From: Tubulanus polymorphus
Lineage: Eukaryota; Nemertea; Palaeonemertea; Tubulaniformes; Tubulanidae
Assembly: GCF_964204645.1 (NCBI RefSeq)
Contig: NC_134028.1
Span: forward strand, 15,425,263 to 15,489,262
Length of the DNA stretch: 64,000 nucleotides
Direction of reading: 5' to 3'
The notes beneath the pieces were generated by a model. It ran no database searches. It worked only from the letters and a program-made list of their open reading frames with translations, and had not been told where the DNA came from. Position 1 is the stretch's first letter. Each line of letters begins with the position of its first letter. This document shows positions 1 through 64,000 of the stretch, in pieces. The position numbers and the translations under genes were made by a program.

Positions 1-619
1 CGATAATTTATAACCCATATCTTCATTATCGCTAGATAATACAATTTCATTTACAGGAGCAAATGTTATTTCGAATATAATATCTTCTTGAATTGCGTAT
101 TTATATAAAGGCGCATTATTATTTATCAATTCAAAATCTAATGGAATTTTATATTTGCTTCCGTAAATCTTTTTTATTAAGTTATCTACAGCATTAGTTA
201 CTACTGCATTATTGGCTTCTGATCTTAATTTATTTTGGTTTTCTGATTGGATGCCTTGAAATATCATATTATTTCTATTTTCTTTTGTTAACCATAAATC
301 TTTATAATGCATAAATAAATTATAATTATCTAATGAGAAAACTGTTTCTGGCCCAATCTTTACAGCTCATTTTTTAATCAAATATCTCATTATCAACAAC
401 ATAATTATTATTATTACCAGTTACTTTTATATCAGCTGATAAATAAATACTATTTGGAACATAAAAAGTATTTTGTGTTAATCGAGGAATTCTAACATAT
501 AAAGTTTCATCGGGATTAATATTAGAAGGATTATGAGTAATTATATGATGTGATCTTTCTGCTTTAATAGCATTAGTTATTCTATGATTCTTAGAAGGAT
601 TTATATAACTCCCACTCAT
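1..619 (-). pseudogene. MCP: Polinton major capsid protein, N-terminal half, broken
   Basis: The start at 619 (MSGSYINPSKN) is shared with the copies at 33077 and 49798. About 80 codons are open; then a short deletion near 365-375 changes frame. Recognisable capsid sequence continues in another frame to the window edge, including the segments aligned to FSLDDYNLFMHYKDLW and the region before INTNAPLYKY in copy B. In this family the protein forms the icosahedral shell of the virus-like particle. The assignment rests on gene position, on size in the other copies (about 410 residues) and on resemblance to Polinton capsid genes. The double jelly-roll fold is inferred, not seen. Confidence 0.7.
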
Positions 620-639
620 TTTTTTAACAAAAAAATTAA

Positions 640-2097
640 TTATTTATTTTTTATCATATTAACTAACCCAAAAATAATTGCACTTACCACTGTAATTAAA
701 AATAAAATTATATGTTCAGCAGCAAAGTTAAGAATATTCCCAGCAGATTTCAATATAAAACCAACAATTGATGCAATAACTCCGGGTAATGCTGCAGCAG
801 ATTTTTTAGATAGTTCCCATAAATATTTTGCCAATTTCTTTAAACCATCCTTAACTTTATCTTGTATAGAATTATTATCATTCGGGGGTTTATCCGGTTT
901 ATTGGGAGTAGGTGTAGATTTTAAAGCATTTGATATTGCTAAACCTATTGTTGTGAATACCATAGTTACAGCTGTTAGAATTGAAAGTATTGTGATACCT
1001 TCTAGTTTATATAATAATCTTATTCTATCTTTTAATGATATTTTAGAATCCGGTTTTATCAACAAATCTTTAAAAATAACTTAATTTTTTAATGTGATTA
1101 AGATCATATGATTTTAATAATATATCTCTTTCTTCTTTCTGTAATTCTATATTATATTTTAAATTATCAATTTCTTTTTCTAAATATGCATTTCTTTTTT
1201 TAAATTCAATTTCTTCGATAACTTTATTATCTCTATCTAATTTTAATTGTTCTGATTCTTTTCTTGATTTAAATAATTCATCTTCTAAAGTTCTAATTTT
1301 AAAATCTCTTATACTTTTATCATTCGCAAATTTATCAGCTTCATTTTGTATACTAATAATTTCTCTAATTGCTTTATGAGAAAATATATTTAAATCTTGT
1401 TTTGTTGCATCAAGTAATCCATTTGGTAAAAGTTTTTCAGTTTGAACTTCATTTGATTTAAGTTTACTTGTTTTGGAAGTTATGTTCTGTTCAGAAGTTG
1501 TTTCTGTTTCTAATTTATTATCTATTGTTTCAAATAATTTTTCAATTCTTTGTTTAAATACTCTTCTATTTTGATATATTTCTTCTTGTGTTACATTTTC
1601 TATTTCATTACTATTTCTTATTCTTTTAATTATTCTTTTAATTCTATCTGGTTCTAATTTTCCCAAAGTTGATTCTGCTAATATTTTGTTTTGATTTTTA
1701 TAAGAGATATCAATATAATAATCATCTTTCAAATGATGATAATATTCACCATCTAAAATTCTAAATCTTGTACTAAAAGTCTAGCGCCTCTATCATTTAT
1801 ATTATATCCAGATTTTTCAAATAAAGGTTTAGAATTATTTATAAATTCATTATATTCTAAATTCTGTCTTACTAAATCTGGATCTTCATTTTCAGAATTT
1901 ATTCTCGATCTAGTTCTTCTATCAAATTCATCTGTTGATTGGCCTTTAGAACCACTATCTGCTAAATTAGAATTATATGCTGATTCATCATCACTATTAA
2001 TATTAGTTTCTACATCATTATAATCATCATCAATATATCCTTCATTATTATTTCCCATTTCTCCCATTTCATAATCTTCTACACCTTCTACATCCAT
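640..2097 (-). pseudogene. Coiled-coil membrane protein of Polinton, broken
   Basis: Three consecutive open segments (2097-1753, 1732-1070, 1065-640) are collinear with one long gene of about 470 codons. The N-terminus is acidic and Asn/Asp-rich. The middle is a long Glu/Lys-rich coiled coil. The C-terminus has one hydrophobic segment (ITILSILTAVTMVF), a Lys-rich linker and a second hydrophobic stretch (HIILFLITVVSAIIFGLV). Compared with copy B, a 1-base deletion near 1755 and another indel near 1066 break the frame. The function is unknown. Position between the late genes and the capsid gene, plus the membrane anchors, suggest a structural or virion-associated role. The C-terminal part is the best preserved of the three copies. 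Confidence 0.6.
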
Positions 2098-2112
2098 TTA
2101 CATAATAAAAAA

Positions 2113-3445
2113 TTAAAATTTAAAATATGATATTCCTCCGATTACAATTCCTATACAAGTTATAGCTAATTTAGCATTTTCATGGGATTTATTATCATCA
2201 TTTAGTTTAATTATATCATGTTGAATATTATCAGTTTTAATATCACCATGTGGGTGCCGTACGGCACCATTTTCTGAAGTATTATAATCTTTTATTTTGG
2301 AATCATTATCCAATTTAATATTAATAGTTTTAGTTTCAGTTGATTGAATATGTTTTTTATTTTTTTCACCTTCCATTAATTTTGGAGCAGTGATAATCTT
2401 TTTATTTATATCATTTAATCCAAATGAATTATTTATTGTTGCAGTTTTAATTAGATTATTATAACCAATTACATTTCCCATCTTTAATACTAAATCATTA
2501 GAAATAATTAATAGATTAGGGCCTATACAATAATTTAATCTAATATGTGATTTATCTAAATAATTTTGATATCTTACAAGGTTTTCTGGAATCGATCTAT
2601 TTTTATCATTATGAATAGAATCTTCAAATAATACTTTGAATTGTTTCTGCGCATCAAATGAAGTACTATCATTTCCAACTATTGGTGATCTTATTTCAAC
2701 TTGTACACCTAAAATACAAATTAAATAAGTTCTAATTGATTGATTTATTGTTTGTATACCAGGTTTTGTAAAACCTTCACCATTATCTATAATAAAATTA
2801 TTCCAACCATCATCATTATCGATTTTATAATTATGATAGGCACCAACTCTATGTGAATAATCAATTCTTTTTATTTCAAACTGTTGACCAACACCATGTA
2901 ATTTACCTTGCGATCTAAAATCGGAATTAATATCTATATTAAATTCATTACATATTTTATAAAACTTAGAAAGATTAATATTATTATCCAATTCTTTAGA
3001 ATATTTCGATCCAGGTAAAGGACATTCTAATTCATTTAGTATAATTCTAATTTGAAAGTATGCATGAAATCTAAATATTGTAGGAATGAATTTTAAATCT
3101 GAATAAGACAAATTTTTATCTAAATTATTTAAATGATCATTCCAACTTATACCACACCCTGTTGTTGCGCAATAAACTGCAAAATTTAATTGATTCTGCC
3201 AATATTTCATAGATTTTAGATTTTATTTTATATATATTATATTCATCTCGAGTAAAAGTAACTTCATATGTATTAAATATATTTTCCATTATAGAAATAA
3301 AAAACTTTGTTTCAGTAACATAAATTTCTAAATTAATTAATGAAGGCAAAACTACATTTTTATATGTTATAATACTATTAAAATCTATAGGTGGAATTAA
3401 ATATCTATATGATTTATTATATTGGAAAGCTTTTGGAAACCCCAT
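2113..3445 (-). pseudogene. Conserved Polinton late protein with C-terminal membrane anchor
   Basis: The start MGFPKAFQYNKS at 3445 matches the copies at 30274 and 47066. The frame changes near 3200, just before the conserved core (NQLNFAVYCATTGCGISW). It then stays open to a C-terminal hydrophobic anchor (AITCIGIVIGGISYFKF). The core also holds INQSIRTYLICILGVQ and a Ser/Asp-rich region. It is a standard late protein of animal Polintons by my recollection, with no assigned function. The Cys-rich core was considered as a protease, but no convincing His/Cys catalytic layout is visible. This copy uniquely carries a 27-bp in-frame insert at 2242-2268. Confidence 0.6.
2242..2268 (-). repeat. 27-bp palindromic insert, in frame in a late gene
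   Basis: Relative to copies B (31450 region) and C (48255 region), 27 extra bases interrupt an otherwise identical context (CAGAAAAT / ATTAAAAC). On the minus strand the insert starts with the perfect palindrome GGTGCCGTACGGCACC and ends CACATGGTGAT. It adds nine codons (GAVRHPHGD) without disturbing the frame. It is strikingly GC-rich in an AT-rich gene. Near-identical inserts occur in the integrase genes at 37802-37828 and 53964-53990. Confidence 0.85.
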
Positions 3446-3461
3446 TTATATAATTAAAAGA

Positions 3462-3896
3462 TTAATAATTTATTAATTCTTTTAATAATTTATCTTGTTC
3501 TTCAACTGTTATATGGCCATTTAAACTTATTATATAATCTAGTGTATTCTTCAATTTATTAATTTCTTTTATATTAGTTTTAATTTTTTCTTTATTACTT
3601 TTTATATTTAATTTTGAACTTATACCAGTTAAAACACTTGATGATAATCCTAACACGCCAATTGATATAGCTAACGGTGTTAATGGGCTGAATATTGCTA
3701 GAAATGTTATTACAGAACTAATTGTAACTGAACCACTAATAATAAAATAATATATAATTTTACTTTTTAAATATTTTTTCTTTTTTATCTTTAAATCACT
3801 TTCAAATTATAATATTTATTTTTCTAAATATATTTTTAATTTAGTTTTATTTATATCATGAGGAATAATATCAATATTATCAACTTTATCATCCAT
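3462..3896 (-). pseudogene. Polinton two-segment membrane protein, nonsense-mutated
   Basis: This corresponds to the 144-residue protein at 28255-28689. It starts at 3896 with a Lys-rich N-terminal helix. Two in-frame TAA codons near 3805-3815 replace sense codons of the other copies. The downstream part is open and holds the hydrophobic block (SSVITFLAIFSPLTPLAI) and the amphipathic C-terminus to 3462. The break pattern is base substitution rather than indel. Confidence 0.65.
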
Positions 3897-3916
3897 TTAT
3901 TTAGCAAAAAAAATTA

Positions 3917-4339
3917 CTAATTAGTAAATTTATATGCTACAAATATAACAATAACTGTTCCACCTAAAATCCAAATTATTTCATATTTCTGTTGTTCTTT
4001 ACTTGGGGTATAATAATCTGAAAATTTAGGTTTGTATAGATGTAATTTTTCTTTATTGGTTACCGCGTTGTATGAACTCATTGCATCATCAACTGATTGA
4101 AAATCTCTGTGTGAAATCTTCTGATCATATAATTCTTTGTTAATATAATCCATATAGTTTTGTCTCTTTTCTCTGTATTCTTCTGCTGCTTTATTATATT
4201 TCTCTAATGCTAAGTTATGTCTTTTTTGTTCTAATAATGAACAATTTTTATCAATATGCCTAAATAAATAACCACCACCAGTAAATGCTAAAGCGTTAAT
4301 AATTGCTGTTCCTCTTATAGTTATAATTGCAGAAGCCAT
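3917..4339 (-). CDS. Polinton late membrane protein, 140 aa
   Basis: This is an intact 140-codon frame. The N-terminus is a hydrophobic Gly/Ala-rich segment (residues about 2-28, ending GGGYLF). A highly charged helical middle follows (HNLALEKYNKAAEEY, INKELYDQKISHRDF), then a conserved L-x-D-Y-Y-x-P-S-x-E-Q motif and a C-terminal membrane segment (ILGGTVIVIFVAYKF). The same protein type recurs in animal Polintons as far as I recall; its biochemical role is not known. It lies between the start-damaged 73-aa gene and the two-segment membrane protein gene. The start is fixed by the ATAAATG signal and by identity with the copies at 27813, 29389 and 46172. Confidence 0.75.
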   Translation of the reverse strand: MASAIITIRGTAIINALAFTGGGYLFRHIDKNCSLLEQKRHNLALEKYNKAAEEYREKRQNYMDYINKELYDQKISHRDFQSVDDAMSSYNAVTNKEKLHLYKPKFSDYYTPSKEQQKYEIIWILGGTVIVIFVAYKFTN

Positions 4340-4363
4340 TTATTTAGTAAAATAATTACTCAT

Positions 4364-4583
4364 TTATATGGGAGGAATATATTTTTGTTTTTCCAAATAA
4401 TCAATTGTTAAATTAGATAAAGTTACTTCTAACGTTAATTTTAAAATATCATTTATATCAAATCTATCAACATTAACACTTCCCATTTTAAATACTTTTT
4501 TTAATACCATTGAATAACCAACAGTTCCAACTGCTAATAATGCTCCATTATATAAACCACTTATTATCCACTAATTATCACAT
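4364..4583 (-). pseudogene. Polinton 73-aa late protein, start-damaged
   Basis: The sequence matches the intact 73-residue genes at 27567 and 45926 over its whole length. Two bases are missing directly after the ATG, and a TAG replaces the Lys codon near codon 5. No protein can be made from the normal start. The remainder, including the C-terminal end read as QKYIPPI, is open. Confidence 0.7.
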
Positions 4584-4928
4584 TTATTTATCAAAAATAT
4601 TACTATCTTCAAAATATTTAGTTATCTTATTTATGATTATTTCAACATTTATAGTATTATTAGGTTCATTTTCATATATTTCATTCATTATTCTTTTAAT
4701 ATCATCAATTATAAAATCTTCATCTACTTCATAAAATCTTAAAGACTCAGTAAGCTTTTCTACATTAAAAGTTTCTTTATCTATTGTTTTTTCATACTCA
4801 AATGTTGTTTCATTAGAAAATGCAATATTTTTTATATGTGTTATTACATCATTAATGTTAAATTTCATTTCTTTCTCATGTTTAAAATCAAATCCAAAAC
4901 ATATACTCGATCCAACAGTTATATTCAT
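4584..4928 (-). CDS. Polinton late protein of unknown function, 114 aa
   Basis: The frame is intact (MNITVGSSICFGFDF...). It is acidic and helical, with several Ile/Asn-rich segments and no membrane span or metal-binding motif. It ends one base before the ATG of the next late gene, as in copies B and C, so the two are probably co-transcribed. This copy lacks a few residues present in the middle of the 118-residue copies at 27210 and 28786. I do not recognise a function. Confidence 0.65.
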   Translation of the reverse strand: MNITVGSSICFGFDFKHEKEMKFNINDVITHIKNIAFSNETTFEYEKTIDKETFNVEKLTESLRFYEVDEDFIIDDIKRIMNEIYENEPNNTINVEIIINKITKYFEDSNIFDK

Positions 4929-4944
4929 TTATATAGTGAAAAAA

Positions 4945-5703
4945 TTACTCTTTACATCTTATAATTAATTCATAAATTATAGGAAAGTTATTCAAAACAA
5001 TTAAATAACCATTATGATTTCTTATTTCTAATTTAAAATTGTTAAATCGTGAAATACAAGGTTTAAAATCACATTCAGCTAAATTATAATTAATTTGTGT
5101 TCCAAATTCTTTAACATTTTGTAATGGTATAAAATTTAATATACTAGAATTACAAGTTATATCCTTAGTTGCTTCGAAATTTTTTGTAGCATCAATTAAA
5201 TTGCAATAAATATAAAAATACGCGTAAGGTATTATATTTGAATTACCGTCTACGTTTCCTGTAACAGTATCTGGTTTAATTCCTAACATTTTAGCTATTG
5301 GTTTTTTTACTAAAAATGCGTGTTTGGTTTCATCATCTAACTTTATTTTAATTTTATCAGAACTATCACCTTTTATAAATCTAATTGAAAATTTATCTTC
5401 ACTTCTAAGTTTTAATCGTGCTCTCCTGTTAATTTCTTGAGCTACTGTTTCTAAATTATATAATCCTGGTTTTAAAAAGAGATGAAACCATTTATTTATA
5501 TTTCTAATATGAATCATAAACAGTCTATGATCAATAGTTTTATCCGATATATTGTAAAATGAGTTACATAAACTTACATTTACTAATTTTAAATCAACAC
5601 AATTCTTAAATTCTCTATCTAATAGTACTAGTAAATTATGGGATTTATAATTTGTAAGTTTTCTAGAATCAACATGTATTCTATATTCTTTTAATTCTAC
5701 CAT
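4945..5703 (-). CDS. Putative Polinton minor capsid (penton) protein
   Basis: This 252-codon frame is the only undamaged version in the window. The copy at 26436 is frameshifted and the one at 44994 carries a large in-frame deletion. The protein begins MVELKEYRIHVDSRKL and alternates short beta-like segments. It contains a conserved FLKPGLYNLETVAQEI motif and a C-terminal block (FNNFKLEIRNHNGYLI). Size, position upstream of the small late genes and overall pattern fit the single jelly-roll minor capsid protein that fills the vertices of Polinton-type particles. The fold is inferred from family knowledge, not demonstrated here. Confidence 0.55.
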   Translation of the reverse strand: MVELKEYRIHVDSRKLTNYKSHNLLVLLDREFKNCVDLKLVNVSLCNSFYNISDKTIDHRLFMIHIRNINKWFHLFLKPGLYNLETVAQEINRRARLKLRSEDKFSIRFIKGDSSDKIKIKLDDETKHAFLVKKPIAKMLGIKPDTVTGNVDGNSNIIPYAYFYIYCNLIDATKNFEATKDITCNSSILNFIPLQNVKEFGTQINYNLAECDFKPCISRFNNFKLEIRNHNGYLIVLNNFPIIYELIIRCKE

Positions 5704-5717
5704 TTATTTTACATATT

Positions 5718-6071
5718 TTATTCGAAATCTATTTCATGGTGGCCTTTTTCATTCTTACCTTTGTATACGAAATAGAAATCGCCTGAACATAATTCTTCTA
5801 AATCTTCACTTGATAATCTATGAAATCTATCAGGTAATTATGTTCTGAATTTATATGTATTTCCTTTTAATCCTTCATATTCTAAGTGTATAACTAATTT
5901 ATCTCCATATTTGTTAGTAACGGTAACAATATTTGTAATTAGATATTTCTTATGGATTGTTAATTCTTTTAACTTCTTAAATTTATAATCTACTGATTTG
6001 GCATTTGAAGTATTTTTTATTCTATCTAGAAATGATTTGTTGTTCTCACTGTGTGCTTGTTTACTCTCCAT
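5718..6071 (-). pseudogene. Small OB-like DNA-binding protein, C-terminally interrupted
   Basis: It is open from ATG 6071 to a TAA at 5838 that replaces a Tyr codon present in copy C. After it the same frame continues to 5718 with the conserved end (SSEDLEELCSGDFYFVYKG, then GHHEIDFE). The whole gene is about 117 codons. Its place right after the polymerase and the beta-rich pattern resemble the small ssDNA-binding-type protein next to PolB in many Polintons; that role is an inference. Confidence 0.5.
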
Positions 6072-6111
6072 TTATAATACATATATAATACATATTTTTA
6101 TTAAAATTTGA

Positions 6112-7395
6112 TTAACACGTTAGAATTCTTTTCATAATCACATTCTCTTTTGTTTCTTCTCTTTTGATCTTTAGATATTCATCTAAATTACAACCATATG
6201 CGACTGTATGAATTCCGTCATCTAAAATATATCTTTATCATCAAATGGATTCAAACTAACCTTTTCAAATTCTTCAATAAACATCTCGTGATCTTCTGAT
6301 CTTAAACATTTCATCTTATGTTTTCTAACTTCTTCATTGAATATACAATTGATATAATCTTTGAAATGAATATTTTTTTCTACTACACTTTTAGTAATTC
6401 TTTTTAACTTTTTAGCTTCATGTTCTTTAGTTTTATATGAATACATTTTAGATCTAATACCAATGAATTCTATCATTTCTTCACCGCCTAATTCATCCTT
6501 TAACTTCCCGGGCCGCTTTTTATTATCATTACTAAACAATTCATGATTTTTAGGATAGTTACTAAAATCAAAATGATGTTTTAATGTTTTTAAATCATCA
6601 GTTATGTTTTTATCTTTAATATGTAAGAATCTGTATCAAAATATAATATTTCTATATGTTTTTCTCCAAAAAGTGGTTGTAATACATTATAATAGAATTC
6701 ATACATCAATAGCTTTGATATTTCTAAAACTGAAGCACCAACATAGATTGGTTTATTAAATTTCATAGAAGTTCTTCTCATTTTAACTGCAGCTAAATTT
6801 TTATCCAGTATTCTGTTACCTATAAATTTAGGATATGTTTGTAAATGCCTTATTCTTTTACCATTACTAACTAACTCAATATCATTTCTATTTCTAATAT
6901 TTTCACAAGTCTTACCATAGAATACATTATTCATTAGTTTGAAAAAATCTTTCTCAAAATAACTTTTAGCTTCAGTTCTCTGTTTGGTGTTAAAATCTAT
7001 ATATTTTTCTAACCACTTAGATTTACTGAATGAAATATATCTATGTACTTTTTTTAGGATCATTCCTTGTTTTAGATAAAACTTTAACATTCTATAATGT
7101 ACTACATAATTATATTTATCTTCCTGAGTTACCATTAACTTTTCTGTATGAATATGATTTTCGGGTTTAATTCTTTTTTGATAATTTGATATTCTTCATG
7201 TTTAACAGTTTTATGTTCGGGGCAGTATGCTAGATTTCTAGATTTAAATTTAATATGTTCAGGATATTCTAAATCTACAACAAAGAAGTAACCAGTATCT
7301 GAATCATCTGCAATACCTAGAATTCTTTTCTTCCAATCAAAATTTATCATTATTTTCATGTTGTAAAACTTCACTTATTTCAAATACTCCATAAG
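6112..7395 (-). pseudogene. polB: Polinton protein-primed DNA polymerase B, C-terminal part
   Basis: This fragment covers the palm-to-thumb half, from the residues after YGVF to the stop at 6112-6114. Visible motifs are the K-x6-YG motif region (FFKLMNNVFYGKT) and the catalytic YFDTDSY motif, uninterrupted here. Small deletions break the frame near 7190, near 6590-6600 and near 6235. The gene ends at 7395, where a DNA transposon TIR begins. The protein would replicate the element by protein-primed synthesis; this copy cannot. It provides the intein-free reference sequence for the intein in copy B. Confidence 0.88.
6634..6635 (-). other. Unoccupied intein insertion site in polB
   Basis: The codons for D-T-D-S are contiguous here (minus strand, 6637 down to 6626). 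In copy B an intein-coding segment separates the first D from T-D-S at the same position. Confidence 0.85.
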
Positions 7396-7628
7396 CGGTT
7401 CCTGAACTTCGCTGAAAAAGCTGAAACACTGAAAAGCTGAAACGCTGAAATAAAAACGCTGAAATTTCAGGGAATTTCCGAAAAACGCCGAAATTTCAGG
7501 GAATTCCCGAAAAACGCTGAAATCGTGCTAGGTACCGACAATACACGTTTTGAAATGTTTTCCGGGCCGTCGTCCGCTGACGAGTCCTGAACCGTGTTTT
7601 ATGCTCTACCTTCGGTTACAGAGACATG
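7396..7628 (+). repeat. Left TIR of the DNA transposon
   Basis: It is the reverse complement of 9533-9757, with small indels. Confidence 0.85.
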
Positions 7629-9532
7629 CCTTAAGGTCGTCGTCATGATCGACTTGATCGATTGCGGATTGCGTGGATTGTTAGATGTGTTTTTTGCCAT
7701 AGTTTTATGTGCATATACCGGTACGATCTAACAATGAAGTTATCACTTCATTTGAATAAATTCTTAATCACAGTAATATTAATTCACAATATTTTTTCTT
7801 ATGTTTCGTGATTTCTTGCAACTTATCATTGCCAAGTCTCATACAAGTAGTAGCTGAATGAAAGTACAGTTAGGCTGAACCTGATAACCCAAATTAAGTG
7901 CTAGCATGGAACTAATGATTATTTTGATTCTATTTTCGGTGTCATTGAAATTCGTTAATAAAGGTTCAACCGTCATAGTATACTGTACTTAGCATTGCTA
8001 CAATTGGGTGCCATATTTCTACAATTTCTACAAGGAGGAAGGAATCTTTAAGTGTCTTTGTTCCCGGGTGGGGTACGGGGTAAAACCTGGTTTACTTTCG
8101 ACTTGCCGGAGACTACTATCTGCAATGTATTGCATGCTTTGATGTGTCTGGCCTATAGGAGTCGACCGATATTTTTTTCCCATACACAGGCATGGCTTTA
8201 GTGTAGATGAAGGCTAGGCACTGCACATTGTGGATTGACTGGAACTCTTAACTCACAAAATTAAACGAGTCAACAAGAAAGATCCAATAATTGGACATTT
8301 GTCTAACTATATTATTTAACAGCTTGAAATAATACATAACACATTCTGCAAGAGTATACAAAGGAAATCAGTTCTTACATTATATCAGAATCAATAGTTC
8401 GCTTAACTCTGGCTAGAATTCTGGTTCCATTGCTTCATATTCTAATGAAATCCACTAGTATACCTTAGAATATCGCTTAGCTTAAGACTAAAAATTTGGT
8501 ACCAGGAAACAGGGAAGAAAAGTGGGTGTACTGTACATCCGCAATTGACTTATTTCTCTCCGGTTGAATCAAGTTATTATTGAAATAGCATTCGAATAGC
8601 CATTTTATTTTTAAAAATTGTGTCGTTCAGCTATCCTGCTGCAAATTTCGCAGTTGAAGTTTACTGGTGCCATCTGATTTCTCAGTATCTCAAAAAATTT
8701 GCACATTCTAAGCCTGAATCTAAAAATAGAAAAAGGTGCATTTTAGTCGGATATAAAAGAATAGTGGCTAATACACCTGGACTATATAGCCTATGGGGTG
8801 GGCCTAGTTTGAAAGCACTGAGGTCCGAGAGAACAGCACTTAGTAAATAAATACTGAAATTAAACTTACAAAACACCCAGTACTTGAGATGATGTACTTG
8901 ACAAGAAGTGTCACCAGCTAAGCAAATCAACTTTGTCTATGACTCCTCCTTTTATAGATTCAGTAGTAGTCTAAAAATAAGAATGGGTTCATTTTTCTAA
9001 CAGTTGGTATGTCATTTCTTCAAAAAAACTAATTATTATCTCGCCACAGCAAATAAATTATTCACAGTTGTTGAATGGTTAGCCCGATTTAGATTAATTG
9101 GTTGACGCTAATCAGTATGACCCATACGTAGGGGCCTACTGCATGCCATTGGCGTCAATCCATTCCATTCCATTCCACAGTGAATTAAAAAGAAATTTAG
9201 TTAGATCCCTTTTGTCCAAAAGCTGCATCATTTATATAACTAGCTGTCAAATTTAATTTACCTCCTTCAGAGAATACCATAGTGACATAGTCCGTCGCCC
9301 ATCAACGTGTTGACAAAAGAAAAGTTGCTCCATGTTTTATACATGAACGTTCAAATAAGATATTTTGCGTCTTGCAGGGAATATTGAGCATAGTGTTTAA
9401 GTTGGCTTGCACGGTTTGTGTATGGGTTTTCCTCATTATGCTGCCTGTATGCATTAAAAATCCGGATTTCAAGCGAATTAATTTGTCCAACAAGTGGCCC
9501 TCTAGAAGTATACTCCACACATACTGTCCATG

Positions 9533-9757
9533 CGTGTCTCTGTAACCGAAGGTAGAGACTAAAACACGGTTCAGGACTCGGCAGCGGACACCGGCCCGGA
9601 AAATATTTCAAAACGTGTATTGTTGGTACCTAGCACGATTTCAGCGTTTTTCGGGAATTCCCTGAAATTTCGGCGTTTTTCGGAAATTCCCTGAAATTTC
9701 AGCGTTTTTATTTCAGCGTTTCAGTGATTCAGCTTTTTCAGCGAAGTTCAGGAACCG
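9533..9757 (-). repeat. Right TIR of the DNA transposon
   Basis: It pairs with 7396-7628. The short reading frames across it are explained by this repeat and are not genes. Confidence 0.85.
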
Positions 9758-10076
9758 GTTTCTGAACACTTCTTCAGCGCGATTTAATATGACCGGCATT
9801 TTGATAGCGAAAACGACCTTGGAATCTAATTGAAAACTAAGAATGTGTATCCGTAACCGAAAATTGAAAGGTAGTTAACGCGTCTGGAACTAGGGTCGAC
9901 CGTTCGTTTATTTGTGATTATATTGACGGATTAGTTTGGGTTGTTGTCGTTTCTAAGTAGTCTATTACTTCGACCAAAAATCGTCGGCTGTTGTAGTAAT
10001 TAATGCAAATTACAGTGGAGGTAATTATTTAGATGGCGGGTTGATATAAATTGTGTTAACAACCTAGTCCCCTATT
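9758..10076. other. Spacer, nothing recognised
   Basis: There is no coding pattern, repeat partner or Polinton similarity. Base composition matches the flanking DNA, not the Polintons. Confidence 0.5.
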
Positions 10077-10175
10077 CTTGAATCGGTCGAGGATATTTCA
10101 GATAGAGTGAGACCACCTTCTGCATAATGAGCATTTTCCGATGACGTCACGTAAAAAATGGCGGATCCTTCAACC
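10077..10175 (+). repeat. Dispersed repeat carrying a conserved ATGGCGGATCC start
   Basis: The segment from TCGGTCGAGGATATTTC through GATGACGTCAC to ATGGCGGATCC recurs twice on the minus strand at about 56.70-56.88 kb. Three copies in one window show that it belongs to a repeat family. It directly precedes a short open frame (MADPSTVARAVKSAV, 10158-10270) that ends in a good splice donor (GAA/GTAAAC). It may therefore be the promoter/first-exon part of the MULE-type element to its right. Confidence 0.55.
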
Positions 10176-10568
10176 GTCGCTAGAGCTGTGAAATCAGCCG
10201 TCAAAGCTGTTAATACTATAGAAGAAGCCAATCTAGCTATTAAAACGCACGAAGAAGATTTTACCGAGAAGTAAACAGTTTTTAGTGCGGACAGAGATTT
10301 CGGTAAACGAAATACTGATGAATTCGTGTATTGTCTTAGTGTATTGTAAAAACAGTTCACCCGTCTCCTCTCTGAACAGAGAGGAGTGGCCGGTTCGCGG
10401 CGCTCCGTATGATGCGTGTACTAAAGAGTTAGAGGGTCGGCTGGGTCAACTCTAGAACTCCGCAGAATTGAGAAACAATGCATCAAATTTTCCCCCCTTA
10501 GGCTTAATTCGGTGTTTATCATCCTGGGCCCAGTTTTATGGGCTGGTATTAACTTTTAATCTGAATGG

Positions 10569-10743
10569 GGTTAAAGTCTATTTATTTTCGATTGACCTCG
10601 ATCTTTTTGGGATATTTCTCTTAATCTTTTGAACACATACTTTAATTTGGTCTCAATAGAACCAGTGAAGTATGTGTTCAAACATTAAGAGAAATATCCC
10701 CAAAAAATCAAGGACAATCGAAAATAAATATAAGACATTAACT
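10569..10743. mobile_element. Hairpin MITE
   Basis: A long inverted repeat: the arm containing TTTATTTTCGATTG and GGATATTTCTCTTAA is repeated in reverse complement after a short loop (about 10650-10665). No coding capacity. It looks like a foldback MITE upstream of the MULE-type gene. Confidence 0.7.
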
Positions 10744-12286
10744 CAATTCATTTTCATTTTTTTATGGGTTAAGCGATGGATTAAAGTTAGTCTAGAGTTA
10801 GTCTAAAGTTAGTTTCTAGCTTATCAGGTATAGTGCAAATATACTTGAGAACAGTTGATTTTTCAGTGGCTTTTTTTATATCATATTTTTTTCATATTAT
10901 CAATTTCAGATAGGGAAAATGCTAGGAAACGAAGAGAACTAATGTCAAGCTTAATACGAAACTCGTCAAATTCTACAAAAGAGCATCGTATCTATATAAA
11001 ATTTTCGTGCAATGAAGATCACACAACGCATACTACTGGAATTGTAAGAAAAATCTTTTTAGCGTATTGACAGATGTTTTATCACTTACCCCCCTAATTT
11101 TCTATATTCTTAAATCCAGCATGGCGGAATCTTGCAGCGCTTGGATGAGAGGCTTATCATTCGAATCGATAAAATGGTAGCAGATGGCGTACGATCCGTT
11201 AATGAAATGAAGCGTCATTTGAAATCGTACCTAAAAGATGAGTTGTTTCGTGGGAAAACTTTACCATCAAGGAGTAACAGAAGATATTTTCCAAACAGGC
11301 GAACGATCAAAAATCATATGAAACAACGGCTTTCACTTATAGACCAGGAAAATGTGCAGTGTTTGCTAAATGAGCTGGGTAAGGAGCACTCGGTGTTTTT
11401 CAGAGCCCTTACACTGGCTGAAAGAAATGATTCGATGGATGTTATCAATGAGGATGAAAACGATGATCATGATGATAGTGATAATGACGAAGATGGTGAG
11501 GAAGATAGCTTATTCAGAGGTGTCAATAAAAATATCACTACCAGTACACGCCTTCTATTTGTTCATCAAACAGCATGGCAGAAGAGGCTGTTATATCTAT
11601 ATGGTAATGAAATGGTGTTTTTAGACGCTACATACAAGACCACTTGTTACGCATTACCGCTCTTCTTTTTGGCTGTCAAATCAAATGTTGGCTATTCGGT
11701 TGTTGCTTCGTTTGTGGTACAAGATGAAACTTCTTCAAGTATAGCTGAGGCTCTATCGGTAATCCGAAATTGGAATCCCCAATGGGCGCAAAGGTATGCA
11801 ATGACAGACATTTATACGGAAGAAATAACAGCCATTACTTCATTATTTACAGGTAAGAGTCACATTTGGATTTTTAGAACAAAGTCAAAAAGATTAAGGT
11901 TATTCAAGTCATACAAAGGAACAACAATCAGACTGTCTAATATGAGGACCCAAATATCATTTCAGATTCTAAAGTTTTGATCTGTGATTTTTATCGCGAG
12001 CAATGCTGGGAACGATGGACCATAAAAAAAAAAGAGAACTGTGTTTCTAATAGAGACAAGGTACTTTTCCCATCATGTTAACTGTACATGCTGTAAAATG
12101 GACCACATACCGAGTAGATTCTCATTTCAATATTTAAGGTTTTATCCGGAATGAGACGATGTGCTAGGTCAAAATCTGAAGCAGACTCTCAGAAAGCTGT
12201 GGTTGAATTAAAGAATAGTAGTGATTGGAAAAACAATCCTAAAATGCAAAAGTGGTTCTCCAATACTTGGTTAAATGTAAAAGAGG

Positions 12287-13264
12287 TAAGCCAAGAAGCT
12301 ATTATAGATGAGCGATTTGTGATTTTCGGGTTTTTGATTTGCTCAAGAAATCCTTCTTTAAAAATATGCTAATGACCTATTTTGATTCATATACAGGCTG
12401 CTGTTGATTAGTAAGTATCACACCACACTCCATAAAATATGTCCTATTTATACAGCCAAAGTCCGGTATACTCACAGTAACTTTGATCTCAATGTACAGG
12501 CATGCAAAAATGCTTCATAGAATATGTTGTGCTTCTTCCTGCCTTATTGGTTATAGAATGGTAGATTTATATATTGTCTATCTACGTTTAATATTTAATT
12601 TCTGCAACTGCACTCTTAACTTTTACTGTCTTTCTTCTTATATCTTACATTCTTTTGTGCACTGGAGACAGAGTGAAATGTGATGTGATATGAAATGTGA
12701 TACCGGTATCAAATTTCATTCTGAAGGGTTGCACAATGTATATGGTTATAAACCAATGTGTATTGTGTGTAAGGCTAAAAAATGATACCTTGTTTCTCCA
12801 CCTTCTTCTAAAATCCACCCCCCCCCCCCTTTAAGTATTCTCTTTACCGAGCGAGGATTCTGTGGATTGGTCCGTGTGTCGCTCCAATGAATTTCTCCCC
12901 ATTCATGTACACCCATTCATGTACAATAAATAATAAATATCAGCTCAAATTAAGTTTTATGTTCACCCGGCAGGTCGGATTTTATTTTTAAATTAAATTC
13001 TTACCTGCTTTTCGAAGGGACCCGGCTGCCAGGATTTAATTTTTACAAATTTTCAGCATGATTTTTTCCGACCCGGCCGCTGCGGAGAAACAATGTATCA
13101 TTTTTTTAGCCTAAATTGTTTTTTCATTTGTGAACCAGTCAAAACAGTTGTAATGAAGTTGATCTACAATTTTTCATATTTCAATATTGTATTTCATTAA
13201 AAAATCCTTCATGACCATGTAGAAATGTTACAAGAATTCTACTTAAATTTTCATTCCTTTTTAG
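12287..13264 (+). other. Large intron of the MULE-type gene
   Basis: It lies between the exon ending WFSNTWLNVKE and the next exon. It contains a C homopolymer (about 12819) and short diverged inverted copies of an ACCCGGC-containing motif (12965-13085), possibly a degraded MITE. No gene seen. Confidence 0.5.
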
Positions 13265-14342
13265 AAATGGGCATGGGCCTTTCGCCAAGAAAGGTTGCTA
13301 GTAAACATCACAACTAATAACGGACTTGAACGACAGAACGGCGTTTTTAAACATCAGTACCTGCATAACCTGCGGAAGCATTCCCTGAGCAGTCTTGTAA
13401 AAATTTTGATCGAAGAATACCTACCGGATCAGTTAGAGAGGTAAATATTCATGTTGTTTTATTGGTTGAATGGAGATCTATTAAAAATACTCGTAGACAT
13501 AATCGTGTTTTAGATATATTGATGCGAATACCAAATGTTCAGCAACGGGATACAAGAGGATAAATGCAGCGTAACCGAAATTTTTACATAATCGACCATC
13601 GGACTTTGTTGATCACTGTATGAAGAGAATACCGTCTGCAGAGCTTTACAGTGCCAGCCACTTTGAAGTAATAGACATCGAAAAAGGGAAATTTCAGTTC
13701 AAAATTGACAATGAAAACTCGTATGAAATTTCCTTCTGCAATGAGAAAGGTTATCCAAGTTGTGGTTGTTATGACTGGCAGCACAATTACCTGCCTTGTA
13801 AGCATCTTATATATATATATTTCGCAATCTAAAATCGTTCGACGACTTGCCAGCATTATACCGAGACTCTCCATTCATCAGCGTCGACATGGAAGTTTGT
13901 TTTCGGTCAGTGGATCAACAACCATTTCAAGACGAGACGTTGGATATACTGGCAGATGTTCAGGATGACCATCCAACTGACGTAGAATACGCTAATATTC
14001 CAATGAAAAAATATCCAAAAAGGTCCCAAATCGTTCGCTGTCGTGATTTACTGGCATCGATCAAGAATTTGTTGTATGACGTTACTGATAACGAGGCACT
14101 AGATCGATGTGAACTGACGTTGAAGGGATGTAAAGAAGAGTTAGAATTGGCAACTAAGAAAGAGAATGGCATCACCATATCAGCCTTGCGACTTGCAGCC
14201 AAAAGAATCAAGCACAAAGCAGTTAAACGTCTACAGAATATTCCGTTAGATACCAGAAAAAGACATCCTTACTCCAACAGACATGGTAGAAAGCTGCAAT
14301 ATACAAACGAAATTACAGAACCAAAATGTCAGTAGATGAGTT

Positions 14343-14420
14343 ATAGGAAGATGTGGGTTTTATACCAGAGGACGAGAGGACGTCCTCTCGTCCTCTGGTA
14401 TGAAACCCACATCTTCCTAT
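14343..14420. repeat. Near-perfect 78-bp palindrome
   Basis: The 38-base arm 14343-14380 is the reverse complement of 14383-14420 with one mismatch and a 2-base centre. It sits at the 3' end of the coding region of the MULE-type gene. The left arm reads as continuing protein sequence (EDVGFIPEDE), suggesting a foldback duplication of local sequence. Confidence 0.85.
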
Positions 14421-14648
14421 TACTTAGATGAAATGGCACAGACCAAAGATATTCAAAGGTATGTAATGATTCTCACTTGAAACATTTTAACTGGATCATG
14501 TATTTAATTCCTTTAACTTGTTTATGTATCTCTTAGGATAATACCAGTATGCAAAAAAATGTAAAGCTGTGAATGAGTCTGGCAATGAATTCTGTATTTG
14601 GTGCACAGATAGTTCTTCAGGTAAATATATATGTATATAATATCGTAA

Positions 14649-15197
14649 TGTAGTGTTCAATTGTGTAATTTGTAACAGTTAATTTTGCTCTAGCTAGTGG
14701 CGCCCTCATGCGGTATTTCTTTGTACTAAAAGTTAAGATGGTATCCATGTGATTGCAATTTTAAGACAGTTTTAGTTTTTACGTTTGTTTCTGCCAAATT
14801 TATGTTAGATCAATCCCAAAACGTCTGTAAGTACATAGCAGAATATCTTCTAAATGTGTATTAATATTCAGTAATCAGTAACTATAGTTTAATGTGCTTT
14901 AAATCAGTCGCGAAAGTTTATTAAATTTAATTATTGAGTACGTGACTTCCGGTAAAGATGGAAGACATTTTTTTTTTTTACTTTCGATATTAATTTCCTA
15001 TTTTGCAATATTCTTATAGTGTAATATTGTTTATTTTATTAGAAACCAACAACAACATATGTAAAGAACAACGACAAGATATGTAAAGAACAACACAAGA
15101 TTAAGTTGATTCAAGAATAAAAAGTCAAAGAGTTGCGTTTAAACCAAGAAGATTGTTGCGTTAAGTTTATTTGCAAGATTCAAGATTGGCAGTTACA
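14649..15197 (+). repeat. 5' LTR of the BEL/Pao element
   Basis: 549 bases with TG...CA ends. Its partner is 20830-21377. It carries a T/A-rich stretch near 14970-15040 that could include the promoter. The long frame that opens inside it (15133) is not the likely protein start. Confidence 0.93.
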
Positions 15198-15219
15198 AAA
15201 GTTTAGACGAAGACTAAAG

Positions 15220-18200
15220 ATGACGGAAGAACTGAAATTGAAGAAAACTACAAGTAAGACAATACAGGAAGAAGATGCTGACTCCACGATTAAGTACGGT
15301 GACCTCACCCGTGACCTTGATGCATCAGACTCAGTAAGTCAGTGTTCAAGTACATCCTCGATACGTTTAAAGCTGTCAGAAGAAGAAGCTACCAGACGTA
15401 GCCTAGAAACTAAGTTGCTGAAAGCCAAAGAACAGCAACAACTTCAGCGAGAAAAATTACGTCTCGAACTTAAACATAAAGAACAGCTCCTAGAGCTCGA
15501 TGCTGCTGCGGCATTGCTACAAATCGAATCAGAACTGGAACAGTCGGCTGTAAGGCAGCATGTATATAACGAAGCAGATTGTGACAACGACGGTGCGCCG
15601 AGATCATCGAAACCAATTCTTAGTTCCAGTCAAACCGAAACAAAGGTGCCGCCACTATCGGCCGAAGCACGTGAGTGGTATCCGCAGAATGTTAACTCAA
15701 GAAGTGACATGAGTAATATGATGTCTTGCGTAGAACAAATGTTTTCGCACCAACAGCAGAGTAATCTTGAATTAACTCTTCCGAAACCAGAGATGCCCAC
15801 TTTCGATGGCAATCCGATCGATTATTACCCGTTCATCTCTGCATATGAAAATCTTATTGCATCGAAAACTCAAAATGCAAGTACACGTTTATATATGTTA
15901 CAACAGTATACGAAGGGTGAAGCCAACGAAGTAGTGAAAGCATTCTTAACCAATGAACCAAATGTTGGTCTCGTCAATGCGCTCGACGCCTTAAAAAGGC
16001 ATTATGGTCAGAATTACCGGATCGCAACTGCGTATATCGACAAGGTTACGAATGGCCCTCCAATACGTTCCGAAGACGGAGCAAGTCTCCAGAAGCTATC
16101 TGTGATATTAAATTCTTGTGCGAATGTCCTAAGTCAAATTGGTTACGTGAGTAAAATAGAGAATCCAGACTTTATGCGTCGTTTGATCTACAGGCTGCCT
16201 TACGACATGCGAAAGAGATGGCGTACGAAAGCAGATTACATCACGAACCTTGAACGAGAAATAACAATATCAGACATCGCTAGTTTTATTGAACATGAAG
16301 CACGAGTTCATACTCATCCGATATTCGGGGACATTAATGACTCGAAAGATAAATCGAAACAGAATCATCCGATAAAAAAGAAAACATTTACTACGAACGC
16401 TGAAGAAATATACTCTAAGGACTCACGAAAGAACTGTGTTTATTGTAGTGAAAATCACTGGCTTGATCAGTGTAAAATATTTTTAGACAAATCAGTTGAA
16501 GATCGTCGTAAGTTTGCTCGTGAAAAGGCGCTATGCTATAATTGTATGAAGATGAAGCACAGAGCTAGGACATGTCGTAGTCAAGCATCGTGTCGTACAT
16601 GTGGCAAACGCCATCATAGTCTGCTGCATACAGAACAGCCTCCACCCGTGAAGAATGCTTTTGTAAGAAATCCAGTTCCTGGAACAGTAAAGTTACCTAT
16701 AGTACCAGTTTTGCTGAAAGCTAATGATTGTCAGCTAACAACGTACGCGCTACTCGACAGCGGCTCAACAGTTTCATTCTGTACCGAGAGCTTGATAGAT
16801 CGTCTTAAAATTCCTGCTGAGTATAAACGCTATCAGCTGAGCACTTTAGGAAGGGTTGAGACTGTTGAGTGTCGGGAAATATCAATCAATGCCTATAGTT
16901 TGGATGGGTGCAGTTCTCTTCAGCTGCGGAACATGCTATCTACACCGTCCTTACCAGTCTCGAAGAATGACATGGTATGTCAAGACGAAGTCAACAAGTG
17001 GCCCCACCTGGATGGCGTTACAGTCTCAAACATCGACTCTCGTGTGGAGCTGCTGATAGGTAACGACAATCCAGCTGCATTGGAACCAATAGAAGTACGG
17101 AAACCGGCTAACAGCAACGGTCCATTTGCTGTACGTACACAGTTCGGCTGGACAGTATATGGTACAGCCCAGCCATATGAAGTGATCAACAAAGGTTCAG
17201 TTAATCTAGTCAAAGGCAGCGATGATGAACTTAATCAGAGATTCCGTGAATTCTGCAATCGTGAATTCAGCGACGCATTTACTGATGCTTCAGCTATGTC
17301 AGTGGATGACAAGAAAGCTCTCTCAGCGATCGAGAGTACAGCTGTTATGAGAGAAAATCATTACGAGGTAGGGTTACCATGGAAATACCCTCCTTCAGAA
17401 TTGGTCAACAATAGAGTTATGGCCGAACACAGATTGAATCTACTGAAGGGTCGTCTCCTAAAAAATGAAGAATTACAAGCTAAGTATACAAAATATATTG
17501 ATCGTCTGTTGGAGCTCGGATTCGCCGAACAAGTCCCAGTTGAAGAAGTTGTATCGCCATATGTCTGGTACTTGCCTCACCACCCAGTATGGCATCCGCG
17601 GAAACCAGACAAGCTTAGAGTGGTATTCGACTGTTCAGCTAAATATCAGGGTAGATCACTAAACGACATGCTGTATCAGGGACCAGATCTCACTAATTCC
17701 TTGATTGGTGTATTAAGTCGCTTCCGACAGGAACATGTCGCATTCATTGGAGACATAGAGAGCATGTTTCACCAGGTGAATGTTGAAGAACGAGATCGAA
17801 ACGCGTTACGCTTCCTGTGGTGGCCAGACCACGATATTGAACAGCCACCTATTGACCACCGTATGAAGGTTCACATCTTCGGAGCAGCCTCATCACCAAG
17901 TGTTTGTAACTATGCTCTACATAGGACAGCAGACGACAACAGAGCGGACTTCGCCGCAGATATAGTTGAAACGGTACATCGAAATTTTTACGTGGACGAT
18001 TGTCTCAGGTCTGTGGAATCGTCTCAAGCTGCCACAACAATGATCAATCAGTTAAGCTGTCTATTGTCAAGAGGTGGATTTCGACTGACTAAGTTTGCTT
18101 CAAATTCGAGAGAAGTTGTCGAACATATTCCACCAGAAGAACGAGCACCCCCTCTGCGCGAATTGGGTGATCATGATCTGCCTGGTGACCGCGTCCTCGG

Positions 18201-20615
18201 CGTCTGGTGGGACATGGAAACTGATACGTTACGTTTTAAAGTGAATATTAAGCCACAACCTGTTACTCGACGTGGGATGTTGTCTGTAGTCAGTGCTATT
18301 TACGATCCGCTCGGACTTGCTTCGCCATTACTGCTACCAGCGAAGGTCATATCTCAACACCTGTGTAAGTCCGGACTAGGTTGGGATGACAAAGTACCCG
18401 CGAATTATGAACGTGAGTGGAGTAATTGGCTGCAAGACCTACCCCTGCTGGAAGAGTTCTCAGTCCCAAGATGTATTAGACCTGCTAATTTTGGTCGCGC
18501 GACTTCAACACAGCTTCATCATTTTGCAGACGCATCTGAGAAAGGATTCGGTGCAGTTTCATACGTACGTCTTATTAATGAAAATGGGCACATACATTCT
18601 GCATTCTTAGCGTCAAGGTCGAGATTGGCCCCACTCAAGGTGATGTCAATACCACGTCTCGAGCTGTCTGCAGCAGTATTAGCAGTGAAACTAGATCGTA
18701 TGCTTCGCGAAGAACTCGACCTGGATATCGACAACTCCACATTCTGGTCCGACAGCCGAAGTACATCAGCAATACGAGTAGTCGTTTCAAGGTATTCGTC
18801 GCAAACAGGTTATCAATTATCCAAGAAGGTTCAAATCCAGAGCAATGGAGATACATACCGGGGGTTTTAAACCCAGCCGATGAAGTCTCTCGAGGACTCA
18901 CTGCTCAGCAATTCCTGCAAAATGACAGATGGGTTGCTGGGCCAGAGTTTCTACGAAAACAAGAAAGCGAATGGCCTCGACAAGAATTCGGAAATCACGA
19001 TGTATCAATAGAAGATACAGAAGTTAAAAAGACATTTGTTTCAAAGGACTTGGAAATCAACTCATCGTCAACCAGCGTGCTGCTAAACATAGCAGATAGA
19101 TCTTCAACGTGGCATAAGGCCAAAATTGTAGCGGCGTTGGTTATGCGTTTTATAGCAAGACTGAAACAATCTGTCTCTAAACGGAAGGGACTAAATACTG
19201 CAGCTCAAGGTACCGCATACAAACATATAACTGTACCCGAATTGAGAGCTGCCGAAAGCGCCATTGTTGAAGCTGTACAGCGTAAAGTTTACGGTAAAGA
19301 AATGGAAAGACTGGAGCAGAACAGAACGACAGATAGACGTAAATATCGCAAATTCGTTAAGAAGACTAGTGTACTTCGGCGTCTAAACCCCATAGTGGTA
19401 AATGGACAGCTGAGAGTTGGTGGACGTCTGTCTTACTCAACAGTGAACGAGGACCAGAAGCATCCTTTAATACTTCCACCAAATGAACATGTAACTAAGC
19501 TTATTATCCGCCATTACCATCGTTATAGGGCTGGACATTCCGGTCGAAACCACGTTCTGTCACTTGTACGCGAGAAGTATTGGATAGTCCACGGTATGTC
19601 AGCAGTATATCGTATTCTGAGGGACTGCATTGACTGCAAAAAGAGACAAGGTCTTCCAGGTCAACAAATGATGGCGGACTTACCACCTGAAAGGCTAGTC
19701 GCTGATAAACCGCCTTTTTCGAACGTCGGAATTGATTATTTTGGTCCGTATTTGGTAAAGATCGGCAGAAGTCAAGTAAAGCGATATGGCTGTATTTTTA
19801 CCTGTATGTCATCGCGAGCAGTCCACTTGGAAATCGCTAATTCTATGGACACCTCTGCGTTCATAAATGCTCTGAGACGTTTCATAGCCAGGAGGGGCAA
19901 CCCGGAGTGTATAAGAAGTGATAATGGAACCAACTTTACTGGAGCTCAACGAGAATTACGTGATTCAATAGCTGGGTGGAACCAGGAGAAAATCGAAGGA
20001 TTCATGCTCCAGCGCGAAATTACGTGGGAATTTAATCCGCCAAGTGGATCGCACTTCGGTGGCGTATGGGAGCGTTGCATAAGAACAGTTCGAAAGGTGC
20101 TTAATGCGTTGTTAAGCCAACAAGTGTTAAACGACGAGAATTTGTCCACTCTTATGTGCGAAGTGGAATCTGTAATTAACTCGCGTCCACTTACCGCGAT
20201 TTCTGGAGATGTCAGTGACTTACAGGCCCTAACGCCTAATCATATCTTGCTCTTGCGCGCCGGAGGCACCATGCCGCCAGGTGTCTTTAAACCTACTGAT
20301 ATGTATATAAAGAGAAAGTGGCGTCAAGTACAGTATCTTGCCAATACGTTTTGGCGACGTTGGGTTAAAGAGTATTTGCCTGTGTTACAGGAGCGCCAGC
20401 GATGGCAAAAGCCGAGCGTCAATTTTAGCGTTGGTGACATTGTTTTAGTGATGGACCACACACTCCCTAGGTGTTGTTGGCCGCTAGGCCGAGTTATTAG
20501 CGTACATCCGGGAAAGGACAATAAAGTCAGGGTTGTTACCTTGAAGACAAGGTCGCAAAATTCTCTTGTACGCCCAGTTGATAAACTTGTGCACCTCGAG
20601 TGTGTACATAAGTAA
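15220..20615 (+). pseudogene. gag-pol: BEL/Pao Gag-Pol polyprotein with one frameshift
   Basis: The start is placed at MTEELKLKK (15220), just after the LTR. Domains in order: a charged coiled-coil Gag N-terminus; the Gag DUF1759-type region (LPKPEMPTFDGNPIDYY); Cys/His knuckles (CVYCSENHWLDQC, CYNCMKMKHRARTC, CRTCGKRHH); an aspartic protease (ALLDSGSTVSFC, about 16750); and reverse transcriptase with FYVDDCL (about 17987). RNase H follows (HHFADASEKGFGAV, SIPRLELSAAV, FWSDSRS), then integrase with its HHCC finger (19510-19640) and DDE residues (GIDYFGPY, RSDNGTNF, GGVWERCIRT), and a C-terminal DUF5641-like region. The frame shifts between about 18755 and 18777, at the end of RNase H. Everything else is open, so length and domain order are those of a full BEL element. 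Confidence 0.93.
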
Positions 20616-20813
20616 CTTTGTAACAATTTGTATTAATTTGTAATTTTAAAGAGCGTAAACAGAATTTCTTAAGATAAGCCTATAGTGGTTTAATGTTAAG
20701 CTGGTTATGTGATGTTTTTTGATAATTTTGTAGTTTGTAGTACTAAGGTTTTTTGGTTTTATAAGCATAAGGCTAGTTTTTTAAATTTTTTGTTTTAAGC
20801 GCCCTACGTGCCC

Positions 20814-20829
20814 TTAAGGAGGTGGGTGA
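20814..20829 (+). promoter_or_regulatory. Polypurine tract of the BEL element
   Basis: The purine-rich run AAGGAGGTGGGTGA directly abuts the 3' LTR. It is the expected primer site for plus-strand DNA synthesis. Confidence 0.7.
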
Positions 20830-21377
20830 TGTAGTGTTCAATTGTGTAATTTGTAACAGTTAATTTTGCTCTAGCTAGTGGCGCCCTCATGCGGTATTTC
20901 TTTGTACTAAAAGTTAAGATGGTATCCATGTGATTGCAATTTTAAGACAGTTTTAGTTTTTACGTTTGTTTCTGCCAAATTTATGTTAGATCAATCCCAA
21001 AACGTCTGTAAGTACATAGCAGAATATCTTCTAAATGTGTATTAATATTCAGTAATCAGTAACTATAGTTTAATGTGTTTAAATCAGTCGCGAAAGTTTA
21101 TTAAATTTAATTATTGAGTACGTGACTTCCGGTAAAGATGGAAGACATTTTTTTTTTTTACTTTCGATATTAATTTCCTATGTTGCAATATTCTTATAGT
21201 GTAATATTGTTTATTTTATTAGAAACCAACAACAACATATGTAAAGAACAACGACAAGATATGTCAAGAACAACACAAGATTAAGTTGATTCAAGAATAA
21301 AAAGTCAAAGAGTTGCGTTTAAACCAAGAAGATTGTTGCGTTAAGTTTATTTGCAAGATTCAAGATTGGCAGTTACA
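20830..21377 (+). repeat. 3' LTR of the BEL/Pao element
   Basis: 548 bases, matching 14649-15197 apart from three visible differences. It is followed by the target duplication CGTAA. Confidence 0.93.
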
Positions 21378-21382
21378 CGTAA

Positions 21383-21817
21383 TAATAATTCTTAATGATG
21401 TTCCATGATTCACATTGAGTGAGAACACAGATTAAACATATTTCCAAACTACCGGTACACTTAATATGTCTTAAATCATATAAATTTGTATTCATTTTAT
21501 AAATAGTTGAGAAACGTGATGACCGAACAAATGACCAAAGTTTCAGATTGCATTCCATAGATGAATCTAAATATATACTCATTCAAACGTTGGATCAAGA
21601 CAAAAGTAAGACTTAATTAAGTGAAACCTTTTTTGAATTCTGCTTTAAAGTTGAAAAAGACTTCATGTTGTATGTTTTAAAGGGGGAGAAAAATGGTACT
21701 GGTATAAAATTGTCACTGAAAAGGAAACATCGTCGTGGTAAGTACATAACATTACAATGAATTTTCTTGGATGTGCTAATCATAAACATATTTGATTCAG
21801 ATAACATCCTCTTACAG
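21383..21817 (+). other. Intron remainder of the MULE-type gene
   Basis: It lies between the BEL element and the next exon. No repeat or gene is recognised. Confidence 0.5.
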
Positions 21818-22684
21818 CACAATTACCGGTAACAGAACAAACGCAAGAGCCAGTGCCAGTAACCAAATGTTTCAAAGGTATTATCTTATTATTTACTATG
21901 TATTTATCAGTAAATTATCCATATCATACTCGAAGCATTTCAAAAAATCTTTTATCTGTTTCTTTGGTGTTTTAAATTTTTTTCAGGTGATTACAGTCTT
22001 GCTGAACTGAATTCCGAAATTGAAAGTATCCCTGACATGAAAATAACAATAAAAGATGACAGTCGTGTTTTCGTCTGCGATGAAGTTTTGGAAAAGATTG
22101 ACTTCAATTCACTTGAAGGCAACAACTGGCTTAATGATAAGGTACTCGCTTTGGGACTTAGTGTATTGGGATTCAAGTACCGGTAGATTATTGATGATTT
22201 ATATAAGTCTTAGTCCAATCTTTCATTTCAGATTATCAATAGTTATCTCAGTCTGCTTATGGAGGAAAGAAATAAAGAAGATAATCATCACATATTGGTG
22301 CTTACATCATATCTTGCAGTTTTATGGAATCGTCCAAATATGTGGCTTTATAAGAAGGTATTTTCTAATGAGAAAAAAAAGTTTAATAAAAGACTGTGGT
22401 GAATCGTATAATATATCAACTTGTATGTAATCACAAATGATAAGCTTATTACCATTAATTTTCATCATTGAGTTCACTAGGAATGCTTTATAAAATGTAT
22501 TCGTGATCCTGTATTTCGATGTCACAATTTCAGATTAAGATGTCGGTGTATGATTGGATATTTGTTCCAATAAATGTTCGTGACAGTCATTGGGTACTTT
22601 TAGCAGCTAATGTTTCTGAAAAACTGTATCTGTTTTGGATCCATTGTCATCAAAGCAGAATTTTACCCTTATAGATAAGTGGAG
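21818..22684 (+). pseudogene. Ulp1-like (C48) cysteine protease exons of the MULE-type gene, 3' truncated
   Basis: Four exons have consensus splice sites: 21818-21877, 21987-22141, 22232-22357 and 22534-22684. They encode a Ulp1-like N-terminal region (FNSLEGNNWLNDK, IINSYLSLLMEER), a W-rich segment (LWNRPNMWLYKK) and the catalytic His (NVRDSHWVLLAA, His at 22588). The expected Asp segment (LDPLSS) appears in a shifted frame after about 22628. The catalytic Cys would lie further downstream. That part is missing because Polinton copy B begins at about 22801, within the following intron. Ulp1 domains joined to transposases are known from some MULE and KDZ elements; cleavage of SUMO-type substrates is the family activity, not shown here. 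Confidence 0.65.
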
Positions 22685-22800
22685 GTATGTGCATTCATTT
22701 GAAATCATTCACCTGTTGGTGCTGTTTGATAGTAGACAATAGAAATTATTGTCACCAAACTATACAAATATATATTCATTTTTTATTTGTTTATACTAGA

Positions 22801-25800
22801 AAGTTTAGAGGCGCAGCGCATGAGAAATGTAACTTACAAGCTAAGAAAATTAATTTTGTACCAGTTATATTTCATAATCTATCAGGATATGACGCACATT
22901 TATTTATCAAACAGTTATGTTATAAGATAGAAGAAATCAATAATGAAATAGAAAGATTAAATTCAAATAGATCAAAAGCTAAAATACCAACTTATAAATT
23001 TAGAATGTTAGCTAAAACATCTGAGAATTATATATCATTCCAATTTGGGTGTTTAAGATTTATAGATTCATATAGATTTTTAAACAGTTCATTAGATAAC
23101 TTATCAAAATCATTAGTTGATGATGAATTAAAAATATTAAAACAACACTACCCAAATAATGATGATTTCCAATTAATGAGATATAAAGGAGCAATTCCAT
23201 ATTCTTTCTATAAAAATCATAATGATTTTAACATAACTGAATTATTAAAAGAACAATTCTATGATGAATTAAAAAATGAATATGTTAAAGATGAAGTATA
23301 TAATAGAACATTGAATATTTGGAATCATTTCAAAATAGAAAATCATGGGCAATTAGTAGATTTATATTTAAAATCAGATGTATTATTATTAACTGATATA
23401 TTCGAAAGGTTTAGAGATGTAAACCTAAAATATTTTAACATTGATCCTTGTCATTGTTATTCTAGCCCAGGTTTAACATGGGATTGTGGATTAAAATTTA
23501 CAGATATAAAAATGGATTTGTTAACAAATATAGATCAATTATTATTATTTGAAAAATCTATAAGAGGAGGAGTTTCAGGTGTATTAGGTGATAGATATTT
23601 CAATGTAAATGATAACCCCGGATATAAGTTATTATATATAGATGCAAATAATTTGTATGGTTGGGCAATGATGGAACCACAACCTTATGGAGTATTTGAA
23701 TTAACTGAAGTTTTACAGAATGAAAATAATGATAAATTTGATTGGAAGAAAAGAATCCTAGATATTGCAGATGATTCAGATACTGGTTACTTCTTTGTTG
23801 TAGATTTAGAATATCCTGAAGATAAAAAATTTAAATCTAGAAATCTAGCTTACTGTCCCGAACATAAAACTGTAACTCATGAAGAATTATCAAATTATCA
23901 AAAAAGAACTAAACCCGAAAATCATATTCATACAGAAAAGTTAATGGTAACTCAAGAAGATAAATATAATTATGTAGTACATTATAGAATGTTAAAGTTT
24001 TATTTGAATCAAGGAATGATTCTAAAAAAAGTACATAGATATATTTCATTTAGTCAATCTAAGTGGTTAGAAAAATATATAGATTTTAACACCAAACAGA
24101 GAACTGAAGCTAAAACTGATTTCGAGAAAGATTTCTTCAAGTTAATGAAAAATGCATTCTATGGTAAGACTTGTGAAAATATTAGAAATAGAAATGATAT
24201 TGAGTTAGTTAGTAATGGCAAAAGGATAAGGCATTTACAATCATATCCTAAGTTTTTAGGTAACAGAATATTTGATGAAAATTTAGCTGCAGTTAAGATG
24301 AGAAGAACATCAATGAAATTTAATAAAACAATCTATGTTGGCGCTTCAGTTTTAGAATTATCAAAATTACTAATGTATGAATTTTATTATAACATATTAC
24401 AACCACTTTTTGGAGAAAAACATATAGAAATACTATATTTTGATTCTGTAACAGCTGACCCCCTAATATTTTTAAAATATAATAATCACATGTTAATTAG
24501 AAGAATTTCAGAAATAATTCAAAAACAAAATGAATGTTATATTTCGTATGGTGAAAAAGAATTAATACAAATAAATGGATTAATGGATGTTTGGACAAAA
24601 AATGGATTGGTGAAATTAAAGAATATAATTAGACATAAAACGAATAAGAAAATCTATAGAGTTAGAACTAAATTAGGATTTGTTGATGTTACTGAAGATC
24701 ATAGTTTAATTAAACAAAATGGTGATGAAATAAAACCAACTGATATAAAAATTGGAGATGAATTATTACATAAAAGATTTTACCCAAGAATGAATCATAT
24801 GTCATTTGATAAAATAATTGATAATATTTATAATATAGAACCCGAAACATTGGAAGAAAAAGAATATTTTATCAAAGGATTTTTTATGGGTGATGGTTCA
24901 GCAGGTGTGTATAAATATGTTAGTGGAACTAAATATTGTTGGTATTTATGCAATCAAGATTTGAAATTATTAGAAAGAATTAAAAAATACTGTGAACAAG
25001 TTTATTCACATAAAACATTTAGAATCGGGGATTATATGAAATCATCACAATGTTATAGAATACATGTGAATAATACTAAAGATTTTGCAATTAAATATAA
25101 TGATGAATTCTATATTCATGCAATAGTGAAAAGTAATACTTCAACTAAAGAAAAGATAGTTCCAGATTATGTAATAAATGCAAAAGATAATTTAAGAAAA
25201 TGGTTCTTCATTGGATTTTATACTGCAGATGGTTCAAAAAACTATACAAAACAAAAACTATATCTTTGACACAAAAAGGAAAAGTTGCTGTATCAGGATT
25301 AAATATATTATGCAATTCATTAGGATTTAATATGTTAGTTAATATAAGAAAGGATACACCAAATGTATTTCAATTAACGCATGTAGAAAATGTACTAACT
25401 GAAGAAGCCAGAGATTTATTTGAAATATCCAATCATACAGAATATGTTTATGATTTAACAACTGAAGATGGTACATTTAATTGTGGATTTCCATTAATCA
25501 TAAAAATACAGATTCTTACATATTAAAGATAAAAACTGATAACATAACAGATTATTTAAAAACATTAAAACATCATTTTGATTTTAGTAACTATCCTAAA
25601 GATCATGAATTGTTTAGCAATGATAATAAAAAAGTTCCAGGGAAGTTTAAGGATGAATTAGGTGGTGAAGAAATGATAGAGTTCATAGGTATTAGATCTA
25701 AAATGTATTCATATAAAACTAAAGAACATGAAGCTAAAAAGTTAAAAGGAATAACCAAAAGTGTAGTAGAAAAGAATATTCATTTCAAAGATTACATCAA

Positions 25801-26037
25801 TTGTATATTCAAAGAAGAAGTTAGAAAACATAAGATGAGATGTTTAAGATCTGAAGATCATGAAATGTTTATTGAAGAAATTGAAAAGATAAGTTTGAAT
25901 CCATTTGATGATAAAACATATATTCTGGATAATGGAATTCATACAGTTGCTTATGGTTTCAATTTAGATGAATACTTAAAATTTAAAAGAGAAGAAACAA
26001 AAGAGAACGAGATAATGAAAAGAATTCTAACGTGTTA
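22801..26037 (+). pseudogene. polB: Polinton DNA polymerase B, N-truncated, intein-containing
   Basis: It starts inside the gene. Motifs in order: FHNLSGYDAHLFIK of the exonuclease domain, DANNLYGWAMM (palm motif A), the K-x6-YG region (FFKLMKNAFYGKT) and YFD at 24436-24444. There an intein-coding segment begins. The gene resumes at T-D-S-Y (25508) and runs to the stop at 26036-26038. Apart from the intein the retained polymerase is largely uninterrupted. Both visible frameshifts fall inside the intein, near 25250 and near 25490-25505. The enzyme class is the protein-primed family B polymerase typical of Polintons. Confidence 0.92.
24445..25507 (+). other. Intein with LAGLIDADG homing endonuclease inside polB
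   Basis: About 354 codons interrupt the catalytic motif between D and T-D-S. The N-terminal splicing residue is Ser (SVTADPLIFLK, block A). Block B is VDVTEDHSL with its Thr and His. Two LAGLIDADG helices are visible (YFIKGFFMGDGSAG and WFFIGFYTADGSK). Block F reads YVYDLTTEDGTFNCG. The C-terminal residue is Asn (25505-25507), and the following Thr is the expected +1 nucleophile. The residue before Asn is Lys rather than the usual His. Single-base shifts near 25250 and 25490-25505, both at A-runs, break the frame. They may be decay or homopolymer sequencing errors. An active form would excise itself from the polymerase and spread by cutting intein-free genes. Confidence 0.93.
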
Positions 26038-26067
26038 ATCAAATTTTAATGAAAATATGTATAATAA

Positions 26068-26418
26068 ATGGAGAGTAAACAAACACACAGTGAGAACAAC
26101 AAATTATTTCTAGATAGAATTAAAAATATAACAAATGTAAAATCTGTAGATTATAAATTCAAAAAATTAACAGAATTAACAATTCATAAGAAATATCTAA
26201 TTACAAATATTGATACAGTTACTAATAACTATGGAGATAAATTAGTTATACACTTAAAATAAGGATTAAAAGGAAATACACATAAATTCAGAACATATTT
26301 ACCAGATAGATTTCATAGATTATCAAGCGAAGACTTAGAAGAATTATGTTCTGGAGATTTCTATTTCGTATACAAAGGTAAGAATGAAAAAGGGCACCAT
26401 GAAATAGATTTCGAATAA
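26068..26418 (+). pseudogene. Small OB-like protein next to polB, one nonsense codon
   Basis: It begins MESKQTHSENN. A TAA at 26260-26262 replaces sense codons at a small deletion, after which the same frame runs to 26418. The position directly after the polymerase stop is shared with the other two copies. Confidence 0.55.
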
Positions 26419-26435
26419 GAAAATATGTAAAATAA

Positions 26436-27193
26436 ATGGTAGAATTAAAAGAATACAGATTATTTGTTGATTCAAGAAAACTTACAAATTATAAATCTCA
26501 TAATTTACTAGTACAATTAGATAGAGAATTTAAGAATTCTGTAGATTTAAAATTAGTTAATATAAGTTTATGTAATTCTTTTTACAATATATCGGATAAA
26601 ACTATTGAAGATAATACTGTTTTAATTCATATTAGAAATATGGATAAATGGTATCATCTATTTCTAAGACCAGGATTATATAATTTAGATACATTAGCGC
26701 AGGAAATTAATAGAAGAGCTCGGTTGAAAATGGGTGCATCTGCTGGATTTGGATTAAAACTGATTAAAAGTGATAGCTCCGATAAAATAAGAATAAAATT
26801 AGGTAATGAAGATCAACATGCATTTATGGTAAAAAACCTATAGCTAAATTGCTAGGAATTGCACCAGATATTGTTACAGGAAACATAGATGGTAATTCAA
26901 ACTTAATACCTTACACGCACTTTTATATTTATTGCAATTTAATTGATCCTACAAAAACTTTCGAAGCAATTAAAGAAACAATTTGTAGTTCTAGTATACT
27001 AAATATTTTACCACTAAAAAATGTTAAACAATTTGGAACTCAAATAAATTATAATTTAACAGAATGTGATTTTAAACCTTGCATTCCACATTTCAATAAT
27101 TTCAAATTAGAAATAAGAAATCATAATGGTTATTTAATTGATTTGAATAACTTTCCTGTGATATATGAATTAGTTATAAGATGTAGAGAGTAA
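26436..27193 (+). pseudogene. Putative minor capsid (penton) protein, frameshifted
   Basis: It is collinear with the intact gene at 4945-5703. One base is lost in the A-run near 26830-26835. This ends the first frame after AFMVKNL and puts the second half (26849-27193) in another frame. Both halves are otherwise open. Confidence 0.55.
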
Positions 27194-27212
27194 TTTTTTC
27201 ACTATATAAATG
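27194..27212 (+). promoter_or_regulatory. T-tract plus ATAAATG start signal, representative
   Basis: Between the stop of one late gene and the next ATG lies only a run of T's followed by a TATATAAATG-type motif. The same layout (T-run, then ATATAAATG, AAATAAATG or ATAATAAATG) precedes the genes starting at 26068, 26436, 27567, 27813, 28255, 28706, 31602, 33077 and 34349, and their copy A and C counterparts. It also precedes the minus-strand genes starting at 38903 and 39821. It resembles TAAATG-type late promoters of large DNA viruses. The T-run may in addition end the preceding transcript. Confidence 0.55.
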
Positions 27213-27566
27213 AATATAACTGTTGGACCGAGTATATGTTTTGGGTTTGATTTTAAACGTGAGAAAGAAATAAAATTTAACATTACTGATGTAATTACAC
27301 ATATCAAAAATATTACATTTTCTAATGAAACAACATTTGAGTATGAAACAACAATAGATAAAGAAACTTTTAATGTAGAAAAGATTACTAATTTAATTAG
27401 AGAATCTTTAAGATTTTATGAATTAGATGAAGATTTTATCATCGATGATATTAAAAAAATAATAATTGAAATATATACAAATGAAACTAGTAATGAAATA
27501 AATGTTGAATTAATCATCACTAAGATAACTAAATATTTTGAAGATAGTAATTTTTTTGATAAATAA
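27210..27566 (+). CDS. Polinton late protein of unknown function, 118 aa
   Basis: This is the full-length form (MNITVGPSICFGF...KYFEDSNFFDK) of the acidic, helix-rich protein also found at 4584. No membrane segment or known motif. Its TAA is immediately followed by the ATG of the 73-aa gene. Confidence 0.7.
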   Translation: MNITVGPSICFGFDFKREKEIKFNITDVITHIKNITFSNETTFEYETTIDKETFNVEKITNLIRESLRFYELDEDFIIDDIKKIIIEIYTNETSNEINVELIITKITKYFEDSNFFDK

Positions 27567-27788
27567 ATGAGTGATAATAAGTGGATAATAACTGGATTAT
27601 ATAATGGCGCATTACTATCAGTTGGAACTGTTGGTTATTCAATGGTATTAAAAAAAGTATTCAAAATGGGAAGTGTTAATGTTGATAGATTTGATATAAA
27701 TGATATCTTAAAATTAACATTAGCAGTTACTCTATCTAATTTAACTATTGATTATTTAGAAAAACAAAAATATATACCTCCCATATAA
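27567..27788 (+). CDS. Polinton 73-aa late membrane-associated protein
   Basis: Intact. The N-terminus is hydrophobic and Gly-rich (ITGLYNGALLSVGTVGYSMVL), followed by a basic patch (KKVFKMG). A helical segment with a conserved D-x-L-K-L-T motif follows, ending QKYIPPI. It resembles a short protein seen in many animal Polintons, role unknown. It is identical at the protein level to the copies at 29143 and 45926, unusual among otherwise decaying genes. Confidence 0.7.
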   Translation: MSDNKWIITGLYNGALLSVGTVGYSMVLKKVFKMGSVNVDRFDINDILKLTLAVTLSNLTIDYLEKQKYIPPI

Positions 27789-27812
27789 ATGCATAATTAT
27801 TTTGCTAAATAA

Positions 27813-28235
27813 ATGGCTTCTGCAATTATAACTATTATAGGATCGGCAATTGTTAACGCTTTAGCATTTACTGGTGGTGGATATTTATTTAAGCATATTG
27901 ATAAAAATGGTTCATTAACAGAACAAAAAAGACATAACTTAGCATTAGAGAAATACAATAAAGCAGCAGAAGAATACAGAGAAAAACGACAAAACTATAT
28001 GGATTACATCAATAAAGAATTATATGATCAGAAGATTTCACATAGAGATTTTCAATCAGTTGATGATGCAATGAGTTTATATAACGCGGTAACCAATAAA
28101 GAAAAATTACATCTATACAAACCTAAATTATCAGATTATTATACCCCAAGTAAAGAACAACAGAAATATGAAATAATTTGGATTTTAGGTGGAACTGTTA
28201 TTGTTATATTTGTAGCATATAAATTTACTAATTAG
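27813..28235 (+). CDS. Polinton late membrane protein, 140 aa
   Basis: An intact equivalent of the gene at 3917-4339. It has an N-terminal hydrophobic segment, a charged helical centre (QKISHRDFQSVDDAM) and a C-terminal anchor (GGTVIVIFVAYKFTN). It is the undamaged first member of the tandem pair; the second, at 29389, is frameshifted. Confidence 0.75.
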   Translation: MASAIITIIGSAIVNALAFTGGGYLFKHIDKNGSLTEQKRHNLALEKYNKAAEEYREKRQNYMDYINKELYDQKISHRDFQSVDDAMSLYNAVTNKEKLHLYKPKLSDYYTPSKEQQKYEIIWILGGTVIVIFVAYKFTN

Positions 28236-28254
28236 TAATTTTTTTTCTAAATAA

Positions 28255-28689
28255 ATGGAAGATAAAGTTGATAATATTGATATTATTCCTCATGATATAA
28301 ATAAAACTAAATTAAAAACATATTTAGAAAAACAAATATTAGAATTTGAAAGTGACTTAAAGATAAAAAAGAAAAAATATTTAAAACGTAAAATTATATA
28401 TTATTTGATTATAAGTGGTTCGGTTACAATTAGTTCTGTAATTACATTTCTAGCAATATTCAGTCCATTAACACCTTTAGCTATATCAATTGGTGTATTA
28501 GGATTAAGTTCAAGTGTTTTAACTGGTATAAGTTCAAAATTAAATATAAAAAGTAATAAAGAAAAAATTAAAACTAATATAAAAGAAATTAATAAATTAA
28601 AGAATACACTAGATTATATAATAAGTTTAAATGGCCATATAACAGTTAAAGAACAAGATAAATTATTAAAAGAATTAGTTAATTATTAA
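28255..28689 (+). CDS. Polinton two-segment membrane protein, 144 aa
   Basis: Intact. The N-terminal half is a Lys-rich amphipathic helix (FESDLKIKKKKYLKRK). A long hydrophobic region of two segments follows (YYLIISGSVTISSVITFLAI and PLTPLAISIGVLGLSS), then an amphipathic C-terminal helix with KLKNTLDYIISLNGHIT. The layout recurs in animal Polintons. The function is unknown; a membrane or virion role is inferred from topology. Confidence 0.72.
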   Translation: MEDKVDNIDIIPHDINKTKLKTYLEKQILEFESDLKIKKKKYLKRKIIYYLIISGSVTISSVITFLAIFSPLTPLAISIGVLGLSSSVLTGISSKLNIKSNKEKIKTNIKEINKLKNTLDYIISLNGHITVKEQDKLLKELVNY

Positions 28690-28705
28690 TTTTTTTATTA
28701 TATAA

Positions 28706-28747
28706 ATGGGGTTTCCAAAAGCTTTCCAATATAATAAATCAATAAGA
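28706..28747 (+). pseudogene. Truncated start of the conserved late protein at the duplication junction
   Basis: The first 13 codons (MGFPKAFQYNKSI) are followed by a jump into the duplicated end of the minor capsid gene. The complete gene is at 30274. Confidence 0.85.
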
Positions 28748-28785
28748 TGTTATAAGATGTAGAGAGTAATTTTTTCACTATATAA

Positions 28786-29142
28786 ATGAATATAACTGTT
28801 GGACCGAGTATATGTTTTGGGTTTGATTTTAAACGTGAGAAAGAAATAAAATTTAACATTACTGATGTAATTACACATATCAAAAATATTACATTTTCTA
28901 ATGAAACAACATTTGAGTATGAAACAACAATAGATAAAGAAACTTTAAATGTAGAAAAGATTACTAATTTAATTAGAGAATCTTTAAGATTTTATGAATT
29001 AGATGAAGATTTTATCATCGATGATATTAAAAAAATAATAATTGAAATATATACAAATGAAACTAGTAATGAAATAAATGTTGAATTAATCATCACTAAG
29101 ATAACTAAATATTTTGAAGATAGTAATTTTTTTGATAAATAA
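28786..29142 (+). CDS. Duplicate of the 118-aa late protein
   Basis: It is the second member of the tandem duplication of 27210-27566, with one visible residue change (Phe to Leu near position 53). Intact. Confidence 0.7.
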   Translation: MNITVGPSICFGFDFKREKEIKFNITDVITHIKNITFSNETTFEYETTIDKETLNVEKITNLIRESLRFYELDEDFIIDDIKKIIIEIYTNETSNEINVELIITKITKYFEDSNFFDK

Positions 29143-29364
29143 ATGAGTGATAATAAGTGGATAATAACTGGATTATATAATGGCGCATTACTATCAGTTG
29201 GAACTGTTGGTTATTCAATGGTATTAAAAAAAGTATTCAAAATGGGAAGTGTTAATGTTGATAGATTTGATATAAATGATATCTTAAAATTAACATTAGC
29301 AGTTACTTTATCTAATTTAACTATTGATTATTTAGAAAAACAAAAATATATACCTCCCATATAA
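29143..29364 (+). CDS. Duplicate of the 73-aa late protein
   Basis: Protein sequence is identical to 27567-27788, with a synonymous change in the DNA. Confidence 0.7.
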   Translation: MSDNKWIITGLYNGALLSVGTVGYSMVLKKVFKMGSVNVDRFDINDILKLTLAVTLSNLTIDYLEKQKYIPPI

Positions 29365-29388
29365 ATGCATAATTTTTTTGCTAAATAA

Positions 29389-29803
29389 ATGGCTTCTGCA
29401 CTTATAACTATTATAGGATCGGCAATTGTTAACGCTTTAGCATTTACTGGTGGTGGATATTTATTTAAGCATATTGATAAAAATGGTTCATTAACAGAAC
29501 AAAAAAGACATAACTTAGCATTAGAGAAATACAATAAAGCAGCAGAAGAATACAGAGAAAAACTATATGGATTACATCAATAAAGAATTATATGATCAGA
29601 AGATTTCACATAGAGATTTTCAATCAGTTGATGATGCAATGAGTTTATATAACGCGGTAACCAATAAAGAAAAATTACATCTATACAAACCTAAATTATC
29701 AGATTATTATACCCCAATTAAAGAACAACAGAAATATGAAATAATTTGGATTTTAGGTGGAACTGTTATTGTTATATTTGTAGCATATAAATTTACTAAT
29801 TAG
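29389..29803 (+). pseudogene. Duplicate of the 140-aa membrane protein, 8-bp deletion
   Basis: Loss of eight bases after the codons for EEYREK (about 29563) shifts the frame and gives a 64-residue product. The downstream part (29567-29803) is open in another frame. Confidence 0.85.
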
Positions 29804-29822
29804 TAATTTTTTTTCTAAATAA

Positions 29823-30257
29823 ATGGAAGATAAAGTTGATAATATTGATATTATTCCTCATGATATAAATAAAACTAAATTAAAAACATATTTAGAAAAA
29901 CAAATATTAGAATTTGAAAGTGACTTAAAGATAAAAAAGAAAAAATATTTAAAAAGTAAAATTATATGTTATTTGATTATAAGTGGTTCGGTTACAATTA
30001 GTTCTGTAATTACATTTCTAGCAATATTCAGTCCATTAACACCTTTAGCTATATCAATTGGTGTATTAGGATTAAGTTCAAGTGTTTTAACTGGTATAAG
30101 TTCAAAATTGAATATAAAAAGTAATAAAGAAAAAATTAAAACTAATATAAAAGAAATTAATAAATTAAAGAATACACTAGATTATATAATAAGTTTAAAT
30201 GACCATATAACAGTTGAAGAACAAGATAAATTATTAACAGAATTAGTTAATTATTAA
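29823..30257 (+). CDS. Duplicate of the two-segment membrane protein
   Basis: 144 codons, intact, differing from 28255-28689 by a few substitutions. Confidence 0.7.
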   Translation: MEDKVDNIDIIPHDINKTKLKTYLEKQILEFESDLKIKKKKYLKSKIICYLIISGSVTISSVITFLAIFSPLTPLAISIGVLGLSSSVLTGISSKLNIKSNKEKIKTNIKEINKLKNTLDYIISLNDHITVEEQDKLLTELVNY

Positions 30258-30273
30258 TTTTTTTATTATATAA

Positions 30274-31586
30274 ATGGGGTTTCCAAAAGCTTTCCAATAT
30301 AATAAATCAATTAAATATAATATTTCTGCAATAGATTTTAATAAAGATATTACATATAGAAATGAAGTTTTAAATTCATTAATTGATTTATATATTTATG
30401 TTACTGAAAGTAATAATTTTCATGTAAAGATGGAAAATATATTTCATGTGTATACAATTAATTTCAAAACTTTAAATGAGGCAAAACAATGGTTATTAAA
30501 ATCTAATATGAAGTATTGGCAGAACCAATTAAATTTTGCTGGTTATTGTGCAACAACAGGGTGTGGAATAAGTTGGCATGATCATTTAAAAAAACCAAGT
30601 TTACCATTGATGTTGTCACTTTTTAGATTTCATACTTATTTTCAAATAAAATTAATATTAGATGAATTAGAATGTTCTTTACCAGGTTCAAAATATTTTA
30701 AAGAATTGAATAATAATATTAATTTTTCTAAGTTTTATAAAATATGTAATGAATTTAATATTAATTCAAATGAAGATTTTAGAGCAAAAATTGAAACAAT
30801 GGGTGGATTAGGAATATTATATACTAAAGAATTTGGAAAAATAATGACAAATACAGATTTAGGAACACTAAATTGGAATGAATTACCAAAATATTATAAT
30901 AATATTCAACAACAAAACAATAATGGTTGGGTTAATTTCATTTTAGAAAATAGTGAAGGTTTTACTAAAGCCGGGATACAAAGAATAAATCAATCAATTA
31001 GAACTTATTTGATATGTATTTTAGGTGTGCAAGTTGAAACAAGATCCCCAATAGTTGGAAATGATAACACTTCATTCGATGCGCAGAAACAATTTAAAGG
31101 ATTATTTGAAGATTCAATTCATAATGATAAAAATAGATCGATTCCAGAAAACATTGTAAGATATCAAAATTATTTAGATAAATCTCATGTAAGACTAAAT
31201 TATTGTATAGGCCCTAATCTATTAATTATTTCTAATGATTTAGTATTAAAGATGGGAAATATAATTGGTTACATCTAATTAAAACTGCAACAATAAATAG
31301 TTCATTTGGATTAAATGATATAAATAAAAAGATTATTACTGCTCCAAAGTTAATGGAAGGTGAACAAAATAAAAAACATATTCAATCAACAGAAACTAAA
31401 ACTAAGAATATTAAATTAAATAATGATTCTAAACCGGATTATAATACATCAGAAAATATTAAAACTGATAATATTCAACATGAAATAATTAAAACTGATA
31501 ATGATAATAAATCCCATGAAAATACTAAATTAGCTTTAACTTGTATAGGAATTGTAATCGGAGGAATATTATATTTTAAATTTTAA
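30274..31586 (+). pseudogene. Conserved Polinton late protein with C-terminal anchor, frameshifted
   Basis: 334 codons are open, including CATTGCGISWHDHL, GFTKAGIQRINQSIR and NYCIGPNLLIISND. A small deletion near 31272 (after MGNIIGY) then shifts the frame. The end is open from about 31353, with the anchor LTCIGIVIGGILYFKF. Its N-terminal region is intact, unlike copy A. It lacks the 27-bp palindromic insert at the position equivalent to 2242-2268. Confidence 0.65.
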
Positions 31587-31601
31587 TTTTTTATTATATA
31601 A

Positions 31602-33055
31602 ATGGATGAAGAAATTCCATTGGATACTTTTGGTGACGCCCCTGGTATAAGTGATGAACCACAACCTGATTTTAATGAAACTAATATTGATAATGATGAT
31701 GAATCAGCATATAATTCTAATTTAGCAGATAGTGGTTCTAAAGCCCCATCAACAGATGAATTTGATAGAAGAACTAGATTGAGAATAAATCCTGAAAATG
31801 AAAATCAAGGTTTATCAAGACAAAATTTAGAAAATATTGAATTTATGTATGATTTTCAACATGTATTTAAAGATTCAGGATATAATATAAATGCCAGAGG
31901 CGCCAGACTTTTAGTACAAGAATTAAAATCTTTAGATGGTGAATATTATTATCATTTGAAAGATGATTATTATATTGATATCTCTTATAAAAAACAAAAC
32001 AAAATATTAGCAGAATCAACTTTGCTTAAGTCTGACTCATTACTATCTAGAATTAAGAGAATAAGAAATAGTAATGAAATAGAAGATGTAACACAAGAAG
32101 AAATTATTAAAAATGAAAGAGTATTTAAACAAAGAATTAATGAATTATTTGAAACAATCGATAATAATTTAGAAACAGAAACAACTTCTGAACAGAATGT
32201 AACTTCCAAAACTAGTAAACTTAAATCAAACACTGAAGTTCAAACTGAAACACTTTTACCGAATGGATTACTTGATGCAACAGATCAAGAAATAGAAGCT
32301 TTAAGTATGTTTTCTAAAAAAAATAATTACAGAAATAATAAGTATACGAAATGAAGCCGATAAAATTGCGCGCGAAAAACATATTAGATATGATAAAATT
32401 AAACCTTTAGAAAATAAATTATTTGACACCAGAAAAGAATTAGAACAATTAAAATTAGATAGAGAATTTAAAGTTATTGAAGAAATTGAATCTAAAAAGA
32501 GAAATGCATATTTAGAAAAAGAAATTGATGATTTAGAATATAACATAGAATTTCAGAAAGAAAAAATAAAATTATTATTAAAATCATATGATTATTGTAT
32601 TAATAGATTAAAAGTTGTTGTTAAAGAGTTAATACTAAAACCAAATTCTGACATATCACTAAAAGATAGAATAGAATTATTATTTAAGTTTGAAGGAATA
32701 ACAATTCTTTCAATTCTAACAGCTGTAACTATGTTATTTACAACAATTGGTTTAGCAATATCAAATGCTTTGAAATCTACTCCTACTCCAAATAAAACAG
32801 ATAAACCCCCAGAAAATAATAATTCTATACAAGATAAAGTTAAGGATGGTTTAAAGAAATTAGCAAAATATTTATGGGAACTATCTAAAAAAATCTGCTG
32901 CAGCTTTACGAGGAATTATTGCATCAATTGTTGGTTTTATATTGAAATCTGCTGGGAATATTCTTAACTTTGCTGCTGAACATATTATTTTATTTTTGAT
33001 TACAGTTGTAAGTGCAATTATTTTTGGATTAGTAAACATGATTAAAAATAAATAA
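31602..33055 (+). pseudogene. Coiled-coil membrane protein, two frameshifts
   Basis: Open to about 32327, with an acidic N-terminus, a DGEYYYHLKDDYYIDIS segment and a coiled coil. Frameshifts occur near 32325 (A-run) and 32890 (A-run). The C-terminal hydrophobic end (about 32930-33050) is recognisable in another frame. It is placed between the late-protein cluster and the capsid gene, as in copies A and C. Confidence 0.6.
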
Positions 33056-33076
33056 TTAATTTTTTTTGTTAAATAA

Positions 33077-34316
33077 ATGAGTGGGAGTTATATAAGTCCT
33101 TCTAAGATTTCTAGAATATCTAATGCTATTAAAGCAGAAAGATCACATCATATAATTACTCATAACCCTTCTAATATTAATCCCGATGAAACTTTATACG
33201 TCAGAATCCCTCGATTAACACAAAATACTTTTTATGCTCCAAATAGTATTTATTTATCAGCCGATATAAAAGTTACTGGTCATGATAATAATTATGTTGT
33301 CGATAATATTGGGAAATATTTGATTAAAAAGTTAACTATAAAGATTGGTCCAGAAACAGTTTTCTCATTAGATGATTATAATTTATTTATGCATTATAAA
33401 GATTTATGGTTAACTAAAGAAAATAGAAATAATATGATATTTCAAGGAATCCAATCAGAAAACCAAAATAAATTAAGATCAGAAGCACATAATGCAATAT
33501 TAACTAATTCTATAGATAAATTGATAAAAAGTATATATGGAAGCAAATATAAAATTCCATTAGACTTTGAATTGATAAATACTAATGCACCTTTATAAAT
33601 ACGCAATTCAAGATGTTATATTCGAAATAATATTTGCTCCTGTTAATGAAATTGTAATATCTAGCGTTAATAAAGATATGTGTTATAAATTATCGAATAT
33701 ATGTTTAGAATATGATACAGTAACTGATGAAAATATTTCAAGTATAATTCAAACTCATTACAATAAAGGATTTTCATTATTATATGTTTATATTGATAAA
33801 TTTAAAACTGTAACTATTAATGCAAATGATGAAATTATTAATGAGAATAACTTCCCAAGAAGATCTATTAAAGGTATATTAATATTTTTTACCATTGCAA
33901 CATATACTAATGGTGCAATAAATGTTGATAATTATTATAATCCTGAAATAACAAAAGTAGAAATAACTATCGAAGGAATAGCAAATAAAATATTTTGTCA
34001 AGGAATGAGAATGATTGATCAATGGCCAGAAATTAGAAAACATTTTATGAATGAAAAAGTAAAATCATCTGAAAATTGTAATATTAATCAAATTGATTAT
34101 TATACCGGTAATAAATATGCATTATGGTTAGATTTTAGAACAACAGAGGATAATTCATTACATGGTTCTGGAAAAAAATTACAAAACACTAAAGATGGAA
34201 TACAATCATTCATGACAAAGAATAAAGGAATCAAAAATTTCAAAATGCACATTTATATTATATCTGACGCACAATTAAATATTGTAAATTCACAATTAGA
34301 TAGTGTTACGTATTAA
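33077..34316 (+). pseudogene. MCP: Polinton major capsid protein, one frameshift
   Basis: Two overlapping frames (33077-33598 and 33585-34316) make one capsid gene of about 412 codons. Loss of two bases near 33592, and of one codon shortly after, breaks it. Conserved segments include YVRIPRLTQNTFY, FSLDDYNLFMHYKDLW, FPRRSIKGILIFF, PEITKVEITIEGIANKIF and a C-terminal NFKMHIYIISDAQLNIV. This is the most complete capsid gene here, with copy C. Identification as the double jelly-roll capsid protein is by family resemblance and gene order. Confidence 0.75.
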
Positions 34317-34348
34317 AATTTTAACTATAAGAAAAATTTATATAATAA

Positions 34349-35517
34349 ATGGAAGGTGGAATATATGAAATACAAACTCCAAGTGAAATGATATCAGATA
34401 TATATTATATATTACCTTATGATGAATAAATTAAGTATTTTGGAGATTACTTTAATCAATTCAAATATAGAATAAATAAAATAAAAGATAATATTGAAAC
34501 TAAAATAGAAGATAAGAATGATATTGAATATAAAATAGAAGATGATATTGAATATAAAATAGAAGATAGTAATAATATTGAAACTAAAATAGAAGATGTA
34601 ACAGCATCTACATCTTATAATATACCCTCTACATATGATATTGAATCAAAAAAGACAAATGAAAAATATTGTGACGTATGTAAACAGTTTAAAAGTTATA
34701 AGAATTGGGCAACTCATCTTAATTCACTCAAGCATAAGAAAAATAAGAATAAGACTATAAATGAATTGAATAATGATAGTGAAATTGATAATGATAATGT
34801 TAAAGAAGATAAATATTGTGAAGAATGTGATAAATATATAAGTCGTAGTAATTTTTCAAAGCATAAATTAACACAAATACATTTGGATAATATAGAAAGA
34901 AATATATGTGAAAAGTGTAATGTTGTTGTATTACCTAAAGATAGAATTAAACATGATAATTCTTTTGAACATACAATAAAAGCTGCTGATTCAAATAACC
35001 TTTATAGAGTACCAACTGCATTTTTTGATATCGAAAATAATTATCATAGGAAATTATATAGATCAATTTTTATCGATTATGTAAGAAATAATCCAAAACA
35101 AGTATTATCAGATATTGAAACTGGTCGGACGCGTATAAAAATTGATCTATATAATTATTGGGGTATACATTATTTCATAAAATTTAAAAATATAGATTTT
35201 TTAACAGAATTGAAAAAGTTGCTGCTAATGATAATATAAGTGATAACTTTTATGAAATAATTCAATACTACAGTTATGAAGATTTTTCACAGGATGTTAT
35301 AAATAAAATAAGAAATGATGCAAAAAATAAATATAAAAATATAAGTGAAGACAAATTAAACCAATATATTTATTTAACTTATGAATTGTTTGCTAAGGGT
35401 TTGAATAGTGTTGGTTATCATACTAAACTATTAGGTGAAAGAAAATCACAAGAATTAAAAGATGCATGGCTCAAATTGTTTTCAGAATTAGAATCAGAAA
35501 AGTTATTTAAAATATGA
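34349..35517 (+). pseudogene. Variable zinc-finger protein downstream of the capsid gene
   Basis: It starts MEGGIYEIQTPSEM. A TAA lies at 34427-34429 and a frameshift near 35225. The middle has degenerate repeats around I-E-D-K-N-D-I-E. Three C2H2-like fingers follow (YCDVCKQFKSYKNWATH, YCEECDKYISRSNFSKH, CEKCNVVVL...H). The C-terminal half has an FDIENNYHRKLY segment. Copy C has a gene at the same place that shares only the first residues and the finger plan, so this locus diverges faster than its neighbours. Nucleic-acid binding is inferred from the fingers. Confidence 0.6.
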
Positions 35518-36188
35518 ATATAATACCCCCTTGTGTCTTTATTGTCTTTAGTAGGCTTAGTACTTTTAGTACATAAAGAATAAATCTTTATTTTATTAGT
35601 AGTAAATAAAATTATTTTTAAAACTACTAAACTACTAAAGACAATAAAGACATAAATATATATATATTACTGTTTCAATAATTATATTTATTCATCTGAT
35701 GGATTTTATATATTACTGTTTCAATAATTAAATCTATTTATGGCGCATATTTATTATATATTACTGTTTTAATAATGATAAATATCATAGATTTATCATA
35801 TATAAAAATTATTTATATATTTATTTTTCTAAGTACTAATAAAATGAAGATTTATTCTTCATGTACTAAAAGTACTAAAAGTACTAAAGATAATAAAGAC
35901 ATAACAAACACATATAGATGTAATAAATATCATAGATTTATTTATCTCACAGATTTATTATATATATTTGATTCAGTAATGATAAATCTATATGTGTTTG
36001 TTATGTCTTTATTATCTTTATTATCTTTAGTAGTTTAGTAGTTCTATTTTATTTTTAAAGTATTAATAATATGAAGATTTATTCTTTATGTACTAAAAGT
36101 ACTAAAAGTACTAAAGATAATAAAGACATAAGGGGTATCAGGTATTAGGGTATCTAATAGGGTATCTAATACATAGATATATAAATAG
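35518..36188. other. Convergent spacer with inverted repeats
   Basis: No gene. It holds several forward and reverse copies of a segment containing TTTAGTACTTTTAGTAC and TAATAAAGACATAA, giving large potential hairpins. It also has repeats of TATTACTGTTTCAATAA. At its right end are runs of GGGTATCTAATA-type units (36129-36175). It separates the plus-strand late genes from the minus-strand ATPase/integrase genes and is a natural place for bidirectional termination. Confidence 0.6.
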
Positions 36189-36800
36189 TTATTTTATAAA
36201 CTTATATTCATAAGGAAATTGTAGTCTCAGTAATAATTTTGAACCTTTATTATTCTTTAATTTATTCATATAATCATCATGTAATTCAGTAGGTATAATT
36301 TGATTTTCTTCCAATGATTGTTGCATAGATTTTCTATCTTTGATATAAAATATAACTAGAAATCTTATATTCTCCCTAAAGTCTTTAACAATTGAATTAT
36401 ATTTTTGATTTAAAACCCATGTTGTTATCCCAAAATGTCTCCCAGAGAAAGCTAAGTAACATAACTCACTTTCTCTCACTTTTGAATCATGTAAATTTGC
36501 GCAATCATCTACAATGAATAATGTATTTGATCCATTATAAGTATCAATTGCTATTTTTATACAATTATCTAAATTTTCTTTTACTGTTTTAGGATCTAAT
36601 ATAATAAACTTTTTCATCTTAAATATATCTCTATTATATGTTTTATTCATTTCATAAGTAGGACAGAATAATATTATATTATCAAAATGATTCTTATGAA
36701 TAGTTTCTAACAAATCTAATATGAAATGTGTTTTACCACAATTGGTTACTCCAGTAACTAACATATTATGCGGTTCAAATATAAATAAATCTTTATTCAT
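36189..36800 (-). CDS. Polinton packaging ATPase (FtsK/HerA-A32 type)
   Basis: Intact, 203 codons from the preferred start at 36800 (MNKDLFIFEPHNM). An upstream ATG at 36851 is in frame but lies within the integrase end. Walker A is GVTNCGKTHF (residues about 16-25). Walker B is TLFIVDDCANL (about 96-106), followed by a sensor-like LNQKYNSIVKDFR segment. In Polintons this ATPase pumps DNA into capsids. The start overlaps the integrase stop (ATGAATAA), so the two genes are probably one transcript. Confidence 0.85.
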   Translation of the reverse strand: MNKDLFIFEPHNMLVTGVTNCGKTHFILDLLETIHKNHFDNIILFCPTYEMNKTYNRDIFKMKKFIILDPKTVKENLDNCIKIAIDTYNGSNTLFIVDDCANLHDSKVRESELCYLAFSGRHFGITTWVLNQKYNSIVKDFRENIRFLVIFYIKDRKSMQQSLEENQIIPTELHDDYMNKLKNNKGSKLLLRLQFPYEYKFIK

Positions 36801-37112
36801 GTATTCTTTTAATTTTACTAGATAAAATCCATTCATTAAATTTATCATCATATCCTTTATATTTCACCAAAGAATACTTTTTTCCTTTAAGAGTTTTTGT
36901 TTTCAATACTTTTTCTATTTTGTATTCTATTTCATCTGGATTTGGTACAAGTGATAATTCTTGTTCATAGAAATAACCTAATATTTCTTCATCTTTTAAA
37001 TCTTCTAGTTTATAAACAAATGGTTTTGTTAATATTATCTTTTTAATCTTGAATATTTCTTCTGTAAAATTAGGAGTATAACCTTTATAAAATGTTTTTC
37101 TATATTTAGATA

Positions 37113-37174
37113 TTCTAACGTGTTGTCCTATTTTAAATTTAGGTTCTAACGTGTTGTCCTATTTTAAATTTAGG
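37113..37174 (-). repeat. 31-bp perfect tandem duplication within integrase
   Basis: Two identical 31-base units lie head to tail. Copy C has a single unit (about 53306-53336). Confidence 0.95.
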
Positions 37175-37801
37175 TTCACCGGAATCATGTGTAACAAACG
37201 CTCCATATAAATTATTCCAAACTATTTCTGAATTATCTTCTTTTCTAGCTTGTATAGGTTTCATATTTATAGAACTATGTTTAGAATTATTATAACCTTT
37301 CACTAAATCATCTAATATATCGATATATTTATATGTTTCATTTGCAGTAAAATATTTCCACATTCTAGTTTTCAATGTTTTATTAAATCTTTCTATAATA
37401 GATGCTTTTTTATCTGAATGTGTTGAAAAATAATCTACATCGTTATCAGATAATAGTTTTTTAAAATGTTTGTTATAGAATTCCTTACCTTCATCAAATT
37501 GTATCTTATCTGGAATAGCTTCTTTAAATATAGATTTAAAAGCATTAGTAACTTCTAAACCTGTTTTATTTTTGATTGGTATACTCCATGCGTATCTACT
37601 GAATATGTCTATAACATTTAATATCCAGAAATATCCTTTGTTGTATTCTCCTAAGTTCTTCCTGTCAATTAAATCAGCTTGCCATTGTTGATCAATATAT
37701 GAAACCATAACTTTTCTTGTTAAATAAGTTTTATCCATTTTCTTGTGGATTTGATATGTTGGTTGATTTTGTAACCATGATTTCAATTCACTATATTTTA
37801 T

Positions 37802-37828
37802 ATCACCGTGTGGGTGCCGTATGGCGCC
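37802..37828 (-). repeat. 27-bp palindromic insert in integrase, copy B
   Basis: Same 27-base element as at 2242-2268, with two substitutions that spoil the palindrome. It encodes GAIRHPHGD in frame. Confidence 0.75.
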
Positions 37829-37942
37829 ATTTTCATTATCAGATTTAATTTTACCCCATAATTCTGTAACGTTAGAATATGATACTTCACTTTCTGGGTT
37901 ATAATATAAATCTCTTAAATATTGTTCTTTTTTCATCTTCTT

Positions 37943-38309
37943 TTAAAATAATAATAATTTAGATTTAGTTTCAATGACTTTATGATTTGACTTATTTTCT
38001 GGTATGATAGGTTTATTGTCATTGGAATCATCTTTATCATCAGATTTGAATTTTGATTTATATATTACACCGGATAATATAATAACTGTTACTAATCCAA
38101 TTGTAATATATAATTTATAATTACTTCCAGCATTAGAAGAATCAGATGGATTATTATTTGAATTAATATCAGATAATGTCTGTGATTCATTTATATCAGT
38201 TAATTTCTTTTTCTTAGCTTTTTTTAATTCTGAAGATCTTTTACCTAATTCTCTTGCCCATTTAATTTGTTTCTCGGATGTAGCCTTTTTCTTAACTCCA
38301 TCACTAATT
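37943..38309 (-). pseudogene. Small basic membrane protein, start codon lost
   Basis: Equivalent to the intact gene at 54111-54479, but the ATG is ATT here (38307-38309). The rest is open: a basic N-terminus, one membrane segment and a Lys/Asp-rich tail, ending at 37943. Confidence 0.65.
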
Positions 38310-38903
38310 TATTTTACTTAATTTTTGTTCTGATTCATTTTCTGTTTCACGGTTTGGTTGTAGTACATCTGTTTCATTCTTACCTGATTTATATTCCATA
38401 GGCTTGATGTTCGAAAATGTTATGACGCCAGTAGAAATTAATGTCATAACCGATCCTAATTGAAATGAAGCATAACCAACCCATTTTTATAATTCAGTCA
38501 TAACTAAATAGTCATTTTTCAAATCACTATATAATTTATTTTCATCATTAATTGGTATTAACTGGTTACATAACTTAGAATAACATTTGACAATACCATC
38601 TGAAATAGAATCATTTATTCTAGCTAATCTAGCTTCTTCATAAATCTTAAAATATTTTATTACTTTATCGGGTTTCATAGAGTCTAATTCTTGAAAAGTA
38701 ATAATTCTATTTAAAAACTCTTTAGATTTTCCACCAGCAATTAATAATTCAAGATGGTGTTTACAATATAAATAGTATTCATAATCTATATTGTTATTAA
38801 CTTGAATAGAATTAGAAACAACTGTATCCTTATTATCACTTATGCCCAAATCATCTAATGTCTTTTCAATATCAATACTATTCTTATTAGATTTCGTTGA
38901 CAT
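38304..38903 (-). pseudogene. Conserved Polinton protein with Cys/His-rich start, one nonsense codon
   Basis: Open from ATG 38903 to a TAA at about 38487 that replaces a Gln codon of copy C. The frame then continues to 38304. The conserved parts are YEYYLYCKHHLELLIAGG, MKPDKVIKYFKIYEEARLAR, YSKLCNQL and a C-terminal hydrophobic GSVMTLISTGVITF. It is a standard neighbour of the integrase in animal Polintons as I recall; function unknown. Confidence 0.6.
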
Positions 38904-39149
38904 TTATATTAGAGAAAAAAGCGAAAAAAATATAATAAGTATTCTTCAAATGATACCAGTATATCTTTAGATTAATACTAGCTTAGTTAAAGGTAAAGAA
39001 TTTTAGTATTAGTTATTGTTTTTTAGTATTTTTTATTTGTGATATAAAGTATTCTTTTTTGAAAAGAAAATATTAAAAATATAATAGAATTCACTAGCTA
39101 GTTGAAGTTATTGTTTTTTTAATATTTTTTATTTAAAATCTATTATTCT
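38904..39149. other. AT-rich intergenic segment
   Basis: It contains short repeats of TTTAGTATTTTTTATTT and GTTGAAGTTATTGTTTTTT. A diverged copy of this segment lies outside the Polintons at 58451-58573. Likely holds the promoter of the 38903 gene; no coding pattern. Confidence 0.5.
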
Positions 39150-39821
39150 TTAACCACTAATTAAAGACTCAACGTATTGTTCATTATTTGGATCATTGTT
39201 CCATTGATCAATAAATTTCTTTGCCTTTGTTAACTGTTCTAAATATAACTGTAAATCTAAATTATTAGATTTAATTATGTTTTCCTTCTTTTCTAAAGCT
39301 CTTAAATTTTTCCAATTCCAAATAAGTTTTTTATTGTATTCATCATTCATGTCAAATTTAGAAATCGGCAACACGTGATCAATATGAAAGTATTCACCAT
39401 AATTATCTATATTCATTTTATCATCGAATTGATATATTATCATCCATGATATGAAAAATTCATCTGTGCAACCCAATAAATTAGATAGTGTTTCTGAATG
39501 TGTTTCTTTGTTGAATAATTGTGTTAATCTAGACCGTAAACATTGTTTTAATCTAAAATTAAGATCTGTTTGATATCTTTCTCTCATATATTCTGTCATA
39601 TAATCATTATAAGCTTCTCTATTATCTTCTCGATATTGTTTGGTATATAGTTTAGTACAAGTTTTACAGCAATATTGAAAACCATCTTTGCTAATCTTAC
39701 GCTTATTAAATTCTGTTATAGCTAATTTATCTAATTCACATTTAGAACACTTCTTGTAATATATATTTATAACACCAGTGTTATTTGTTATATTAATACT
39801 TTGTGGTTGTTCTGATTCCAT
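39150..39821 (-). CDS. HNH-type endonuclease next to the TIR
   Basis: Intact, 223 codons. The N-terminal half has a four-Cys zinc site (KCSKCELDKL ... YCCKTCTKLY). The C-terminal half holds an HNH-like core: FHIDHVLPISKFD with the D-H pair, then WNWKNLRALEKKENIIKSN. Such genes occur in Polintons and related viruses. Cutting target DNA or processing element ends are possible roles, but nothing here decides between them. The start overlaps an ATAATAAATG signal. Confidence 0.75.
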   Translation of the reverse strand: MESEQPQSINITNNTGVINIYYKKCSKCELDKLAITEFNKRKISKDGFQYCCKTCTKLYTKQYREDNREAYNDYMTEYMRERYQTDLNFRLKQCLRSRLTQLFNKETHSETLSNLLGCTDEFFISWMIIYQFDDKMNIDNYGEYFHIDHVLPISKFDMNDEYNKKLIWNWKNLRALEKKENIIKSNNLDLQLYLEQLTKAKKFIDQWNNDPNNEQYVESLISG

Positions 39822-39840
39822 TTATTATACATATTTTTTT

Positions 39841-40425
39841 ACTAAATTGATTTTAGAAGTTCAATGATTTATATCATGTATTATTTCAATCACACTTTAC
39901 TAACACTTTTAATGTTTAAAAATCTAACTCACACAAATATGAATATTGAAATAATGTTGTAAATATATACTTTTATATCTATTCTATAAGAGCTCACCCT
40001 TTACTCACACTTTTATATTGAATAATCTATCAATTTATATGTTATTCATATATATTTTATTCATGTATATAAATATTTTAAGAGTAATAGGGATAATGGG
40101 CTTTCATATCAAAGGTTGAAAGGGCTAGTGAGTAAAAAATGAAAAAGATGAAAATAATAACAATTTCTACTTGAATTAGGAGTGAAACTCATAAAAAATG
40201 AAAAATAATTCTCACACGCTCGAATTTATTTCACTCACACTTTACTCACAATTTTTTTCTAGCGAGTAAAAATGAAAAATAAATTCGAGCGTGTGAGAAT
40301 TATTTTTCATTTTTTATGAGTTTCGCGACTAATTCAAGTAGAAATCGTTATTATTTTCATATTTTTCATTTTTTATGAGCTCGACCTTTCGACCTTTGGT
40401 ATGAAAGCCCATTATCCCTATTACT
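39841..40425 (-). repeat. Right TIR of copy B with extended terminal palindrome
   Basis: It pairs in inverse orientation with 40842-41265 and matches 56018-56394. The outer part, 40083-40425, is palindromic. It starts AGTAATAGGGATAATGG and ends with the complement. A second inverted repeat is nested in the centre (arms around 40190-40245 and 40265-40325) that copy C lacks. Confidence 0.88.
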
Positions 40426-40841
40426 CACAAAGAAATACCCTCTGGAAAGTGACGAGGGCGGGCGAATTTTATTTTTATTGCTTTTTTTAAATAAAAAAGT
40501 TCAAATAAAAAGCTCAACCTGAGACTTATAGAAGAGACGCGGGAGGGAAGCTTTTTTACCAATGCCAAACAAACCAGCAATGCAAGTACATGTAGAACAT
40601 ATGCAAAAAAACTGTATTTAGAATTAAGAAGCTCCCTTACCTATAAAATCAAACTATATCGTCACAATTAATCGAAGCTAAGACAATCATTTTCGCTTCC
40701 TCGAAATGATGTAAGAAGAAACGAACTTGCCGCAGTTGTTGTCACCGTAAAATGTGAATTACCAGTTCGTGGAGGATGAGCATATCAACGGCCGCAGAAA
40801 AAAACATCTGTCATACATTATACAGCTATGCGGGCGAGCGG
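40426..40841. other. Spacer between Polintons B and C
   Basis: No gene. Motifs such as GTGACGAGGGCGGGCGA and ATGCGGGCGAGCG recur just right of copy C (56424-56462), so copy C is inserted in a local repeat. The last six bases (40836-40841, GAGCGG) are the target duplication of copy C. Confidence 0.6.
40836..40841 (+). repeat. Target site duplication of copy C, left
   Basis: GAGCGG, repeated at 56395-56400. Six bases is the Polinton-specific length. Confidence 0.93.
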
Positions 40842-41265
40842 AGTAATAGGGATAATAGGCTTTCAGGCCAAAGGTCGAAGGGTCGAGCTCGTAAAAAATG
40901 AAAATAATAATAATTTACAGTTGAATTAGTCGTGCACACTCCTAATTCAACTGTAAATTATTATTATTTTCATTTTTTACTCACTCACCCCTTCAACCTT
41001 TAACCTGAAAGCCTATTATCCCTATTACTCTTAAAATATTCATATATATATATATAAACATAATTTACATGAATAACATTTAAATTGATAGATTATTCAA
41101 TATAAAAGTGTAAGCTCTTATAGAATAGAGATATAGATATATTTCCAACATTATTTCAATATTCATAGTTGTATGAGTTAGATTTTTAAACATTAAAAGT
41201 GTTAGTAAAGTGTGATTGAAATAATACATAATATAAATCATTGAACTTCTAAAATCAATTTAAAA
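40842..41265 (+). repeat. Left TIR of copy C with terminal palindrome
   Basis: The outermost 188 bases (40842-41029) form a palindrome. It opens AGTAATAGGGATAATAGG and closes with its complement at 41029, with the centre near 40937. The inner part (41030-41265) is non-palindromic and matches 56018-56205 in reverse complement. Confidence 0.9.
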
Positions 41266-41280
41266 AAAAAATTTAGTATT

Positions 41281-41610
41281 AAAATAGAAGCAAATAAGTA
41301 CTACTGTCCAACATGTAATATCAATATAGATAAATCCCAAAAAGCAAGACACAATAAAACTAAAACACATTTAGAGAATAAATTGAAATTAGAATATAAG
41401 GATGATATATTAGAAACTAAGTTAGAAGAATTAAAGAATGAAAAAGAAACATACAAATGTGATACATGTAATCAATCATTCAGTGATAAAGAACATTTAA
41501 AATCTAAAAGTCATATTGGAAATATGAATAATGATATTTTAGGTGAGGATTATTTTGATAATGATAACGATAAGAAACATAAGACAATTAAAAGGATAAG
41601 AAATAAATAA
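41281..41610 (+). pseudogene. Small C2H2 zinc-finger protein at the left TIR, start unclear
   Basis: Two fingers are visible: YYCPTCNINIDKSQKARH...H and YKCDTCNQSFSDKEHLKSKSH. An acidic/basic tail ends at 41610. No ATG precedes the first finger; the first in-frame ATG (41383) would omit it. The true start is therefore probably mutated. Being the first gene after the TIR and just ahead of the polymerase, it could bind the terminus or regulate early genes, an inference only. Confidence 0.5.
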
Positions 41611-41628
41611 AACAATAAAAGACCATAC

Positions 41629-44593
41629 ATGGAAGATGTAAGAAATTATATTAATTCATTAGATAATAAAAAAGATATAGAGATAACCGAAGCATTTAAA
41701 AGTGATATTGGTCCAGCAGCTATCGAGTTTAAATTTCATAAAGGAAAAACATTAGAAGAAAATAAAAAACATTTAGAAAATATGAAAAATATTATAAAAA
41801 TAAAAACTGATGTTGAATACCCTAAAATTAGTATATCAGTTAAAGTAAAGTTTATAAAATCTGAAGATAAACCAATATATAATATAAATTCTCATTCACA
41901 ACATATTATTTCAAAACAACATATAGATGAAAAATTAGATAAATGTTATAATGAAGTAAAAACTAAAATAGAAGAGAAATATTTTGAAGGATCAGGTTTA
42001 ATATTTGATGAAATAATATTTATGACTTTACATGTTTATAACACAAAATATAATAAGTTAACTAAATCAAAACCAATTGATGAAAATAATTTATCATATT
42101 ATAAAGAACCAGATATTGAAGCATCGAGTTATATTAAACTACCATTTAAAACTAATGCTGTAATAAATGTACAAAATGAAGATGATAAATGTTTTCTATG
42201 GGCTATAATAAGTTGTTTACATCCAGTTGAAGATTATAATAAACATACTTATAGATTAACAAATTATAAACAATTTGAAAATAATTATAAGATAGATAAG
42301 TATCCTGTTATAATTAAAAACATCCCAAAGATAGAAAGAGATAATAATTTAAGAATAAATGTATTTGATTTAATCAAATTACCAAATACAAAAGGTAACA
42401 ACATAAAACATTATACATTAGAACCTTTCTATCTATAAAAAGATTATGATTCAAACGATGTTATAGATATACTATATTATGAGAATCATTATATGTGGAT
42501 TAAACAAATAGATTTATTCTTTAGAACAGAAAGTGATCACCATAATAAAATATATCTATGTAGAAAATATTTACATAAATTCAGTAATGAAAGTACATTA
42601 TTAAATCATAAACAATTATGTGAAAATCATGATTATTGTAAATTAGTTTTACCAAATCAAAAGGATAAAATATTAGAATTCAAAAAATATGATTACAAAA
42701 ATAAAGTACCATTTGTCATATATGGAGATTTTGAATCATTAAATAAAGAACTAACTGATCAAGATAGAAAAGAAATATATTATAAGAGAAAGAAATTAAA
42801 TTCTAATGAAAATGATTATTCTGAAGAACCACCAAAAACAAATACTTTTAAAAAGATTCATCAATCAGCTGCTGCTTTCGGGTTATATATAAAATCTGAT
42901 TATCCAGAACTTATTGAAAGTGAATATTATGATTATAGAAATGAAAATGTTATCAATCATTTTTGTGACTTATTAATTGAATATGAAATAAGATTTAGTA
43001 AATTATTGAATACCAATATAGAAATTATAATGACAGAAGAAGATAAAGAAGAATTTGCGTTTGCAGATAAATGTTATTATTGTGAAAAGATATTTAATTA
43101 TAAAGATAAAAAAGTAAGAGACCATGATCATTTGAATGGAAAGTTTAGAGGCGCTGCACATGAGAATTGTAATTTACAAGCTAAGAAAATTAACTTTGTA
43201 CCAGTTATATTTCATAATCTATCAGGATATGATGCACATTTATTCATCAAACAGTTATGTCATAAAATAGAAGAAATTAATAATGAAATAGAAAGATTAA
43301 ATTCAAATAGATCAAAAGATAAAATACCAACTTATAAATTTAGAATGTTAGCTAAAACATCTGAGAATTATATATCATTCCAATTTGGTTGCCTAAGATT
43401 TATAGATTCATATAGATTTTTAAATAGTTCATTAGATAACTTATCAAAATCATTAGTTGATGATGAATTAAAAATATTAAAGCAACACCATCCAAATAAT
43501 GATGATTTTCAATTAATGAGATATAAAGGCACTATTCCATATTCATTTTATAAATCACATAATGATTTTAATATAACTGAATTATTAAAAGAACAATTCT
43601 ATGATGAATTAAAAAATGAATATGTTAAAGATGAAGTATATAATAGAACATTGAATATTTGGAATCATTTCAAAATAGAAAATCATGGGCAATTAGTAGA
43701 TGTATATTTAAAATCAGATGTATTATTATTAACCGATATATTCGAAAGGTTTAGAGATGTAAACCTAAAATATTTCAATATTGATCCTTGTCATTGTTAT
43801 TCAAGTCCAGGTTTAACATGGGATTGTGGATTAAAATTTACAGATATAAAAATGGATTTGTTAACAAATATAGATCAATTATTATTATTTGAAAAATCTA
43901 TAAGAGGAGGAGTTTCAGGTGTATTAGGTGATAGATATTTCAATGTAAATGATAACCCTGGATATAAGTTATTATATATAGATGCAAATAATTTGTATGG
44001 TTGGACAATGATGGAACCACAACCTTATGGAGTATTTGAATTAACTATTAACTATTAATGATACTGACAGTTACATATTAAAGATAAAAACTAATAACAT
44101 AACTGATGATTTAAAAACATTAAAACATCATTTTGATTTCAGTAATTATCCTAAAGATCATGAATTGTTTAGCAATGATAATAAAAAAGTTCCCGGTAAA
44201 TTCAAAGATGAATTAGGTGGTGAAGAAATGATTGAATTCATCGGTATTAGATCTAAAATGTATTCATATAAAACTAAAGAACATGAAGCTAAAAAGTTAA
44301 AAGGAATAACAAAAAGTGTAGTAGAAAAGAATATTCATTTCAAAGATTACATCAATTGTATATTCAATGAAGAAGTTAGAAAACATAAAATGAGATGTTT
44401 AAGATCTGAAGATAATGAAATGTTTATTGAAGAAATTGAAAAGATAAGTCCAAACCCATTTGATGATAAAAGATATATTTTAGATGATGGAATTCATACA
44501 GTTGCTTATGGTTGTAATTTAGATGAATACTTAAAATTTAAAAGAGAAGAAACAAAAAAGAACGAGATAATGAAAAGAATTCTAACGTGTTAA
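41629..44593 (+). pseudogene. polB: Polinton DNA polymerase B with N-terminus, nonsense codon and internal deletion
   Basis: This is the only copy with its N-terminal region: a charged start, then DDKCFLWAIISCLHPVEDY typical of Polinton polymerases. A TAA at 42436-42438 interrupts it. Next come a Cys/His region (CRKYLHKFSNESTLLNHKQLC), the exonuclease motif FVIYGDFESLN, GYDAHLFIK and DANNLYGWTMM. After FELT (about 44046) some 730 bases of the palm are deleted. The frame shifts, and the gene resumes at DTDSY (44060) and ends at 44593. At the resumed motif D and T-D-S are contiguous, indicating no intein. Confidence 0.9.
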
Positions 44594-44622
44594 TCAAATT
44601 TTAATAAAAATATGTATTATAA

Positions 44623-44976
44623 ATGGAGAGTTAACAAACACACAGTGAGAACAACAAATCATTTCTAGATAGAATAAAAGATACTTCAAATATCAAATCA
44701 GTAGATTATAAATTTAAGAAGTTAAAAGAATTAATAATCCATAAGAAATATCTAATTACAAATATTGATACAGTTACTAACAAATATGGAGATAAATTAG
44801 TTATACACTTAGAATATGAAGGATTAAAAGGAAGTACATATAAAATCAGAACATATTTACCAGATAGATTTCATAGATTATCAAGTGAAGATCTAGAAGA
44901 ATTATGTTCTGGAGATTTCTATTTCGTATACAAAGGTAAGAATGAAAAAGGCCACCATGAAATAGATTTCGAATAA
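44623..44976 (+). pseudogene. Small OB-like protein, early nonsense codon
   Basis: ATG at 44623, but the fourth codon is TAA (44632-44634) where copies A and B have Lys. The rest is one open frame to 44976, the best-preserved C-terminus of the three copies. Confidence 0.55.
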
Positions 44977-44993
44977 GAAAATATGTAAAATAA

Positions 44994-45566
44994 ATGGTAG
45001 AATTAAAAGAATACAGAATATTTGTTGATTCTAGAAGACTTACAAATTATAAATCACATAATTTACTAGTACAATTAGATAGAGAATTTAAGAATTGTGT
45101 AGATTTAAAATTAGTTAATATAAGTTTATGTAATTCTTTTTACAATATATCGGATAAAACTATTGAACACAGAGCCTTTTTAATTTTTGATACAGGTAAA
45201 AATGAATGGTTCTATATATATTTAAAACCGGGGTTATATAATTTAGATACAATAGCACAAGCTATTACACCAAACTTAATACCTTACACACATTTTTATA
45301 TTTATTGCAATTTAATCGATCCTACAAAAACATTCGAAGCAACTAAAGATATAACTTGTAATTCTGGTTTATTAAACATTTTATCATTGAAGAATGTTAA
45401 AGAATTTGGAACGCAAATAAATTATAATTTAACAGAATGTGATTTCAAACCATGCATTCCTCGTTTTAATAATTTTAGATTAGAAATTAGAAATCATAAT
45501 GGGCACTTAATTGATTTAAATAATTTCCCTGTAATTTATGAATTTGTTATAAGATGTAGAGAGTAA
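44994..45566 (+). pseudogene. Putative minor capsid protein with in-frame deletion
   Basis: 190 codons instead of 252. About 62 codons are missing between LDTIAQAI and TPNLIPY, with the frame kept. The deleted part corresponds to the middle of the 4945-5703 protein, so the product is unlikely to fold normally. Confidence 0.6.
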
Positions 45567-45583
45567 TTTTTTTCACTATATAA

Positions 45584-45925
45584 ATGAATATAACTGTTGG
45601 ACCGAGTATATGTTTTGGGTTTGAATTTAAACATGGTAAAGAAATGAGAATTAAACTAAATGATGTAATTACTGATATAAAAAGTAAATCATTTAACAAT
45701 GCAACAATGATTAATAAAGAAAATTATAATATAAAAAAAGTAATTGATTTAATTAAATCACCTTTAGAATATTATGAATTAAATGAAGACGGAATTATTG
45801 ATGATATTAAAAACATATTAACCAAAATATATGATAATCATAAAAGTAGTAATGAAATGAATGTTGAATTAATCATCACTAAGATAACTAAATATTTTGA
45901 TGATATTAATTTTTTTGATAAATAA
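45584..45925 (+). CDS. Polinton late protein of unknown function, diverged copy
   Basis: 113 codons, intact. It shares MNITVGPSICFGF and the end (IITKITKYFDDINFFDK) with the 118-residue proteins of copy B. The middle is shorter and clearly diverged, more so than neighbouring genes. Confidence 0.65.
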   Translation: MNITVGPSICFGFEFKHGKEMRIKLNDVITDIKSKSFNNATMINKENYNIKKVIDLIKSPLEYYELNEDGIIDDIKNILTKIYDNHKSSNEMNVELIITKITKYFDDINFFDK

Positions 45926-46147
45926 ATGAGTGATAATAAGTGGATAATAACTGGATTATATAATGGAGCATTACTATCAGTTGGAACTGTTGGTTATTCA
46001 ATGGTATTAAAAAAAGTATTCAAAATGGGAAGTGTTAATGTTGATAGATTTGATATAAATGATATTTTAAAATTAACATTAGCAGTTACTTTATCTAATT
46101 TAACTATTGATTATTTGGAAAAACAAAAATATATTCCTCCCATATAA
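45926..46147 (+). CDS. Polinton 73-aa late protein
   Basis: Protein sequence identical to the copies at 27567 and 29143 despite DNA differences, consistent with purifying selection until recently. Confidence 0.7.
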   Translation: MSDNKWIITGLYNGALLSVGTVGYSMVLKKVFKMGSVNVDRFDINDILKLTLAVTLSNLTIDYLEKQKYIPPI

Positions 46148-46171
46148 ATACGTAATTATTTTGCTAAATAA

Positions 46172-46594
46172 ATGGCTTCTGCAGTTATAACTATTATAGG
46201 ATCAGCAATTGTTAACGCTTTAGCATTTACTGGTGGCGGTTATTTATTTAAGCATATTGATAAAAATGGTTCATTAACAGAACAAAAAAGACATAACTTA
46301 GCATTAGAGAAATACAATAAAGCAGCGGAAGAATACAGAGAAAAACGACAAAACTATATGGATTATATTAACAAGGAATTATATGATCAGAAGATTTCAC
46401 ATAGAGATTTTCAATCAGTTGATGATGCAATGAGTTTATATAACGCGGTAACCAATAAAGAAAAATTACATCTATACAAACCTACAATATCAGATTATTA
46501 TACCCCAAGTAATGAACAGAAGAAATATGAAATAATATGGATTTAAGGTGAAACAGTTATTGTTATATTTGTTGCTTATAAGTTTACTAATTAG
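46172..46594 (+). pseudogene. 140-aa late membrane protein, frameshifted near the end
   Basis: Open for 124 codons. Loss of one base in the codons for W-I-L-G creates TAA at about 46544, removing the C-terminal membrane anchor. The anchor is still readable in another frame to 46594. Confidence 0.75.
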
Positions 46595-46614
46595 TAATTT
46601 TTTTTGCTAAATAA

Positions 46615-47049
46615 ATGGAAGATAAAGTTGATAATATTGATATTATTCCTCATGATATAAATAAAACTAAATTAAAAACATATTTAGAAAAACAAATATT
46701 AGAATTTGAAAATGATTTAAAAGTTAAAAAGAAAAAATATTTAAAAAGTAAAGTTATATATTATTTGATTATAAGTGGTTCGGTTACAATTAGTTCTGTA
46801 ATAACATTTCTAGCAATATTCAGTCCATTAACACCTTTAGCTATATCAATTGGTGTGTTAGGATTAAGTTCAAGTGTTTTAACTGGTATAAGTTCAAAAT
46901 TAAATATAAAAAGTAATAAAGAAAAAATTAAAACTAATATAAATGAAATTAATAAATTAAAAATTACGCTAGATTATATAATAAGTTTAGATGGTCATAT
47001 AACAGTTGAAGAACAAGATAAATTATTAAAAGAATTAATAAATTATTAA
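46615..47049 (+). CDS. Polinton two-segment membrane protein
   Basis: Intact, 144 codons, with a few substitutions against the copy B pair (for example KVKKKKYLKSK in the basic helix). Confidence 0.72.
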   Translation: MEDKVDNIDIIPHDINKTKLKTYLEKQILEFENDLKVKKKKYLKSKVIYYLIISGSVTISSVITFLAIFSPLTPLAISIGVLGLSSSVLTGISSKLNIKSNKEKIKTNINEINKLKITLDYIISLDGHITVEEQDKLLKELINY

Positions 47050-47065
47050 TTTTTTAATTATATAA

Positions 47066-48389
47066 ATGGCAGATAGTTTTCCAAAAGCTTTCCAATATAA
47101 TAAATCAATTAAATATAATATTCCAGCAATAGATTTTAATGAAGATATTACATATAGAAATGAAGTTTTAAATCCATTAATTGATTTATATATTTATGTT
47201 ACTGAAAGTAATAATTTTCATGTAAAGATGGAAAATATATTTCATGTGTATACAATTAATTTCAAAAATTTAAATGAGGCAAAACAATGGTTATTAAAAT
47301 CTAATATGAAGTATTGGCAGAACCAATTAAATTTTGCTGTTTATTGCGCAACAACAGGATGTGGAATTAGTTGGAATGATCATTTAAACAAACCAAGTTT
47401 ACCATTGATGTTATCACTTTTTAGATTTCATACATATTTTCAAATAAAATTAATATTAGATGAATTAGAATGTCCTTTACCAGGTTCAAAATATTTTAAA
47501 GAATTGAATAATAATATTAATTTTTCTAAGTTTTATAAAATATGTAATGAATTTAATATTAATTCAAATAAAGATTTTAGAGCAAAAATTGGAACAATGG
47601 GTGGATTAGGAATATTATATACTAAAGAATTTGGAAAAATAATGACAAATTCAGATATAAGAACACTAAATTGGAATGAATTACCAAAATATTATAATAA
47701 TATACAACAACAAAACCATAATGGTTGGGTTAATTTCATTTTAGAAAATAGTGAAGGTTTTACTAAAGCTGGAATACAAAGAATAAATCAATCTATTAGA
47801 ACTTATTTGATATGTATTTTAGGTGCGCAAGTTGAAACAAGATCCCCAATAATTGGAAATGATAACACTTCATTCGATGCGCAGAAACAGTTTAAAGTAT
47901 TATTTGAAGATTCAATTCATAATGATAAAAATAGATCGATTCCAGAAAACATTGTAAGATATCAAAATTATTTAGATAAATCACATATTAGATTAAATTA
48001 TTGTATAGGCCCTAATCTATTTATTATTTCTAATGATTTAGTATTAAAGATGGGAAACATAATTGGTTATAATAATCTAATTAAAACTGCAACAATAAAC
48101 AATTCATTTGGATTAAATGATATAAATAAAAAGATTATTACTGCTCCAAAATTAATGGAAGGTGAAAAAAATAAAAAACATTCAATCAACAGAAACTAAA
48201 ACTAAGAATATTAAATTAAATAATGATTCTAAAATAAAAGATTACAATACATCAGAAGATATAAAAACTGATATTATTCAACATGATATAATTAAACTAA
48301 ATGATGATAATAAATCCCATAAAAATGCTAAATTAGCTTTAACTTGTATAGGAATTGTTTTAGGAGGAATATTATATTTTAAATTTTAA
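47066..48389 (+). pseudogene. Conserved Polinton late protein, frameshift near the C-terminus
   Basis: About 370 codons are open from MADSFPKAFQYNKS. This N-terminus differs from the MGFPKAF start of copies A and B. Loss of two bases near 48180 shifts the frame before the membrane anchor (LTCIGIVLGGILYFKF, 48340-48386). The palindromic insert site is unoccupied (YNTSEDIKTD). Confidence 0.65.
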
Positions 48390-48405
48390 TTTTTTTATTA
48401 TATAT

Positions 48406-49777
48406 ATGGATGTAGAAGGTGTAGAAGATTTTCCATTGGTTCCTTCAGATGAACCTGGTATAAGTGATGAACAACCGCCCGATTTTAGTGAAACAAGTAT
48501 TAATGACGGTAATGAGCCAGGACGTAATTCTAATTTAACTACACCTGAATATATTGATAAAACACGTTCAAAGATAAGTATTGAAAATGAAGTACCAGAA
48601 TTAACAGAAAAAGAATACAAATATAATGAAATTGATCGTGATTTTAAACCAATGTTAAAAAGATCTGGTTTCAATATAACAAATAAAGGTATGGATTATT
48701 GAGTAGAAGATTTGAAATATTTAAATGGCGATTATTATTGGAAATTGAAAGGCAACTATTATTTTAATATTTTAAATCTTTAAAGTAACGATAAAATAAT
48801 AGCACAATCAACTTTTAATTTATTAAAATCAGATAGAATTAAGAAAATCATTAATGATGTTATAACTGATGTTACAGAAAAAGAGATAATTGATAATAGA
48901 AGAGCATTTAAACGAAGAAATGATTATTTTTTGAAGATAATTAAAGAAAATTTAGAACCAGAAACAATTACTAAAGAAGTTATTAATTCCAAAACAAGTA
49001 AACCTAAATCAAGAAGAGTTCAAACTGAAAAACTTTTACCAAATGGATTACTTGATGCAACAGATCAAGAATTAGAAGATTTAAATAATATATTTTCTGT
49101 TGATGTAATTAGAGAAATTGAAAGTATAAGACTTGCATCTGATAAAATTGCGCATGATAAAAGTATAAGAGATATTGAAATTAGAAATTTAGAAAAAGAA
49201 TTAACTGATGAAATGGAATATAGGAAAAAAGAATTCCGTTTAGAAAAAGAAATTGATAATTTAAAAGATAATTTAGAAGTACTGAAAGGTGAAAGAGATA
49301 TTATTGAAAGAATTTGGTAATAATTTTAAAAGATTAAAAGATGTTTTTAAAGATTTGTTGATAAAACCAGATTCTAAAATATCATTGAAAGATAGAATAA
49401 GATTATTATTTAAATTATAAGGAATAACAATTCTTTCAATTCAAACAGCTGTAACTATGTTATTTACAACAATTGGTTTAACTATATCAAATTCACTGAA
49501 ATCTACTCCTACTCCCAATAAACCGGATAAACCCCCGAATGATAATTCTATACAAGATAAAGTTAAGGATGGTTTAAAGAAATTAGCAAAATATTTATGG
49601 GAACTATCTAAAAAATCTGCTGCAGCATTACCAGGAGTTATTGCATCAATTGTTGGTTTTATATTGAAATTTGCAGGAAACATTTTTAACTTTGCTGCTG
49701 AACATATAATTTTATTTTTAATTACAGTGGTAAGTGCAATTATTTTTGGGTTAGTTAATATGATAAAAAATAAATAA
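48406..49777 (+). pseudogene. Coiled-coil membrane protein, several breaks
   Basis: Open pieces are 48406-48702, 48931-49320 and 49457-49777. TGA and TAA codons at about 48700 and 48781, and indels near 49315, interrupt it. Both C-terminal hydrophobic segments (49457-49490 and the LFLITVVSAIIFGLV region) remain intact. Confidence 0.6.
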
Positions 49778-49797
49778 TTAATTTTTTTGTTAAATAA

Positions 49798-51043
49798 ATG
49801 AGTGGGAGTTATATCAATCCTTCTAAGAATCATAGAATATCTAATGCTATTAAAGCAGAAAGATCACATCATATAATTACTCATAACCCTTCTAATATTA
49901 ATCCCGATGAAACTTTATATGTTAGAATCCCTCGATTAACACAAAATACTTTTTATGTTCCAAATAGTATTCATTTATCAGCCGATATAAAAGTAATCGG
50001 TAATAATAATAATTATGTTGTTGATAATGTTGGAAGATATTTGATTAAAAAATTAACAATAAAGATTGGTCCAGGAACAGTTTTCTCATTAGATGATTAT
50101 AATTTATTTATGCATTATAAAGATTTATGGTTAACTAAAGAAAATAGAAATAATATGATATTAAGGCATCCAATCAGAAGACCAAAATAAATTAAGATCA
50201 GAAGCGCATAATGCAATATTAACTAATGCTATAGATAAATTGATAAAAAGTATATATGGAAGCAAATATAAAATTCCATTAGACTTTGAATTGATAAATA
50301 ATAATGCGCCTTTATATAAATACGCAATTCAAGAAGACGTTATATTCGAAATAACATTTGCTCCTGTTAATGAAATTGTAATATCTAGCGTTAATAAAGA
50401 TATGAGTTATAAATTATCGAATATATGTTTAGAATATGATACAGTAACTGATGAAAATATTTCAAGTATAATTCAAACTAAATACAATCAAGGATTTTCA
50501 TTATTATATGTTTATATTGATAAATTTAAAACTGTAACTATTAATGCAAATGATGAAATTATTAATGAGAATATTAACTTCCCAAGAAGATCTATTAAAG
50601 GTATATTAATATTTTTTACCATTGCAACATATACTAATGGCGCAATAAATGTTGATAATTATTATAATCCTGAAATAACAAAAGTAGAAATAACTATCGA
50701 AGGAATAGCAAATAAAATATTTTGTCAAGGAATGAGAATGATAGATCAGTGGCCAGAAATTAGAAAACATTTTATGAATGAAAAAGTAAAATCATCTGAA
50801 AATTGTAATATTAATCAAATTGATTATTATACCGGTAATAAATATGCATTATGTTTAGATTTTAGAACAACAGAGGATAATTCATTACATGGTTCTGGAA
50901 AAAAATTACAGAACACTAAAGTTGGAATACAATTATTCATGACAAAGAATAAAGGAATCAAAAATTTTAAAATGCATATTTATATTATATCTGACGCGCA
51001 ATTAAATATTGTAAATTCTCAATTGAATAGTGTTATGTATTAG
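49798..51043 (+). pseudogene. MCP: Polinton major capsid protein, one frameshift
   Basis: A single small deletion near 50160, after NRNNMI, splits an otherwise complete gene into 49798-50190 and 50240-51043. The region broken in copy B (YKYAIQEDVIFEITF) is intact here, so the lesions of the two copies are independent. Confidence 0.75.
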
Positions 51044-51075
51044 AATTTTAACTTTAATAAAAATTTATATAATAA

Positions 51076-51954
51076 ATGGAAGGAGGTAAAGTATATAAAC
51101 ATATTCCATACATCGATACACATGAAAATAATGATGGTTTATATTATGTAATACCTTGTAATATAGCTTTGATATTTGATCCTATTTTCAAAATTTATAA
51201 AACTAAACTAATAGAAATCAATAATAATAAAAGTGGTGTTGTTGATAATTTAAGTAATGTAATTGATAATAATGTAATACCTTCTACATCTAATAATGTA
51301 ATACCTACTACAGCTAATAATGTAATACCTTCTACATCTAATAATTTAATACCTTCTACATCTAATAATGTAATACCTTCTACATCTAATAATGAAATAA
51401 TATTAAATTTTAGTGAAAATAGAAATTATTGTGGATATTGTTAAGGTGAATTTTCAAACGCTCCATCAAATTGGAATAAACATATGAATACAAAGGTACA
51501 TATTACTAATGTTATAAAACGTGTTGGTTTAAATGAATTTATAGAACACCCATTTAGATATGTTACAAAGTTTGTTTCAAATCAAAAGGTAAATGGTGAA
51601 AAAATATATGAAGATTTATTATTAGCAACACCTAATAAAGATGAATTAGATCTAACCGATGCTAATGAAATATTAAAACCAAACACTGTAAATGAAATAT
51701 TAGGAGCAAACACTAATAAAGATAATAATGAAGATATAGTTACAGATAAGCATATTGATATTAAAGATTCTATGAAACATAAAGTAGAAAATAATGATAA
51801 ATTTGATTGGATGAATAAGCATAACAATGAAACAACTATTGATGATGCGGTAAAAAGGATGAAGAATAAGTATAAAAATAATAAAGAATTTGAAGAAGAA
51901 AATTCGGTAGAGAATTTAAATAAATTGTTAGGGTCTGATAGTGAAAGTAATTAA
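51076..51954 (+). pseudogene. Variable zinc-finger protein with NNVIPSTS repeats
   Basis: It starts MEGGKVYKHIPY. An 8-residue repeat (N-N-V-I-P-S-T-S, five units, 51265-51400) is encoded by 24-bp tandem repeats. One finger follows (YCGYC...NWNKHMNTKVH), with a TAA (51442-51444) directly after its second Cys. The acidic C-terminal part is open to 51954. Beyond the first four residues and the finger it is unlike the copy B gene in the same slot. Confidence 0.55.
51265..51400 (+). repeat. 24-bp coding minisatellite
   Basis: About five units of TAATAATGTAATACC(T/A)-CTACATC, in frame. Confidence 0.9.
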
Positions 51955-52388
51955 AATATTGATTATATTTAACACAAATAATAATATTGGTTGAAAATTG
52001 TATAAAATAATAGTAAATAAAAAAGGGGGTTTTAAGTATTCAAGGTATTTAAGGTATCTAATACATATCTAATACAATCTAATACAATCTAATACAATCT
52101 AATACATAAAATATCTTATTTTATAAACTGATATTCATATGGAAATTGAAACCTCAGTAATAATAAATAACCTTTATTATTTTCAAACTTATTCATATAT
52201 TAGTTGAAAAAATAAAAATAAATTGGTTGAAAATTGTATAAATAATATTTATTTTAAAAAGGGGGTTTTAAGTATTTAAGGTATCTAAGGTATTGGGGTA
52301 TCTAATAGGGTATCAGGTATTAGGGTACCTAATAGGGGGTATCAGGTATTAGGGTATTAGGGTATCTAATACATAGGTATACAAATAG
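51955..52388. other. Convergent spacer with minisatellite and ATPase-end duplicate
   Basis: No gene. Tandem CAATCTAATA units lie at 52073-52105, and GGGTATCTAATA/GGTATTAGG units at 52290-52380. A diverged duplicate of the ATPase 3' end (52118-52198) and a repeated GGGGGTTTTAAGTATT (52024, 52260) indicate an old tandem duplication of about 237 bases. Confidence 0.65.
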
Positions 52389-52992
52389 TTATTTTATAAA
52401 TTTATATTCATAGGGAAATTGTAGTCTCAGTAATAATTTTGAACCTTTATTATTCTTTAATTTATTCATATATTCATCATGTAATTCAGTAGTATATTTG
52501 ATTTTCTTCCAATGATTGTTGCATAGATTTTTTATCTTTATTGTAGAATAAAACTAGAAATCTTATATTCTCCCTAAAGTCTTTAGAAATTGAATTATAT
52601 TTTTGATTTAAAACCCATGTTGTTATCCCAAAATGTCTTCCAGAGAAAGCTAAGTAACATAACTCACTTTCTCTCACTTTTGAATCATGTAAATTTGCGC
52701 AATCATCTATAATGAATAATGTATTTGAACCTTTATAAATATCAATTGCTATTTTTATACAATTATCTAAATTTTCTGTTTTAGGATCTAATATAATAAA
52801 CTTTTTCATCTTAACTATATCTCTATTATATGTTTTATTCATTTCATAAGTAGGACAGAATAATATTATATTATCAAAATGATTCTTATAAATAGTTTCT
52901 AACAAATCTAATATGAAATGTGTTTTACCACAGTTTGTTACGCCAGTAACTAACATATTATGCGGTTCAAATATAAATAAATCTTTATTCAT
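52389..52992 (-). pseudogene. Packaging ATPase, frameshifted at the C-terminus
   Basis: Walker A (GVTNCGKTHF) and Walker B (TLFIIDDCANL) are intact. Three codons are missing in the loop after LDPKT. A small deletion near 52490 shifts the last 30 codons. The start at 52992 overlaps the integrase stop and carries the ATAAATG signal. Confidence 0.85.
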
Positions 52993-54104
52993 TTATTCTT
53001 TTAATTTTACTAGATAAAATCCGTTCATTAAATTTATCATCGTATCCTTTAGATTTCACCAAAGAATACTTTTTTCCTTTAAGAGTTTTTGTTTTCAATA
53101 CTTTTTCTATTTTGTATTCTATTTCATCTGGATTTGGTACAAATGATAATTCTTGTTCATAGAAATAACCTAATATTTCTTCATCCTTTAGATCTTCTAG
53201 TTTATAAACAAAAGGTTTAGGAAATATTATCTTTTTAATCTTGAATATTTCTTCTGTAAAATTTGGGGTATAACCTTTATAAAAGGTTTTTCGATATTTA
53301 GATATTCTTACGTGTTGTCCTATTTTAAATTTAGGTTCACCGAAATCATGTGTAGCAAATGCGCCACATAAATTATTCCAAACTATTTCTGAATTATCTT
53401 CTTTTCTAGCTTGTATAGGTTTCATATTTATAGAACTATGTTTAGAATTATTATAACCTTTCACTAAATCATCTAACACATCGATATATTTATATGTTTC
53501 ATTAGCAGTAAAATATTTCCACATTCTAGTTTTCAATGTTTTATTAAATCTTTCTATAATAGATGCTTTTTTTATCTGAGTGTGTTGAAAAATAATCTAC
53601 ATCGTTATCAGATAATAGTTTTTTAAAATGTTTGTTATAAAATTCCTTACCTTCATCAAATTGTATCTTATCTGGAATAGCTTCTTTAAATATTGATTTA
53701 AAAGCATTTGTCACTTCTATACCAGTCTTATTTTTGATTTGAATTGACCATGCGTATCTACTGAATATGTCTATAACATTCAGTATCCAGAAATATCCTT
53801 TGTTGTATTCCTCTAAGTTCTTCATGTCAATTAAATCTGCTTGCCATTGTTGATCGATATATGAAACCATAACTTTTCTTGTTAAATAAGTTTTATCCAT
53901 TTTCTTGTGTATTTGATATGTTGATTGATTTTGTAACCATAATCTTAGTTCACCATATTTTATATCACCGTGTGGGTGCCATACGGCACCATTACCATTT
54001 TCATTATCAGATTTAATTTTATTCCATAATTCTGAAACGTTAGAATATGATACTTCACTTTCTGGGTTATAATATAAATCTCTTAAATATTGTTCTTTTT
54101 TCAT
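52985..54104 (-). pseudogene. int: Polinton integrase, one base inserted in a T-run
   Basis: The two frames meet near 53565-53575, where one extra T lies in a T-run just before the catalytic Glu segment. The N-terminal part holds WQADLID and IQFDEGKEFYN. The C-terminal part is undamaged, with KFKIGQHVRISKYRKTFYKG and EILGYFYEQELS, giving the missing end of the copy B protein. The region after NENG contains the palindrome-derived residues GAVWHPHGD. Confidence 0.9.
53964..53990 (-). repeat. 27-bp palindromic insert in integrase, copy C
   Basis: Same element as at 2242-2268, with base changes including one in the palindrome. It is preceded by an extra two codons (NG) relative to copy B. Confidence 0.78.
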
Positions 54105-54110
54105 CTTATT

Positions 54111-54479
54111 TTAATCCATTAATAATAATTTAGATTTAGTTTCAATGGTTTTATGATTTGACTTATTTTCTGGTATGATAGGTTTATTGTCATTGGAATC
54201 ATCTTTATCATCAGATTTGAATTTTGATTTATATATTACACCGGATAATATAATAACTGTTACTAATCCAATTGTGATATATAATTTATAATTACTTCCA
54301 GCATTAGAAGCATTTGATGGATTATTATTTGAATCAATATCAGATAAAGTCTGTGATTCATTTATATCAGTTAATTTCTGTTTCTTAGCTTTTTTTAATT
54401 CTGAAGATCTTTTACCTAATTCTCTTGCCCATTTAATTTGTTTCTCGGATCTAGCCTTTTTCTTAACTCCATCACTCAT
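54111..54479 (-). CDS. Small basic membrane protein
   Basis: Intact, 122 codons. The N-terminus is strongly basic (KKKARSEKQIKWARELGKRS), followed by a Ser/Asn linker. One membrane segment (LYITIGLVTVIILSGVIY) and a charged tail complete it. Similar basic single-span proteins lie near the integrase in other Polintons. A DNA-condensing or virion role is possible but unproven. Its ATG overlaps the end of the preceding gene. Confidence 0.65.
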   Translation of the reverse strand: MSDGVKKKARSEKQIKWARELGKRSSELKKAKKQKLTDINESQTLSDIDSNNNPSNASNAGSNYKLYITIGLVTVIILSGVIYKSKFKSDDKDDSNDNKPIIPENKSNHKTIETKSKLLLMD

Positions 54480-55080
54480 TTATTTTAGTTAATTTTTGTT
54501 CTGATTCATTTTCTGTTTCGACGTTTGGTTGTAGTACATCTGTTTCGTTCTTACCTGATTTATATTCCATAGGTTTGATGTTCGAAAATGTTATGACGCC
54601 AGTAGAAATTAATGTCATAACCGATCCTAATTGAAATGAAGCATATCCAACCCATTTTTGTAATTCAGTCATAACTAAGTAGTCATTTTTCAAATCACTA
54701 TATAATTTATTTTCATCATCAATTGGTACATCAACTGGTTACATAATTTTGAATAACATTTGATAATACCATAACTTATAGAGTCGTTTATTCGGGCTAA
54801 TCTTGCCTCTTCATGAATCTTAAAATATTTTATTACTTTATCGGGTTTCATAGCATCTACTTGAAAAGTAATAGTCTTAGTTAAAAATTGTTTAAACTTT
54901 CCGCTAGCAATCAATAGTTCAATATGGTGTTTACAATATAAGTAGTATTCATAATATATATTGTTATTAACTTGAATATTATTTTCAATTTTGGTTTTTA
55001 ATATCCTTATTATCACTAATACCTAAATCATCTAATGTTTTTTCAATATCAATACTATTCTTACTCGATTTCTTTGACAT
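54472..55080 (-). pseudogene. Conserved Polinton protein upstream of the basic membrane protein, frameshifted
   Basis: Start at 55080. Small indels near 55005 and 54735 divide it into three frames. The last (54472-54693) has an intact C-terminus with the hydrophobic segment GSVMTLISTGVITF and the end that is nonsense-mutated in copy B. Confidence 0.6.
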
Positions 55081-55331
55081 TTATATTAGAGAAATTTAAT
55101 AAAAAAAATATTATAAGTATTATAAAATGATACCAGTATCTCTTTAGATTAATACTAGCTTAGTTAAAGGTAAATAATTTTAGTATTAGTTATTGTTTTT
55201 TTAGTATTTTTTATTTGTGATATAAAGTATTCTTTTTTGAAAAGAAAATATTAAAAAACAAATAAATAACTAATACTAGCTAGTTGAAGATATGTAATTT
55301 TTAATACTTTTTATTTAAAATCTATTATTCT
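55081..55331. other. AT-rich intergenic segment
   Basis: Counterpart of 38904-39149, with the same TTAGTATTTTTTATTT repeats. No gene. Confidence 0.5.
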
Positions 55332-55999
55332 TTAACCACTCATTAAAGATTCAACGTATTGTTCATTATTTGGATTATTGTTCCATTGATCAATAAATTT
55401 CTTTGCCTTTGTTAACTGTTCTAAATATAACTGTAAATCTAGTTCATTAGATTTAATTATATTTTCCTTCTTTTCTAAAGGTCTTAAATTCTTCCAATTC
55501 CAAATAAGTTTTTATTGTATTCATCATTCATGTTAAATTTAGAAATCGGCAACACGTGATCAATATGAAAGTATTCACCATAATTATCTATATTCATTTT
55601 ATCATCGAATTGATATATTATCCATGATTTGAGAAATTCATCTGTACAACCTAATAAATTAGATAGTGTTTCTGAATGTGTTTCTTTGTTGAATAATTGT
55701 GTTAATCTAGATCTTAAACATTGTTTCAATCTAAAATTAAGATCTGTTTGATATCTTTCTCTCATATATTCTGCCATATAATAATTATAATGTTCTATAT
55801 TATCTTCTCGGTATTGTTTGGTATATAGTTTAAAACAAGTTTTACAGCAATATTGAAAACCATCTTTGCTAATCTTACGCTTATTAAATTCTGTTATAGC
55901 TAATTTATCTATTTCACATTTAGAACACTTCTTGTAGTATATATTTATGACACCAGTGTTATTTGTAATGTTTATAGTTTGTGGTTGTTCTGGTTCCAT
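55332..55999 (-). pseudogene. HNH-type endonuclease, frameshifted
   Basis: Matches 39150-39821. One T lost in a T-run near 55510 shifts the frame directly after the DHVLPISKF core, so the C-terminal HNH part (NLRPLEKKENIIKSN) is out of frame. Confidence 0.75.
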
Positions 56000-56017
56000 T
56001 TATTATACATAATTTTT

Positions 56018-56394
56018 TACTAAATTGATTTTAGAAGTTCAATGATTTATATCATGTATTATTTCAATCACACTTTACTAACACTTTTAATGTTTAAAAA
56101 TCTAACTCATACAAATATGAATATTGAAATAATGTTGTAAATATATTCTTTCATATTGAATAATCTGTCAATTTAAATGTTATTCATTTACATGAATATT
56201 TTAAGAGTAATAGGGATAATAGGCTTTCAGGTTAAAGGTTGAAGGGGCGAGTGAGTAAAAAATGAAAATAACAATAATTTACAGTTGAATTAGGAGTGTG
56301 CGCGACTAATTCAACTGTAAATTATTGTTATTTTCATTTTTTTACGCGCTCGACCCTTCGACCTTTGATCTGAAAGCCCATTACCCCTATTACT
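56018..56394 (-). repeat. Right TIR of copy C
   Basis: Reverse complement of 40842-41265, with a deletion in the inner part. Its outer 189 bases (56206-56394) form the same terminal palindrome. Confidence 0.9.
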
Positions 56395-56400
56395 GAGCGG
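56395..56400 (+). repeat. Target site duplication of copy C, right
   Basis: GAGCGG, matching 40836-40841. Confidence 0.93.
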
Positions 56401-56700
56401 GTTTTAATTTTCATAAAAAAGTGACGATGATGCTTTGTCGATGCGGGCGAGCGCATTTTACTTATTATTATTATTATTATTTTTATTAGGTACTTTTTGA
56501 TGACGCGGGCGGCATTTGACTTTTTTGAGAAACTACGGTATTTCTTTGTGTGGCCTTAGGTGTCCGGCTCATTTTGCAATTATCTCGGCAATTTGGTAAG
56601 TGGAATAGAACTTAATTCTGTTTTATTCTATTTGGCTATGCAGCACGTGCTTTGGTCGGGGAAGCACGTGCTTTTGTTTACAAATACATATGTTCGATTA
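56401..56700. other. Flank of copy C
   Basis: It contains GCGGGCG motifs shared with the left flank and a TTA microsatellite (about 56463-56482). No gene seen. Confidence 0.5.
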
Positions 56701-56880
56701 CGTATTACGTGACGTCATCGGAAAATGCTCATTATGCAGAAGGTGGTCTCGCTCTATCTGAAATATCCTCGACCCGACGGTTGAGGGATCCGCCATTTTA
56801 CGTATTAGGTGACGTCATCGGAAAATGCTCATTATGCAGAAGGTGGCCTCACTCTATCTGAAATATCCTCGACCGATTAA
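56701..56880 (-). repeat. Two tandem copies of the ATGGCGGATCC-type repeat
   Basis: On the minus strand, two direct copies of the GATATTTCAGATAGAG ... GATGACGTCAC segment lie about 100 bases apart. They match 10077-10175. The ATGGCGGATCC start is present between them. Confidence 0.75.
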
Positions 56881-56943
56881 TGGCAGGGTTTCGTGCCGTG
56901 GGCAATCTCGATTGCATCAGGTTCGAATCCCTGCCGGGGAGGA

Positions 56944-57145
56944 TGTTGACAGCCGCGATCAGCTGAGCTCTCCACTTGTTGGTTTCTTCGTCAATACCCC
57001 GCTTCGGAAATGCGACATATCCGATCCCTTCACCCTTTGTTTTTTCATAGAAGTTAGAACATCCAGGAATACAGCAGTTGCGACCGCCCTTATAGGCATT
57101 TTAAAGTAGCCTACGAATTAGCTATAATCGAAGACAAAGCACATA
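56944..57145 (-). pseudogene. Inverted duplicate of the THAP first exon
   Basis: The minus strand repeats the exon at 59426-59600 and about 45 bases upstream of it (from ATGTGCTTTGTCTTCG) to GGCTGTCAACA. Two extra bases right after the ATG-CCT codons destroy the frame. Cys residues of the C2CH finger are otherwise conserved. The copy ends before the remaining exons, and its left neighbour is a tRNA-like box-B-containing stretch (about 56882-56945). Confidence 0.8.
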
Positions 57146-57750
57146 GGCCTATAGTTAGTTCCCTAATCGTTGGTGGTAAGCTTTTGCACATGTGGCATGA
57201 TAAGACAAGGGGACCTAGACGGATTCATATAAAACTTCCAAGACGAAACGACAATTTTTATTTTTGATGGTTTTCCAACCTATATTTCAAATCTTCGTGT
57301 TTTCGATAGATAATTAAATAATAAATTCTGGTAAAAGAAAAATGTGAATAAGTGTTGATTTCTTAATATTTTTCAATTTCGTCGTTTCGCTTAATTAGAT
57401 TGTGCTGTTTTCCTGGCTACAGTCCACAGGTGCCAGCACCTCCAGTAATTTTCAAAATGGCAGCTGTTGACTCGACGGAAATTTACTCTCACTTTACGGC
57501 CGATTTGCACATGGATTAAGATCGTCAGGTGAGGTGTTATAGGTATCAGACAAACTACGAATCTGTTGTGCGTCGATTACAACAACAATTAGACGGATAT
57601 ATTAAGAGACAATGAAATGCCAGGCAAATTACTCGTCAGTCAAATTGGCTGACGAAGATTTCATACAAAAACGACCTTCCCATTCCTGACTGTGGTTTGT
57701 GAAAATATCCGATCGTGAAACTAAACCACAGACAGGTTACTGACTAATAG
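57146..57750. other. Spacer, nothing recognised
   Basis: No coding pattern, inverted repeat or match to other parts of the window. Confidence 0.4.
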
Positions 57751-57980
57751 CGGTTCCTGAACTTCGCTGAAAAAGCTGAAACGCTGAAATGCCGAAAAGA
57801 AAACGCTGAAATTTCAGGGAATTTCCGAAAAACGCTTAAATTTCAGGGAATTCGCGAAAAACGCTGAAATCGTGCTACGAACCGACAATACACGTTTTCA
57901 ATTTTTTTCCGGGCCGGGACCGCTGCCGAGTCCTGAACCTTTGCTTTAGTCTCTACCTAATTTTTGGTTAAAGAGACATG
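57751..57980 (+). mobile_element. Solo end of the 7396-type DNA transposon
   Basis: It starts CGGTTCCTGAACTTCGC like 7396 and follows that TIR for about 230 bases with scattered changes. No matching right end is present downstream, so this is a truncated copy or isolated terminus. Confidence 0.8.
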
Positions 57981-58450
57981 CATATGTTATAAATCATTTG
58001 ACAGAAATCGAAAAAATGTTTGAAAATTGCACGGAAATCAAAGAATTCTGGTCGAAATTATAAAATCCCAATGATGATTTGTAACAGCAGTTGTTTTTCA
58101 TACTATATAGATTTTTTAATGTATTATATTTACCCGAATTGCATTTTTCTATTATTCTATGTTCAGCCGTTGTTAATGGTTACAGTGACAGATGTTGTAT
58201 TATACTTAATTGATTTCCGCATTCCGCGCATACCTTACCGCTCACTAAATGAGCGGCTTGGAATGTTGAAATCGATACTGACTGTAGAATAAAATACATG
58301 TGTTTATGAAATAGTAATTCCACCCGGCGTTTTCGTTGAATTGATTTTCAGTTTGAGGATTTATTATCTAGGATCCGAAATGACTTATCTGGACAGTTAT
58401 AGTTACCACTCCTATAGATAGACCAAAGTAGTGAGATATTGAATCCTAAT

Positions 58451-58573
58451 TCAAATAAAAAATATTTAAAAAACAATAACTTCAACTAGCCATTATTTTT
58501 ATTTAATTTTTTTCAAAATCTAATATTTCTTTTCAAAAGGAGAATACTTTATATCACAAATACAAAATATTAA
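58451..58573 (-). mobile_element. Polinton relic outside the main copies
   Basis: The reverse complement resembles 39005-39125 and 55190-55320: GTGATATAAAGTATTCT, TTTTGAAAAGAAA and CTAGTTGAAGTTATTG occur in the same order. It is diverged and isolated, hence an older insertion or a captured fragment. Confidence 0.7.
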
Positions 58574-59040
58574 ACAAGAGGCCCATGGGCCTTGAAGCAT
58601 TGGTAGATTATACTGTGGTATTAAGTGGTTATAATGTTTTACATCTCCCGGCAAATCTTCTATGACGATGTTGATTGGGAGGACCACAGACTTAAAGGTC
58701 TATTTGTCTAGTACGATTTTATTCCTGAAAATGAATTTATTTTCTGCCGAACGATTTAGCCTAGGCTATTTGTACTGTTAAACCTCATTAATGCGATTCT
58801 GTTAAAAAGACGAAACTAGTTTATTCTGATGTTTTCCATCATGTCCCAGCCAAGATATTTAGCCTATATCAATCAAGATTTGGATACAAAAACCCATTTT
58901 TACGCATGAACTGTTAGGCCCCACTGAATAATGAAAACAAAAACAGAACGATTTTTCTGAATGCAATTGCAAGACCCTCTGATCTTAGAGCTCCAAGCTC
59001 TGATGCATGTACGCATGCAAAACGTCGCAGAGAGCGATGC
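58574..59040. other. Repeat-like spacer
   Basis: It opens with ACAAGAGGCCCATGGGCCTTG, a palindromic repeat head. No gene. Confidence 0.4.
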
Positions 59041-59270
59041 CGGCGTTGGTGTCACTGAGGCCGGCTGATGATTGTTTGTTTGTCTTTTTGTTTGTTTGGC
59101 TTTACGTACGTCGTTTGGATCTTGGTTTCCCAAGACTATTCCTATTGGATTGTTCATTATCCTCACGTAGGTACGGCCTTTGAAGTGTTGCCCGCACACA
59201 GTTCGCAGCCAGCAGGACTCGAACCCACTTGTCACTCAGCATTGATAGTGGATTCAACCATAGAACTATA
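59041..59270 (-). repeat. Possible tRNA-derived SINE
   Basis: On the minus strand GGGTTCGAGTCCTGC is a good tRNA box B. It is preceded by a weak A-box-like stretch and followed by a low-complexity AAACAAACAAA tail. No copy elsewhere in the window confirms it. Confidence 0.35.
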
Positions 59271-59425
59271 ACGGAAGGGAAGGCCGACTCCTTAAAAATC
59301 CGCTAGGCACCGCTAGTAATCTTGTGTTTTTTGCAGCGCCATCACCGGTGGCGATACGCGTCAACTGCATTCCAGCGCTAGATCCATGTGCTTTGTCTTC
59401 GATTATAGCTAATTCGTACTTTAAA

Positions 59426-62400
59426 ATGCCTAAGGGCGGTCGCAACTGCTGTATTCCTGGATGTTCTAACTATTATGAAAAAACAAAGGGTGAAGGGATT
59501 GGATATGTCGCATTTCCGAAGCGTGGTATTGACGAAGAAACCAACAAGTGGAGAGCTCAGCTGATCGCGGCTGTCAACAGGGCCTATAAAAATTTCAATC
59601 CAAATGTTCAGCATATATGCACTTATCATTTTGAAAAAAAGTGTTTGCTTTTTCACGGTAGGTCTATAAAATAGCGATGTCCTCATCCAAAAAGTCCACG
59701 ATAGCTTAAAATACATCCATCCATCCGATCTTTGCTTGTTTTTTTTAAATAAATTTCAATTCAATTCAATGAGGTTATTGCATTGCATGACCAGTTTAGG
59801 CCTATAGACACATACGCTTTGGCTAAAGGAAGCCTACCACCATATGGTTTAACCTTAGTCATTTCATAATCTCTACTAGCCTAATTCATAGTTTTTCATC
59901 AGGCGTAAGTTATAAACTGGCAAAAGGTAGTCTTCCAACTTTATTTATGCCAAGGAAAAGTATAGACACTCCAAAATCCACCCGCAAATAACCAGTATGT
60001 CGAAGTTTGTGTATGTTTTTGGCATTGCTCATTGGCTGAGTTCGTTCTATGAATGCTTTTTTTTTGTTCTAGTATCGTTTCTAATTTTACCTGTTGTGAA
60101 TTTTTCACCTTGTTCTGTATGTTTATTTATGATTCCGTTTTTCATGAGATTCCTAGTGTTGATTACTTACTTACAAATACGGCCTTACTAAGGATGGGGA
60201 CCAGGTAATTCCGATAGCAACAAGTTTGTTATGGAAAGAAGCCTAAGTAATTATTAGTGGTATTTGCGAAGTAGAAAATAAATAAGTTTCTGATTATTTT
60301 TCCTTTTCCTTGAGTTCTTGATGTCCCTACATAAATGCTAGCCCTATAGAGTTAGTATTGAGTAGGCCTGTTAAATTGGATATTGAGAGATATTACTTTT
60401 TGTTTCAAATTCAGCTTGAACGACCAGCTCCATCTGTCAGAGAAATCGTGGCTTATTATACCTTCGACGAACTCCTCCATGATTCGAAAAAAGTAACTCA
60501 GCCCTGGGTGGTTTTAAAGTCCAATGAGAAACTCTTGGCACTGGGATTTGTGGACGACCGTTTTGAAATTTTGATGAAAGTCATCTTCAAAGATAGTTTC
60601 ATTCCAGAATTATTCAGAGAAGGTGAGTTAAGTTCTATGGTTTAAACTCATAATTCTATAATGACCCTATCATGATAGTATTCAAACATCGTTCTTATAT
60701 TTCTAATTTTAAAATGCAGGACGTCTCTTAAATGAGAGTTTTGATGCCGAAAAGATTAAATTAGCTTCAATTCTCAAGCTGCTCGATGAAAAGAAATGGT
60801 GCACTGGTTCTGAACCTCGCTCTAAAAACTGCTTTTTAACTGTTGCAGATGTATCTAATGGTGTATATCAGTCTTTTTATCATAATATCCTCTAACACCG
60901 TTTTCTTCACATATTTATATCAGAAATATGTTATTTTCTTATTTAGATCAATGTAAATCGTGTTCGGCCGCAGATGAAGCTGAGAAAAGAAAACAAATCG
61001 ATGGTATTAAGTAAGAAAACTCCATTGTCTTTTATTCCACACACTCTTCTTGTCCAAGAGGTGCGATCTGTACGGTTGAAGTGCAAGGAACAAGAATCAC
61101 AACTGAAAATCATTAGAGACAAACTCGAGAAAGAAAATGTTCCCATAGCTGATGAGGTTCAGGTAAAATATTTTTCTTATAGATATAAGCCGTGTTCACA
61201 CGACAAATAGTTAGACCGGTCGAAATGGATCCGCACCAGTCCAAATTTGGACTGGACCAAATCTGATTGTGCGTTCACACGAATTGCTAACGAGTTTAAT
61301 ACAATTTAATTTATACCGCAGAGTACGTTTTAGCCCGGACCTGGTACCAGTTTCTGTCCACAAATACAGAGATTTAGTCCGGTCCAAAATTTGGACCTGG
61401 TCGCTCTTTTAGACTGTGCCAAATTAGACCAGTCTAAAATGGACCGGACCAGAATTTTTCGTGTGAACGCTTGGTCCCGTCTAAATATCATCGTCTGAAC
61501 GTGCCTATAGAACTATACATTTCGTGTATGGTTCAATGTTTCAGGTCACTAAATATCACATCTAATTTCAGGAAGGGTTGGGTCAGATTTTAGAAGCTAA
61601 TACAATTGATAGCCCATTCTTGCAGCTATTTTGGGACGAACAAAAAAAAAGCATCTTCACGTGATCCTAGGGGCATGAGATGGCATCCTATGATGATAAG
61701 GTGAGCATTAGTGTGAAAATACCGTAGTGAATTTTTGTCAATATTCATGATATAAAATAATTTCTTTTAAAGTTTTGCAATATATCTTCATTATCAGAGC
61801 CCGAGAGCATATGATGCATTGAGGAATACTGGTGTCCTCCAACTGCCGAATAAATCAACTTTGAAAGATTACACCAGTTTCTTTCAACCAAAAGAGGGGT
61901 TTCAACCCCATGTATTTCAGGTACAGTTTCTCGGGCTTGTTAAAATGTCACATTTCTTTACCAGGCCTAAGATAAAATTTGGTTTTATATGCAGGAAATT
62001 AAGCCTTTAGTCCAGGATCTCCCGGCTGAAAAATGCTATGGAGTTCTTTTACATGATGAGATGTCAGTCAGGGGAGACTTAGTGTATGACAGAAGAGGTA
62101 GTGAAATTGTAGGATTTGTCAATCCAGAAACATGGAATTTCGATAAGGTATTGAGTGAAATTTACAACATCAAATTTTCAATTCACATTTTGAAATCTGT
62201 TTTTTTTTTCATTTTGTAGAATCAGTCAGCAACAGATCTTGCCAATCATGTATTGGTCTTCATGGTAGTTGGTATCAACAACAATATTAAAAAGTCTCTT
62301 GGATACTTTGCTACGAAGACAGCAACATCTGATGTTTTGTATCCCTTACTATGGGAAGCTATTTTCTATCTGGAAGAACAGGGCTTAAAGGTAAATAATC

Positions 62401-64000
62401 TAACCATGGAATGGTATTAAACTTTGCGATAATTTATCATGAGTAATACATGAAGTTAAGTTTGTCATAGGTTATATCAAGTACTTCAGACAAGGCATCC
62501 CCAAATCAACGCTTGTACCGTATACATGCGGATGGAAGTAACCTTGTTAGTGAGACTGTCAACTGGATGTCAGTAGAAAAACGCCCGTTGTTTTTCATTT
62601 CTGATCCTCCTCATCTGATGAAAACCATCAGAAACAACTTAGAGAAATCCAAGCCAGGTGGTACCAGATGTCTTTGGGTAAATATATTACCAATTGAATT
62701 TTTAAACGACCTTGCTCTGGCACGGATCCAGAGGGGGGGTTTGTGGGGTCAGAACCCCCTCCCCTCTTCTGACCAAGTGCCCTTTTGAAAATCACATGTG
62801 AAAAATTCCACCCAACATTTATCTATGACAAGAGTCTACAGTACTTTTTAAAGCTGTAATATGCACTAAAATTTTCTGGGGGAGGATCTCCAGACCTCCC
62901 TACAAGGGCATTTCTAAGAAAGAAAGTACAGATTATGATTCTTGTTTTTTACAGAGCAATGGTCAACATCTTTGGTGGAGTAGTATTTACAACGTGTATC
63001 GAGAAGACAGTACTAATCAGCTCAGAATGACAAAATTGAGAGATGAGCACGCACGGCTTACACCAGCAGCCAGAATGTCAGTTAGACTTGCAGTGCAGGT
63101 GGGTAATTGTTGCCACGCCAGATTTAGTAAACGTAGATGTAGAATAATCAGGATCTACGTAGTTCCACGAAAGAATTTAATTCAAACTTTTTCATGAAAT
63201 TGACACCAGGTCCCTTAAAGTCACCATTAAATGATATCTCTCCAATTTTAGGTCCTTAGTCGTTCAGTTGGACTAGTTCTCCAACAGTATGGTGGTCCTG
63301 ATGTTATTGAACTCTCAAAGTTTATTGTGATGTCCGACCGGTTCTTTGACTGCTTAAATGTGAGATCTTTCAATGAACATATCAACAAAAGAAAACCAGA
63401 CTTGGCCCCATATCGAAGACTTGATGATGAGCGTTTCCAAGTGAGACAAATTTGAACAAAAATTCCTGAATTGTGGTACCGCTTTAAAAATTGTGATGAT
63501 AATCTATATTTTCCAGTTCCTTGAATCCTACCTGGAATACCTTGATCTATGGAAGACTTGAGTTAGTAACAGGGAGGGATTTACCAGGGCAGAGAAAGAG
63601 AAGATGTTTTTGTCAAATCAGACATATGATGGAATTTACACTACGGGTAAGATCATAATAATTCATACTGCAAACATAACTTATAACATGTCTCCAATGA
63701 ATTTATTCATTGATTCGTAGTGAAGGGGTATATTGGAGCAGCAAGATTTCTCTTGTCACACAGTGTTCCCTATGTGTTCAGCAACATATTCTGCCTAGAT
63801 CCAATAGAAGAGCATTTTGGAAGACACAGGGGACTTGGCAATAGATCTAGGAATCCTTCAGTATATGAATTTGGGTATGTCACACTCCATTCCATTTGTA
63901 TTCAAAACTGTTCTGAATTCACGAAGTACTGGTAAATGTAAACAATTTCTAAATGTTCTAGGCATCAAAACAAGTTACGTATTCAAAGATCCCTGGCTTT
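59426..64000 (+). pseudogene. P-element/THAP9-like transposase gene, multi-exon, open at the right edge
   Basis: Exon 1 (59426-59657) encodes a THAP finger: CCIPGCSNYY, FPKRGIDEETNKW, HICTYHFEKKC. Further exons have consensus borders. They start near 59902, 60414, 60719, 60947 (coiled coil), 61571, 61799, 61994 (LLHDEMSVRGDLVYD), 62220, 62471 (FFISDPPHLMKTIRNN), 62956, 63252, 63518, 63720 (CLDPIEEHFGRHRGLG) and 63962. The Asp-, Asp- and Glu-containing blocks correspond to the catalytic regions of P-element transposases. Damage: a stop in the 59902 exon, an A-run frameshift near 61645 and a TGA near 63558. No P-type TIR was identified, so a transposon or a former domesticated gene is possible. 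Confidence 0.8.
61186..61510. mobile_element. MITE in a transposase intron
   Basis: Imperfect terminal inverted repeats (TATAAGCCGTGTTCACACGA at the left, complement ending GTGCCTATA at the right) with TATA at both borders. The interior has many GGACC/GGTCC-type inverted pieces. No coding capacity. Confidence 0.65.

Follow-up and report, generated by a model that had tools for sequence, protein, structure and literature searches.

Does a Polinton DNA polymerase gene of the nemertean Tubulanus polymorphus, interrupted in the middle of its catalytic motif, house a homing intein that parasitises its host gene, or is the interruption a passenger, an insert that does not splice or an artefact? A preliminary description of the locus had claimed that an intein carrying a LAGLIDADG endonuclease splits the D|TDS motif of the polymerase, and this is borne out by exact junctions, by splicing blocks A, B and F, by both LAGLIDADG motifs and by a terminal Asn followed by Thr.

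The window analysed, a stretch of 64,000 nt, contains three related Polintons, each present in part. Copy A, on the minus strand, covers roughly the first 7.2 kb; copy B, on the plus strand, spans about 22-40 kb; copy C follows at about 41-56 kb. In copy B, the open frame of the N-extein (22675..24444, plus strand; PF03175, E 1.3e-15) encodes a protein-primed DNA polymerase B up to the residues EILYFD, and the C-extein (TDSYILK..., 25508..26035, plus strand) was recognised by translation and alignment. The same copy encodes a retrovirus-type integrase (rve; 37142..37942, minus strand; PF00665, E 6.5e-10) and an A32-like packaging ATPase (36189..36863, minus strand; PF04665, E 2.1e-12), so that protein-primed PolB, rve integrase and A32-like ATPase, by which Polintons/Mavericks are recognised, are all found with matches above cut-off. 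The N-terminal part of a major-capsid-like protein (33077..33595, plus strand; PF16903, E 5.8e-4) scored below cut-off (Capsid_N, 19.9 bits against 24), and the next frame (33582-34313) had no Pfam match. No element-spanning inverted repeat was present among the 25 longest of 35 inverted repeats in the region 20900-41600.

Several other features of the window were observed. Copy B contains a near-identical direct duplication of ~1.57 kb (27173-28748 and 28749-30257) with small genes within it. A small minus-strand Polinton gene, found at 39150-39821 and 55484-55999, resembles an HNH endonuclease by eye (HIDHVLPIS...NLRAL); for its first copy (39153-39821) Pfam yielded nothing at E 0.01. In copy C, an array of 24-nt tandem repeats (51243-51423) lies within coding sequence. 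Between copies A and B lies a Pao-type retroelement (14898-21377; Peptidase_A17, E 2.7e-46), whose ends are a 300-nt direct repeat with 99% identity. THAP and ALS2CR8 domains are also encoded in the window. These two domains and the Pao element mark the host genome as that of an animal, as do three matches to 7tm_6, a family known from insect odorant receptors, with 27-36 bits against a cut-off of 25.8.

As judged by translation, profile matches and the empty site of copy A, the intein of copy B occupies 24445..25507 (plus strand, 1063 nt) and is inserted between D and T of YFD|TDSY. The host sequence LYFD runs to 24444, Ser1 is encoded at 24445, and at the other end the codon of the terminal Asn (25505-25507) is followed directly by TDSYILK from 25508. 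Block A with Ser1 (SVTADPL, 24445..24465), block B with its TxxH signature (VDVTEDHSL, 24682..24708) and LAGLIDADG motifs 1 (IKGFFMGDGS, 24871..24900) and 2 (FIGFYTADGS, 25207..25236) can all be read on the plus strand in the translation. The first frameshift falls approximately within 25240..25247 (plus strand): the intein of P0018 can be aligned with that of the window as far as 25239, the alignment resumes at 25248 in a different frame, and the upstream frame ends at the stop codon 25267-25269. Block F (VYDLTTEDGTFNCG, 25446..25487, plus strand) is in this second frame, and block G (25488..25507, plus strand), which ends in the terminal Asn, contains a second frameshift. The length of 1063 nt is not divisible by 3, a point absent from the preliminary description, and blocks F and G lie in different frames, with G in the frame of the C-extein. 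With its upstream frame closed by a stop that ends at 25269 and block G shifted relative to F, this copy cannot splice; it is a frameshifted pseudogene, a dead member of one Polinton subfamily. The Hint and LAGLIDADG profile matches anticipated in the preliminary description were obtained in part. The 274 N-terminal residues matched TIGR01445 intein_Nterm (26.3 bits, cut-off 24.5; block A included) and Pfam LAGLIDADG_3 (22.6, cut-off 22.5), while Intein_splicing (E 5.8e-5, 23.4 bits) stayed below its cut-off of 35.8 and the C-terminal piece alone had no match in Pfam or NCBIfam.

The preliminary description had proposed looking for the same insertion in other Polinton polymerases, and it is present in many copies in this genome (268 Mb, 77 contigs). 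At least 141 intein matches were found on contigs C1-C12 and some small ones, a lower bound, with 141 of 546 candidates scored; 11 of the 141 lie within open frames of 1686-1690 aa. By our assessment about 67 of 111 genomic PF03175 matches represent this type of polymerase; 44 of these loci were fetched, mostly in order of score, leaving out ~23. Forty-three of the 44 are occupied, and same-family polymerase sequence flanks the intein in as many. The N-terminal junction is identical in 43/43 occupied loci, the C-terminal junction is readable in 39, and the commonest insert is 1065 nt long (18/44). In 18 of these 43 the reading frame stays open from the insertion site across an intein of full length (1065 or 1056 nt) and on into the C-extein, although one of them lacks Ser1. 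In 14 of the 18 the N-extein has no interruption either, over 590 codons or more or as far as the fetched sequence extends. Locus L019 was considered as a further open copy and rejected, its intein being partial. A second, diverged family of Polinton polymerases in the same genome (L001-L007) has an uninterrupted DTD in 7/7 members and no intein match; no DTD was seen in L008.

Empty sites also exist. The polymerase of copy A (6234..7195, minus strand) reads LYFD|TDSYILK across 6635|6634 (LYFDTDSYILKIKT), with flanks 93% and 92% identical to those of copy B; its own frame is broken just downstream of the site. Copy C (polymerase at 42439..44590, plus strand) was considered as a second empty site and rejected, since its deletion across the site extends into the motif and makes it uninformative on occupancy. 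The sole empty site among the 44 fetched loci is that of L038. Because L038 nests among occupied copies in extein trees, its empty site may be a loss: either the intein was lost precisely, or old flanks may have been kept while other copies were converted. A search with the empty-site polymerase copy retrieved 5792 relatives at E 1e-5 or better; among the 120 listed, 119 have a contiguous DTD and one shows neither state, with a query that spanned the empty site and so favoured empty relatives.

The history of the intein differs from that of the polymerase around it. For synonymous divergence, loci with short or broken frames were left out; the rows used, among them the window copies, number 37 for the N-extein, 28 for the intein and 31 for the C-extein. 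Between copy B and 25 main-family copies, median dS is 1.042 for the N-extein and 0.209 for the first 258 intein codons; C-extein values, where computable, are 1.2-2.4. Within the main family the two medians are 0.134 and 0.142 (300 pairs), which argues that intein codons are not simply slower to change. The switch coincides with the N-terminal junction, dS being 1.0 over the last 20 extein codons and 0.17 over the first 20 intein codons, though from few sites (11 and 13). Over its last 80 codons the intein of copy B is further from the main family (0.58) than over the rest of its length, yet less so than the exteins are; main-family inteins also differ more from one another at this end (0.31), suggesting mosaic intein C-termini. 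In extein trees, copies A, B and C are separate from the 34 main rows; in the intein tree, B groups with L012 (96/83). Identity to B in the main family is 80-82% for the N-extein and about 90% for the intein. With dS between subfamilies at about 0.2 for the intein and 1 for the polymerase, the intein appears to have moved without the polymerase, in either direction. The window-type copies L053-L055, picked as nearest to copy B, are also occupied, so the transfer may be one old event; a single transfer between subfamilies, in either direction, followed by common descent is the economical reading of these sequences.

Diversity is also centred on the insertion point. The proportion of synonymous differences between the 18 open copies is 0.03 at codons -160 to -120, climbs to 0.18, 0.25 and, in the bin adjoining the site, 0.42, and beyond the site runs 0.25, 0.15, 0.08, 0.11 and 0.11; a distant bin (-360 to -320) reaches 0.249 as well. 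L038 and L046 are 93-100%, mostly 98-100%, identical further upstream. Their identity is lower over the 360 nt that precede the site (87-95%) and over the 120 nt that follow it (90-95%), the latter tract being less clear against other copies (87-98%). The gradient and the flanks of L038 are compatible with conversion tracts that have the insertion point at their centre, such as might follow an endonuclease cut, again in either direction.

These observations bear on the most durable alternative, according to which the insert is a true intein but its endonuclease has become irrelevant: the intein would have spread solely by transposition of Polintons and crossed subfamilies by recombination or template switching between co-replicating elements. 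Polintons are multicopy in this genome, and recombination between co-replicating ones could spread an intein with no nuclease involved. L053-L055 resemble copy B as closely in the intein (95-97%) as in the N-extein (94-97%), as under descent after one entry. In addition, a tract of L017 at about -300 to -180 before the site is about 87-92% identical to copy B, other main-family copies being lower; this conversion-like tract, possibly a product of recombination between two Polinton subfamilies, is distant from the intein boundaries. Against this stand the synonymous switch, which falls at the N-terminal splice junction rather than inside homologous flank, and the graded diversity centred on the site. 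Moreover, the Asp residues of both LAGLIDADG motifs are retained in most of the 43 copies (FF[ML]GDGS of motif 1 in 40, the Asp of motif 2 in 39), and the intein has a dN/dS of 0.25. We consider passive carriage unlikely.

Less probable still is an intein-like nuclease insertion that stays in the polymerase or kills it. Its case is made by the intein C-terminus, where frameshifts recur near block G, the residues before Asn vary and the penultimate His is missing. A terminal N|T was read by script in 36 of 43 copies (one has Asp, six were not read), and no penultimate His was seen in these 36 (K 27, V 4, F 4, A 1). A penultimate His is usual in inteins but does not define them. Among 80 related inteins, this residue is H in 35, K in 32 and another in 13; with Lys so commonplace in relatives, the absent His alone is no argument against splicing. 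Copies with penultimate Val, Phe or Ala may be impaired in splicing. The other splicing residues are well kept: Ser1 in 42/43 copies, TEDHSL (the block B TxxH) in 41/43 and Asn|Thr in 36 of 37 readable ends. The predicted model of a relative, P0005, has a full Hint (horseshoe) fold, with I-DmoI among its Foldseek matches; structure comparison was needed because sequence matches of P0005 to PDB were weak (best E 0.0034, a TFIIB mini-intein). Finally, the catalytic motif is interrupted, yet the N-extein has a dN/dS of 0.10, which counts against this reading.

Two observations on the intein end may be added. Its last three residues vary across L009-L052 (QKN, AVN, AKN, CFN, AFN, AAN), which is variable for a splice junction. 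Loci L009, L026, L028, L033 and L051 share a frame-shifting change near the C-terminus (PINPKN|TD), where the window copy is also broken; either slippage recurs at this spot, or a single break was inherited and multiplied along with its copies.

An assembly chimera, which the preliminary description had named among the findings that would undo its claim, or contamination by viral DNA, neither of which showed any sign, is effectively excluded by at least 141 matches across C1-C12 and small contigs, by same-family polymerase flanks in 43/44 loci and by the Pao retroelement and THAP domain that share the window.

We therefore favour a homing intein that parasitises the Polinton DNA polymerase in an animal genome, with a probability of roughly 80%, splicing and cleavage being predicted from conserved residues and copy comparison. 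An open copy would yield a single precursor of about 1690 aa, out of which the Hint domain would excise itself using Ser1, the TxxH of block B, the terminal Asn and Thr+1; excision would restore the active-site motif YFDTDSY or YFDTDAY. The LAGLIDADG domain would cut polymerase genes with an empty D|T site, which would acquire the intein when an occupied gene served as the repair template. More tentatively, and with rather less than an even chance of being right, the intein may act as a natural homing drive in the animal nuclear genome: it would have swept the Polintons of this species, be kept by selection for splicing and cutting, cross between subfamilies (perhaps also between host species, given related inteins in other assemblies) and drive gene conversion of the polymerase across chromosomes.

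As to origin, the nine Polinton inteins in the tree are united in a single clade (100/99). It falls inside a larger group of 28 inteins (95/94), the remainder of which reside at the same site of PF00136 polymerases. The tree included 39 of the 91 proteins P0020-P0110; short or odd sequences (P0003, P0008, P0012, P0036, P0038, P0053 and P0061) were left out, and P0097, P0108, P0110, P0007, P0010, P0011, P0013, P0014 and P0015 are also outside it. P0016-P0019 had no PF03175 match; they are assigned to Polinton polymerases on the strength of flanks that share 44-46% identity with copy B over 85-100 aa. A clade with viral inteins had been predicted, and the nesting among same-site PF00136 PolB inteins gives this partial support, in a set without named giant-virus inteins. 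The nearest row, P0022 (82/92), belongs to a polymerase of phage type whose closest counterparts, at about 29-30%, are those of cyanophages and Pelagibacter phages. No related locus was found in the viral contigs scanned. In a phage collection, P0005 matched two records at 24-27% identity, and P0028 matched weakly (best 26% over 32%).

Inteins at D|TD (the PolB-c site) are known in family B DNA polymerases of viruses and archaea, the Mimivirus PolB being an example. The Polinton inteins share this site and tie Polintons to the pool of PolB-site inteins; they differ in forming their own clade and in their host, a protein-primed PF03175 polymerase of an animal Polinton. Insertions in Polinton polymerases described in 2023 by Jeong and colleagues are said to be HNH and VSR domains. 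The present case differs from these in pairing a LAGLIDADG with a Hint domain, in having empty sites, and in a comparison of many copies that yields evidence of transfer. Diverse homing-endonuclease domains in polinton polymerases, and suggested intein invasions, appear in Krupovic et al. 2024 (PMC11071308), which cites Jeong et al. 2023; ours is likewise a nuclease domain in a Polinton polymerase, and the novelty first suggested for the locus does not extend to nuclease-domain insertions as such. A LAGLIDADG intein in an animal Polinton was not described in the literature searched, which was mostly without subscription papers and preprints. An intein within a virus-like element within an animal is a nested system. 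One assembly offers dozens of its copies, some host subfamilies that have diverged, and alleles both with and without the intein; this is rare, and makes homing, loss and decay measurable. A survey (PMC5784728) gives inteins as absent from animal genomes and viral inteins as often residing in DNA polymerases (67 listed). Like the inteins of eukaryotic viruses and fungi treated there, the one described here has a DNA polymerase as host, but it is present in high copy number and integrated in an animal nuclear genome.
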